Positions 1-64,000 of a DNA stretch of 64,000 nucleotides are shown here, piece after piece. The stretch is from Isoetes taiwanensis (Eukaryota > Streptophyta > Lycopodiopsida > Isoetales > Isoetaceae), in NCBI GenBank assembly GCA_021234155.1, contig JAJEKV010000014.1:22087513-22151512 (forward strand), given 5' to 3'. The position numbers and the translations under genes are program-made. The notes beneath the pieces are model-generated. The model saw nothing but the letters and a program-made list of their open reading frames with translations, searched no databases and was not told where the DNA came from. Within the stretch, counting starts at the first letter, position 1; each line of letters begins with the position of its first letter.

Positions 1-1089
1 CCTTTGTTCATAACCTTTGGCATCCAACTTATCCAAGATATCATCCATATTACTTAGGTTCGTACCATAATTGTATGCTCTAGCCAATCAGTCACACTTG
101 TTTAGAGTAAGCCTGCTCTCCTATATGGGGCCGAGGTTTGAGGCCCTGTGATATCCGTTACCACCTTGAATGACCTGGAGCAAGTGCAGAAAGCCTTCTT
201 ACCTCGCACACTTGCGGTAAAGTCCACAGTTCCTTATTAGATCGTGCTATAGGAAATAGATTTCTTGTCCCTCCAACGGGCCGCATTGGACTGCCATGTT
301 ATTACTTTTAGAAAGTGGTCAGTATGGGCGATGTCCGTCTCCAACCTTGCTTATGTTGTGGCACTGGAGCCACAAGGCCTCAAAGCCTGTTGGAAGGAGA
401 AACGAGTCCAGTGATTGTCGCGACAGAACTGCAGGAGAAAGGGTGCATACAGGTCCAAACTGAAGAAGACCACCACCATTTGCGGCAGTACCTTGGTGCT
501 TGCTTCATTAGAAAACTTTGGGATGCAGGCATCCTGGAACATGTTAAAATAGCACAGGACAAACAACAGATCAATCCCACACTGACACGAGGTCCACAAC
601 GCTACCTGCGTGCAGATATACCCATGAAGAAGCGCATACTAATAGCCTACATTCGAACGGGGGCGTATCACCTCCGCATTGAGATAGGCAGATAGACTTG
701 GGAGGCACGTGAGGACATGATTTGTCAATGTTGTCAAGAGGGAGCCATTGAGGATGAATGCCATGCCTATCCAGCATATGACCATCCTATGTTCAATTAG
801 TCCCATCTAATCAGCCACTATATGTGCTACTAGACACGGCCTTTGTGGGCTCACTGGGATCATATCTTTAAGAGATCATGGATACACGCACTCAGTCATG
901 TCCTTTGGCGCGATGCTGAATTGTACCTTAATATATCATTGTACAGCTTTGTATAGCTTGCCAGTATGCCTATTACTGCCAAGGTTTTTCCCCCAAAAAT
1001 TTGGGACGGGGGGCTTTTAATCCTGACATTAATACCCATAGGCCAGTTGGTCTCCGTGGGCAATAAAAATACATTCAATTCAATTCAAT
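1..1089 (+). pseudogene. 3' end of a decayed LINE (reverse-transcriptase C-terminus and tail)
   Basis: Fragments in different frames resemble the C-terminal part of a plant LINE pol protein. At about 180-300 there is a stretch reading VQKAFLPRTLAVKSTVPY. At about 650-780 there is RTGAYHLRIEIGR, then a Cys-rich stretch with ICQCC and a later H and Y/D residues, like the zinc-binding tail after LINE reverse transcriptases. Stops interrupt it, so it is dead. The 3' end is clear: CAATAAAAATAC at 1061-1072 followed by a short ATTCA-type repeat tail ending near 1089, typical of non-LTR retrotransposon ends. The 5' end lies outside the window. I did not find target-site duplications because the left side is missing. 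Confidence 0.6.
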
Positions 1090-2915
1090 GCTTATGCATT
1101 TTTAAAAAAAGAATGGTAGTGGATATATAATTATAATTTACCTTACTATTTCAATATATGAGAATAAAATTTATAAATTCATATGGCAACTCTGCTTGTG
1201 CTTGAAAGTAAGGTCTAGGTACAATTCAAACACCAAATTGCATAGCGCTATAATTCCAAGCCAATTGTCCCATAGTAGATCGTGACTGACCTTCACCTAG
1301 CAATTGTAATAGAATTTCCCTTGCCTCTAAGGGACCAGCTTTATGGAATTCTTTCATCTGGGGGTTTCTACTAATTGTTCTTATCTTACTACATATAAAA
1401 TTACTGGCTGTCAACAAAAAAAATTCCAAAATGTCCACTTTTGGAATCGAGAATTATAACCAGAACGAGGCAAGAAAAGCCAGAATTTTGAGCGTCTTTA
1501 AGCCAGGTCTTCTTTGCCTTCATCTGGTTCAAGAACAATCCTATTAAGCCCCGTATTTTCCAGATCTGCTTCTAAATAGTTCTTCTTCTACTAGAACAGA
1601 ATTGATCCTTATTCAGCCAAGATACCCTTTGCAACACCATCATCCATATGTTCATATCCTAGCTTTGCATTTGGTATGCATAGTCTATCACCTGCTGCTA
1701 ACGAAATGAATTTAGGGCAGTGGCGAAATTGCAAGATTCAGACAAAAATACTAATGCCGGATTTGCCCATTTCTGCCTTGGTGATTGGTTTGGTGCCTGA
1801 GTTCCTGGTTGCTTTAATAGCAGGAGACGAATATGTGGTGGGATGCAGTAGAATCAAGCTATCCATTCCTTGCTTTCCATTCATCGGGAATCTATCAATC
1901 AAGCTCAGAAATTCAGCTGAGTAATCTAGAATCTCGGATGACGAATCTATCGTGATTTAGATATTTATCCACAACCTGCAATATATAGAAACTGGACCGA
2001 ACCGAAATCTTCTCTTTTTCATATAACTAAGGCCCAAATCAATGGATTACATATGCTCATCAGTGGGTTTTTAAGACAAATCCATGGTGAATTCAACGGA
2101 ATTTCAAACTCCTTGACCGAATTCATGCATTTACGCATTCTCGCTCGGATTGATGGATTTTAGAGACGAATTATTGGATTTTTTATGGCCAAACTCATGG
2201 TCCTTTCAACAAAATTTGGGATTCGTTTCGGCTCGTAAGCCCAAAATCATGTGTCTGTCTGGTCGAATTGGGCTAAGCCGACAAATTAACATGTCTGTTG
2301 GGATGATTCTTGAGCTTCTCGGCGGATACACAGAGCTATTCTGGGTAGGCAAATTAGAGACGAGTGTTTTCTGCTGGACATAGGCATCCGCTCTGCTTTT
2401 GCTCCCTTGCGTTCAGAGTATTCAGAAATCCAAAGGACTACCCTTTTCACGCGGTTTACAGACTGGGTCTGTTTTCCAGTCTCTTACAGAGAGAACCGAA
2501 CTATATACAAGGGACATGTAAGGGATTCAAGTTGTGAATGACTGATAGACAATTGGAAAAAAAGATTTTAAAAAAAAAAAGCAAGAACTTAGAAAAAGAC
2601 TCGGCAACATGTTTTAAAGCTGCAGCTTACTCTTGCACCAGATTCTAGGTAAGAATATAGAGTGAGCTGGCTGGGCACTTAATGGATCACACGGTAAGTA
2701 TTTACCATTTTGACTTTGTTTGTAGGCCCCCTGCAACCGGATTTTGAACCTCCAAAAATTTTCAGCTATGGCGGTATTAGCCCTAATTTCGAGTCCAGTT
2801 TCCCTTCTACGGCATCCTTCAACAGAAATCACAAAGATGTTAGTGTTAACAGGTGGATAACAAAGACTTTGTGCTAATTGTCTCGATAGTTGCACACTGT
2901 TCTTTACAAGCTGCA
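1090..2915. other. Intergenic stretch, no gene recognised
   Basis: AT-rich sequence with only short open frames, the longest about 80 codons near 1676-1924 and 2150-2383. None has recognisable motifs, splice support or a family look. A poly(A) run lies near 2570-2580. I see no reliable repeat boundary here. Confidence 0.5.
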
Positions 2916-3709
2916 GTAGAAGGGCGGTGCCTTTTTTGGCTCCCAAAATCGGGGTCTCGCGCGGACCCAAAATCGCTTAAGCGATTTTCAAGGGGAAAGT
3001 GAAAATCGCTTAAGCGATTTTCACAGTTGCCGGAAAATGCGATCATCAGGCGAAAACAGCAACGACACAGAAAGGGTGGCTCTAGAAAAGCAACGGCACA
3101 GCATGTTTCTAGCATCGACTTTCCAAATTGGAGCGTTTCCAAGCCAAATCGACCATGCCCAATCCAATTTCGGCTCTTCTTAAGCAATTTCGGCCTGTTT
3201 TCCTTTGAATCCGAGCCCAATCTGATAGCTCCAAAATCGGTGTAAAAGTCTCTGATTCTATGATTCCTAGGCAAATCGATCCTCCTCAGTCCTTAATCGG
3301 CCCTCTAGCAATACAAATCGACTCTTTCTTTGCATACCGAGTGCGGTTTTGCTCACATCATCCCTGTTTTCCAATGTTTTTGCAGATTTTCAGAGAACAG
3401 TACACACTACAGAACAATCAATCATTCTTAATCTGGCACTTTCGCCTCAAAATCGACTCTTCCAAAGCCGTTTCGGCCCATTTCTACTTGAATCCAAGCT
3501 TTTTATCCTTCAGATTATCTCTTTGATCCTAAATTGATGCTGAATACCCGTATAATTCATTGCTGCTACTATAAATATGACTTGTGGTTTCCGGCAAGCG
3601 ATTCAGGCTTGAAAATCGCTTAAGCGATTTTCATCCCAAAATCGCTTAAGCGATTTTCGGGCGCCGAAGACCCCGATTTCGGGAGCCAAAAAAGACCCCG
3701 GTAGAAGGG
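2916..3709. mobile_element. Mutator-like non-autonomous transposon (776 bp) with 9-bp target duplication
   Basis: The element spans 2925-3700. It is flanked by the direct repeat GTAGAAGGG at 2916-2924 and 3701-3709, the 9-bp duplication size of Mutator-like elements. The ends are inverted repeats: the left starts CGGTGCCTTTTTTGGCTCCC and the right (reverse complement) starts CGGGGTCTTTTTTGGCTCCC. The similarity continues inward for about 110 bp through paired palindromes. The interior (about 3025-3600) has no transposase; its open frames are short and not recognised. Degenerate AATCG-containing words recur through it. It could be a Pack-type element that captured host DNA, but I cannot identify a source. 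Confidence 0.8.
2969..3657. repeat. Four copies of a perfect 20-bp palindrome in the terminal arms
   Basis: AAAATCGCTTAAGCGATTTT occurs at 2969-2988, 3002-3021, 3612-3631 and 3638-3657, two per terminal arm of the Mutator-like element. Two copies extend to 22 bp by flanking G and C. They are part of the inverted-repeat arms and could be transposase binding sites or simply make the arms able to fold back. Confidence 0.9.
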
Positions 3710-5000
3710 CCCCCGACAAGGGGAAATAGTATTAGATCAAGTGAATTGTCATCCTTTATTCTTTTACATGGTTCCATGCTTTCTTTTGTCATTTTTATTT
3801 GAATGTGTCATTTACTTTCGTAATGTACCTTTTTTGATGGCCAGACAACAGAAAGTACAAAATTCATTCACAAAATTCATTCCCATTGAGCAGCTATTAG
3901 AATCATCAAACTGATTCCTATCAGTAATTGAAAGCAAGTCGTATCAACTGATTTCAAGCGTTCATCATAATTAGTGAGTTGACCCCTTAGATTTACTATG
4001 GTGCATAGGAATGTTTTGTCGCTGTTAAATCAACACAGTAATTATATGTTGAGAAAAAAACGCAGGTTAACAAGATTATTTGGCTATACTAAGGATGATG
4101 ACAGACGAACTCAAACGACAAATAATACCAAGAAAAAGAGGACGCCCCAGGTGAGTCGAGAAACTAGATCTAATATGTTTGTTCCCTTTGTTGCTATCGA
4201 TTGATCTTTTTTCTCTTCTTATTTGCATCCTCTACATATTCACAACATGTTAATATTGTCTGATTAGATATTATCTCCATTCTATAGGACCATGCCTCAT
4301 TAGATATGCATTGATATATATGCCTAAATGATGTCCATTCGCATTGCTTCTACTTGCTCATATCTATGTTGCCACTATGTTAGTATTGCCTATTTGTCTA
4401 TTATTTTTCGCATCCTAATATCACACATCATTGTATAAAACCACGGCCCATTGCATATAGATTATAGCACTCTACCTTAGTATTTCAAATCACATCTACG
4501 CACATTACTTCATTAAAAAAAAGGAAGCTACTCGAAATCATTCGGTTTGCATTTAGACAAATCTGCACGCTCACTTAGATTGAGAACATATTAACGCCAT
4601 ATCTCTCTACACTATATATCGTCATATAGAACCATACCTTACTCCATATAGACCTCATTGATTAATGATAAATATAAGACTAGTTTTCCATTGAATTCTA
4701 GCATGTATATTAGATAATGAGACTCTCCTCTTCCATACGATATCTGTAGACTAATATAACACTAAAATATCTAACTAGACCCCTGTTCTATTTACATTAG
4801 TTAACGATCTCAAACAGTTTAATTAATTCAATCTTGCCTATGTTCTTTAGCTAACTGTATTCTATATATATTAATTCCATTTGCTAAATTGATATTTCGT
4901 GTACATATTATCGATTATCATACAGAAGCATACCCTATTCCATATAGACTTTAGCACTTTAGCAGCCTAGCAAACCAAAGGTTACTACAAAAAGTTACTT
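3710..5000. other. AT-rich gene-poor stretch
   Basis: No recognised gene. A 68-codon open frame at 3998-4204 starts with a basic segment (LRKKRRLTRLF), and a good splice-donor-like GTGAGT follows CCCCAG near 4150, so it could be a stray first exon. Support is too weak to call it. The remainder is low-complexity AT-rich DNA. Confidence 0.4.
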
Positions 5001-5005
5001 TTAAG

Positions 5006-5095
5006 CCTTCGTTGGCGAGTACAGCCCTCACTTGGTGTCGCTGTTGGCCTTAGCCGCGCGGTGTCGAAAAGTGTGCGTTGTACTCTTATCGAAGG
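5006..5095. repeat. Imperfect hairpin near the end of the Helitron N-terminal fragment
   Basis: CCTTCGTTGGCGAGTAC near 5006-5022 pairs imperfectly with GTACTCTTATCGAAGG near 5080-5095, with a GC-richer loop containing GCCGCGCGG. It stands out from AT-rich surroundings and lies just beyond the point where the minus-strand Helitron reading frame ends. It may mark a small foldback element or a rearrangement boundary. Confidence 0.4.
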
Positions 5096-5218
5096 TTGTG
5101 AGAATGTTTTACTAATTCATATCCTAGTTTCTGATGGTGTTGTTGATAAAATCCGACACCAATATAGGAATTGGCATATGTTTTAGTAAATATTCGATTG
5201 ATTTACCCGTCTTTAGCG

Positions 5219-6832
5219 TTATAAGACTGGCTTGTGCTCTTTTCGCATCCACAGTACAACTGATCTCGGTTCTATTGTGACGCTATTGTTTGCATGCACA
5301 ATTGCAGCAAATTCGTTGGGTGCAGGTGCATCGGCAAGTGTTAGTCTTGCTGGGCATGGATGTAGCTCGTTTATTGTTCTTAACTCTTTAACATATGGAT
5401 TTGTGACATTTAACACGGCAGCAACTTCCATGATCCAGTGTGCTGGTACTCGCATTTCATTACCGAGCTCAAATCGTCTTGTGTCATCGTATATATACCA
5501 ATGAAGAGTACTGTTTGGTTCGCTTGCAGATAAGAGACGATGGTATGTTCGTCTCATAATAGCAACACATGCTGGCAGCTTTAGATCTACAAAGCTTCCC
5601 TTGACGCCAAGTGCCGTGAAACAGAAAAGGTTGTTGATGATACGTGAATTCATGCCAAATTCAGCCATGTAAGGCTCTCAGAATCAAGTAGGTCAATGCC
5701 ACATGTTTGACATCTTTTGCTCCATTTTAAGAGCTCGTAACCTATGGGCTTGACATTTAGCTGCATGACGTTGATTTGATGTCGCCAATGGCATGCCGCA
5801 GAGGTAATATCTAAGTAACTTGTAAGCAAAGTGGGGATGATATCGCTCTGTTGTCCCACAGGAATTGTGCTTCTCAATGCAGTTCCTGTGGGACTATTGG
5901 AAGAGGTTGCCTCAGACTGTTTGTTACTATTATCTTCCACTATCGCAGTCTTAAGACTATTTGATGGATCAATATCTCGTATTTCTCCATCTCTACCAGG
6001 TAATTCTAGCGTGGGCTGCATACCATGCCTATAAAAATAATTTTAATACTAAATACTTGAAAATGAGAAAGTTAATCTATCAAAAGTAATGACGAGCTTT
6101 TAAGAAAAGAAAAGGATTAATAAAGACTTACTTGGCTCTCCGTTTCTTTTGATATTGTCTTTCGTATGCTCGACGATTTATCCAATTCTCCAATTCTTCT
6201 TTCTTCATAGGAATTTCTTCATCTTTCTGAGCTTTGTTTTTACTGCAATATAGCTCAAGGCATTGGAGAGAATCGAGACCAGAAAACTACTGAAGATAAT
6301 GATCAATTGCTTGCAAAGATAAAACCCTATTTGCGTCCACAATGGGAAAAAGGTAGAATGGAAAAATGAAAATTACCTAGGTCGGCCCCTTTTCCTTGGG
6401 ACATTTTGGGAAATATCCGACTCAGGCATGTTTCTGCATTAGAATAATGTATTTTGTATTAGAAAAAATATAGGCATCATAAGCACAAATCCATGCGAGT
6501 AACCTTTTTCATCTTCAATTTACTCGCTGGCAGATTCAGCAGGTTATTATTGGCTTCCTGGCCTTTTCTATTCCGCTTATGTAACCTTTTATAAGCTCGA
6601 CGGCTCAATTGGCTTTTCGATTCTTTTTCTTCTGTATTGGCCTGGGTGTCCTTTTTGCTGTGAAACAAACTAGGTTAGTTACGGATTTATATCAAAATCT
6701 CTAATAAACACACTTTGATATTGTTTTTTCCAAACCATTATAAATATCTAAATATACAAAATAGAGGGTAAACCATTCTAGTTTATTTGTATACCTAGGA
6801 CGGCCTCTTCCTTTGTTTTCCTCCTCAGACAT
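5219..6832 (-). pseudogene. N-terminal part of a Helitron protein, truncated
   Basis: Exons read leftward. The part that looks like Helitron N-terminal regions is at 6028-5219. It holds KRCQTCGIDLL, the start of a Cys-rich block, then INNLFCFTALGVKG, YHRLL and LHWYIYDDTRRFE. It stops at RKEHKPVL near 5219 before the Rep nuclease. A frame change lies near 5665 between LLDSES and the MNSRIINN segment. Upstream are two similar exon pairs. Exon 1a (6832-6795) encodes an AT-hook-like GRGRP and exon 2a (from 6657) a basic RRAYKRLHKRNRK. Exon 1b (6429-6377) encodes KRGRP and exon 2b (6241-6132) RRAYERQYQKKRRA. Both first exons end in CCTAG before GTA. The Rep-helicase half of the same kind of protein lies on the other strand at 25.4-28.7 kb. 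Confidence 0.65.
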
Positions 6833-6913
6833 TGTGCTTGGTCGTAGAGTTAGAATTTGAGCACATGAAATATAAATAAGGCTAGTACTAAAACCACTAA
6901 AGTTATTTAATGG

Positions 6914-7180
6914 CACTAGTAGAGATAACCCTTGTTTGTCACGGTTTTTGTCACGTAAAATACACTATATTATTATATTATTAGTATCGTGACAAATAAC
7001 TTTTCTCACTCGTGACAAACATGAAACCACTTGTCACGCGTGATAAATAAATATATTTGTCACGCGTGATAAATAATTATATTTGTCACGCATGACAAAT
7101 CTTAGTTTGTCACACGTGACAAAACCTTTACTTTTGTCACGCCTGCCAATTTTACTTTTGTCACGCGTGACAAACTGATA
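6914..7180. repeat. Left terminal and subterminal repeats of the CACTA element
   Basis: After the terminal CACTA, the motif TTTGTCACG or its complement occurs about ten times in 250 bp, often as the near-palindrome TTGTCACGCGTGACAAA. Variants such as GCGTGATAAA and GCATGACAAA are present. In En/Spm elements such motifs bind the element's DNA-binding protein; that role here is inferred from position. Confidence 0.85.
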
Positions 7181-7427
7181 TTTTATAATATTTATTTATT
7201 TGATTTTTTTCTACATAATGTTTTTTTATAATTTATTAATATTATTATATATAAGTTTTGCTACCCGTGGCCAATTGTATTTGGAAAAAAAAAAAAAGCT
7301 TGGGGCAGCTAATTTTGATTATCCCTGATTGGTTGCAAATTGGCACAAACATAAAATGAAATTGATATACATAAAATTTATATAAAGTACATATGCAAGT
7401 ATACAAAATATAAGTATGCAGAGTATA

Positions 7428-9587
7428 TCAATATGCACAACTGCCATTGTCTCCATCCCTGTCATCATGGCGTCGAGACATATCGTCCCCCTCTACTCCA
7501 TCTCCCTGAAAAAATGGTCTGTCATCTGGGACATCGATGTCATAGTCTTCCTCTGCCAAATTCTGGGCCTCGCCTTCTTGGAGCATCCATACAATCCTCT
7601 ACAAAAAATAAGTAGCATTAGAAACTATGTTGATCAGTGGTATCTTCATTGGCTTCAAGTTAAGTACTGACCTCTCTATCGGCTTCATGAAGTGGCCATA
7701 TGTTCAGTCCTGCCATGTACAACTCAAAGTCGGGGTGTGACATATATTTTCTTACATCACACTGGTCCTGAGTGGGCGCAAATCCGTATTGCGCATACTA
7801 AAAATAAAGTAGCAGTTAGTATGCAAAACGCGAAAGCCTCATATAAGACTATGGGCCATTACAAAAGACTCAAATACTTACAAACTTAGCCTCGAATCCT
7901 GATTGGCCAGAACTACCAAAACGATGACCCACTAGTTGCTGTGCAATTCTCGCACTGCACATGTAGAAAGTCTTAAAAGAGAGAATAAAATATTGCAAGC
8001 TAAAATAAAGTAAACTTACGATGTGGCTTCCTTCTGCTGCGCATGTCTGTCTAGTTCTGCATCATCTGCCGCGATCTCTCGAAGGGCCCACTCCCATGCT
8101 TCGTCAGGGATACGTTTTCGCTTAGAAGTTCCCTCTTCTAGATGATGCTTAACCTCCTTCTTCAGCTTAGAGCGATGGCTTCTGGAAAAAATAAGAGCAT
8201 TAATACAATAAGAATTTTAATGAAGATGGTTGAAGTTTAATAAAATTGAAGACAATAATAACACACCTATGGATCTCAGATTACTTGTGCCGTATAAAGG
8301 ACTCCGAGACATCCCCATGTATTTTCTTGACCTCACGTATCACCTGCATTTAAGTATGAGATACAAACACTTTTAATTTAGTACAAAGAGAGTGATTGTT
8401 GTAAGAAATGATGAGTAAAGTATTTCACCAGCTCAATGTGCTCAGGATCTTGCTCTTTCATTTTCTTGTGAGGTGCTTTCCAATAAAAATGATCGTGCGC
8501 TATATTTTTTATAGTCCTGCGTAAGGCACTATCTCCTGGTCCAAACTTTGGCTTGCCCATCGGGCTTATCACCAAAGCAGGTACATCTGGTGAGCCCTCT
8601 AAGATCCTACAGCCTGCAGGATACTTAAATATCCCCACCTGCAAGTCAAACATCTTAGTTTATATTTTAAATTATTATGGAAGTGTGAAAAATAGTTACC
8701 TGCACTTCTTCAAAGTCTACAGGTGGTATACCCCTACCTCGCCCCCCACGCCCACGCCCACGCCCTGCAACATATAGCAAAATATGTATATAGCATGTTT
8801 CTAAAAGAAACAAGGTTGAAATTTATACCTATAACTGACTCATGTGGAGCTGGAGCTGTAGGTGTCACTGTAGGTGGTGTAGGTGCAGTGCAAAAAGCGG
8901 TGGAGGTACGTAGGCAAGGGTGATCGACACGCGAGAGCGTGGTGGCCTCCCGCCCCTCCGCAAGATCCGCCGATCAAAGGTTGTATTAAGGACCCTGGCC
9001 TCATTAATAGTCTCTTGAGGATTTTGGGCCCATTCACGAAACCTTTGTGCGGGATCGCCACCAGTACCATATAGGTCCCGCAATATCACGATTGCTTGGT
9101 GCAACGGATCATCTAAGTTATCGCCCATCTGAATGTGAAACCAAATATTAGAAATAAAGTAAGCACAGTTGAGACAAAAAATTACAACCTAGTTGCCACA
9201 TCTAGTGCAATCTGCAACCCAAGTTCAGCTACAACATTGAAAAAGTGCACATGCATCAAATTTCCCCTTGAGTTCAAATTGTAGGATGCTCACTTGATAT
9301 TTGATTAAAATATGAATGTTGGGTCGCTTTAGAGGACATGTGATATCAAGAATCAAATTCACGAAATATCAATAAAAAATTTAACCTCATAATGACTAGT
9401 TGTTGAAAATGTTCTAAAACTCTATGCTACAGTAAAAATAAGATCATTTCCATAGGATCATTTTCATTGCTACAGTGATTTCTACATGTGACGTATTATC
9501 AAATTACTAACCTCTTCGAATATGAGTTCGGCTCTCCAAATTGACACTCCACTTGCCTTTCCCTCTTTACCAGCTTTCTCTAATTTA
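7428..9587 (-). CDS. En/Spm-type second transposon protein (TNPA-like, plant transposase family)
   Basis: Spliced gene near the left terminus. Most exons join in frame: 9587-9512 (KLEKAGKEGKASGVSIW), one beginning at 9128 (MGDNLDDPLHQ), 8764-8700 (Gly/Arg-rich RGRGRGGRGRGIPP), 8638-8429, 8343-8285, 8181-8020, 7954-7882, 7797-7672, and 7598-7428 ending in TGA. The middle carries the pattern of plant En/Spm transposase-family proteins: KYPAGCRILEG, GKPKFGPGDSALRRTI, FYWKAP, then HRSKLKKEVKHHLEEG. The C-terminus is acidic (EEDYDIDVPDD). In this family the protein binds subterminal repeats and regulates transposition; the TTGTCACG arrays at both ends would be its targets (inference). The exon starting at 9128 needs a frame change or unseen small intron near 8900 to join the next. 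First exons are not certain; the ATG at 9128 directly follows a splice-acceptor-like CAG, so it may be internal. Confidence 0.65.
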
Positions 9588-11039
9588 CTGTTTTACTAGA
9601 GTTGAATGCGTAATCTCCTTAACCTGCAATTATATTTTAAAAAGAATCATCACAATTGGTTTAGGGAGTCCCTTATACAAAGCAAACTTTGAGAAAGAAA
9701 TCCAAATTTTACTGTAGCAATGACATTCGTGCACAAGTGTGCCAATGGTTACTCAATTTCCACCTAAACATAGCTATCTACTGGCAACAACCTTAATTTA
9801 TCACAATAGGTATAAAGTATCTAGCCACATCCATGAAAACACTCTGCACATGCAGGGTAACTTAAAAAACCTAAAGTCGCCTAAAAATACTAGCAATGGT
9901 GTTAATGCATATGAAATTAAAAGTACAAGCACAACTAAGAGCTATAAAATAGAATGAGTCAACAGTGATAAACAATAAATCCACTTAGCAAAGTAATCAT
10001 GTATGCACAACACTTAAGTAGGATAGGCATCGACAAGCAATGCACACAACCAAGGCCAACAAAAGGCATAAGAATCCAACCATACTCCCATGAAAACTAC
10101 AAAGATCAACATATTCATGTAAATCCACAATATGCATGCAACATCACTCTAAATTGGAATTACACGTGAATGAGAATAAACATAGATAAAAGCAACAAAA
10201 TCGCCACTTGAATCCATGGCTATAACATAAAAAGAAAACATCTTAGCCAACGCACCACAAATTTTAAAATTTTACAATTGGAAAAAATTGTAGCGAAGTG
10301 AAGGACAATAAACCCAAAATAAATATCAAGTTGCTAAGGAGTTTTCAAAGGCAAATCGTGGCCCTACGCAATATACCACTACACTTGCTATACCCTAGCC
10401 AAGTATATAGAGTTAAAACATTTGGAAATGGATGATGAGTCAAACCCAAATAAAAAGGGAAGACAAATCTAGGAAAATAGCACTCAAAGGAAAAGAAAGG
10501 GTTGCAAGTATGATGGAAAAGGGAGGGAAATATTTCCTAAAATGAACAGTAGAGGTAACCTATGAAATATCAGGTATCATGCACGATGTCATGGGGAAAA
10601 GCATTGGTGAACGTCGAGAAGGGAGCAAGACAAATATCTGTGGAGCTCCTAGGATAAGGTTACATTTTTTGGTCTATAAATTTTTCGAATTGCTGTATAT
10701 ATCAATGCACCTTATTCTTTAATGCTTTTTTGCATGCAAAGGTATCAAATGCTATTTTGATTCTCTTGGTTTTGTTCCTTTGGCTGTTTTCTAACATATG
10801 TGGTCATTGATGTTCATAACAATGTCAACCATATGTAGCTAATAAAATGCAAGCTGTTCAAGTGGGCCGTCAATGACAAGTCCCTTAATGTTCGAAATTG
10901 GTTATCTTCACAATAAACGAAAATTAATATATCATATAATATAATATAGAGCTCAATGATTTTTAAAGCAATCCCAAAAATCTGGCACTTGAATTCATGG
11001 AATAATTTAAGGGCTAATCTTAGCAATTTGGCGATTTTT

Positions 11040-11620
11040 TAGCACATTTTCAAAAAAAAATTGGCTAAAGTAAATGGAAAAAATTGGGAAAAAAATAATA
11101 ATTTTAGCTTAACTTTTTCCGGGACTCTACCAACCCTGGAGCTCTTTAGCCAAATGCTAGAAAGTAAGAGAGTGAAATTTTGTACTGTTTACCTAAATCA
11201 TAGAAACTTTTAGAATGAATTTCGGGCTAGTTTAGCTAACATCATTCTAGTTTATATGAGATATATGACTAGTAGTTTAGTTTCTAGTATTATGAATTAA
11301 TTTGAGTCCTAGACTTTGCTAGTTAGCATTATTTCAGAATGTTTTCACAAAGAAAATGACTAAAATAAGTGGAATATATTGAAAAAAAGTATAGTAATTT
11401 GGCTTAATATTTTCTGTTAGCCACACCATAGAAATTTTTGGGTTGATGTTTGGGTTAGTTTAGCTAAACGCTAGAAACTATGAGAGGAAAAATATGTAGA
11501 GTTTAGCTAAACCACAGAAAGTTTTGGGATTAATATCGAGCAAGTTTAGCTAAAGTCATTCTGGCTAATAAGAAATATGCGATTAGTAATTTATTCCCTG
11601 CTTGAATTAGCCATACCAGT
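11040..11620. repeat. Dispersed TTTAGCTAAA-type repeat, copy 1
   Basis: Phrases such as TTTAGCCAAATGCTAGAAA, AGCTAAACGCTAGAAAC and ATTAGTAATTTATTCC recur at 11.04-11.6 kb and again at 49.38-49.54 kb, in the same order. This marks a dispersed AT-rich repeat family of unknown class. No coding sequence is visible in either copy. Confidence 0.5.
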
Positions 11621-11835
11621 GACATTTGAACTTGCCACTTTTGCCAATGCAAGTTTTTTTTTGCCACATGAATTTGCTTGTAATGGCATTCTTGGATGTC
11701 AGATTTGCCGGAATAGCATGAGCGATATTTTTGCTACAAATGTTTTATGTGACTAAAATCAAGCATACCAAATTTGCTACAAAATTAGTATGAGGGATAT
11801 TTTTGCTACAAATGTTTTGCTGTGACTAGCATCGC

Positions 11836-11907
11836 TTTTCTAATGCTGAGGGTCCAAAATATGGCGATCGATTTTCTAATGCTGAGGGTCCAAAAGATGG
11901 CGATCGA
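11836..11907. repeat. Two tandem 36-bp units
   Basis: A 36-bp unit beginning TTTTCTAATGCTGAGGGTCC and ending GGCGATCGA is present at 11836-11871 and 11872-11907 with one difference (AAAATATGG versus AAAAGATGG). A recent local duplication. Confidence 0.85.
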
Positions 11908-12479
11908 TTTGGGTATCCTAATGAAGACTGGTTAAGTTTGGTTCTAGAGTTATAGACATAACTCATATTGTCTTAGCTTAAGACTTAGAAGATAAGATAA
12001 GAGTTTTTTTAATATAATTCCCGGGCTTAAGCTTTGGCATCAAGGGCAAAGGGGCAAAACTCAATTTTGGATGCATCTAGAGAATGGATATGGAAAAATC
12101 CTAAGCAGTATACTCGGGTGAGTACTTGGATGCTAACCTCTGGAGAAGCTATCATAGGCAAGAGAACGACACTGCAAGAGAAAGAGAAAGGTCGGATCTG
12201 AACAATGCTCTTAAGTGCCAGCATCTTAGAAACTCCTTTCAATCAAGAGGATAGAACCTATAGACAGTTAAGGTACGAGACAAAGGAAGTCAGAAGCAAA
12301 AGGTTTGAATGAGAAACAGAGAAAGACGATGAAGAAAAACGACTATACAGATTTTGAGAGAGATCTTCGAGGAATTACATCTTTCACCACATTACTTGAT
12401 TTCTTTCATAAGAATTGTATTCAGGCAGACTTTCCTTACCTACCATAAATCCGTTAGTTGTTCCATTCCTATTACATCT

Positions 12480-12700
12480 TCTTAAGATTCTAATCAGAAT
12501 CTAAGTCATTCTGGATCTAAGCAACCATTCATTTGCTGGTATTGTGGTAAAGAGGTCCGCATCATAAAACTCTCATGAGTGCTCATTTCTCTCATGTTGA
12601 TTTGAAAAAAGGCGTAATTGCAATTCCTCAATATGCTTGATTTACAGCAGAAGGCTTTGGCTTGTAGAAGTCCAAGCATTTGGCGCACCAAATTTCATGG
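12480..12700 (-). pseudogene. Remnant of a Ty1-copia RNase H C-terminus
   Basis: The minus strand reads SKHIEELQLR, then after interruptions DLFTTIPANEW. This matches in order the end of plant copia polyproteins (usually SKHIEIRYHF ... DIFTKPLP). Stops and frame changes make it a fossil. No LTRs were delimited around it. Confidence 0.45.
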
Positions 12701-13383
12701 TTTACAGAATATTCGGCCCATATGCCAAGACAAGTAGTCAAGATGGCGATGGAAACTCAAATAAATTTATTGCACAAGGGATGTCTCTCTTTCTACCACA
12801 AACTGTTTTACTCTCAGAGTCTTACTCTCAGAATCAAAAGTACCTGGCTTGCTTGTAAACTTGCTTAGTGTAAGTGAGTTTGATTGAATGATGAGCTATT
12901 CCGTCTTTTTTTCTGATGTCCTGCTTTGTAAAACTCCTTTCGATTTTGTTGATCTTAAACTTTTGGCCGAAGGTCACTTAAATGAGGAAGGTTTGTACGT
13001 CTTGGATGTCCAATAGGCGGTTCACATCAACAAGAAGTCTCACATAAATCATCTCTTACTGTGCTATTTCTAGATCAGAGTCTTTATGGCATAAGGTTTT
13101 CCCTGCCTTAGTTTCAGGATCCAGGATGGTTCAAGAAATGCCCACTCTTACTATATAAGATGGTAAGGACCAAGGATCCGTCTGATTGCCAAGCTGCTAC
13201 AGGGCTAGAAACCTAGCCTAAAAGGCTAGAGAGAAGTTTAACAAGATTTGATCCCACACAACAGTAAAGAGAACAACAGAGAAAACTATTATCAGAGAAA
13301 CCTCGGTCTTTATTAAACTGAAACCTCACTCTAACCTCTGCCATGATGACTGGACCTAGATACTAGAAATATATTTCACTTCA

Positions 13384-14632
13384 TTTTTATCTTGAAAATA
13401 ATGCAGCACTGCTCAAAGATGTGCAGGGAACCAGGCACTTACCTACTTTATACTGATTTGCAGATATTAAAACATGGAAGGAAGATCATCTTTGGAACCA
13501 AAAAAAGAAATCAAGACCGAGTGTCCAATAAGCATTGATCGTTCAAAGGAATCACAACCTTCCTTGGCATCTAATTTTTCGCTCAAGATCCATTTATGTA
13601 TGGGCAACCAAAAGTGCAAGAAATATATTTATTAAGCGGCCCGACCGGAGAGCGTGGTCTCAGAACATAAAAAGCAATCGAGTACAAGACATTGCTCGAC
13701 ATCCGAACATTGAAGTCCGGGGTAGCAACCTCCTCGATACTTTAGTTTTCCTGTTATATATTTGTTCTAGAACATTTAACCTGTATAAGGAAATACAACT
13801 GCACCAATGCAGTTTTTGAACAGGGACAGCACTTGAGGTACATGTTTCTTTAATGTATAGAATTTGAACTAAACCATGCTCTATTTTCTTATACTCACAG
13901 GAACATATTTCGACAATAGATTGAGTGCATCTGATAGATTTCCTGAGGCCTTGCTATTGAGCATATTGCCTGTGATAGGTGCAAAATATCAAATAAAACG
14001 GGATCAACTCTCTATAGAAACGCATTAGTTTGATAATATTGCAGGTTGAGAATCTCATTACTCTCTGCCAAAGACTGATTCTGTCCAGTGTAGAGAAATG
14101 TCACAGGGCAAGATTTGGAGCTCCTACAAGACTTGTCTGGCAAGTCTGAAAAACCCATGTCGTCATTGACAGCACGGTATTCTGGTCTGGGAACTTGCAG
14201 AACAGCTGGATATTTTGTAGGGGATGATATGGGAAAGTCTAAGCACCAAACATATTGACACATTTCTTTTGCACAGAGAGAACATGTAAAAGAGAATCTA
14301 AAAGCTGTGAGTGAAATTCATCAATGTCTGAAGGAGCAACAACAGAAAAAGGAAAAAGCTGAGAGGGAAAGATTCCACAAAGAGGTGACAGGAAAACTTG
14401 CCCAGGTTGGTTAATTCATTTGATGAAATGCATGCTGGTCTCAAAATAAAGAGACTTGTTGTAAACACAGAAAGACTATGAATCTGAAGGATGTGGTCCT
14501 TTTTCATACTTGCAGTCCTAAGCATTTTATCTTGAAAATAAATGCAACACTGCTCAAATATGTGCAGGGAACCAGGCACTTACCTCTCTATACTGATTTG
14601 CAGATATTAAAACATGGAAGGAAGATCATGCT
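13384..14632. repeat. 106-bp direct duplication, copies about 1.14 kb apart
   Basis: Sequence beginning TTTTATCTTGAAAATA and ending CATGGAAGGAAGATCAT is present at about 13384-13490 and again at about 14522-14632 with a handful of substitutions and indels. The flanks differ, so these are not obvious LTRs. One copy can be read as a weak copia RNase H-like phrase (KYVQGTRHLPLYTDL), so both may be debris of one retroelement family. Confidence 0.6.
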
Positions 14633-15199
14633 GGTACCTTGTTGCAGAGTCCAATATCATGACCTGAAATAATATAATAGATGCAGTCAATTCTTAACAA
14701 TTACCATAAGTTGTTAAGATAAATATGAAAGGTTTTCAGCGTAAAGTTTTTCGGTGTATAAATATGCAATGATGTGCTGGTTTAAGCTCTAGCCACCAGG
14801 TTCCCCAAAAAGAAACTACCAGTCATCTAGAATCTCTAATGTAGATAATGGATTTCAAATAGACGCTCAAATGTACTCACGTTCTGCCATCAAGATCAAT
14901 TCATATCGAATATTTGAAGACAATGTTAGGAAGATGTGGGATCTGCTGCGAAGTGGGAATGTTCCTTTGACTCAACCTGCAATTATAGTTTCATGTAAAA
15001 TTATCACAAATAGAATTCATGCAAACTTTGCTTCCAAAATCAAATTCTCAAAACCTTTCAATCCAGGACACAAAAACCATCTATTTACCTGTTTTCTGAT
15101 TCTAGATTTCGCGCCCGAGAATGCAAGAACAGCAAGAAAGCATTTCCCATTTCCCGCTTCCCACCGAATTTTGCTCAAATTTTTTCGCCGAATTGTGCT

Positions 15200-15300
15200 C
15201 AAAATTTGTCACGAAGGTAAATTTTTTTGTCCTACGTGACAAAAACTAGTTTGTCACGAATGCACCATTTTCCACGCGTGACATAAATTTGTTTGTTATT
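15200..15300. repeat. Internal cluster of CACTA subterminal-type motifs
   Basis: TTTGTCACGAAGG, CGTGACAAAAACTAG, TTTGTCACGAATG and CACGCGTGACATAAA lie within 100 bp, 10 kb from the right terminus and 8 kb from the left. They match the motif otherwise confined to the ends. They may be the end of a second, related CACTA copy merged into this one, or an internal regulatory cluster. I see no adjacent CACTA terminus. Confidence 0.55.
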
Positions 15301-17040
15301 TCAATGGTCCATATAGTTATAGGCTACAATAGAAATAGAGTTCTCCTTTGGCAACCAATAATTTACTGCCACATGGCAAGTCCATACAATGCAAAATGGA
15401 AGTCGGCTAACCCCATTCCACATGACTAACCGTTGGAGCCGTTTTCAAGGTTTCTTTAGGGATGTCATTGCCGCATTGCTCTTTCTGCAAAGTTTTCGCA
15501 CTATTTTTCGAGCAAAGTTCTTCCTTAGAGTTGTCGCCACCACATTGTTCTTTGAGTCCTTGATAGAGTTTTCGCAGGGCAGGCCTAAGCTTTTCCTTCA
15601 CCATTTCTTTCCCACGATCAGGAAGTCAATGGCTCAATAGCAGTTTTTCTGTGCATTGCCTACATAGCTTCACAACAATTTATGCAATAGATGAGGATGC
15701 AATTTATCGTGTCCTCTAGTATATGCTTGGTTGCCATAGATGGGATAAATTCCATACCCATCTATTCCATCCTCAGCTTAGAAATGCTTCCAAACTTCCA
15801 ATAATATTGATTCCAATGTACAATATCTTTTGCTTCCTGTATATGGATGGCCGAAACGGAACGTTTGCTTTCACACTTTTAAAATTTTGAAGAATGTGCC
15901 AATGGATTCTCTTATCCTTAAGACATACATCATCATATTCAACTTCATGCTTCAAACTTCAGTATGTCCACAAGGTGAAAGTCTAAAAGAGACCTTTCCT
16001 AGAGTGAACAATTGTTGATCGATGAAGTTCCAAAAGAGATTCTCACTCTTAACAATGTTATTATAGCCATATTCATGAGCAATGCATTAATGCAATGTTG
16101 AGAAAATAGTCTTCCATTATTCCATATCCCTAGAACTCTCCCTTCGATATATATTTGATGAATATATGACATGACTTTATATGGTTGCCAATTGAAAAGA
16201 GAGATGGTGGGTCTCTATATCTTATCTTTGATGTCTGAAGCTATTCTATGAAACCCTAGCCTAGAAGATAGAAAAGACTTCAAGGACTAACAAGAAACTA
16301 TATATGTTGGGCCCAATTATGTATCTATCATCATGATGTTAAATGTACAAAAAGATGGAGATCACAAATTCAATCTTGCATCCATAGGCACAACACGTTT
16401 CTAGTCAAGGGCCACCATTTTTAAGCGTGCCATGTCATAGTTTTTTGCTATTAGTTTTTTGCCCATATTGACCTCAGATCTAATTTCCCACATCTAACAA
16501 TCGTGAAAATTACAAAATGGATGATAAATAATCTATTTTCATTTCCCTAACCTAAGGCAATGAAATGAAAGCACAGAAGAATGTGACACTAGCTTTTTTC
16601 GTCCCCCCCGCACCCCCCTCCCTTTTTTTTTTTTGGTGGGGGTTTTACCATAATGCACCTACTTTTTGATGTTATTACCAAAATGCTCTCCAAAATGACG
16701 GGCATTTTGGTAAATATTGTAACATTGTTCTTGTGGGTCATCAAGTTCAATAGTTGTATTCACAAACATTGTAGAGTAACATAATATCTAGAGTATCTCG
16801 TAGACACGTTTTGACTCCAAGAATCTAAATTTTCAACACAAATTGTCTTGTACTTGCTACTTGCCCCCTTTTTAGCCCCTTTCTCCTGCTCACACTCTTC
16901 TATCTTGCTTCTACCACCACAACCCCCGCCATGTCAGTCCCAATTTCTAACACTCCATGGACATGCCCATAGATGGAGAAAAAACTTCCCATAACCCAAA
17001 TCTCAGCCACTAGGCAAACATGGCAACCAAGCATGAGAGA

Positions 17041-19066
17041 CGTTTCATGAGACATGACCTACCATTTGAACGGTGGGATTAGCAGATGAAGCTGTTTTGG
17101 TGCCCCGATACTTAAACCCTACTAAATTTGTAGGGTTTAGGTTTTGGAAGCCTTCCCTCCTTTCGAAGTGGTCAAGAGCTTGCATGCATAGTCCCTAAAG
17201 TAAATTGGATGTTTTTGACTCATGCACAAAGATAAAAGCACATTCTGAGCTTGCTAGAGTGGTCGAACTGGAGGAACACCCCATTTCTTGGTCGTGCCCC
17301 TACGTGGGAAAGGGGAAAATTTAGGGGTTCGCACATCCGAGCATTGGATTTCCAACTTTTATTTTCGGAGATGTTTCTCGGGACATGAACTCTTATTTGA
17401 AAGATGGGATTAGCAAACGACGTGATTTTGGTGCCTTGATATGTAAACCCTACTAAATCTGTAGGGTTTAGGTCTTGACAGCCTTCCCTACATCGAAAGT
17501 AGTCGAGAGCTTACGTGCACAGTTTCCTCAAGGGTCCGAAAAGAGGCCCCAAGAGTGAGAACAAAGAACCCCTTCCTAGGCACTGGTTCCAAACTTGCAC
17601 CCTTGCGATGGCTCGTCACAAGCTAGATATTGTGCAACCGGGCATGCTAGAAGGCAGGACATGACAGTTTGGCTCCGTCCTTGCATCTAGATGGTTAGAG
17701 TCACCCTTGAACACATGTTTGAGGAGTAGACAATCGATCAAACGCCTAGCTTGCCTTGTACATCCTATGCTTAGATTAGCGCATTAGGCAAGGAATGCAT
17801 TGAATGAGAGATCCACTAGCTGCTCATATCGAGTAGAGATTAGTTCTATTGGTCATGGAAGTTGGTCCCTAGAGTAACTTCGATGCTTTGAACTCATGTG
17901 CGAAGTCTAAATAAGGTTCTGAGCTCGATAGAGTGGCTGAATTGGGGGATCACGCCATTTTCTCATCGTGTTCCTACATCGAGAAGGGGAAAATTTGGGG
18001 GTTGGCACATCCGGGTTGTAGGTGTTCATTTTTTCTTTTAAGCGATGTTTCATGGGACATGAGCTACCATTGGAACGGTAGGATTAGCAGATGAAGCTGT
18101 TTTGGTGCCCCGATACTTAAACCCTACTAAATTTGTAGGGTTTAGGTTTTGGAAGCCTTCCCTCCTTTCGAAGTGGTCAAGAGCTTGCATGCATAGTCCC
18201 TAAAGTAAATTGGATGTTTTTGACTCATGCACAAAGATAAAAGCACATTCTGAGCTTGCTAGAGTGGTCGAACTGGAGGAACACCCCATTTCTTGGTCGT
18301 GCCCCTACGTGGGAAAGGGGAAAATTTAGGGGTTCGCACATCCGAGCATTGGATTTCCAACTTTTATTTTCGGAGATGTTTCTCGGGACATGAACTCTTA
18401 TTTGAATGATGGGATTAGCAAACGACGTGATTTTGGTGCCTTGATACGTAAACCCTACTAAATCTGTAGGGTTTAGGTCTTGACAGCCTTCCCTACATCG
18501 AAAGTAGTCGAGAGCTTACGTGCACAGTTTCCTCAAGGGTCCGAAAAGAGGCCCCAAGAGTGAGAACAAAGAACCCCTTCCTAGGCACTGGTTCCAAACT
18601 TGCACCCTTGCGATGGCTCGTAACAAGCTAGATATTGTGCAACCGGGCATGCTAGAAGGCAGGACATGACAGTTTGGCTCCGTCCTTGCATCTAGGCTAG
18701 AGTCACGCTTGAACACATGTTTGAGGAGTGCCTGGCTTGCCTTGGACATCCTATGCTTAGATTAGAGCACTAGGCAAGGAATGCATTGAATGAGAGGTCC
18801 ACTAGCATGCATAGTCCCTAAAGTAAATTGGATGTTTTTTACTCATTCACAAAGTTAAAAACACATTCTGAGCTTGCTGGAGTAGTCGAATTGGAGGAAT
18901 ACCCCATTTCTTGGTCATGCCCCTACATGGGAAAGGGGAAAATTTGGGGGTTGGCACATCCGTGCATTGGATTTCCAACTTTTATTTTCGGAGATGTTTC
19001 TTGGGACATGAACTCTTATTTGAATGATGGGATTAGCAAACGACGCGATTTTGGTGCCTTGGGACA
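17041..19066. repeat. Higher-order tandem repeat with telomere-like hairpin motifs
   Basis: A unit of 1005 bp is repeated almost identically (for example AGCAGATGAAGCTG at 17081 and 18086), with a third partial copy at about 18805-19060. Each unit itself contains diverged sub-repeats about 330 bp apart. Each sub-repeat carries TAAACCCTACTAAA followed by TAGGGTTTA, that is, inverted plant telomere-type heptamers, at 17113-17139, 17444-17470, 18118-18144 and 18449-18475. No convincing coding sequence. Confidence 0.85.
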
Positions 19067-19196
19067 TGAGCTCAGTAATTTCATGCAATGCATCTACAAC
19101 AATTCATATCTGTATCTAATATTCAATGACCTTATTATATCTCCTATCTTGTGTATCAATTTGCCTCCTTATCAAGCATGTCTTTCCATTGTACAT

Positions 19197-22100
19197 TTAG
19201 CCATCATCTTCTACATCATCATTTTCATGTAATAATTCTTGAAACTCCTCCATGTTTACATACAAGTCGTGATCAATACAGATCTCTTGTTGTACTGGAG
19301 TATCATTCTCATCAATGTCGAGAAAAACAAATATACCATCGTTACATTCTTTTTCCTCTTCAATAGGTTCACCATCATCTATTGTTGGTGGAATCTCAGT
19401 GTCATCGATGCCTTCTCCCTCAACGTCCATAGCCATGTCCCCTCCCTCAAAAACATCTAGACCTTCTCCTCCTCCTCCAACCTCATCCATGCCTTCTTCC
19501 TCAACATCCATAGCAATGCCCTCTCCCTCAACATCGACGCCTTCTCTTCCTTCATCTTCTACATCCTCTCCAAGAGAAGGCACTACCTCATAATTTTTTA
19601 TCTGTCGTGGGTTGACCTGCATGAAAGTACCCAGATCAATAACCTATGAAAAAAACTAGCATTGCTTTTACTGATGATGAAGATTCAACCTGCATCACGT
19701 ATAACCAATCTCGATCATTAGGTGCAGGGTGCAGATATACTTGTTGACACTTCTCTGGAAAAATGTAAAAGTCATTGTCTTCTGGAATCAAACGTGTAGA
19801 CTTGACTTGAACTAAACCACTAGAACTGTGACGGAATGTGGCATTCCTGCCTCGTAATTGTGCATCGAACCATCTAACTCGAAACAGGACTTTGGTGAAT
19901 TGTCGAAAATCAAGTTCCAAAATTTGTTGTATTTTTCCAACATATTCAATCTCAGCTTCTATCAGGTTCGTGTCCCTTGCACGCGACTTGCAACTGTAAA
20001 AGTAGATATCACACCACAATCAAAAGTGACACAACCTTCATCCCTTTTCTGAACCCGAAAGTGGCGCCCGTTGCAAATATATCCATTGTACAATGAAACC
20101 TGCAAAATCGAGCAAAGATTGACATAATGTAAACAAGTACAAGCTTCAAAGAAATATAACTTACCCAACTTGAAGGTCCAAAGGCAATTTCTCTTTCCTC
20201 ATCAGTTACAGAGTTGGGGTCCTCTCTCTTTGATGCTAAGACTGTCTTTAATATCCAATCTTCGGGCATAGTATCTGGTAGTGTGCATAGCTCAGGAGGG
20301 TATGGTGCTCGTGATTGTTGTCGCCATTGTCGTCGTTCTAGTTCCCTGGCTTGCTTTAGCTCATCATACTTTCGAACCCATTTCTCCATGCATTGCTCAT
20401 TATGCACTATGTAAAATTTGATTGCATTAAGCTCATCGTGCTTTAGTTTGTAATTGCGCCCTTTGCTATGTAGCTTATCCAAGCTTTGTTCATGTTGTAG
20501 GAACGACACTGCTTCCTTATCAACTTTCTTAAGATACGTTGATATGGCAAACTTGCAATCCTCGGCAACCCATCCTTCAGACATGCTCCCTTCAGGCTTA
20601 GCAAATTGCCTCACAAAGTCCTTAAGGACTTTCATGAATCGCTCAAGAAAAAACATCCAACGATAGGAGACGGGCCCTGCCCAATCAATGTCCTCAACTA
20701 GATGTACGAGCAAATGTACCTATTATAAATAAATTTGTGAGAAACACTTGCGATAATGATCAGACATATAAAAAACTTTGTTACATTTTGAAACAAGCAA
20801 AGGTGCACCTGTATATCAAAGAAACTTGTTGGGAACACTTTCTCAAATAGGCAAAGGACTTCAACGGATAGCTCCTTCATTTGTTGAAGGTCTTTTCTGT
20901 CAATCTCCTTTAATGATATCCATCCTCAGAATGTAGAGATATCCTTCAATATATACTTGTATCTATAATCACATCTACATAATCAAAGTTTGTAAATGAG
21001 CTTACCTACATAGCTTGGCCAATTTGAAAATAGGCTCGCAAACTTTAGAAGGCAGTCTGTCAGGTAGAACCATAGGTAAAATCTCCTACAAGACAAGGAC
21101 AAAGAAAAACAATAATTAAAAAAACAGAGGTCAATAAACTATATGACATATATACTCATATTATAGGAACTTCATCATTATGACTTGTGGTAGTCATGGG
21201 ACTTCAATCCGGTTAACTTATTGCCCTTCTTTGCCCAACACCTTTTAAAAGAGGAGCAGTACCCAGTTGGCATCTTCACTTCTTTAATAGACTCTTGCAC
21301 AATATCCAAGTTCTTTTTAGTTAAAACCCATGGCGGACGAGATTTTGGATTCTTTAGACTTGCATTACGACGGGGCTGTAATAATAAACAATCTTGTCGA
21401 GAAGCAACACTATCTTTCTCCCGGTGATATCTTTGCCATAGAGAATCTGAAATATTTTTCATGATATGCATTGGATCCAATAAAGCCGTGTACTTCAACT
21501 CCCGCCAGTATGGTAACTCAAATAGTATAGATAATTGTTTCATGCCATTTGGAGGAGTGACAATGATGTTATCAGGACCTTCATAAACATCGCTTGCATG
21601 TTCAAATCTTTTCCATGCCTTGTCTTACACGACGCTCCCATTGATCGAGCCAATCTCTTGTGGTCATGCACTTTGGAGTGTCTATTTTTGCTAGGGCTCC
21701 CCTACGTAATGGATGATCCATTGGTAAAAATCTTTCATGGCCCTCGTATACATGTTTCTTCAATGAACCAGAGTATCTTGATGTGATTTGGTCACCACAA
21801 CGTACACAAGCATATTGACCTTTAGTTTGTAGACCTATAGATATAAAAACAATTTTTATTATTGATGTAATTTTCATATAAAAAAGCCCTCAAAATAAAA
21901 AAGAACAAGAAGATACCGTTACATATGCTGAGACCAGGATAGTCATGCATTGTCCACATTAATATAGCTTTCAGTGTAAATCTTTGCTCCCTAGATATTC
22001 TCTTAGAGATATCTACCATGGGAACACCACTCCATAGAGTTTTCAAGTCGTCAATTAAGGGTGATAGATATACATCAAAATTTTTAGGTTGTGAAGGGCC

Positions 22101-23238
22101 CGCAATATCAAGACTCAGCATGATTAAAGACTCCCACTACATTTTATATAAAAAAAAATATATATATTCCTAATAGGACTAAATGAATTGTACAAACCTG
22201 GAATTATCATGCTCAAGATGATATGACCCCGCTTGATGGACTCATGTGGAGGGATGTTATAGTTTACAAGCATGACTGGCCATGTGGACCACGAGGCTGT
22301 CCGTTGCGAAAAGGGATTGAAACCATATGTTGCGAGACCAAAGTGAATATGTCTTGGTTCATTTTGAAATTCGGGCCATCTGTTATTTATAAATCTCCAT
22401 GCCTCCGAATCAGCGGGAATGCGCATAACTCCATCAGAGCTACAGTTATTTACATGCCAATCCATCAAGGCAGCAATCTCCTTTGTCCTAAACATATGTT
22501 TAAGTCTAGGAATTATAGGAAAATACCGCAATACCTTGCATGGAATGGTCGAGCCTTGGACATCTTTACGGTACCTCGACTCATTACATTTTGGACAATG
22601 AACCATATCCTTGGTGTCCTTATAATATAAGGTACACTCGTTTGGACATACATGGATGTTCTCGTACTCAAAACCAAGCGTCTTTATGAGCTTACGTGCT
22701 TCAGAACGACTAGAAGGAACCTTGTTTTCAGGAGGCAATATTTTGCAAATAAGTCTGCATACACAAATATATGATGATTAAGCCAACAAAGATAAACAAT
22801 AAAATTTCATATGTTCGAGAATTAAGAGTTAGGAAGGGAAGGAAGAACCTTAATATTGCATCAACTGCAACATTTGATATCTTATATTGCCCTTGCAAGT
22901 TGAGGAGGCATAGGTTAAATGTCAATCTCGATATTTTGCAGCCCTCGTATAATTTTGTTTTGGCATCCTGGATTATCTGATCATCAAGGTATTCAGCTGG
23001 ATCTACCTCAATGACTTCATCAACCTCAGAGGCGTGCATATCTTGTTTGTCAATGTCATTATCAATGCCTTGCATGAGAAACTCAAATTGAGCATGCTCG
23101 TACAACAAATCTTGAGTCGCCTCATCATAAGCATGACCAGTGTTTTGTTCCACATTCCCATTAACTATAGGATTTTCTCGTGCAATCTTTTCCATATCAT
23201 CACGGTGGAACTTTGATATACGAGGAGCATCTGGTACC
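19197..23238 (-). CDS. CACTA transposase, TNP2 family
   Basis: Multi-exon gene reading leftward. Order of parts: an N-terminal region with KLYEGCKISRLTFNL (22.9 kb); then SEARKLIKTLGFEYENIHVC with HCPKCNESRYR (22.7-22.5 kb); then GVMRIPADSEAWRFIN, FGLATYGFNPF and WPVMLVNYNIPPHE (22.4-22.2 kb), the TNP2 transposase core; MWTMHDYPGLS (21.95 kb); CVRCGDQITS (21.8 kb); and ELPYWRELKYTALLDPMHIMKNI (about 21.5-21.45 kb). Next come FPTSFFDIQ, AGPVSYRWMFFLERFM and an EGSMSEGW segment (20.9-20.5 kb), the DUF4218-like part; then a DUF4216-like exon with VRWFDAQLRG (19.86 kb). The acidic Glu/Asp/Gly-rich tail ends at 19197. Introns have GT-AG ends and most exons stay open, so the gene may be intact or nearly so. 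The exact start is not settled. It should cut and rejoin the element ends. Confidence 0.85.
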
Positions 23239-23649
23239 TATACCAAAAGAAGCATTTATCCAATATGTCAATAATACCCTTACTTTTAAGCCATTAACCA
23301 TTTTTTTCAAGCATTATAATAAATGTTTGAAATCTAACCACTAGGTATAAAGTTGCCAAGTAAGCACAACAATAAGTAGGAGCACATAAATTGAATAAAT
23401 AAAGAAACGAAAAATGAAAGAAACATAATGCACTTTGAATAGCATTAAGTGTTGCACATAGAATCTAAGCATTACACTTGATGGTGTTAAGTATGCACAA
23501 CATTAATATGAGTACATGATTGAAAAAAAAAAGCAAAGAAAAATGAAACAAGAACAAAGATTCAGATTTAATAAGATAAGTATCATTAATATCGAGTAGC
23601 GATTTATTAAAAATAAAAGTTTGTTTTAAATAACTAAAAGTTTTTATCT

Positions 23650-24813
23650 CTACAAAAACCGATCAGGTACAGTCTCATGGAATTCATAGTCCAAAAATAA
23701 CTCGTCGCCCTCTCTAAGGCTCTTGATAGCAACAACCATAACAAAGTGCTTACACATTCTTGTCATGAACTCCTCGCGATCATTACTTCTTTCTTCAAAC
23801 ATGCAATTGATGATATTTTTATTGGCACCACAGCTGTTGATCAGCCCCGCTATATTGCCATGTTCTTCCAAACGACCATCAATGTAAGATCTCTTATCCT
23901 CATTGTACTCTGATCTCATTTCCATAGTGCATGCATTACTGTTGCAACCGTATACCATCATAGAAAATGAATAATATGTTAATGCTTCCCACTCGGATGC
24001 ACTATACTCTGGACCTCCATAGATCATCAAAGGGACAACTGAATTATATCCAACACGAAGATTTTGGGCAATGAATAATCCCCTTCCAGATCCAGGGAGC
24101 GTAGACTGCTTTATTACATACCGACGACCCCAATAAGTGAATATGTCACCTAAATTGGGCAATGGACCATTAAATAGACCTAATCTTCGTCGATCTACAG
24201 GTTTTAATAATCTCTCAATGTGATGCGGCATTGGTAAATCAGGTATGTCACACCCCACAACTTGGTAACTACTTCCACCATGTACATTTATGTGGCTTGA
24301 TCCACGAGTCCTATAGTGGGATGCACTTTGTGCAGAATCTATTTCATCATCATCTCCAACATGTCTCCAAACTCCCCTCGAAAAATTGATTATGCCTCGT
24401 TGTGTTGAGTTCTGTTTAACCATAGAATGCTTTTTAAATAAAAGACTATGTATTAACTAAAATACAACTATTACCCCAACATGCTAGATAATAAAATAAA
24501 CCTATAACAAATCAAATCATTTACTAACCTGTCCATCTAGTGGTGTTGGGTTGTAGGGCACACCAAAACGCCTACAAAAGCTTTCAGGAGCGCCCCAATA
24601 AGTACCATTTGACTGCAAATGCCGTTCAATCACCGTAGCCAACCGGTTGTGCTGCCCCACACATGACTGACACCAACAAGGTTCAAACTCACCAGCATGG
24701 TGTCCTCGACGTGTCTCAGCTGCGCTGGCTGGGAGCAAACCTGCATCTATCAACTCTTTTATCCTCCTCCTCCTAGTACTAGGAGGAAGATTGCTAAAAA
24801 GGTTGGGATCCAT
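23650..24813 (-). CDS. SET-domain protein carried by the CACTA element
   Basis: Two exons: 24813-24529 (95 codons, begins MDPNLFSNLPPSTRRRR) and about 24411-23650. Exon 1 has a Cys-rich CWCQSCVGQ motif. Exon 2 carries SET-domain landmarks in order: LPGSGRGLFIAQNL (SAM-binding GxG), YIDGRLEEHGNIAGLINSC plus GANKNIINC (equivalent of the GNxARFINHSCxPN motif), and LREGDELFLDYEF (equivalent of GEELTYDY). These place it among SET lysine methyltransferases. The expected His of NHSC is missing (LINSCGAN), so activity is uncertain. Both exons are open and the splice is in phase. The start lies about 410 bp inside the right terminus, downstream of the subterminal array, so it is the promoter-proximal gene of the element. 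It is about 350 residues. A host gene fragment captured by the element is an alternative, but length and open frames argue for a functional cargo. Confidence 0.72.
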
Positions 24814-24880
24814 ACCAAGCGCCCAATAGAGCGCCTAGAAGAAGAGGATCATAAGAAGGGAGCTGGAATGAACAGATTTG

Positions 24881-24934
24881 AAATAAACGGCTATATTATT
24901 TGTCACGCGTGACAAATAATATAGCCGTTTATTT
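24881..24934. repeat. Perfect 54-bp palindrome at the inner edge of the right subterminal array
   Basis: The left arm begins AAATAAACGGCTATATTATT and the centre is GTCACG/CGTGAC. The second 27 bases are the exact reverse complement of the first 27. It embeds the subterminal motif at its centre and lies about 70 bp upstream of the SET-protein start. Confidence 0.95.
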
Positions 24935-25221
24935 GTCACGCATGACAACTAATATAGCCTTTGTCACGCGTGACAACAATTTGTCACCCGTGACAAAGTT
25001 TTGTCGCGCGTGACAAAGGCTATAAACATTTGTCACGCATGACAAATATTTGTCACGCGTGTCAAATTTTAGTCTTTTGTCACGGTTTTTGAGTTTGAAT
25101 TTTTGTCACGAGTTGCAAAAAAAGATTTGCCATTGTCACGAGTGGCAAAGTTAAAATACGTGACAAACTTTATTGGCGTGACAAATTTGCCCGTGACAAA
25201 AGACCCTTGTGCCTTGTAGTG
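24935..25221. repeat. Right subterminal repeats and terminus of the CACTA element
   Basis: About ten copies of TTTGTCACG or its complement, several as TTTGTCACGCGTGACAA, occupy this stretch. The terminus reads CCTTGTAGTG at 25212-25221, the inverted CACTACAAGG. It mirrors the left end and would also contain the promoter of the leftward genes. Confidence 0.88.
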
Positions 25222-25369
25222 TGGTTTTTCTGTGAAGAATCATCCATTTCAAAGCATAGCTATAAACGGGGTAGTTTCTGCGCAGGTTACGGTGCCCTCG
25301 TTGCCACACAGAATTCGTATGCCGCACAATTCAAGGGGACAACAAATTTAGGCGCGGACATGAACATGG

Positions 25370-28300
25370 AGCAATATTGTTCTCGATCTTACGTATGAAC
25401 CACTCCAATACCCACTATTCTACCCACACGGCACTCCTGGATGGCATCCATGAAATGAATACAAAATGTCCCAAATAGATTGGTACCGAACCAGACTGCT
25501 ACATGAGCCACGCTTCTTACAGCTTGGCAGACTTTGCAATGAGTACCTAGTCGACATGTACTCGAGAGTTGAAAAAGAGCGCCTTAACTATATTGCAACA
25601 GAGAGATATCGCCGAAACTTAGCACACGAAGAAGATTTCATCGATGATGAGGACGAGGATGCTCGCCAAGGAACCCTGCCAGCGTCCTTCTTAGGATGCA
25701 AAAGATGGTGTTCAGTGCAAGTTGCAGACTCGCTAGCGTTGTCCAGAGAATATGGAAAACCTAGTTTTTTCATAACAATGACTACAAATCCCAATTGGCC
25801 AGAAATTAGATGCAAACTAGCACCTGGTCAAAATGCCTCGGATATCCCAACAATTGTAGTCAGATCATTCCATGAAAGACTCCAACACGCAAAAAACATT
25901 ATCCGAAAATACTTCAGCCCGTTATCTTACTTAATGCATGTGATTGAATTCCAAAAACGCGGGTTACCACATTCGCATATCGTTACAAAGACAACGCATG
26001 AGCTTCCAATCAGTATGATCGACGAATTAATTTCAGCAGAGCTACCGACAGATGAGACACTCAGGGCACAAGTAGAAAAATATATGATCCATAATCATTC
26101 AAGACGATGCCTCAAAGACGGTCAATGTTGCTATGGCTATCCAAAACCCATTAACCAAAAAACATACATTGACGAAAAGGGCTACGTGCAATACAGAAGA
26201 AGGACTGAAGCTGACACCAACGTCGTCCCTTACATGTCGTTCCTCTTGAGAGAACTAGATTGTCACGTGTATGCAGACGTTGCATCAACTGTGCACATAT
26301 TCGCATATCTCTATGGATATATATACAAAGGATTTGACACCACACGTTTCCATATTGAGAGACCGCCCATAACATACAGTCACAACTGCAAGAGAAATCA
26401 AGCACCACGAGCCAATCCAACACGACGCATACACATACTAAGAATGAAGTGCAGGATTATATATCAGCACGATACCTTTCGTCGATGGAAGCTGCATGGA
26501 GAACGATGTCATACCACATGACGGAGAAACATCCATCTGTAAAATGCCTTCCCCTCCATCTACAGGGACAAAACAGAAATCAATTTGGAAGAATTTCTAG
26601 CACATCCAGAGGAATGTCTGCATTAGACAGATACTTCTTACGGCCACTCGCCTCTGAATTTAATACTCTTACCTACATTCAATACAACGAAGAATACACA
26701 TTCACAACTTATAGAAGAGGCGTTCCGCTCAAGCCAACTGACCAATTTGAGCAAGAATATCCAGGTACTACAAGAAACATTGTTCATAAAAGATCCAAAG
26801 GCAAACTCGTTTGTGGAATAAGACTATTACTTCCAAAAGTCGGAGAAGCATTCTATCTAAGAACCATATTACTCCGCAGGGCCGCACGATCCTGGCATGA
26901 GCTCAAAACTCACGATGGCCAGCAATATGAAACATATCAGGAGACTGCACAGGCAATGGGCCTCATAGCACCGCCAACAGAGGCAATCAAAACAATGGAA
27001 GAAGCCGCCTCATGTTTGCAAACACCATCGCAGCTCCGCTTCTTATTTGCATTGCTCATATTAGATGGCGGACCCGCATTAGAACTATGGGACACATTCC
27101 GAATGACGGTTGACTTTATCGACCAATATCACGGAAACGAATCTGCTGCATCAAACGAGGGACTAATTGCAGTTAACAACATCCTAGTTCAACACGGAAC
27201 AACTACCGATGCATTCGGCCTTCCTACATTGACCATCACATCAAGGGACATTCAAAATGAGCTCTCAAAATTCCCCAATTATGAGGAATACCTAACTAAG
27301 AGTTCGAACATGTTTCAAATCATGAATAAAAACCAATCAACCATCTACAGCCACATCTCAAAGCTCATCGACAGTAAACATTCTCCTAACCCAATCTTCA
27401 TCTACGGCAAGGCAGGAGCCGGCAAAACATATGTCCTGAAAGCCCTATGCCTTCGAATACGAGGATCAAAAAACATTGTCCTCCCATGTGCTACTACCGG
27501 ACTTGCTTCATGTCTCTACCCTGGTGGTAGAACTGCACACTCTTTATTTCAAATCCCTGTCATCGAGAACAACATTAATCTACATTCGCTACTCGATCCA
27601 CACTCCCCAAGGGCACACCTAATAAGCCAAGCAACTGCCATTATATGGGATGAGTTTCCCATGGCTAACTGAGCAGTCATAGAGGCAGTTGACGTGTTGC
27701 TCCAAAAGATAACAGGAACGAATGCACCCTTTGGAGGAAAACTATTTATAGCAGCAGGAGATTTCAGACAAGTTGCACCAATCGTCAAAAAGGCAAGCAA
27801 GACAGCGACAATAAATGCTTCCATAATATCGTCGCACTTATGGAACCACTTCGAAGTTCTTGAACTCAATGAACCAATTAGGAATGCCGGAGATCCCCAG
27901 CTCGTGTCTTTCGTCGATGCGGTCAGACAAGGAACTCTACTGGAAAATGTGCCATTGACATTATTCAAAACCACCACAAACCCACAAGAAGCAGTTGACT
28001 TTCTATACAACAAACAAATCGTCAAAGACCCAGAAGCGTGTGAAAACAGAGGAATTTTATCTCCCAAAAACATCACTGTCGACGAATTCAACGACACAGT
28101 CATACAACTTCTCTCAGATCCAGACAAACTCTATTACAGCATAGACAGACTAACAGAAAACGACCAAACCGTAGACGACCACCCAATGGCAACAACCGAC
28201 TTTTTAAACGGTTACAGAGACCCATCATTGCCACAACACGAGCTTCGACTAAAGCCCAATACGATATGCCACATCACAAAGACACTCGACAGAGACAGAG

Positions 28301-28686
28301 GCCTCGTTAAAAATGCTAGGGTCATCGTAACCTCATTACATAACAGATTCGTGCAAGTAAAATTACTCACAGGGGACCCACAACAAAAAGACAACATTCA
28401 CCCCATATCACGTGTTGACTTCTTCAGTCGGCCAGAAAAATGGCCATGGACAATCCACCGACGCCAACTTCCACTACGACCCGCGTATTCAACAACATTC
28501 AACAGCTGCCTGGGACTCACACTCGACAAGATTGTCATTGACTTACGCAGTGAAGTCTTTGCCCACAGACAACTTTACACAGCACTCACCCGGATACGAA
28601 AAAGAGAAGATGTCCTAATTCTCCTAGACAAAGACAATAAAACAAACACTACAACCAACGTCGTCTACAAGGAGCTCCTCCCATGA
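25370..28686 (+). pseudogene. Helitron Rep-helicase protein, broken
   Basis: Reads rightward with Helitron landmarks in order. First is TYEPLQYPLFYPHG (25.39 kb). The Rep part has FFITMTTNPNWPEI, the HUH motif in EFQKRGLPHSHI, RRCLKDGQCCYGYPKP, and the two-tyrosine region AYLYGYIYKGFD. The PIF1-type helicase has Walker A GKAGAGKTYVLKAL, CATTGLASCL, Walker B IIWDEFPMA, AAGDFRQVAPIV and LYTALTRI. Breaks: TGA at 25451-25453, a frame change between about 26390 and 26450, and TGA at 27670-27672 immediately after the Walker B box. The two TGA codons could each be a single change from TGG or CGA. The N-terminal region is absent here; a matching N-terminal half lies in reverse at 5.2-6.8 kb. The normal role is rolling-circle transposition; this copy cannot make a full protein. 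Confidence 0.88.
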
Positions 28687-28703
28687 CTAAGGTGCGTAAT
28701 TCT

Positions 28704-28708
<5 letters not shown>

Positions 28709-28737
<29 letters not shown>
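28709..28737 (+). repeat. Poly(A) tract of 29 residues
   Basis: An uninterrupted run of A begins 23 bp after the Helitron stop codon. It could be a retroposon tail or a simple-sequence expansion in the Helitron 3' region. Confidence 0.9.
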
Positions 28738-28740
<3 letters not shown>

Positions 28741-28754
28741 CATTCACCTCAACG

Positions 28755-28860
28755 CCGACGATGTAGACGGACCACCGGTCTCCTACTGGCACCGGCCTCT
28801 ACATCGTGGGCAACGTCCCCATGGAACAACCTGGGTTCAATTCCCAGGGGCACGCAAAAT
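28755..28860 (+). other. Hairpin followed by a tRNA-like T-arm (possible SINE head)
   Basis: ACGATGTAGA and TCTACATCGT form a perfect 10-bp inverted repeat around a GC-rich loop (about 28759-28807). Forty bases after an A-box-like TGGCACCGGCC is CTGGGTTCAATTCCCAG, a perfect T-stem and loop with a pol III B-box core. No complete cloverleaf can be drawn, so this is at best a degenerate tRNA-derived sequence. Confidence 0.35.
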
Positions 28861-28941
28861 CATTATCATATTATACTATGCATACCCCCCCTACTATTTT
28901 CTCCATTGGACACAATGTACTTATATACACACCACAATAAA

Positions 28942-28969
28942 AGCGCTGGCAGCCAGCGCTAAATTCTTG
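28942..28969 (+). repeat. Candidate Helitron 3' end hairpin
   Basis: AGCGCTGG, loop CAG, CCAGCGCT forms a perfect 8-bp hairpin (28942-28960), followed 5 bp later by CTTG and then T. Helitron 3' ends have a short GC-rich hairpin just before CTRR and insert before T. The sequence departs from CTRR by one base, and it lies 256 bp after the Helitron stop codon. Confidence 0.45.
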
Positions 28970-29307
28970 TATATCAATAAGAATTTTACATCCCAAAAAC
29001 AAAGAAATGAGAACCTTATTAATTTGTGACTGGTCCCATTTTGGTGGACAACCCCGCGCGTACCTTGTTTAAGACAGCCGCCTTGGATTAATATGTCCAA
29101 GGTATAAATCCTGACCTTTGGTACTCAATGTTTAATCTTTGAAGAAGCAAATTGTACCAAACTCAACCTGTGATGGTAACTCAGATTATAGTCAAAACTT
29201 GTCAATTATAAGTTCCTCGATAACCGTTGCCAAAATGATCATCTCGCCTGTAAGTAGCTTATCGGGTGTAGATGACGCAATGCCAAAAATGGGATATTAG
29301 CTGCAAT

Positions 29308-32300
29308 TTAACCATCATTTACATGAATCTGATCTGCTACTTCCTTTTTGCTTCTTACGCTCACCTGAGCCAGTAACCATTGATTTATCTGCAAACATCC
29401 AAAACAACCATCGGTTCTGCCTGCCCTGCCACTAATGAAGTTAAAATTTTGAGAAACTGGGTTACCTCTTTTAATCTGAGAATCTCTTTGTGTGCAGCAG
29501 TTAGCAGCCTGTCTTTTGGTATAAAGCAGTTTTTTATGTTGTATACTTCCAGATCCGTAAGCCCTTTAGGACCCCTGTTAAAAATCTCGTAGTTTTCGCC
29601 CCCAATTCCATTGGTTTGGAGACCATCATCCAGAACACCACAGTTTGCGACTGGAAAGATGCTGCCGGCCTGCTGTCTGTCTAAGGAATCTTGTCTATCT
29701 GGTGCTGCAGGATTTTGCATGTCGGGTGGCACATTTGGCGGATCCTCCACTTCATTTCTTCCTGCATGATCAATGCTGACTTGCTCATTTTGTTGTAGAT
29801 GAGCAGATACTTGATGACTCAAACAGTTGAACTTTTCTTGCCATTCCACGAGATTTCCCTTGAGTGATTTGTTACGGTCACGAAGAAATGTCTGGAAGTC
29901 CGGTCAAGAGACTATGAGCGGCGTTTAAGAAAATAACTGTAAGAAAACCACGAGAGTTCTGGGGGAGGCACATACGAGCTCAGAAAGAAGTTGAGCCTTC
30001 TCACCTCCTAAGACAGCTCTTACCTGTTATGTTAGCCTTTACGTTAGCAATTATGTTCAAATATCCCTTTTCGTCATGCTCAAAAACCTTTGGAAGTAAA
30101 ATACTCAAACAAACCCGATTGATATTTTATTTTCCAGTTAGAAGCTTCAACTAATTTTTTTACCACAGAAACTAGTACACTGGATGCATTTTGTAATGTC
30201 ATGCTGTTATTTCCATCTGGCTCCCAATTTGACGAAAGTTTTCTGAAGCTGGAAATGGTACTTAAGTTGAATATCACCACAGATTCAACTTAGTTTTAAT
30301 GATTATGCTCATCTATGCTTTGGCTGAAGTTTTTCTAATGAAGGAGAGTGGACTTTATTGGTTGCAATATTAAGCAGTAAGTTGTGCTGCGATCCTTTTA
30401 AAAAGTAGAACACAAAGAATAGGCTATTCTCACCTTCCGAAGTTCGCGATCATAATGTGCAATAGTAGCCATAACTTCACGACCCTGTAGCTCCTTTACC
30501 TAGTAAAACCAAACAAACGCTCATCTTCAACGAGAAAACTTGTGATCTAAAATTAGTATATTCTATCTGACTTGATATATTCAACTGAAAGCCAAGACAA
30601 TTTTTAGAGTTGATATGACTTGCTACTGTTAGACAGGATAATTCTTGGCAATACCTGTTGCTCAAGAAGCTCATTTTGAAATGTAATCTCATTCTTTTCA
30701 AGTTCCATCTCCTCCAGTTTACGTTCTAATCCTTGTGTTGTCCTTTTTGATAGCTCAAGAGCGTCTGTTAGTTTCTTACTTTGCGAAGTTTTCTCTTCAG
30801 CTGCGAACTGCCAAAGTTGCCACAATAATGACACACACATGATAAGAGATATTGCATCTCTGCTTGTGCAAAACCATAATTTAACTCTTCCTAACTAGTA
30901 AATTACTTACCTTGGCTGCCTCTAGTTCCGTTTGCAAGTTTGTTATCTCTTTCCTGGAGGCCTCCAAGGCATCCTCCTTTTTACATCGTGATTCATGTTC
31001 AGCATCTTGTTTCTGTACAAAATGATGATGAGAAACTTGCCATTATATTAGCAGGTAAAACAGGACATTCTGGTGGCAGAATTACAAATTTTCTTGATGA
31101 AAATTAACCAATAATCAACACACTCTAAAACTTTTTCTGCTGCATTTATGGTATACTTGCTGGGGATAGTTTAGTTAAGGAACGCAGGTATACTTGCATA
31201 CCATCTCTAGCTGCTCTTTCAAGGATTCAAGCTCCCCAATTCTCCCCTGCATAGAAAAAGGTATAGATCTGAATGAGAAAAACGCAACTTTGTAAAAATG
31301 CAAGCAGAAATGAAATGAGAAAGAAATTTAAATAGCCTTTGGTACAAAAGATTCAAAACCTGATAAAGAGCATGCCAATGTGTGGATTCCATATGTAGTC
31401 GTGAAATCTCTTCCTCTTGTGACTTCAATAGAGCAGTTGCCTCTCTTTTTACCTAAACATGTTATATTAGACTTCTACTGAGGATATCTTCTTCTATGGT
31501 AATATACCTTATCAAGCTCCATTGTGGCCTCTCGAGCAACTGCAACTGCTTGAGCTGCAGCTGCTGCTTGAGCTTGAGCTTCTATTGAAATCTCCTCTGC
31601 AACTTTGCCCCTAAGCTCCTCTAATTCTGGTATTTCTTTGGGAGCTGTAAAATAGCACAGTGAAACTTGTAACACAAGAATAACTTCAGGTTAAAAAATT
31701 AAAAATAAGAAGTTAAAAAGATTTCCCGTAGAAATACATTAGAAGCTTGTTAGAAAAACATACAGAACTTAAGAAGGTCTTCTAGCTCACGAACTCTTGA
31801 CTGCAAACCAGATGCCGCAGCTTCAACTGTCATTAAATAATTTCGCAATTCAACTGTTTCCTGTTCAACCTGAACTCGTGTTCTGGACATTATTATACAA
31901 GTTAGAACTATGACTCCTTCAATACATCATGAAACACAAGCTTATGTGTAAATAAGAGTCCAACAAAACATGGCCTTCGTATGCACTTTTTCCTGCCAAA
32001 TTAAAACAGGGATAGAAGGAAAACCTTTCAGAAGCTCTCAACGCGACTCTAAGTTCTGAAACTTTCTTCTGCATTGCAACCTGGTCAAAAGAGCAAGTTA
32101 TGCATTCGTTTCTATCCACAATACTCCACAATAATTTGCAAAGCAATTACCTCGTTTGCAGAAGGCACAAAGGGTTCATTTGCAACACCTCCTTTGCTGT
32201 TCCTTACGGATTCATATGGTATGTGTTTTTCCTCAACACTGCAACTTGACATACTTGGCCCTTCACTGGTGTACTTTATATGCCGCGTGGAAGGTGTTGG

Positions 32301-32947
32301 CTGATGGCGTTCGTCAAAAGTGAGGTTTCTAGCTAATCCATTTGCTACCGATTGATTTATTTCACTTTCAAAATCGAGGTTTCTCGCTATTCCATTTCCT
32401 GCAAATTATTTCTTTTGTCATTCCTCTTATGACTTCTCATTATTCCACTGTCTACAGATCGGGTTACTTTACGACACAAACAGTATAATGCGAACAAAAG
32501 GAAAAACAGAAACAAAAAATGAATGAAGCCAAAAGACTTACGAGAAGGAGAAGGGGGTCGGTCTACTGACGTAAAAATTGCATCTTCTAGTCTGTCACAA
32601 GAATTTTCTTGGAGGCGTTGATTTGAAGCAGTTCTTTTCCAAATTTCCCTAGAATATGCAGCACGGGAAGGCCTGTTATTGCAGCTTTCCCTGTCACTCC
32701 AGGCCACATTTCTTGCTGCGCCAAATGGGCTGGGCGTTTCTGGCCATGGCACTTCTCCGGCATGCCCCTGCTCCGGAAAGGCGAAACTACTCTTCGTCTG
32801 TGCATCACCATGGCCATAAAACCTGGAAGGAACAATTGGAGCGTCACCTTCAAATTTAAAACGTTCATTTCTGCCAAGAACCTCGTTGTTTTGCTGCTGC
32901 AGCCTCCGATCAACGCAGGGCATGGATGATCTCATTGGCCCCTCCAT
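29308..32947 (-). CDS. Coiled-coil protein of unknown function, 13 exons
   Basis: Exons (minus strand): 32947-32542, 32398-32151, 32080-32025, 31882-31764, 31644-31508, 31452-31360, 31246-31202, 31012-30911, 30807-30655, 30499-30434, 30023-29976, 29891-29466, 29388-29308. All introns have GT-AG ends. The exons sum to 1980 bases, a complete frame of 659 residues plus stop. The first 218 residues are hydrophilic and Ser/Arg-rich with two related phrases, NGIARNLDFESE and NGLARNLTFDE. Residues about 220-480 are heptad-rich coiled coil (ELRVALRASER, an Ala-rich AQAQAAAAAQAVAVA stretch, KKLTDALELSKRT, GLERKLEEMELEKNE). The C-terminal third is less regular. No catalytic domain is visible, and I do not recognise the family. 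It may be a scaffold, vesicle or cytoskeletal protein. It has no transposon character and looks like the resident host gene. Confidence 0.8.
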
Positions 32948-34888
32948 TCTAAAATGCAAATCTTTCTAGGCTATGAGGCGATCGTTCCTAAATCTTGTTC
33001 GTGTGAAATTCTCCGGCGTCTTTTCATGGTGGATGAATCTTTTTACAGAATGCGATACCTGGAAGCCCTAGGAAGCTGAAGTTTTGAAAATGGAGCTGAC
33101 AGGCATGGTCTTGCTAGTCCGGCGCCTGCAATCTTGGAGCGGGAAGCATGAGAATGTTTGTTGTGCTTCGACTAATCTTGGATGCCACATGGCATGGATT
33201 TTGCATTGCCAGGTCACAAAGAAAATAGAACGTAAAGGAGTAAAATGCCAGCTCAGGCTGGAAAAATGCCGGGTTGCCCCACAAATTCTTCTTGTTTAAC
33301 AAGGAATTAAGTTCGCAATTGTTGTTTGGGCATAGAATAACCTAAGATTTTGTAAGGTTTTGGGATGTATTCGTAGGCCAAAATGTTATAATGGTGACGT
33401 CAATAAATGGGTTTTGGGATTGCAGTGGTCGATTGGGTTAGGTCTTCGGAATGGTTGATCCGGCTAGGTCGAAGGATTGTCATTTTTAGAAGTGCTATTT
33501 TGGCGATGGCTTCGTGGGCGCATGGAGGCGACGGAGCAGAGCAGGGGCAGTTTCGCATACAGCATGGCATGGCGAAGTTCTTTCGATGGGTGGCTCCTTG
33601 CGATGGGAGGGTTTATTTGGCAGATGGGCGGCTGCTTGGCGATGCCAGAGTTCAGGGGCCATAACCCACTGGCGGAGTTAATCTGGCAGCGGCATATTCA
33701 ACAGAGTTAATCTGGCAGCGGTTAATGCGGAGTTAATCTGGCAGGGTTCAGGGCACAGAGGCAGAAGCAGTCATGCAAAATCCGACAGGGCACAGCCAAA
33801 AGCATCTTCGGTGTGTGTTTCTTTCTTCACAAACATTCTCATTTTGGTTTTTGCAGAGGTTTAGGTGCATAAGGTCTGGAGTATGGCTTTTGTGTGGCAG
33901 TGGGAATTTCCGCCATAACCGAAATCTTCAATCCGATCTGCGTGCTCTGATTTTAAGCCCTTTTTTCCTTAAGCCGTATTCCTTCAGCCGCCTAGATGCT
34001 CTTGGAGGCATGCCAGCCTCAGGAAGAGCCCCTGTTGCAGAGTGTGCTTCTATTTGGCTTCAACAGGTTACTTATGTCTTCAGGTTTTCATCTTGAGGTT
34101 TTCTGGAACTGCCTTTTGGGCAGGCGGTTCAAATCCCCATGCTTTCTCTTCATGCATGTTATTAACCTGTCGTATTTCTGTTTTGATGGAGTAGTGACAC
34201 TGACGCCCCTCTTCATGCTTGTTATTGAGATGTGTTATTGAAATCGGTGTGTATGTACTTGGTTGACTTGGATGGAATACGTTGTAGTGCACCTTAGGAT
34301 GACGTGGAAATTGGGGTTTGACCCCATCTTGACTTGGAAGGGACGGCCACATTTTGTGCATTGGGAATATGACATAGAATATTCACATAATCAATGGTCA
34401 GGATTGAGCGATTATAGGATTGAGCGATTAATCCTTTAACAAGGAAATACCATTTCGGCCTAGCTACAACACCAGACTGAATACCTACCAGTAGTTTTGG
34501 GCAAAAGAACCAGTCCCAGACCAATATCAAGAGCTCATCTCTTAGCTTCTTCCACAGAGGCTGAGCTTCCAAATCGAACCTACTTTCACCTTGAATTCGG
34601 TGCATTGTAGAAAAAACAGGTTTCCGAGTAATGTTGCACTCCGGCCAATGGGAACAAAAAAGGGACAAAAAAAGGGCTTCGTTTGGACCATTGAAAAAAA
34701 AAAGATCAGATTTTTAAAAAGGAGCTTTGTTTGGACCGTTCGATCTGGTCAGATCATTTTTGGCCATCGGATCTAAGGCTGGATCCAAATCAAGAACTTT
34801 AACAAACATTATTATATAAGATAGATTGCCAGTGTTAAAAAGAGGAGAGAATTGAATTGGATTCTCTCTTTTTTTTTTTCTTTTGTAT
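32948..34888. other. Upstream region of the coiled-coil gene; no second gene recognised
   Basis: About 1.9 kb with several open frames of 60-125 codons but none with recognised motifs or splice support. Likely promoter and 5' leader of the minus-strand gene in its first few hundred bases. Short direct repeats lie at 33674-33750 and 34407-34432 (GGATTGAGCGATTA twice). Confidence 0.5.
33674..33750. repeat. Three direct copies of GAGTTAATCTGGCAG
   Basis: The 15-base word occurs at 33674, 33704 and 33730, spaced 30 and 26 bp. A small local duplication upstream of the coiled-coil gene; no function can be assigned. Confidence 0.85.
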
Positions 34889-36375
34889 ATAAGAAAGTTT
34901 CTTTCGGCATCATTTTGGTAGGGTGATCACAGTGTTTACCCTGCCTAAGGCCCTTTTTCCATGACACTAATGTCTTATATTTATGGAGATATGATTGGGC
35001 CACATAAGCATATAAGACATGGTGGTTTTTCCACTAACACTTTTAAGACATGTCGCATATCACATCCGTACAACATGGAAGTCTTTTTTTCTTCCGGGGG
35101 AAACCCCCCGCCACAAAATAAGACAACAAAAGCTAACCAATCAGAGTCAGTCTTTGCCGTATACTTAGGATGTCCCAAAAATGAAGCGAGAGAAGAAACG
35201 TTGTTGCACTCGCCCAGAACGACTGGAACTTTTTGGAATCGCCCAGAACTGCTAGAATCGAAGCATCACTGGAATCGGCTGAACTCCAAACACAAAATAG
35301 GTAGAAGAACATGTCGCTGGGTAGAGAAAATGGGTTTTTGAAACTTCTTGGTCGAAAACACTTTGTTGCAGGCCGAAATTTGAAGGCCAAAGCTTGCTGC
35401 AGATTCTACTATGGTCTGGTCTTAATTTGCAAGGCACTATAGCATGTCTGGTTGAAACTATAGCAAGTCGATTCTGTCTGGTTGAAACTGTAGCATTCGA
35501 ATTTTTGCTTATGCTTTAGTTCCAAATTTTCTCTTTCTGTTCTTTATGATTTTAGTTTGATTTTCTATATCGAATTACAGGCTAGGGCAAAACAGCTCGA
35601 ATTGCAGCGGATTTGGCAAAGTTGCAGGTCGGATTGCCACAGGTGGATCGCTGCTCGGATTTTTTGGGCTCGAATTTCTTGCTGCAACTCGAATCTTCAG
35701 AAGGTAAATGTTTTCAGATGTTTTATTGCAGGTCGAATTTTAACAGGATTTTGTTGCTGCAGGTAAATATTGCTGTAATTAAAATTGAAGTAGACACACA
35801 GTAAGAAGCAAGTTGCACTCTAGTAGAGATTGAAATTGGTTTTGCCTGCACATATGAGTTGTTTGCACTATCTCTAAAGTTTTTCAGGTTTGCCATCAGT
35901 CCAGTTTGGAGCTGCACTCATCAAATAGGAGTAAGAGAAAATATAAATCGACGAGTTTTGCTATTACAACTGCAGCTCTGCAAGTTTGGCAGATGTGAAC
36001 AAGTTCTGTTCTTGTTTCGCAGATGTGAACAAGCTTGCTTATTGAAGCACTTGAAACTCCATACTTCAGCAAGGAATTCAGATAACAAGAGACAGCGCAT
36101 ATTGCCTTTTTTAGAGATGCCTTCTTCAAAGATTGAAAACCAGTTTTGTAGTTTTGTGTAGTTTTTAGCTTTGTGTAGTGGAAAACTGTGAATATAAGAC
36201 ATGTCTTATATCAATAAGACATATCTTATATTAAAGCAATAGAAAACTGATTTTTTTAAGACATGTCTTATGTATGACATGGAGCCCAAAAGCATGTCTT
36301 ATAAAAATGTGACGACCATAAAATAAGACAGCTGTGGAAAAAGGGCCTAAATGCTGCCTAAAGAAACTTTCTTAA
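34889..36375. repeat. 85-nt foldback split by a Harbinger-like insertion
   Basis: ATAAGAAAGTTTCTTTCGGC at 34889 is matched in reverse complement by the sequence ending at 36375. When the inserted element and one TAA copy are ignored, 34889-34948 plus 36351-36375 form an almost perfect 85-nt inverted repeat centred near GATCACAGTG. It could be a short palindromic MITE or a small-RNA-type hairpin, interrupted in its 3' arm. Confidence 0.7.
34946..36350. mobile_element. PIF/Harbinger-like non-autonomous element (1399 bp)
   Basis: Element 34949-36347 flanked by TAA at 34946-34948 and 36348-36350, the 3-bp duplication of PIF/Harbinger elements. The terminal inverted repeat is GGCCCTTTTTCCA at both ends, followed by a second shared block near TGTCTTATTTTATGG. 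Subterminal regions are full of ATAAGACATG and CATGTCTTAT words, including the 20-bp palindrome ATATAAGACATGTCTTATAT at 36192-36211. The interior (about 35.2-35.9 kb) contains repeated TCGAAT/TGCAGGTCG words and no transposase. It would depend on an outside transposase. Confidence 0.8.
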
Positions 36376-37828
36376 AGCGTGGAAATAGGTGATGTGTCAA
36401 CTCTATAGTGTTCCAAAGAAAAATGAAAAACGAAATGTTGAGTAGATCCGGAATGGAAAAATAGAATGTTAGCCAAAAAATAGGTTGCTGCCTAAAAGGC
36501 AATTCTGAGATAAAGGAATTGTCACGTGGCAAGCAGTAATAAGCTTGCTGATGAATTATACATATTATACATGTCAATATAACTATTAGGGGCACGATTA
36601 AGAACAAGACCCTTAAGTCTAAATCTAGGCCAGCAATTATGGCAAGGCTGAGCAATTAGCAGCACCAAAGGAACAAGAGTTAAGTTTAACATCAACCTTA
36701 AATAGAGCAAGTAAGCGTCGACATCAAAATTTGGGACATCGGCAAGTATGACCTCATAATAGACATGGAATATTTAAAGTCGGCTAAGGCAATAAGTGAT
36801 TACCATAAGCAAGAGATGTTTATCCTAGCATCAAATGGCAACATCTTACAATCAAAGTTAAGGAAGTAATTTTAGTCATGCAATGCATGTCCGTGAAGCA
36901 ATTACTTAAGTGCATCATGAGGGATGAGGTCGCATACATACTTAAGCTAGAAGCTGTCGACCCCGACAACAAGAGTAAGAAGAAACATGCTACTTCGAAA
37001 CAGTTGCTTCGGTCAACTGCTAAGCTAATCTAGAAGTTCCATGATATACCTCCAAATGAAATTCGAGAGCTTGTGCCTTATAGAGGCATAGAGCGTGAAA
37101 TCATTGTTGCACCAGATGCAGAGCTTACCAGTAAAGCTCTTTATAGAATGAACACTCCTGAGCAGTGAAGCTCAAGAAGTAGTTATAGGAGTTCCTTGAT
37201 TTGGAGGTTCATTCGGTCAGAAGTCGGAAGACGTATATCAACCATCGACAGCTCAACAAGCAGACGACGTAATGGATCAACTTCAAGGATCGAGACCCCT
37301 CTCAAATCGACTTAAGGTTGGGCTATCATCAAATAAGGATCAAGGAGGAAAATATTCATAAGACTGCTTCAGAACGTGTTGGGGGCACTACAATTTCATA
37401 GTAATGCCCCTTGGTCATCATTTGTTTCTTCGATGACATCGTGATCTACAGCAAATCAATGGAGGAATATGCAGTCCATTTGAGGAGAGCTTTGGAGATG
37501 TTAAGACGACGCCACTTGTTGGCAAGCTTTTAAAGTGTCATTTTGCAACGCTATCTCCATATTGATAAGTGAATTCGGCAAGAAGATAGAAGAAGCCATC
37601 TCCTCTAGCATGGAGTTCAAGCACATATGGGCTAGACCTTGCAAGAGCGCAAGGATGGATACAAAAAGAGAGACCTTCAAACATTTTAAAAATGAAAGCC
37701 AATCTTTTATATCACAAGAAGAAGCTTATGTACCTAAAGCATCAAGAGTAAGGAACCTAATCTTATATGATATGGATAATAGCCTTATTGCCGGCCATGC
37801 AGGATTTATAAAGACCTACTTAAGATTA

Positions 37829-38813
37829 GAAGTTGTGACGCTCCCTGAATATATACGGCACTCTGGACGTATACATACGGGGACTTTCCCCTCCCAAGGC
37901 AACCAACTCGCCATGAGCAGGGCCCTCCGTCTAACTCGGACCATCTATGAAAGATGCCCGGGTGAAGGACACGGAGGTGTCATTCGGCCCACGCCTTCGA
38001 TGGGACTCCTACGTCACGGAAGCGTGAATACAAGTTAGCATACAACATAATCATATCATAAATCACCACCACGAAGGGTGGCACATCCATCCAACAGTAT
38101 AACAGAGGGAATACATTTAAATACTAGAGAAAACTCCCCAAACCCAAGGTTCTACCCCGGCTCAGACTCTAATGAGGTTCGACTGACGGCTAGGTCTCAG
38201 GGGAACAGCAGACAGAATCTTGACATGGAGTTGGCTGGCATAGAACATCGGCTAGGGTTGTCCACTCCATCCATACATTACAGAACATAATCCATATTTG
38301 AGAACAGTTCTAAACTATCAAACAAGGGTTAATCATAATCAAAGACAACCAGAGAAGACTAACAGAGGCGCTGGCCCTAGAATGTCAAGCTAATCTATCC
38401 ACTAACCCGAATTCCTGCTAGATCCATTGTCATGTGGCATCTCCATCTTCAATCAATCTGGGCGCCCAGCAGCTCCTCTCCTTGAAATTGATTTGGGGCA
38501 AATGGGAATTGGGATCCAATTTGCTGGCCCAAATTAGCAGTTTCCTGCTGGCCAATCGAGTTTGGCCAGGTGTCCTTTCCCTAATTAATCAATTATCCTA
38601 ACTTAATTAGCTTAATTAAATTACTTAGATAATGATTCCTTAATTATAGGAAATTAACCCTTAATTAGCCCCTTATTAATGTAGCATAGAAAAATTAATC
38701 CCTTTTAGGTCAACCCCCTAGGTTAACATACCACATGGTGGCATATTCTTACTGCGTGACGTGTCAGTATATTTATACATATACCGTATAAATACGTGGA
38801 ACGTCACAGAAGT
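37829..38813 (+). mobile_element. Solo LTR (975 bp) inserted in the gypsy integrase
   Basis: The insertion spans 37834-38808. It begins TGTGACGCTCCC, ends AACGTCACA, and is flanked by the 5-bp direct repeat GAAGT at 37829-37833 and 38809-38813. TG...CA ends, a 5-bp duplication and no coding content are what an LTR-LTR recombination leaves. The integrase reading resumes just after it. The start resembles the putative LTR start at 41996 (TGTGACGTTCCCC), so both may be from related families. Confidence 0.85.
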
Positions 38814-39762
38814 AGCTATTTCTGGACAGGAATGAAGAAACAGATAGCCAGGTATATCCAAGAATGCCAATTGTGTCAGTAGACAAAGACAGAACAATTT
38901 CGAATCCCGGGAGCTTTGGAACCTTTGGTAGTGACAGACGTCAAGTGGGAAGTTGTCAGCTGGATTTCGTAGCGGGCCTTCCAAGGACAGCAACGGGCTT
39001 TGATTCTTTGATGGTTGTGGTAGATAAGTTATCTAAAATGGCACATTCTTGCCATGCTGCACCATAGATACAGCTTTGGATACAACCTTGTTATCTATGA
39101 AAAAGATTTTTTTAGATTGCATGGAATGCCCATGGCGATCGTCTTTGATAGAGTTCCGAAGTTCATGAGTGCCTTTTGGCAAGACTTCTCCAACGCGATC
39201 TGCATCAAGTTGTAGATGAGTTCTGTTTATCATCCGCAGACATGTGGGCAAATGGAGTGCACCAACAGAATCTTGGAGGACATGTTAAGAAACGATGCTT
39301 GGAACAAGCAATCCAAATGGGTTGATTACATCCACCCAGTCGAGTTGCGTACAATAATACGAGTCAAGAATCATCGAAGATGTCTCCCTTCATGATCAAT
39401 GACGGTTATTAATGCTTGACCCCAAATACGTGGCACAATCTAGTGTCCAAGGTGGAAGTTTCTTAACAACTTCGGCAAATATGCAGCAGCTTGTGGTAGA
39501 AGTGCGAGAATATCTTCAAATAGCAAGGGCACAATAGAAGAGCCTAGCAGATAGATATAAAACTCCCCGAGAGTTTGTGTAGGAAATAAAGTTGGCTCAA
39601 ATAAAGGTGAAGCAAGTGAAGTTCCCATCGACAATTGTAAGAAACTTGCTCTAAGATGGGTGGGGGCTTTTAAGATTGTCAAGCGAATAGGGATCCAGTC
39701 ATAAGCTCAACTTACCCGCTCATCTAAAAGTTCATAAGGTCTTCCAAACCCGAAAGAAGTTT

Positions 39763-40035
39763 TTGGAGACTCCAACCTTGTTGGAGATGACTGAGGAACA
39801 AATTGAAATAGTTCTTGAATTGATTCTTGACAAGGCATTCAAGAAAACAAGAAGGTCTAAATTTCTTCAGTACCTGGTCAAGTGGAAATACTTGTCTGTG
39901 GAAGATGCAACATGGGTATTAAAGCAAAATTTAGGTAAAACAATATCCACATTTATGGAGCAGTTCGACGACCAAGTCATCTACGAATTGATCGCCAGCC
40001 CGTCAGGTAGCTTAGCTTGTATGTTTAGTGCTTAA
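39763..40035 (+). other. Chromodomain at the C-terminus of the gypsy integrase
   Basis: A 90-codon open segment with LELILDKAFKKTRRSK, then FLQYLVKWKYLSVEDATWV. The aromatic/hydrophobic KW-Y-W pattern is that of chromodomains which direct chromovirus integration to marked chromatin. It is the best preserved part of this element. Confidence 0.75.
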
Positions 40036-41560
40036 GTGCAAATAATGTATGCATCCTAGTTTAGTTAAGATGCATACGTGAAAGTTGGAGCATTGGCGAT
40101 GATGAGATCCCTTTGGGTGTTCTCTAGGCCAGTACGCACCAAGGGTGCGCACAGGGTTGCCCTTAAGGCCATATCTGCATAGGCGTGATTTATAAGGTGA
40201 GGCGAATCATAAGCTTTCTATATTAGTTTTGTAGGCGATTACTTTTTGCGACTTGAACTGTTTCATAGAAACTCTGGCGAAACTTGCCAACGTTAATATG
40301 GTAATTGAAATAAATAAATTAGATGTCAATTCACATACAACTTACAGGATTAAGGAAACCTATTATGTATAGCAAAATTTGAGTAGTTGTTGATTTTTTG
40401 AGTATTCTATTATGGTCCACTAGAGCTAGCAAACAATTACTTGATCTACAATGTTGTTAAGGGAATAATCTATGATCCTAAACACTTAGTTCCATGGAAG
40501 TGGAGGCGAAACTCTAGATCTGAGCTTAAGAATGCATGGCTAATTTAAGAAAGGCGAGCAGACGAAATGGTAAAACTTTGGCGAAAGAATATAATTTATT
40601 TTCAATAGTAACCTATTCAGCTTTAGTATCTCATTTTCGAAAATATTCAAAATATAGCCATTTGGCTATAAATAGCCCCTTAAGGGCAACCCTGGGTGCG
40701 CATGACCAGAAGGAGGTCATATGGGATTGAGCACGTGATCATGGGCGATGATGGGATCATATGGGATGTTCTCTAGCTTAAACCCTCAAAGCCATGATGC
40801 ACAGGGTGGTGCATGACCGAAGGGGTCATGTACATGTAGGCACGGGATCATGGGTGATGATGAGATCATCATTAGGATATTCCATATGCCACGATGCATG
40901 GCATGTGCGCATGACCATGGGGGTCATGTAGAGGTAAATGTGATCATGGGCGATGATGGGATCATCTGGGATGTTCTCTAGCTTAAACCCTCAAAGCCAT
41001 GATGGACAGGATCATCTTGTATGTTATAGTGCTTAAGTGCAAATAACGTATGCATCCTAGTTTAGTTAAGATGCATATGTGAAAGTTGGAGCATTGGCGA
41101 TGATGAGATCCCTTTGGGTGTTCTCTAGGCCAGTACGCACCAAGGGTCCGCATGACCAGAAGGAGGTCATATGGGATTGAGCACGTGGGCGATGATGGGA
41201 TCATCTGGGATGTTCTCTAGCTTAAACCCTCAAAGCCATGATGCACAGGGTGGTGCATGACCGAAGGGGTCATGTACATGTAGGCACGGGATCATGGGTG
41301 ATGATGAGATCATCATTAGGATATTCCATATGCCACGATGCACGGCATGTGCGCATGACCATGGGGGCCATGTAGAGGTAAATGTGATCATGAACGATGA
41401 TGGGATCATCTGGGATGTTCCCTAGCTTAAACCTTCAGGGGCATGATGCACTACGAGTATGCATGATCAAGGGGATCACGTACAAGGTAGCACGCGATCA
41501 TGGGTGGTGATAGAATCATCTTAAACGGTCCTTAAGCTCAAATCCTATGGGCCATGATCG
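40030..41560. repeat. Tandem and interspersed minisatellite in the gypsy 3' region
   Basis: A 117-bp block starting GCTTAAGTGCAAATAA at 40030 recurs at 41031. A roughly 210-bp block (ATCATGGGCGATGATGGG onward) at about 40737-40945 recurs 444 bp later at 41181-41390. Shorter diverged copies extend to 41.56 kb. The core GATGATGGGATCATC is near-palindromic and repeats every 60-70 bp. It lies between the chromodomain and the polypurine tract, so it is an expanded 3' untranslated region. Confidence 0.8.
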
Positions 41561-41982
41561 AGTGCAGGTAATAGAGGTAACCTTGAGCTAGTAGTTCAGC
41601 TTAAGGAGGTAATTAGGGAGGTGGTTCCCTTAAAACCACAACTTATTAACTAAATTAACACAATGTGTTACTCATTGCAGGCCAGTGAAGGCGGGGAATC
41701 GAGGGGAGCACATTACGAGGAGATAGGAGTATAAATTTTGTGCTTAATAATATACTCCTAAACATGCTGTGATGTTATTAGGTATTAACTTCTATGATAC
41801 TAATTATTGAGGTTGTATAAATTTTGTACAGCATATAAGTATAGCCTTATAATTGATGTTATAAGTAAATATGGGAAGATCAATCCTTTCAACATAGTTG
41901 AATTGCTATATTACTTGTTATTACCTGGTAAGGTTGATGCAGGTCCGTCACCTTACCATAATGCTGAGGACAACATTATGCT

Positions 41983-43470
41983 AAAGGGGAGAGAATGTGA
42001 CGTTCCCCTAAAATATATGATATAAACACGTATATTTCTAGGCCACGTCACCATACAATCCTATCTTAGTAGCCTTGTATACCGTAGTGTGTGGATAAGG
42101 GAGCGTGGCTAAGTTCTTCATATAATGTTGCCAACCTTAGGATGGAACCATTTCCACATGGTCCCATCCTATTGGCCACCTGCCATATGGATGCAGCCTA
42201 TTGGAGCCATGTAACATGACATGGCAACCCTAACATACTAATGGCCAAACCCTAACCCTAGGCCATTTTTGGCTCCTACAGTCTTGGAATCTTGTTCGCG
42301 CGTGAAACTCCATTTCGAGAATCGTCTGCTACAGCACAATATAGCTCAGCAGCCTCAGAAGCGTGTGCACATCAGAAGAAGTGGGGGCTACTTCGGATTA
42401 CTTGCAGAGCGACGGAGACGCTGGGAGTGGGTGGAAGTCTTTTAGAATAGGTATTTGGAGTAGATTCCTTGGTAGATCATCCGGAAGTTAGGATTCTAGA
42501 TGAGTTAGCATTTCTTATCTCTAGTAGAGCTATCCTAGAACCCTTTGTTTGGATCTTGAACCCAAATCAATGAACTATAACTGCCAGTTAGATGCATGTG
42601 ATTAGGATTAGATGTTATTCTCACTTATTATCATGTTATGTGGATATATTATAATGGTTGATCATGTTTGTTCCTCTTATATTGGGAAGGGGGATAGAGA
42701 CATAGTAGCCATTATTTAGATGATCCTCCTAGTTTAGACGCCTTAGTTCCTACTACATGCAGTCTGTGCATAGAGCCCATCAGGCTACGGAGGCTATGGA
42801 GTGACCAAGCACCACATAACGGGGTTAGTGTCAAAGTGGAAGGAGGTTCCTGCTGAGGTGGCTATTGGGGATCCATAGCGGGCTAGGCCTATAGTCTGTC
42901 ACTTCGTGTGGGCGGAGTATGAATTGGACACTTCCTGGATCAATGGTATCGCCTTGATTCTCAAGAGTTGCAGGTGTCGGTCTGGCTCTTGTTTTGGGGA
43001 CTTCAGCCGGGTAAGGACGTGTGTCGCCACGATCCTCTAGCCGCCCATAGAGCCACTATTCTGCAAGAAGGAGAGATGCAATCCTTCCTACCTCATCGGA
43101 CCGAGGAGATGCAACCCGGAGCAGTCCCATCGGGTGATACCATGAGACTACATCTCCGATAGGTTATAGTCATGCTAGAGGCTGATTTAGCCCATCTGCA
43201 AAGTATGCACAGGAGGGGCGGATAGAGTGGTCAACCCTAGCCATTGTCTATTTCCAGCCCAAGTCATTGCCATAACCTGGTCTACTCTATCTTGAGACCC
43301 CAGCCGTCAGTCTACTTTCCTCACGAGTCTGAGCCTGAGTAGGAGCTCATGTAATGATGATGTATTGATATCTACGATGGATCTATGGATGGATAGATGG
43401 TACTACCCTTTGAGGTAGTTGATTATATTGTTATTGCTAGTACTGATGTTTATGTTTATGCTTCCACTGT
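41983..43470 (+). mobile_element. Polypurine tract and probable 3' LTR of the gypsy element
   Basis: AAAGGGGAGAGAA (41983-41995) directly precedes TGTGACGTTCCCC (41996), the layout of a polypurine tract and LTR start. The LTR end is not certain; no TSD or second LTR was found, so the right boundary given is approximate. The stretch has no recognised gene. Confidence 0.5.
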
Positions 43471-43562
43471 TATAGGAGCCCATAAGGGAAGGGCGCGCAA
43501 GACACCTCCGTGTCCCCTTCTCGCACCATGGCCATCCTAGGTGCGGGATAGATGGAGGGCCC

Positions 43563-44250
43563 ATGCGACAAGTGTGCTGGATGGGGGATTTCCTGCGAGA
43601 TGTACGATGGGGCATCGTATATTTGGTGGGGAGCATCACAGGACATCCACTGGAGCCCCAGGAGGAAGCATTTGCTGCTATGGGTCCTTATGTTCCAAAT
43701 ATCAATGATGTGACGGTCACTATGGAACTTGATGAAGAAGGCGAGGATTTGATGGAAAACAATACCCATGCACGCGAGGAGAAGGAAGAAGCCAAAGAAG
43801 AGATGCTAAGGATGGATCTTGACAAAGAAGTGGCTAACTCCACATTGCAAGAAGTAAAAGCTTTGGGTAACCATCTCACCCGCTTTTTCCTCTTTTCTTT
43901 CAAAGAAGGACAAGTATTGTTTTTTGCCAAAGATCTAGCCCTTGTAGCAGAAGCATCCTGGTGGGCACTCAGGGGTTTAGTGACAATGGCAGACCACAAG
44001 AAAATTTTATTACCAGATTCACACTCTTGTATTGATGCACTGTGACCTTGCCATTACCGTCCTGGACCACGATATTGTTGCCTGGATGTTCATGAAAATG
44101 CTGGTTGCTGCACCCTTGGTGACCGTTTTTCTACCAGAGATTGCGTCAGCAGCTGCCGTTATGGTCAATCCCAGCGTCACTTTGCTTCATCGTCGAAAAC
44201 AACCCGAGCCTCCTTCCCCAATACAAGACGAGGCAGGGCTAAATTCTTGA
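43563..44250 (+). CDS. Unidentified open frames between two LTR elements
   Basis: A 160-codon frame (43563-44045) and an overlapping 72-codon frame (44032-44250) are longer than expected in AT-rich DNA. The first has an acidic Glu/Lys-rich middle (EEKEEAKEEMLRMDLDKE). I recognise no domain. They may be gag-like debris of a flanking retroelement, or chance. Confidence 0.2.
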
Positions 44251-44794
44251 GATAAACTCTTGTATTGTTCTTAGTTGTATTGCCATCTTGAGCACTACTA
44301 CATTTTGTAGCCATAATTGGCAATCTATTTTTGCATTATATAAATATTTATGTTTAACAATGGTCCCAGTAGACCCCCCTCTAGAGATGGATGATGATTG
44401 CGTATATTAAATAACTCTTAATTAAAGTCATACGCAATTATTGTCTATAACCAATCTTGTTTTTCTATAGATGGAACACCAACGCTCTCTGGGCCGCTCT
44501 AGTTGACCATGGACATCTGATCCCCCAACAATAGCTAATTATTATGAAGCACCAGATGGCGGAGCTGGAGGCCTATGTGTTACAGAGGAACCCACTATCC
44601 ATGGTCCAAGAATATGGCCCTAAAGTGCCTACGGGTGAACCCAACTAGATACCACTACCACCTGCACTGGCACAAGCTGCTGTCAATCCAGCATGTACTA
44701 AGCGCGAACATAGTTCTTCTACATCTAGTTCTAGTCCATATGTTACTAGGATCATGTTCTTCACTTGAGAAGCATAATCAATGAATTGTATCAA

Positions 44795-44806
44795 GTGGTA
44801 TCAGAG
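44795..44806 (+). promoter_or_regulatory. Retroelement primer-binding site (initiator Met tRNA)
   Basis: TGGTATCAGAGC matches the usual plant PBS complementary to the 3' end of tRNA-iMet and sits directly after an LTR-like CA end. Confidence 0.7.
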
Positions 44807-45799
44807 CGGAGGTTGAAATTCTTACGGAATCTATGGGCTGTGGGAACATCATCGAGCTTTTGAATTTTTACCTTTTGATTTGAATCAAAGAAGACGGAAC
44901 TAGTGGTGGTATTATACTCCAATGCTGCAAAATATCAAGAATCTTGCAAGCTTGTGTTGCAAGTACAGTTGGGTTTAACTCTGTCAACGAAGTGTTGGGG
45001 ACAAGTATTTGAGTAAACTGGCGACTCTTTGGAGCATGGCGTCCAAAGTGGAGACTTGGAGTCCCCAAGAACCTGTTGATTTTGGGATAAAGATTTTGTA
45101 TTTGATGAAGAATCATATTGTTCTGGTAATGGGTATTGAAAGTAAGGTGGATTGCACGACTATTGCTGCAAGTGAGGCTGGAGCGTCATTAGCAGAAAAA
45201 AAACTCAGTGCTTTCATGGAGAATGCTCGAAGTATATGGGCCGACTTCTTGTGAACGAGTTTGGATCATTGGGGAAATTCCTATGATCCTTGGGGATTAT
45301 TATGGAATAATAAAGGCGACTGCTGGATTGTCGTGGAAAAAGCTTGTTTTGGAGACACCTGTTGTACAACATTGAGCTCTGCTTTGTCATAATCGCCGAA
45401 CTACCTGCCACAACCTCTTGCCATCTCTAGAAGTCTATTTTGATCATTTGAGCTTGTGTAACTTCCAACCTTTAAGTCTGAGTATGAGAACCACAAAAAG
45501 CATCTTGCTTGAGACTGCAGAGTCAGCTCGTGCTGATCTGAGAGGCCGATTGGCAATGGGGGTCATTTATATGAATATTTGACTTTGGAAGTCATTCATA
45601 TTAACACTTGACCTTATTTGCAGGCTTGCTTAGTGTCAAGCATTGGGGAGAACTCTATGAATAAGCTACCGAATATATGGATGCGAGATTTGGATGCGGA
45701 ATCTCAAATTGCTTCATATAGTATGGGCTTATGGGTAAAGTTCGTAAGTTGATTTTCTTTATGCGGAATAAAGAGTAAAATTTTATTTCCTGTGTATAC

Positions 45800-46110
45800 C
45801 CATGGTAGATTGGTAATTACGATTGCAACGTAATAGCCTGAACATAGTGCACTAATTGCTATTGCCTCTTGGTAGACCAGCAATTGTGTTTGCAGCACAA
45901 CAGACTTGAATAAGAGTGCATTAAATGTATATTTTTGAAGAGTAGCAATTGTGATTGCAACGCAATAGGCTTGACAAAAGTTGCATCCGTATCGCGAAGA
46001 TACATTATATCGCGAAGATACAATCAAGTAGTACCACAGAGGTACGAAAGATAATAATGTACCGCAGAGGTACAAGAGAAATATCATATTGTGGAAGTAC
46101 GCGGATATCC
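45800..46110. repeat. Short diverged repeats inside the LTR element
   Basis: Three copies of an AATTG-GATTGCAACG-AATAG-type phrase (about 45815, 45880 and 45945) are followed by two copies of TATCGCGAAGATACA and several GTACCRCAGAGGTAC near-palindromes at 46032-46070. Non-coding; likely local slippage products. Confidence 0.6.
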
Positions 46111-47830
46111 ATAATTATTATTTCTAGATTTTTGCAGAGATTAAAAGGATAGGGACGTGGAGGTGACAAAGATATGTGGTACTGTGGAAGTACAATAACT
46201 TATATAACTGTTTCTTGATTGTGGAACGTTGATTATGGAACAACCACCTTGAGAAGGGATGGACCAAATATTGGAGTGTACTTGGACGATCGCGGACGAT
46301 CTTTTTGAGAAGGGATGGATTGATATGGGGTAGAGCACGGGAGAGTGGTCCACGTCGACTGGGTGATGAGGCATGGCAAAATATGGCAAATATTATATCT
46401 TAATGTGTTACTCCCAAGTTTGTCTAATAATATATTAAAGGCAAGGGATAACCATTGATAGGGGAAACATATATACCTAGGGACCTTTATTCTTATTGGT
46501 GGTTGCACAACAAAGATGGTGTCGAGTTATCATTGGAAAAAAGGTGGAACTAATGACTAAACTAAGGCCATCTATTAATATGTAAAAAGGGGCTTCGAAC
46601 TATTATAGTGGAAAAGGGCCTTAAATATTAACGGGGAGGGAGGGGGGAGGATAGGATGTTGAAAGGGCTTTGCGATACCATATATTTATGGAAAAAAGGG
46701 ACAATGGAATATATTTGAAGAAGGCCTCTCTTTGGAAAAAAAGGGGGACGTGAGCCAATATCTATATAACAGGAGCATATCGACCTGTTAACAGGGGGAG
46801 TTATCAGTGTAACGATAGCAGCACCTGCATCAGGACAGTGTCTGGGCAGCCGGCAATGACCACCCCTACAACTGTCCTGTGGCCATGGCAATCCGAGAAA
46901 AGAAGCCATTATTGTTCTGCTCTTGGCAGAATCGCCTTGCAGCTTCGGCCTCCTTTCAATTTGAGAGTTATATGAAGAGTTGGAATTCCTGATCAGTTAC
47001 CAGAATCTTAGTTTGAGCTGGAGCGATATCCCGAATCCTTTCCTTAAACCTTGTTGTAAAGGCTTGATCTATGTCTACATGGAGTAGAATTATAAACAGA
47101 CATGCCTGCTCCCAGCCATCGGAGTTAATTTTGCTGCTATAGAGCTTGTGAGTGCCATAACCCCGTGGACTCGGTTGGGCGGTTAACTGTGTGATTCAAT
47201 ATGTTTATCTGAGATATATGTTACTTGGATCTTGTTCTTCACTTGAGAAGCTGTTGAGCAGCTAATTAGTTTTCCATAATCAATGAATTGTATCAAAATA
47301 TGTCATATACATAAAAATATTCTAGCTTCCATTTAAATGTTAGTGATTACAAGATCGATGATCTTAGTGTTTTCCTTTCCATGATCCACAAGATAATCCG
47401 CAAAATTATTTACTGGAATGATATACACTTCATCTTACTACAACTGTCTTTCTGCATATAAAATCTCTTCATATTACAACTTCTCAAAACTATCAAGTTA
47501 ATATCCGACTTTTAAATTTCTGAAATACACTAGAACAAGCAATAACAGTTTGGAAATCTGTAAATATCCAACGCTATATTTTATCGCAGCTTAGAAAGAA
47601 GCCTCTTACAATAACCATAGTAAGTCTGAAATCTCCTTTGTTTTTAACTCCAACTGTACAACTAGTAACAATGAACAAACTACTTCAACTCCTAGAAGAT
47701 GTAGTTCAGGTTACCTGTATCCAACCAATACACTAGTTAGCAACAAGTAACAGTGCAAGGGACATCAGGTAAACTATTAAACTACATGGCTCATCGCCCT
47801 CACCTGATTGTTAAAGATAAATCATAAGGA

Positions 47831-49085
47831 TTACATGCCATCAGATGCAAGCCACTCTAATAGCAAACTCAAAGAGCATATGGCTGCCATTGTCAGCTCT
47901 GTTCTATTTTAAAGGCTTGTAAAAATAAAATTTAATTCAACATGAATATAACTATTATTAAGCCTACACCAAAGCCTAAGCATGAATATAATTTTTCTGA
48001 AGTAGAGGCTTCCTACATTAGCCCTGTTACATCAGCCAAAACTGCCATAAGATTCAGCCAATATGCAACATTTCCTTTCCCTTCCCTAGTTTAGCAACAT
48101 TTATCCAGTATTCAGCAGTTAGAACTCATGAAGAGCAAAAATAATCCAGCTAGTTGCTACCCATGTCCAAAGAGAAATAGTTATCATGAACATGAGCTGA
48201 TCACTCATAATACTTTGAGAATCTGTTTATTGTATATGCCCAGCCGAGAGCGAGAACACTAACATAGCATACAAATGCTATCAATCTAGCAATCTAGCGA
48301 TACCCTCAAAACTCTAAAGACTCTTTCTACTGCAAGCCAGCCTAGAAGCTTGTTCAGAGCAAACTTACACTATCTACCATTTAATCTATACACAAATCTT
48401 ACTTCTTATCTACCACTTAATCTACCAAACTTAGAAAAAACACACCTGCAAATAGGCCAGACCTTAAGCAACTTCATCAGATGACTAAAAGCACAGGGAA
48501 AGCTAGCATATTGAACTTTATTGCACCTAGCAACTATCCGACTATAAAGCCATAGGATCAGTCTAGAAGTCTGAGATATATACATCTTTCTACGAAAATA
48601 TCAATTTGATATGCTTATAATATATATCAGATATTTTCAACTCTAACTGGAAAGATGATTATTTATCCATCCATTCACTTTCCAGAAATCGATTAAGAAG
48701 CAGAAATATACAATATACAAGACCTGTATAATCGCGCCTCCAGGCTTAACCGATTGTCCAGCATTCTTTGGCATTGTTGATGATCCATCTAACATTTGGC
48801 ATTCAGGCATAGCTCCAAATTGTTGTATCAACATCAATAGCCATGAAATAAAGCATTGGGCTTCTCACAAGAAATCATTATAGTTATAGCCTCCGTTCAT
48901 AACCAAACTCTATAACAAAGTTTTATGGGGCAAGGGAACAGGACAAAAAAACCTCAAAAGATTACCTCCAAAACACCAAATCCCTTAAACGTATATCTAG
49001 CAGCAAGTGTCGGATTCCCAGCCCTCAAAACATATTCTAACCCCTTAGCTGATCCAAGAAAACCCTCCCGGAACCGTGAAAATGC
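47831..49085 (-). pseudogene. Exon-like remnants of a small conserved-looking protein
   Basis: Minus-strand segments look coding. One, ending with a donor at 48966, contains FREGFLGSAKGLEYVLRAG and ARYTFKGFGVLE. Another (about 48862-48724) contains LIQQFGAMPECQMLDG and ends GGAIIQ before GTCTTG. A possible terminal segment (47896-47831) ends LLEWLASDGM and a stop. No initiator Met is visible for the first, and the first and second do not join in phase. This may be a pseudogene or an incompletely read gene. I do not recognise the family. The intervening and downstream DNA (47.3-48.6 kb) is AT-rich intron-like sequence. Confidence 0.33.
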
Positions 49086-49379
49086 TTAGACCCGAGGCGC
49101 CAAAACGCAAGAGATACTGCATGTATACGTACTTTTTTTTTTTCAAAAAAACCCCTTCTCCGTCTACGCACATGTATTCTACGGAATACATATGTGAACC
49201 CCCCTTGGTCCCGATTTATGTCTTTGTTGCTTCTTTATATCAAGGAAGTCATAACAATGATTATAATTTCGTCAATTATGCTACATTATGTTGATTGTCA
49301 TTACTTTATCTATATTGCATTATTTACGATTAATTCAATGTGTTTGCCTAAATGCTTGAATTTATCAAAATTACTATAG

Positions 49380-49545
49380 TGTGATGGCTAATATTCTACA
49401 TTTTGTAAACGTTTAGCCAAAAGCCAGAAACTGTGATGGAGAAAAATCATTTAGTTTAGCCAAGTGTTAGAAACTTCTAGCCCCAATTAGCTAAACTTAT
49501 TTTGGCTACACTAGAATATAGGAGTAGTAAATTATTCCATGCCAA
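49380..49545. repeat. Dispersed TTTAGCTAAA-type repeat, copy 2
   Basis: Same phrases as at 11.04-11.6 kb: TTTAGCCAAAAGCCAGAAAC, TTAGCTAAACTTATTTTGGC, GTAGTAAATTATTCC. It ends shortly before the ATAA target site of the large TIR element. Confidence 0.5.
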
Positions 49546-49962
49546 AATCACGCAGTAACTATGCAGTCACGCTGACTGTGCCTACCCCTTAGCCATTTTA
49601 TTGGTCAATTTTAGCATGGATATCTCGGCCGATCTTCCATCATGGTCATAAGGGTGAAAGTATGCTGGTGGGTAGCAAAAAAACGCGAACCCAGCACCCA
49701 GCACCAGCACCCTTCATACTATTTTTTCCACCCTTCACCAATTGAAGTGTAACCTATGCTATGCCCGTCACTTCACATAGGGCGTACCCGTTTCAATCAT
49801 AACCTTCTTACCGCCCACCGTAACTAATGACTGTGACCCAAAAGGGTAGCGAACTTTGAATTTGTAATTTGCAACCGTGCTCCCCACCTTTTGCTACTCC
49901 GGCCAAATAGCCCGCGGAGAAGAAGCTCGAGAATTTCCGGATTCGCTCTAGTATCAAAAACT

Positions 49963-52900
49963 ATGGTGAAGAAGGTTGTTAATCCGCCGGCTCAGCCAGC
50001 AATTCCAATGGATGCCATGTGCAGGGTAAGCAAAATGCACTGCCAATTTTGATGGCTTATGGTGCCCTGTTAATTTGTTTTTCTTGATTTCTTTCAGCCC
50101 AGAAGGAACGTGCCCCTAAGACCCGGACTGACCGATTGCCGAACCGAGGAGGACTTCCATGCTTATGCGGGTCTATCAAACGAGGGTGTGCATCCCTCTC
50201 AATTTCGAACGGATGTGATATCTCGCAAAGAGTATAATGAGGTTTGGGACACCAATGGTGTCATTCCCAACAAGACATCCATCGACAAAGTAAGGCCGAG
50301 CATGAAGAAGCTCTAATTGAGTCATTGAGCAAGATATACCCGTAAGGGTTGAAGAACGAGAAGTAAGGAAGACGGTTTCCTTTTTATTTGCATTCAACAA
50401 CCGCCAGAGGGCCAAGCAGATCCGAAAATTTCAAGGTCAATTGTGCAAAGAAAGGGCAGAAAAAGCGAGCCTATTCGAGCAAGGTCAAGAGTGAACCCGG
50501 CTGGTGACCCCCGCGGAACACAACAGAGCCCAAAGAAATCACAGCAGACAACAAAGACACGAAAAGCATAGCGAAAAAGCCACCCTCGGTAATCGCCAGA
50601 AAATTAGAAGGGAGGTTGTCATTCAGAGTACCGCAATGTGTCCAAAGAAAGATTCTCACTTTATGGGAAAAATATTTCCCGCCCGAAAGCATGATCCAAG
50701 ATATGCAGAAGCCCTAAAATTGCAAAGAAATGACTTAGTGTCAAAGAAGGAACAGGCTGCACAATCTCAGGCAAAGGGAAGCTTCTTCTCGGCTGCAGAG
50801 GGGAAGTTGAAGACCATAAAGGATAATATTACACGTCTTCAAGCACTGCCAGATCCTAATGCAGGTGTCTCTGCTGAGATTCATTCTTTGGAGAGGGAGA
50901 AAGATATGGCAGAATATATGCTGAAGTCCCTACTTGAAATGGGGGGTGGGCCAATAGATCAAACCTGTAGAAAAAAGGTGGTCGCACTAATCACGAGATT
51001 GTCAACAACGAGTCCCTCCTTGCAAAAGTCCAGCAGCACTTACAGAATGTCACCAGGCTGAGGGAGATGACCAAGAGATGTATTCCAGGATGATTACACC
51101 CTCAGCCTGCGGATGAAATGTGGACATCATTATCACGTTAGCTGCACCAGTTTGCTCATGGAAAAAGGATGCTGCCTCGAGTGCACAGAGACCATTCCTA
51201 CAGGGTTAGTGCAGGAAATAGGTAAGCTTAATACAGTAAAGCAGGAAGTGTTGCATGCTGGAACAGCTCACAAAACCGAGAAGAAGATAATTGATGTTGA
51301 TGAGCATGTAGCCACAAGTTCTGATAGCAGCAGGAAAAGGAAACAGGTCAACACACCAAAAAGTAAAAGGACCCCAGGATCAGCCAAGCACAAGTCCACA
51401 AGGGTTCACACTCCACAGCCAAGACATGGGAAAAAAGGTACATGCCTGTTTTCAGGCTCTGATTTTGAATTGGCAGCATTAGAAGGTGCTGTAGACATTG
51501 GACAGCAAACTACCGGCCAGTCTTGAAGACAATGCGACAGACTGCATCCACAAAGGCTGGAGACACCAAAGCATGCAGAATCCAAGGGTGATTCAAGTAG
51601 TACTGATGGTGCCAATAATTATAGTATAGTTCCAAATTCTGCAGCTGCCTCTACAAAGGCCTCCTCTAACACTCTTGCTGCAGGGAAGGAAAACGATGGC
51701 GAAGATGTCGGCAATCAGATTCAGACAGTCGTTAAGCAGGTGAACAGGTTGACACGGTCAAGGGCCAGGAAGGTTGTGGAAGAAGAAAGTGAGGGTGAGT
51801 CAGAAAATTACCTTGATGAGGACGTCCCCATAGAAGTAGTATTTGGAAAGAAAAAACATGGCTAATGTAATTTTGCCTTATGTATTTCAGGCAGGCAAAC
51901 CTTGATTTTGCAAGACAACCATAAACCATCAGCCAAAAGGTTTTTGTTCAAACAATTAATATATTTGATCCCTGTTTTATTCCACCTTTAATGTGCAAAT
52001 TTTGGTTTGGATTATTCATTCAACTTAGGCTTCTGTAAAAACTTGTCTGCAGAAAAAGAAGGCAGCCAATGGTTATACTTAGTAAATCTGATGAAGAAGA
52101 CAACAGATAAAGAAGTGCCAGCACAAACTCTAACATACAAAAGGTGCCTGTTATCCTGTTACATTTCAGAATGTGTATTCTCTACATATTTCAGTTGTTA
52201 ATTGGAGCTCATCCTTGCATGCAGGAGAACAAGACAGGTCGTGAATGAAGAAATCGAGGACAAAGGCACTGCAAGGGTTACTGATAGCCAGGAAACACCC
52301 ATACATTGGGGGCAGGGAGATACTATTAAGGATGTATCTGACTATGGCTATCAGCACTCTCCATCATCTGGTAGCAAAGATAAAGCGAGTCCAAAGGTCG
52401 CAAAGAATGTCCAAAGACCTCCCGATAGCACTTCCCAGCAGAGTCCAGCACACATCGCAGCACAGACAAGCACGATGCAGCACACATTGACAGTGGTTGC
52501 AAACGTCCAGGGATGGACACCCAGACGGAAGTTGATGGTGCTTGACGTAAATGGTGTATTGGCACAGACACAACAGAGGAGAATGAATGGGAAAATCTTG
52601 CCTCCACCACAAACGAAGCATGTTGTAAAAGAAACTGCAAGTAAGTACCTCATTTGCAGACTAGGGTATCATGAGTTTGTGGAGTGGGCACTGCAGAGGT
52701 TTGATATTGTGATTTGGAGTGCTTCTCTACTTCGGAATACAAGGGATATGGTGGATGCATTGTTCCCTGATTTGCAGACCAGATTCTTGAAGGTATATGG
52801 TCAAGAGCATTGCTATGCATGCGAGCATCCATACAGACCAGAAAAGCAAATTTTTTTCAAGGAGTTGAAGGTTGTACTTGAGGATTTTCCTCAAAATCAT

Positions 52901-53251
52901 GGTATGATTTTCTTGGTTGATGACAACCTACACAAAGGGTTTCTAAACCCTGCACACACAACCCTTCCCATTATGCCTTTCAAGGGGCAAGAAGAGGACA
53001 ACTTTTTGCAGAAGTTTGTGTGTCCAACTTTGGAATACTTGTCTTCTCATACAGTACAGGAAACGATCTCACAAGTTGACATCACTGATGCATGGTTGGA
53101 AGAGGAGACAGTTGCAGTGCTGGATTACTGCCTCAACAACTATCTTGTCTCGGCCTACTATATCCTCAATGCTCCATTAGAAGTACAAAGGCAGCTGCTG
53201 GGCACCCTTCCTGGCGACCAGCATGACTCTGAAGACTTCGATGACTCATGA
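49963..53251 (+). pseudogene. Coiled-coil / RING-like / FCP1-NIF phosphatase-like protein of the TIR element
   Basis: Exon 1 is 49963-50025 (MVKKVVNPPAQP), spliced to 50098 onward (RRNVPLRPGLTDC). A helical, basic region follows in shifting frames (50.3-51.0 kb; SLEREKDMAEYMLKSLLEMG). A RING-like MKCGHHYHVSC then GCCLEC lies at 51.11-51.19 kb. A polar linker has RKRKQVNTPKSKRTPG. Small exons precede a 3' exon from about 52225 to 53251. That exon is fully open and holds a FCP1/NIF HAD domain: motif I LMVLDVNGVLA (DxN in place of the usual DxD), motif II IVIWSASLLRNT, motif III IFLVDDNLHKGF. At least three frame breaks in 50.3-51.1 kb suggest the copy is decaying, though unseen small introns could explain some. 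NIF domains dephosphorylate the RNA polymerase II tail or other nuclear targets. Gene position and orientation suggest it belongs to the transposon rather than the host. Confidence 0.62.
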
Positions 53252-53772
53252 AGTAACCATTGTACACTACTTTTTTGTAATATATATGTATGATTACTTT
53301 GTCTTATCTTGAGTATTGAGTGATCTTGAGTGATGTCTCTAATCTTGAGTGTACAATTTTCTGTAATATATATCAAGCTTATTCTCCAATACTACAAGCA
53401 GTGTAGTCACGTACGTAGTGTACCGTTCGGGTACAGTACGTCTTCTTACGTACTGTACGTTATTCGTACCTTAAAGGTTTTGCGTACTTTAAGTACGTTT
53501 AATAGCAGTTGTCTTATTTGGCGTACAGTACGTAAAGTACGTAGTGTACGTTATGTACATACAGTACACATATAAAAAACTTATTGTATTTTTAGTTTTT
53601 TTTTAGACCATAGTAGTAATTAAGACCATTGTAAATACATAGTAGTGTTATACATGAGCACAAAAACAGAATAAGTTTTCTGAAAAGACATTATCATAGT
53701 AGTAGCCAATAGTAAAAAGTTATTGCAACAATTCTCCAAAATTATGACTTCCATAGACTTAACATCTAATAC

Positions 53773-56700
53773 TTATTGCACTTCATCATCATTTTCTTCA
53801 TCTTCTTCAGATTCTGTTTCAGTAGAGGAGGATTTCAACATCTCCATCTCTTCTTCTGTATCGTCATCTTCTTCATCATAATGACCTTCCCCCTCTTCCA
53901 CCACTTCCTCAAATACTGCTGCGTCTTCATTATTACCACCTACTTCTATTTCTGATGCAGCTGTAGATCTTGTTACGGACCTTGTCCGAACTCTTACTCT
54001 CCTAGAGCTACTATTAACAATACCTCCACTACCACGCCTTCTACGATGACGAGATGTACCTTGTGATGTGGATGCTGCAGCTGCTCTAGACATGCTCCTT
54101 GTGGTTCTCCTAAGGCTCATTGTCTCTTCAAAATAAGTTTGATAAAATTCTCTATTTATGTCATCAGTTTCTTCGGAGGAGGCAACTCTGGAGTCCTCTC
54201 AACATCCACTTCAAGTGGATTCACCTGCAAATAACGGCATATTATGATCAATATTCAATGGCGGCCAGTTTTCAGCCCCAGAAAATACATTAATTTCAGC
54301 TCTACAATTTCAGCTTTACATAAATTTCAGCAGCTAACTTTCAACCACAAAAAGTACATTAATTTCAGCTCTACAATTTCAGCTTTACATAAATTTCAGC
54401 AACTAATTTTCAACCCCAAACAATACATTAATTTCAGCTCTACAATTTCAGCTTTACATAAATTTTAGCAGCTAATTTTCAATCCCAAACAACACGTTAA
54501 TTTCAGCTGTACAATTTCAGCTTTATATAAATTTTAGCAGCCAACTTTCAGCCCTAAAAAGTACATGAATTTCGCATTTAGCTCTACAATTTCAGTAGTC
54601 AAATTTCAGCCAAAACAATACATGACATATAGCTCTACCATTTCAACTCTACATCAATTTTAGCTCCATAATATCAGCTCTACATGATAGTAGAAAATAG
54701 ATATGAATAGATAGATAAAATACCTGCATTGGTGATGTGTTCACAGTCTCAAACTTTCGAACAAGCCTCAAATTTTCACGCACATACACCAAACGTTCAA
54801 GCTGAGCTGGTTTCAACCTATTCCTTATTTTAGTATGAGCAAGAGCATGAGCATTCCAATTTCTCTCTGCTGCCCCAGAAAAACAATCCTAAACCAGAAA
54901 TAAATAAATCATTATTCTACAGGAAAGATATCATAAAATAAGGTATTCATTTACATACTTGTGACAAGACTCTCACGGCTAATGCTTGAAGTTTTGGAGT
55001 CCTACCACCAAAAGTTTCCCACCATGTTACAGGCTTGCGCATTGAGATCTCCTCTTTTGCCAATGCATAGCTAAAGGATCCAGTTCCATTGCGATACTCG
55101 TGAAGTTCGCGGAATAGAATATCACACTCTTCGGTTGAATACAATCTTTGTGTATATTTCATCCATGCATCCAACAAATCGGGATCTAAAAAACTTGCTT
55201 CTTCTCTCCACAAAGGGTGCAAAATATGCGCAACAAGATGAATGGGCCTTTTAAACCATTCCCAACGCTGGTCAAACAATTTAAGAACATCTTCAAACCT
55301 GCGATGTAAATAAGATGCCATATGAATAACAACCTTAAATCTGATTTATAAAACATGCCCGCCTAATATATATTAAATTAAACAAACCAGCAATTTCAAT
55401 TTCAATAAAAATCAGCAATATCAATTTCTGAAAGAACAGAATTTTAAAGTCAAAATCAATGGTTTAACTAATTAAATACATATGTTGCTAAAATCAGCAG
55501 CTTAACTAATTAATTACTTACTTGGACTTATGGGCATTTTCTTCTTCCAATCCCTTAGATAATACATCTTTGCTCCTGCGCATGAATTCGTACAACAACC
55601 CAATTGTTGACCCTTCCTTATCAGTAAGGCACAATACGCTATATAATGGGTCCATGACCCTCAAGACAATATTGAAGGAAGGCAATGTTGTAGGATCAAG
55701 AATGTAACTTTTCACATTCAATGCATCAGGTTTCCTACTATCCGTCCAATTCCTCCAATGATCACTCACCACGGTTTGCTCAAGAGCACTCCAAACCTTT
55801 TGGAGGCGTGCCAACACAATGTATGTGACCCCAAATCTTGTCTTGCAAGGCTTCAAAAGAGCATGGCTGCTTATAGAGCTAAATATTTTCCTTGCATTTC
55901 TTTTTTTTGCAAAGAGTCGGACAATAGCATTTGCTTTTGCTACAATGCTTTTCATCCATGGAAGCTCACCCATATCTTGCAACAGCAAATCTAAACAATG
56001 AGATGCACATGGTATCCACACAAGACGTGGAAACTCCTCCTCAAGTAAACTTCCCATACGCACGCAATTGGAGGCATTGTCTGAAATTACTTGCACTACG
56101 TTGTCACTACCTACCTCTTTAATTGCATCAGAAATTTTTTCCGCAAGCCATGTACTATCAGTTCTTATGCTGACATTGCTACAATCGATGGACTTGAGAA
56201 ACATCGTACCATAGCAGCATGACACTAAAACATTAACAAGCTGTCTATGGCATACATCAACCCATCCATCCGTTAAAATTGTGCACCCATACTTGGGCCA
56301 TAATGCCCTTATCTTTGCTGTTTTTTCTTGTAAAGTGTGCATTTCAGATTTTCGACCCTTGTTTCGCATGTAATGATAACTGACACCACTATGTTTGTCT
56401 CCTATTTGAGAAAAGGCTTCCAACATACTTCTCCAACATGGCAGTTTCAGCAAATTAAATGACAAGTTAGCTTCAACAATGCATCGCATTTCCATCACGT
56501 TTGCATAATTCTTCCTTTGCATTTGTATGATGGTACCTTTTTTTAGAGTTTGTTGTTTATATGATGATGATGGTGGCCTTGAAGAAGTAGGACTAGCTGC
56601 AGCAACTGCCATGCCTGAAAAAGATGCGCTTTCATCACCAGTAGATGACATAGGAGCAGAAATAACCGCAGTTGCTGCGGGTTCATCAAAGGTACAGCCC

Positions 56701-56946
56701 GTCCCCATCATCATTTCTTCTTCCATTTGAATAGTTGATGGCTGAATTCTGCCTCCTACTTCTATCATAACGGCTTCTGGCACTTGTGGACAAGCTTCAA
56801 CACCATACTTTGTCTCCCTTGCAAGGTGCGCAACCATCCTTGTTTTTGTTCCAGTGCAGTGTTTGCCATAAAACATCTATCGCCATTGGCTAGCTTTTGG
56901 ACGTTAATGCAATATTTATTCCAATAAGGAGATTCCTTGCGCGGCA
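53773..56946 (-). CDS. hAT transposase (DUF659 and C-terminal dimerisation regions)
   Basis: Leftward gene. A start at 56946 (MPRKESPYWNKYC) leads into a BED-like region with TRMVAHLARETKYGVEAC, but a frame change near 56865 separates them. The main exon (56876-55518) has a Ser/Ala-rich linker, LPCWRSMLEAFSQIG, then DUF659/RNase H-like landmarks: CTILTDGWVD, VVQVISDNASNC and WIPCASHCLDLLLQDMGE. Later exons give RFEDVLKLFDQRWEWFKRP and ILHPLWREEASFLD (55321-54959). An exon at about 54890-54722 has AAERNWNAHALAHTKIRNRL, the hAT dimerisation motif. The last exon (to 53773) is Arg/Ser-rich then strongly acidic (EEDDDTEEEMEML). Catalytic Asp residues are visible in LTDGW and ISDNAS. Apart from the N-terminal break the protein looks intact. 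Confidence 0.8.
54243..54590. repeat. 69-bp tandem repeat in a hAT transposase intron
   Basis: TAATTTCAGC starts at 54291, 54360, 54429 and 54498, exactly 69 bp apart, with diverged partial units on both sides. Because 69 is a multiple of three, a plus-strand frame reads a 23-residue repeat (NFSSTISALHKFQQ), which I regard as fortuitous. Confidence 0.9.
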
Positions 56947-57272
56947 TTTTGTTGCAACTTGCATTGAGAAACATAAATAAAATTAGTATCTTTTTGACAA
57001 AATAGAAGCAAGAAAGGCAAACACTATCTTCAAACATATATTTTGATTTATTACCTTCTTTAAAACTCTAAGATTGCTGCCATTGCTATGTCAATATCAT
57101 CATGTTATGTCAATGTCATCAATATCTGATCATGCTGCCATTGCTATGCCAATATCATCAATATCTGATCTGCAAAAACAAAGCATATTATGTCATGCAT
57201 TAATTCAAAAGACTTACTAAACAAAATAAAGAATCCATCTACTAATCATCGATAAGTTTAATAAGCATTCAA

Positions 57273-57725
57273 CTATCTAAGATGCAGTGCTCCAAGAGAT
57301 CTGAACCAGTGGTTTGCTATATAGGGCTCAGATATACAAGACAATGCATCCAATGGGGCCCTAATTTCCATGCTAATAACGTATACATTTGCATCTAGCA
57401 AAAACGAGAAAATGCTGCTCACAGGTCCATTCAATTCCACAAGATTCTGATAACAACCTATGTGAGGTTTGAGCAAATGGCTTACAAATTTATTATGCAA
57501 ATTTTGCCTCGCTTCTTCTTTGACAGCAGATATATGAGCTTGGAGTTGACCAATCTCTGCCAATGCCCGTGCCAGATTCTTTTCCCTCTCAACTAGCTGA
57601 TGCTCCATAGATAACAAACATGCCTCATCCTTTTGAGCTTCCTCCAATACCTTCTTTAACTCTTGGCTAAATACATTCTGTGAAACGAGCCCACTGTTTA
57701 GAACATGCAATAACAATGTAAGCAA
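57273..57725 (-). pseudogene. Unidentified coiled-coil coding fragment inside the hAT
   Basis: A 150-codon frame with a heptad-rich stretch, LKKVLEEAQKDEACLLSMEH then VEREKNLARALAEIGQLQAH. Upstream and downstream codons look less coding-like. It is not part of a known hAT protein, so it may be a second captured host fragment or an N-terminal exon of unknown type. Confidence 0.4.
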
Positions 57726-57984
57726 TGCAATTAACTATGCATGTACATATCAATACCATTTATGCAAGAAAGATTATTAAATTTATACCTTGAGGTGCAT
57801 GTGCCGCCAACGCTGAAATGCAAGAACTGCATTAACAACATTTCCTTGAGAATGTCCTCCATTAACATGACTGTATTGTGGTTGATTAGTCATTATAAAG
57901 TCTTCTTTGAGGTCAGAAAATGCATCGAAGAGGCAAGTTTACCTTTTACGTCTTTGCTACGAAGAGGCAAATATTTGCTGAAAA

Positions 57985-58768
57985 TCAGAAGCCACGAAGG
58001 ATGCCCATGAAGAAATTGCTGCCTTAGATTCTCCTGCAACGGCTTCAGAATCTGCTATAACCAAAGTGGGGGACCTAATTGATAAATATCTTGCAGAAAT
58101 TGCACCTGATCATAACTTAAAGCTGCGCAAGTTTCAAAAGCTTACCCAGGCATTACCGGTGTTTGCGAGGCCAACTCATGATGGACTTTACAGAGCACTT
58201 GATATATATCTTGAGGTATGGGAATCTTATTGATATACCTGCATTGGATAAATGATCTTTAGTTTTCCTTAATTTCTACTCTTCTTGAATATGCGCATTA
58301 CAAATAGTTCTGACTTGCACATCTCTAGCTACTGATTTCATATGTTTTCTGTTTTTGTTAGGCACACCCAAAGATTACGTGTTTTTGAAACAATTGGAAC
58401 TTTGCAAAGCAATGAGCTAATAAAGACTAACTTTTGAGTCTTGTAAGCATGTTGCAAAGAATTCTAGGCTGCCCCCCAAGATGGCTTTAGAAGTGATCTT
58501 ATTACAACAATCTAAGCTCAGATCTACTGTAGGGGAGTGTTTTTTGAAAGAAGGGGATGGAAATTTATTATCTCCAAAGAAAAGCAATCTGCAGTTTCTG
58601 AAGCAGTCTCTACCTACGGAATACAAAAATGTTATACGCCAAAATCAGGAGTTAAAATCTGATCTTCACAAAATGCAAAACAGAGTAGTTGAACTTGAGA
58701 AGCTATGCAAAACCATGAAGTCAAATATGGCCAAACATGACAAGTTGGTAAGGAGATTGGTTTGCTAG
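57985..58768 (+). pseudogene. Captured NPH3-family gene fragment with intron
   Basis: Exon 1 (to 58215) reads KVGDLIDKYLAEIAPDHNLK, then LTQALPVFARPTHDGLYRAL and DIYLE, the core of the plant NPH3 domain. After a GT-AG intron (58216-58361) exon 2 opens with AHPKIT, then breaks (TGA near 58387). It resumes as CKHVAKNSRLPPKMALEVIL, LRSTV and a coiled-coil NQELKSDLHKMQNRVVELEK, ending at 58768. NPH3 proteins are adaptors for CUL3 ubiquitin ligases in phototropism and auxin transport. Here the BTB domain and most of the C-terminus are missing and the frame is broken. Retention of the intron shows DNA-level capture, not retroposition. Orientation is opposite to the hAT transposase. Confidence 0.75.
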
Positions 58769-58946
58769 TTTTCCGCTGCATTCCTACATCATGGTAGGCA
58801 CATTTACATGTACATATTGATAATGGATACTATTTACGAAGAAGATGAAGCTGAGCGAACATAGAAATACATCCTGATCCTGCTCTTGAACTTGCATATC
58901 CTTCTGGATCATTTGCACAGGTGCTCCATTCGAGAACCTAACATCC

Positions 58947-59255
58947 ATAACATAAAGATAGAAGGTAGTAGAAAATGCACCTGCTCAGCTCGAAAATGCA
59001 CCTGCTCAGCACCAGAACACCTTGCAGTAAATCTTTAAATCTCCATATGTTTGTGCAACAAAGAAAACACAAAGATAAATCAATAGATTCCCAATGTTCG
59101 CAACTGAGAGTTATATCAGTATCTCTTGCTTTGCATTGCCTAAATATTTTGCCATAGCTAAACATAAAGATAGAAGGTAGTAGAAAATGCACCGCCAAAT
59201 CGAAAATGCACCTTTCCAAAGACTGAACACCTTGCAGTAAATCGATTTTAAAGAC
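58947..59255. repeat. Direct duplication of about 95 bp, offset 212 bp
   Basis: CATAAAGATAGAAGGTAGTA followed by GAAAATGCACC and CACCTTGCAGTAAATC occurs at about 58951-59040 and again at 59163-59250 with substitutions. In the non-coding right part of the hAT. Confidence 0.75.
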
Positions 59256-59877
59256 AAGAAAGTAAGAAAAATCAAGCACATCAAGATTTGTCTGTGAGAG
59301 CTCTCACCTGCTAAAATCGTCCGGTATCCATTAGCATAGTATTAGCATAGTGGTGTTTGACGATTCCTCATGGCTCCACCTGCTGCCATCGATCTCTAAT
59401 GGCCTCTTCGATTCTCTGTAATCGATTCTCTGTAGGAAGAACCAGATGAAATGCGGCGTCACTATGCTAACTTTAGGGCACAAAAATGTTAAGGATACGA
59501 AATTACACTATTGTATGGTTTAACCCCCCTTAAAAAAAATTTTTTTTTTTACCCTTCATTCTTAAAGTACGAGACGTACTATATATTCTCTAAGGTACTG
59601 AACGTACATTAACGTTGCGTACGCGTACGAAAACAACACTGACTACAAGCATTGTTTCCAATACTAAAATACTCCAATACAGCAGTCCAATACTACAAAC
59701 ATTGTCTCACAAGCATTGTCTCCAATACAATGATCAAAATTTGAGACAAGTACACAAGTAACTATAGACCTGTTATAATGATAAAACAACTAGGTCAAAG
59801 CATATTCAACCTTCATATGGCGTAGATCACAAGGATCATCCGGTGAGTAGCCCGCTCAAGGAAAATCTGTTGGTGCC

Positions 59878-62800
59878 GTGAATCGATTCATCTCAAACTT
59901 GATAGCCGATACGTGATGACCGTCTTTGGAAAGTCGCTTTTGTCTTCAAGTAGCTACCAACTACCATCCGGGTCAAGGCAAAGATAGTACAAACTAGCCA
60001 ACACATGTTCATCCACATTGAAGGTCTGACTTGACTATCCTTGACAATTCTCGCCAAGGATATGCCTCGGCTTAACACATTTGACCACATAGAAATCAGA
60101 TTCTCCCTCGATTTCCCTCCTACAACAACAACAAAGTTATCACCTTCCTCTACGCTTCCACTAAGCCATTCTTCATCACCTTCAAAAATGCCTCATCAAT
60201 TTCGGCCTTCAAGACCTTCACCAAGAGACTTAGTCGGGCTTTAGTGTAACATATTTCCAATTCTTCAACCCGTGCTTGTTCACACAAGATGACCAGGTTT
60301 CCTTTCAAACAGCTTACCACGTAAACAACTTAAACCTCTATGAGCCACCCTTTGTGCTTGATTTGGCCAAGTATGTCCTGATGTTTGTATTTGCTTGGTC
60401 CCTTCCACCCCCGCACGGTCCCAAATGGTCCGGTCCCTATCAACATCATCCTTTCCAATTACCCGGCACCTGCAAGGAGACAACAAGTATTGCATCTCAC
60501 AGACAGCATAATATAGCACTACTCATCACATTACACAGCTTCACGTGACAAAGACTTAAAGCGGATGAAAGCACTATTCAAAGACATTACAGCCGGTTTA
60601 CAGGCAAAGACTACTCAAATGTAATCACGCCGATGAAAGCATAATACCTTTTGATGTCCTCGTTGTTGGTACCTTCATTCCAACGAAGTTGCGACCATTG
60701 TGCATCAGCAGCACCCCTAAATCTCACCCCATCATACTTGAGCTGCTCTCTAGTGAATGCCCCTTTAAGGACTGCCCCTTGCCCATCGTGCTCTCCCTTA
60801 CCATGGGCTGTCCCAAAGAAATTCCATACTATTTCCTTCCCTAGCTCATGGTGATATCTTGGTAGGAAATAGAATGGCCGGCAGATTTGAATTGGCTAGA
60901 ACAACCATCCCACCAAACTATATGCCCGAGAAATCTACACCATTTGATACAAGCCATGAATTGTGCTTTCTAAGACAAGGCCGCACAAAAAGTGTCATGA
61001 AGCTTGTCATCACTCAAGTAAAATGGGTTTCCTTCAATAGCTTTCGATCCTTAAATCGATGTCCATCCTATACGTGATGTGGACGAGAATTGTTATCTGG
61101 TCATTGTGCCAATGCTGGCTTTGAACCTCCCTTTGTATTTTTATGCCATAATTCTCTGCAAAATCAATTACAGAAACAATGGTGCCATCTTGGATATTGT
61201 CCAGTAACTCCCCGAATTGCATGGCCTCGCCATCTAGCCCTCAGAATTGTGTGGCACGAATATCTTCAATGTGGAACACGATATGAAATGAAATCCTTCA
61301 CTTCCGCTTCTCTTGTAAGACAATCTAAGGACCGGCTTTGGTCCTTTTTTTTTTTTCCCTTGCCATTTGAGGTCTCGTCTTGTGTTGCGGCTTCCGGTTT
61401 GGTCCCACCAAACTTCCTTGGATTTCTTACTTTTGTTTCCCTTCTTCTCAACTTGTCTTTGCGGCCTTCCCGGCCGTGTCCCACCAGCTACCTTGGATTT
61501 CTTGCTTTTGTTCCCCTTCTTCTCGAAACTTGTGCTTTGCGCCTTCAGTCAGGTCCCACCAACTACCTTGGATTTCTTACTTTTGTTTCCCTTCTTGGTG
61601 GCATTGGCCCTTTTCTTTCTCTGGCCACACGGCACCTCCTTGGTAACATAGTCGCAAACCACCAGCCTCTTCGTCTCCACCGAAATCAGAAACAAGGTCG
61701 TAGCATAAAAAAATGTAAGATTAGCGCCAGTTGAAAGCACAAAAGCGTTATTCGGCGGATGACAAAGACATATCGGATGTTTCAAAGATGCAATAAAGAG
61801 AGTATTACCTTTTCAAACGTCTTCCATTCAAGCAAGAACTCATGATTCTCTCTTTCTCTTGGACATATAGGAAGAGTTTTTATGCCACACTTCCGACATG
61901 TCCGCATCAAGCGATCATGTTTATGCCATTCTTCACCCTCGCTCTTGTTGCAAACCCACGGACCTTCGAGCTCATTGGTTGAGTCATAACGATGTTGGTA
62001 CGGGCCGTGACACTTCTCACCAGTCCACAGACCTCGCAGGTGCACTTGCACTCTTCACCATGAAATCCGGTTTTATTTTGACCTTAATGTATTCGGGGCT
62101 ACCCCGGCATACTCCAACTTCATATGGTATATGCAACAACAGTTTCCCTTTACGATACTTTCTTTACATAAATAGGCTTCAACTTCTCGAAAAGCCTTTA
62201 AGCAAACAGGGTGTTCGTGGATGTGCCATTTTGTATTGTTGAAATAGTCGCAATTGAATGGTGGCCGTTGGTTAGAAATATTTATGCAATAATAATAGCA
62301 AAGAAAAATTTGTATGGAAACTTATACCCGTGTGACCTCCATAAGGTGCAAGGGATAAGAAATTCGAAGCCCCGACTCTCCAACAAAGGTGTTCACAACA
62401 TCTTTCTTGCAAGGAGAGACTCTCGCTATTTTGTTTCCGAATTCGTTATGCTTTGCTTTGCAAGCAGGGTGAGAGAATCGCACCTCAACCTCCTTTGGAA
62501 GCTAGACCACGGACCATTTCCAAGGACGACTTAGATTTTCTTAATGCAAAGCGGTTGCAATTGTTGACCTCATGCAACCTATCATAAGAAATATTGCACA
62601 TTAATCAATGAACATATCCCAAAGATCACTCGCCAGATACAAGCACTTAAAAGCATGAAGAAGCACATGCATGAAAGCAAGAATTAGATGTACCTAACAG
62701 CCCCGCCATAGTGGAATTGCATCTCGATTTTGTGGAAGAAGCCATCACCGATGTCGAGGTTCGGCTCTCCAAACATCATGGTTCCTTTGCCTCTTTGTGG

Positions 62801-63226
62801 CTGCCATTGTCTGTTTCAAGTTGTTGAGCAAAGACCCCACCTTGCACTCTTTTGGATTTGGCAAAATACCGTGGTTCCGAGATTTCCATTTCGTGGTGAT
62901 GAACAACCCTCTTCATCACGTGCCTTGAGTTCGGTGAATGCTTTTGGTGAGCTTGTTGAAGTAATCAACTACAAGCTTGGCTATTTCTTGCTCGTCTCCT
63001 CGCCGGATCCTCCCCTGTTCAACCGCCGCTTTCCTCATCTTATTCCGTAATCAGTATTCTCTCTTTCTCTCGATCCAATTTCTTGTAAATTGCGAGGAAA
63101 CCGATCTTCACGCGATATTTCCCGTGTTGCATTGACATCCAACAAATGAACAATGTATTGGAATTCATCGGCCGAAAAGTCCAATGCTAAACGTGTGATT
63201 GCCTCCGTGCCCGATCGTGGAGCCAT
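59878..63226 (-). pseudogene. DDE-like transposase of the large TIR element, with frame breaks
   Basis: Reads leftward from ATG at 63226 (MAPRSGTEAITRLALDF), 333 bp inside the right terminus. Landmarks in order: a GEPNLDIGDGFFHKIEM segment (62.77 kb); a Cys-rich WHKHDRLMRTCRKCG then FLLEWKTFEK (61.95-61.81 kb); a basic linker with three KKGNKSKKSK units (61.65-61.43 kb); and LDNIQDGTIVSVIDFAENYG with EVQSQHWHNDQ (61.2-61.1 kb). Then come a WWDGCSSQFKSAG segment (60.92 kb), WNFFGTAHGKGEHDGQGAV (60.8 kb) and a C-terminal region ending near 59878. DFAENY, DGCxxQF and HGKGxxDG recur in a DDE transposase family I know mainly from animal genomes; the Asp residues are candidate metal ligands. Several frame changes and stops remain after allowing introns, so this copy is probably inactive. 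Exon limits are not fully resolved. Confidence 0.65.
61430..61650 (-). repeat. Three tandem Lys-rich repeats in the transposase linker
   Basis: The phrase KKGNKSKKSKV (or E) occurs three times, each followed by a GGT/WWD-type segment, spaced about 70 bp apart. It resembles a repeated nuclear-localisation signal. A TGA lies between the first two in one frame. Confidence 0.65.
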
Positions 63227-63508
63227 GAAATTCCCCGAGAGGGAGAATAAGTGAATTGGAGGGAGAATTTTCGCGCCATGAGGTCGTGGGTAGTTCTCGG
63301 GCTCGATCCAATTTGTAACGTATCACCATTCGCTAAAAATCCAAATAGAAATCCAACAATCATTTTCCTAACGGTTCGTTGGTGAGGTGGACGTGCGAGT
63401 ACATGAAGGGCGTCAAAAATATGACGGGCAGTTATGCCCACCAGCACCCAAATTAAGCAAAAGCAGGGGTGCTTTAAGCGGGCTAAAACCCTGCTATAAG
63501 CATGCTAC

Positions 63509-63532
63509 AAGCATGCGTCCGGACGCATGCTT
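63509..63532. repeat. Perfect 24-bp palindrome beside the right terminus
   Basis: The half-site AAGCATGCGTCC is followed directly by its exact reverse complement, 27 bp inside the right end of the large TIR element. The left end lacks an equivalent, so the ends are asymmetric apart from the terminal repeat. Confidence 0.95.
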
Positions 63533-63563
63533 TTGATACCCACCAGCATACTTTCACCCATAA

Positions 63564-64000
63564 TGAGAGGGACTGGAGGAGTTGATCCTTGCAAACCAAA
63601 AATATCCTCCAGTGCATCCCGATTCAACTAGTTCCGAGAGGGCAAATAACTGCCCTCAAAATGCGCAGTAACTAGGTTACTGTGCAGTTTGGTCGAATGA
63701 TTCTGCCGGACGGAATTTTTATTGTCGTGATTCCGCCGGAATGGATACCCTGTGAAGGTATCACCAAAACTAGGGTAACTCTCACAGTGCTATGGCTATG
63801 GCAACCTTATGCTATGGCATATATTGTAGCATGCGCGTCTTTTTTCTGAGCTATAACAGAGTAGATGGAGTTTTTGGCTATGGCAGTGGGAACTTGTGTT
63901 GGCGAAGAAAGCTTAGCCATGGCAGAGCATAGTATTGTAGGCCTTATTTTTGTTCAGGAACCATGGCTATGCTATGGAGTATATTTGCTTTGTTTGGTGT
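63564..64000. other. Right flank, no gene recognised
   Basis: No coding motif. The words GCTATGGC and CCATGGC recur about eight times between 63790 and 63985 on both strands, a weak local repeat. Confidence 0.45.

Follow-up and report, generated by a model that had tools for sequence, protein, structure and literature searches.

A decayed TIR transposon in Isoetes taiwanensis, probably Sola-like, with a NIF/FCP1-like gene inside its ends

The MuDR element of maize carries two genes that converge on each other, each starting near one of the terminal inverted repeats (TIRs); these TIRs are long, the duplications generated are 9 bp in length, and the transposase is of a different family from the one considered here. 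A second group, the Sola superfamily, is described as encoding a DDD transposase and generating 4-bp target-site duplications (PMC10741241, PMC9033089), with element sizes given mostly as 2-9 kb and TIR lengths as 11-1124 bp (PMC10741241). Sola elements are reported from plants, including Physcomitrella, and as uncommon in flowering plants (PMC10741241, PMC9033089), and the repeats catalogued from the fern Ceratopteris include Sola (PMC6890710). Some Sola2 elements are described with AT-rich, AWWT-like duplications, and capture of Fanzor genes is reported for Sola2 and other transposons (PMC3627910); in an Ectocarpus Sola1, the opposite strand is described as encoding an accessory gene (PMC12477816). 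Accessory proteins are likewise reported from the KolobokP, E, H and D lineages of Kolobok (PMC9587614).

Here we describe a two-gene locus within a 64,000-nt stretch of Isoetes taiwanensis DNA (the window), to whose first nucleotide all positions refer (Table 1).

Table 1. Features of the outer transposon and of the hAT nested within it
Feature	Position	Strand	Basis or remark
Left target-site duplication, ATAA	49648..49651	.	direct reading
Left TIR, 23 bp, exact	49652..49674	+	
GTGCTGG in three overlapping or closely spaced copies, similar to the TIR core GCTGGTGGG	49691..49710	-	k-mer listing
Candidate accessory gene, approximate limits	49963..53251	+	predicted model
RING-like Cys/His segment, partial	51098..51184	+	zf-RING_2, E = 0.011
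Open last exon, 349 codons, NIF/FCP1-like (HAD) domain at ~52529-53047	52202..53251	+	PF03031
hAT target-site duplication ACTACAAG, left copy	53391..53398	.	
Nested hAT, 6,243 bp, transposase exon on - strand	53399..59641	-	DUF659, ends, duplication
hAT target-site duplication ACTACAAG, right copy	59642..59649	.	
Transposase gene, broken	60127..63226	-	database relatives match 62218 to 60127
Catalytic core, motifs DFAENY, DGCSSQF and HGKGEHDG in more than one reading frame	60695..61228	-	tblastn with P0001-P0011
75-bp tandem repeat, 2.6 copies, Lys-rich KKGNKSKKSK units	61401..61596	-	between Cys-rich part and catalytic core
Right TIR, 23 bp, exact	63537..63559	-	
Right target-site duplication, ATAA	63560..63563	.	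direct reading

Ends of the element and its nested hAT

The outer transposon spans 13,908 bp (49652-63559) and is bounded, as the original prediction had it, by identical 23-bp inverted ends (GGGTGAAAGTATGCTGGTGGGTA) with ATAA on both flanks. Allowing up to three mismatches, the TIR sequence matched only two sites in the window, namely the ends of the element, and two matches were found in 0/100 shuffles (mean 0.00). Nine pairs of exact inverted 23-mers occur in the window; eight are local repeats, and the TIR pair alone has its members separated by over 1 kb. Comparison of the element DNA with the window gave, apart from this pair, matches confined to the element and the hAT. It is possible to read the flanks of this single copy as a 4-bp ATAA duplication or, alternatively, as a 3-bp TAA duplication accompanied by a chance A. 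Just inside the left end, three copies of GTGCTGG echo the core of the TIR, and a further copy is found near the right end (63438-63447); these subterminal repeats, drawn from a k-mer listing, are candidate transposase-binding motifs. A 24-bp perfect palindrome lies directly inside the right TIR (63509-63532). No match was found by an Rfam scan of positions 48000-64000, by a search of viral_contigs with the TIR (0 matches) or by a search of plasmids with the left half of the element, the latter two being non-plant collections.

The element is interrupted by an insertion with ends CAGTGTAGT/CAGTGTTGT and a copy of the 8-bp duplication ACTACAAG on each side. Within this insertion we detected DUF659 (PF04937, E = 2.4e-46, within 55518-56876), which we take to be a domain associated with hAT transposases; having both an 8-bp duplication and a hAT-type transposase, the nested element belongs to the hAT superfamily. 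Subtracting it together with one copy of its duplication leaves 7,657 bp, in agreement with the compact 7.7-kb unit proposed earlier. The hAT contains a fragment of a gene of the plant NPH3 family (57985-58215, + strand; PF03000, E = 3.5e-24) and, at 54270-54573, a 69-bp tandem repeat of 4.4 copies; a piece at 58442-58765 resembles a continuation of NPH3 by eye and had no NPH3 match in the profile search. Elsewhere in the window there is a nearly intact Helitron with a Rep-like domain (25454-28683; PF14214, E = 1e-35), damaged, on a codon-usage reading, by a single frameshift (near 26429) and a single stop codon (27670), as well as a CACTA-type element (20012-24456; Transposase_21, E = 8.5e-29; DUF4218, E = 2.4e-19). 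An open frame with a SET domain (PF00856, E = 2.2e-5) adjoins the latter on the same strand and may be carried by it.

A transposase gene split over reading frames

The transposase gene, predicted to start at a candidate ATG at 63226, 333 bp inside the right end, is spanned by no single open frame, and the query used for database searches was a 291-aa core stitched together by hand. Eleven proteins out of 293 candidates matched it at E <= 0.001, with best local identities of 41-49% over 36-61% of the query. When these relatives were aligned back to the minus strand (tblastn), they matched the core, a segment rich in Cys and, weakly, two short stretches at the C terminus, in the last 170 bases (E = 0.008-0.019). 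The homology to these 11 proteins confirms the gene as that of a transposase; the unusual DDE transposase predicted earlier is supported as one of DDE/DDD type. Within the core, tblastn placed the matches in one frame at 61228-61067, in another at 61023-60880 and in the first again at 60880-60695; part of the middle was also matched in a third frame. Because the matched segments change frame, this copy cannot produce the transposase.

The acidic residues of one relative, P0002, are spaced D-82-D-40-D (D90, D173, D214). The first Asp is conserved in 8/8 relatives that have the motif, the second in 7/10 and the third in 8/8; the Glu of HGKGEHDG, near the third Asp, is likewise kept in 8/8. As judged from these alignments, the motifs are compatible with a DDD active site. 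A low-confidence structure model of one relative appears to resemble integrases and mariner transposases, and a Foldseek search with that model returned nothing at E <= 0.001, the top rows being NurA. Searching PDB sequences with the transposase alignment (A1) gave no match at E <= 1, and no model exceeded its cut-off in Pfam for five relatives or in NCBIfam and PHROGs for three each. Several matches below cut-off were taken as chance: in Pfam, P0009 to MarC (0.27) and DUF5541 (0.35) and a piece of the transposase to UAE_UbL (0.058), and in PHROGs, P0008 to an unnamed family (0.23). Of the stretches matching a pattern derived from alignment A1, 6 from viral_contigs and 15 from genome_contigs (non-plant collections), none was confirmed.

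A second gene with a NIF/FCP1-like domain

The second gene begins at a candidate ATG at 49963, 311 bp inside the left end, and runs towards the transposase gene. With both starts predicted, this arrangement bears out two earlier claims, that the element holds a second gene at its opposite end and that the two genes are convergent, each starting about 0.3 kb from a TIR. The gene model comprises a first intron at ~50026-50097, a coding-like stretch at 50321-51842 and the open last exon. In the 5' part, a codon-usage model, trained partly on the NIF exon and scoring the transposase as 0 (no coding), so that it serves as a rough guide, identified in-frame stops at 50492, 51059, 51068 and 51524. 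The several frameshifts perceived there by eye were rejected, since the model keeps one frame with these four stops. Both genes are therefore broken in this copy, the transposase by the splitting of its core over frames and the second gene by in-frame stops in its 5' part, a point absent from the original prediction.

The last exon is open for 349 codons, whereas no frame exceeded 263 codons when 49652-53398 was shuffled 500 times by mononucleotide. Its NIF domain (PF03031) exceeds its cut-off (66.9 versus 21.8 bits; E = 2.2e-18) and covers profile positions 1-155 of 160. Matches to TIGR02251 (E = 6.3e-8) and TIGR02245 (E = 1e-5) (dullard-like, HAD-IIID) were both far under their cut-offs, and a weak match to the UBLCP1 structure 3shq was also observed (E = 0.005). 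Phosphatase enzymes of the FCP1/SCP type share the catalytic motif DxDx(T/V). This motif has no match in the present NIF domain, in which motif I reads LDVNGVL (at 52541) and thus has DVNG instead, with its Asp at 52544; the DVNG could stem from decay of this copy. Since motif I is DVNG rather than DxDx, phosphatase activity is doubtful, and the earlier idea of a phosphatase acting on RNA polymerase II is weakened.

The protein had been predicted to be RING/NIF-phosphatase-like, and while the NIF part is upheld by the Pfam match, the RING part is not: the zf-RING_2 match is partial, scores 16.4 bits against a curated cut-off of 27.3, and lacks the first Cys pair in the matched frame (by eye). 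The Cys/His pattern is suggestive of a RING. Other Pfam matches of the 5' part, to RapA_C (0.0031) and Fungal_TACC (0.13), were below cut-off and taken as chance. Weak matches also hinted at a coiled coil in this protein, which we do not propose. Word-based searches, which can miss relatives, found no homologue of the NIF exon at E <= 0.001 among 702 candidates, and none of its residues 105-345 at E <= 10 among 135 candidates. A single-sequence fold of the exon had a mean pLDDT of 36.0, too low for use.

Origin of the gene pair and comparison with known elements

On balance, we interpret the locus as an old, broken copy of a TIR transposon that probably belongs to Sola, or else to a near sister of that superfamily, and that carries an accessory NIF/FCP1-like gene. 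An intact transposase would have bound the TIRs, and perhaps the subterminal GTGCTGG repeats, folded into an RNase H-like active site, and moved the element in a cut-and-paste mode by excising it and joining it to an AT-rich target, thereby generating the ATAA duplications. The second gene would have been an accessory, either as a standing partner or as a gene acquired from the host at some point. Its NIF protein would most likely bind a nuclear host protein and not dephosphorylate it, because motif I is without the second aspartate. Decay of both genes would have followed later, as would the insertion of the hAT between their 3' ends.

The NIF gene may well, with a likelihood a little short of even, derive from a single capture of a host gene or gene fragment, either by this copy or by a small subfamily (transduplication, Pack-type). 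Fanzor genes are reported as captured by Sola2 and other transposons (PMC3627910), and the NPH3 fragment within the hAT at this same place suggests that gene capture may occur in this genome. In addition, the contrast between 11 transposase relatives and 0 NIF relatives, obtained with a word-based search that sees shared short words only, mildly favours related elements that lack a NIF gene. The compact convergent layout, however, favours a true second gene: it starts ~0.3 kb from the TIR, converges with the transposase gene and takes up about half of the element, as in MuDR, and its last exon is a single open frame of 349 codons. Taken together, a true second gene and a capture are about evenly balanced.

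That the element falls in a different DDE/DDD superfamily, named or not, is possible though somewhat doubtful. Such a placement would suit the failure of the relatives to exceed any cut-off in Pfam, NCBIfam or PHROGs, the alternative reading of the flanking letters as TAA plus a chance A, and a third catalytic acid that could be either the Asp or the Glu, both being kept in 8/8 relatives. Against it, Pfam covers the transposases of several other superfamilies and none of these models matched, and the size, the TIR and the presumed AT-rich 4-bp duplication agree with published descriptions of Sola. Membership in Sola or a close sister is likely, the comparison with Sola being one with published descriptions.

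A more far-reaching proposal, which we consider unlikely, is that of a Sola-like plant lineage in which a NIF/RING pseudo-phosphatase is the standing second gene and would serve to hold the transposition complex at a nuclear phosphoprotein (e.g., the Pol II tail) or to block silencing of the element. Among the literature matches listed, titles and abstract openings mentioned no NIF/FCP1 gene in a transposon. Should the pair be retained in other copies, an FCP1/NIF-type protein would be added to the accessory proteins described so far from eukaryotic transposons. The pair would then connect a transposon, in a way open to experiment, with nuclear phosphoproteins of its host, and would document in a plant a transposase type for which the relatives tested had no Pfam, NCBIfam or PHROGs model above cut-off; if the NIF gene was captured a single time, the case would be one of ordinary gene capture. 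Finally, it is highly improbable that each TIR comes from a small element of its own, with unrelated genes in between, for although only a single copy is known, the inverted ends are exact, flanked by matching ATAA, in the expected orientation and without a further match in the window.

In its overall layout, the element we interpret as Sola-like resembles MuDR, with a transposase gene and a second gene that converge and that each begin near a TIR. The second gene shares a nearly whole NIF domain with the NIF/FCP1/SCP (HAD) phosphatases and UBLCP1, and differs from them in the DVNG of its motif I. Kolobok elements are likewise described as combining a DDD/E transposase with a second protein, encoded on the complementary strand in KolobokP; they differ in their duplications (generally TTAA, 3-5 bp in KolobokP), in a signature of C/DxxH plus a zinc finger, and in the nature of the partner, a nuclease or helicase rather than a NIF protein (PMC9587614). 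With respect to Sola, the ATAA duplication does not fit the AWWT form described for some Sola2 (PMC3627910), and a NIF/RING partner receives no mention in the Sola passages compared (PMC10741241, PMC3627910, PMC12477816, PMC9033089). The length without the hAT (7.66 kb) and the 23-bp TIR, on the other hand, fall inside the ranges given for Sola (PMC10741241), and the flanks, if read as an AT-rich 4-bp duplication as in Sola2, the motifs compatible with DDD and the accessory genes described in some Sola elements are further points of likeness.
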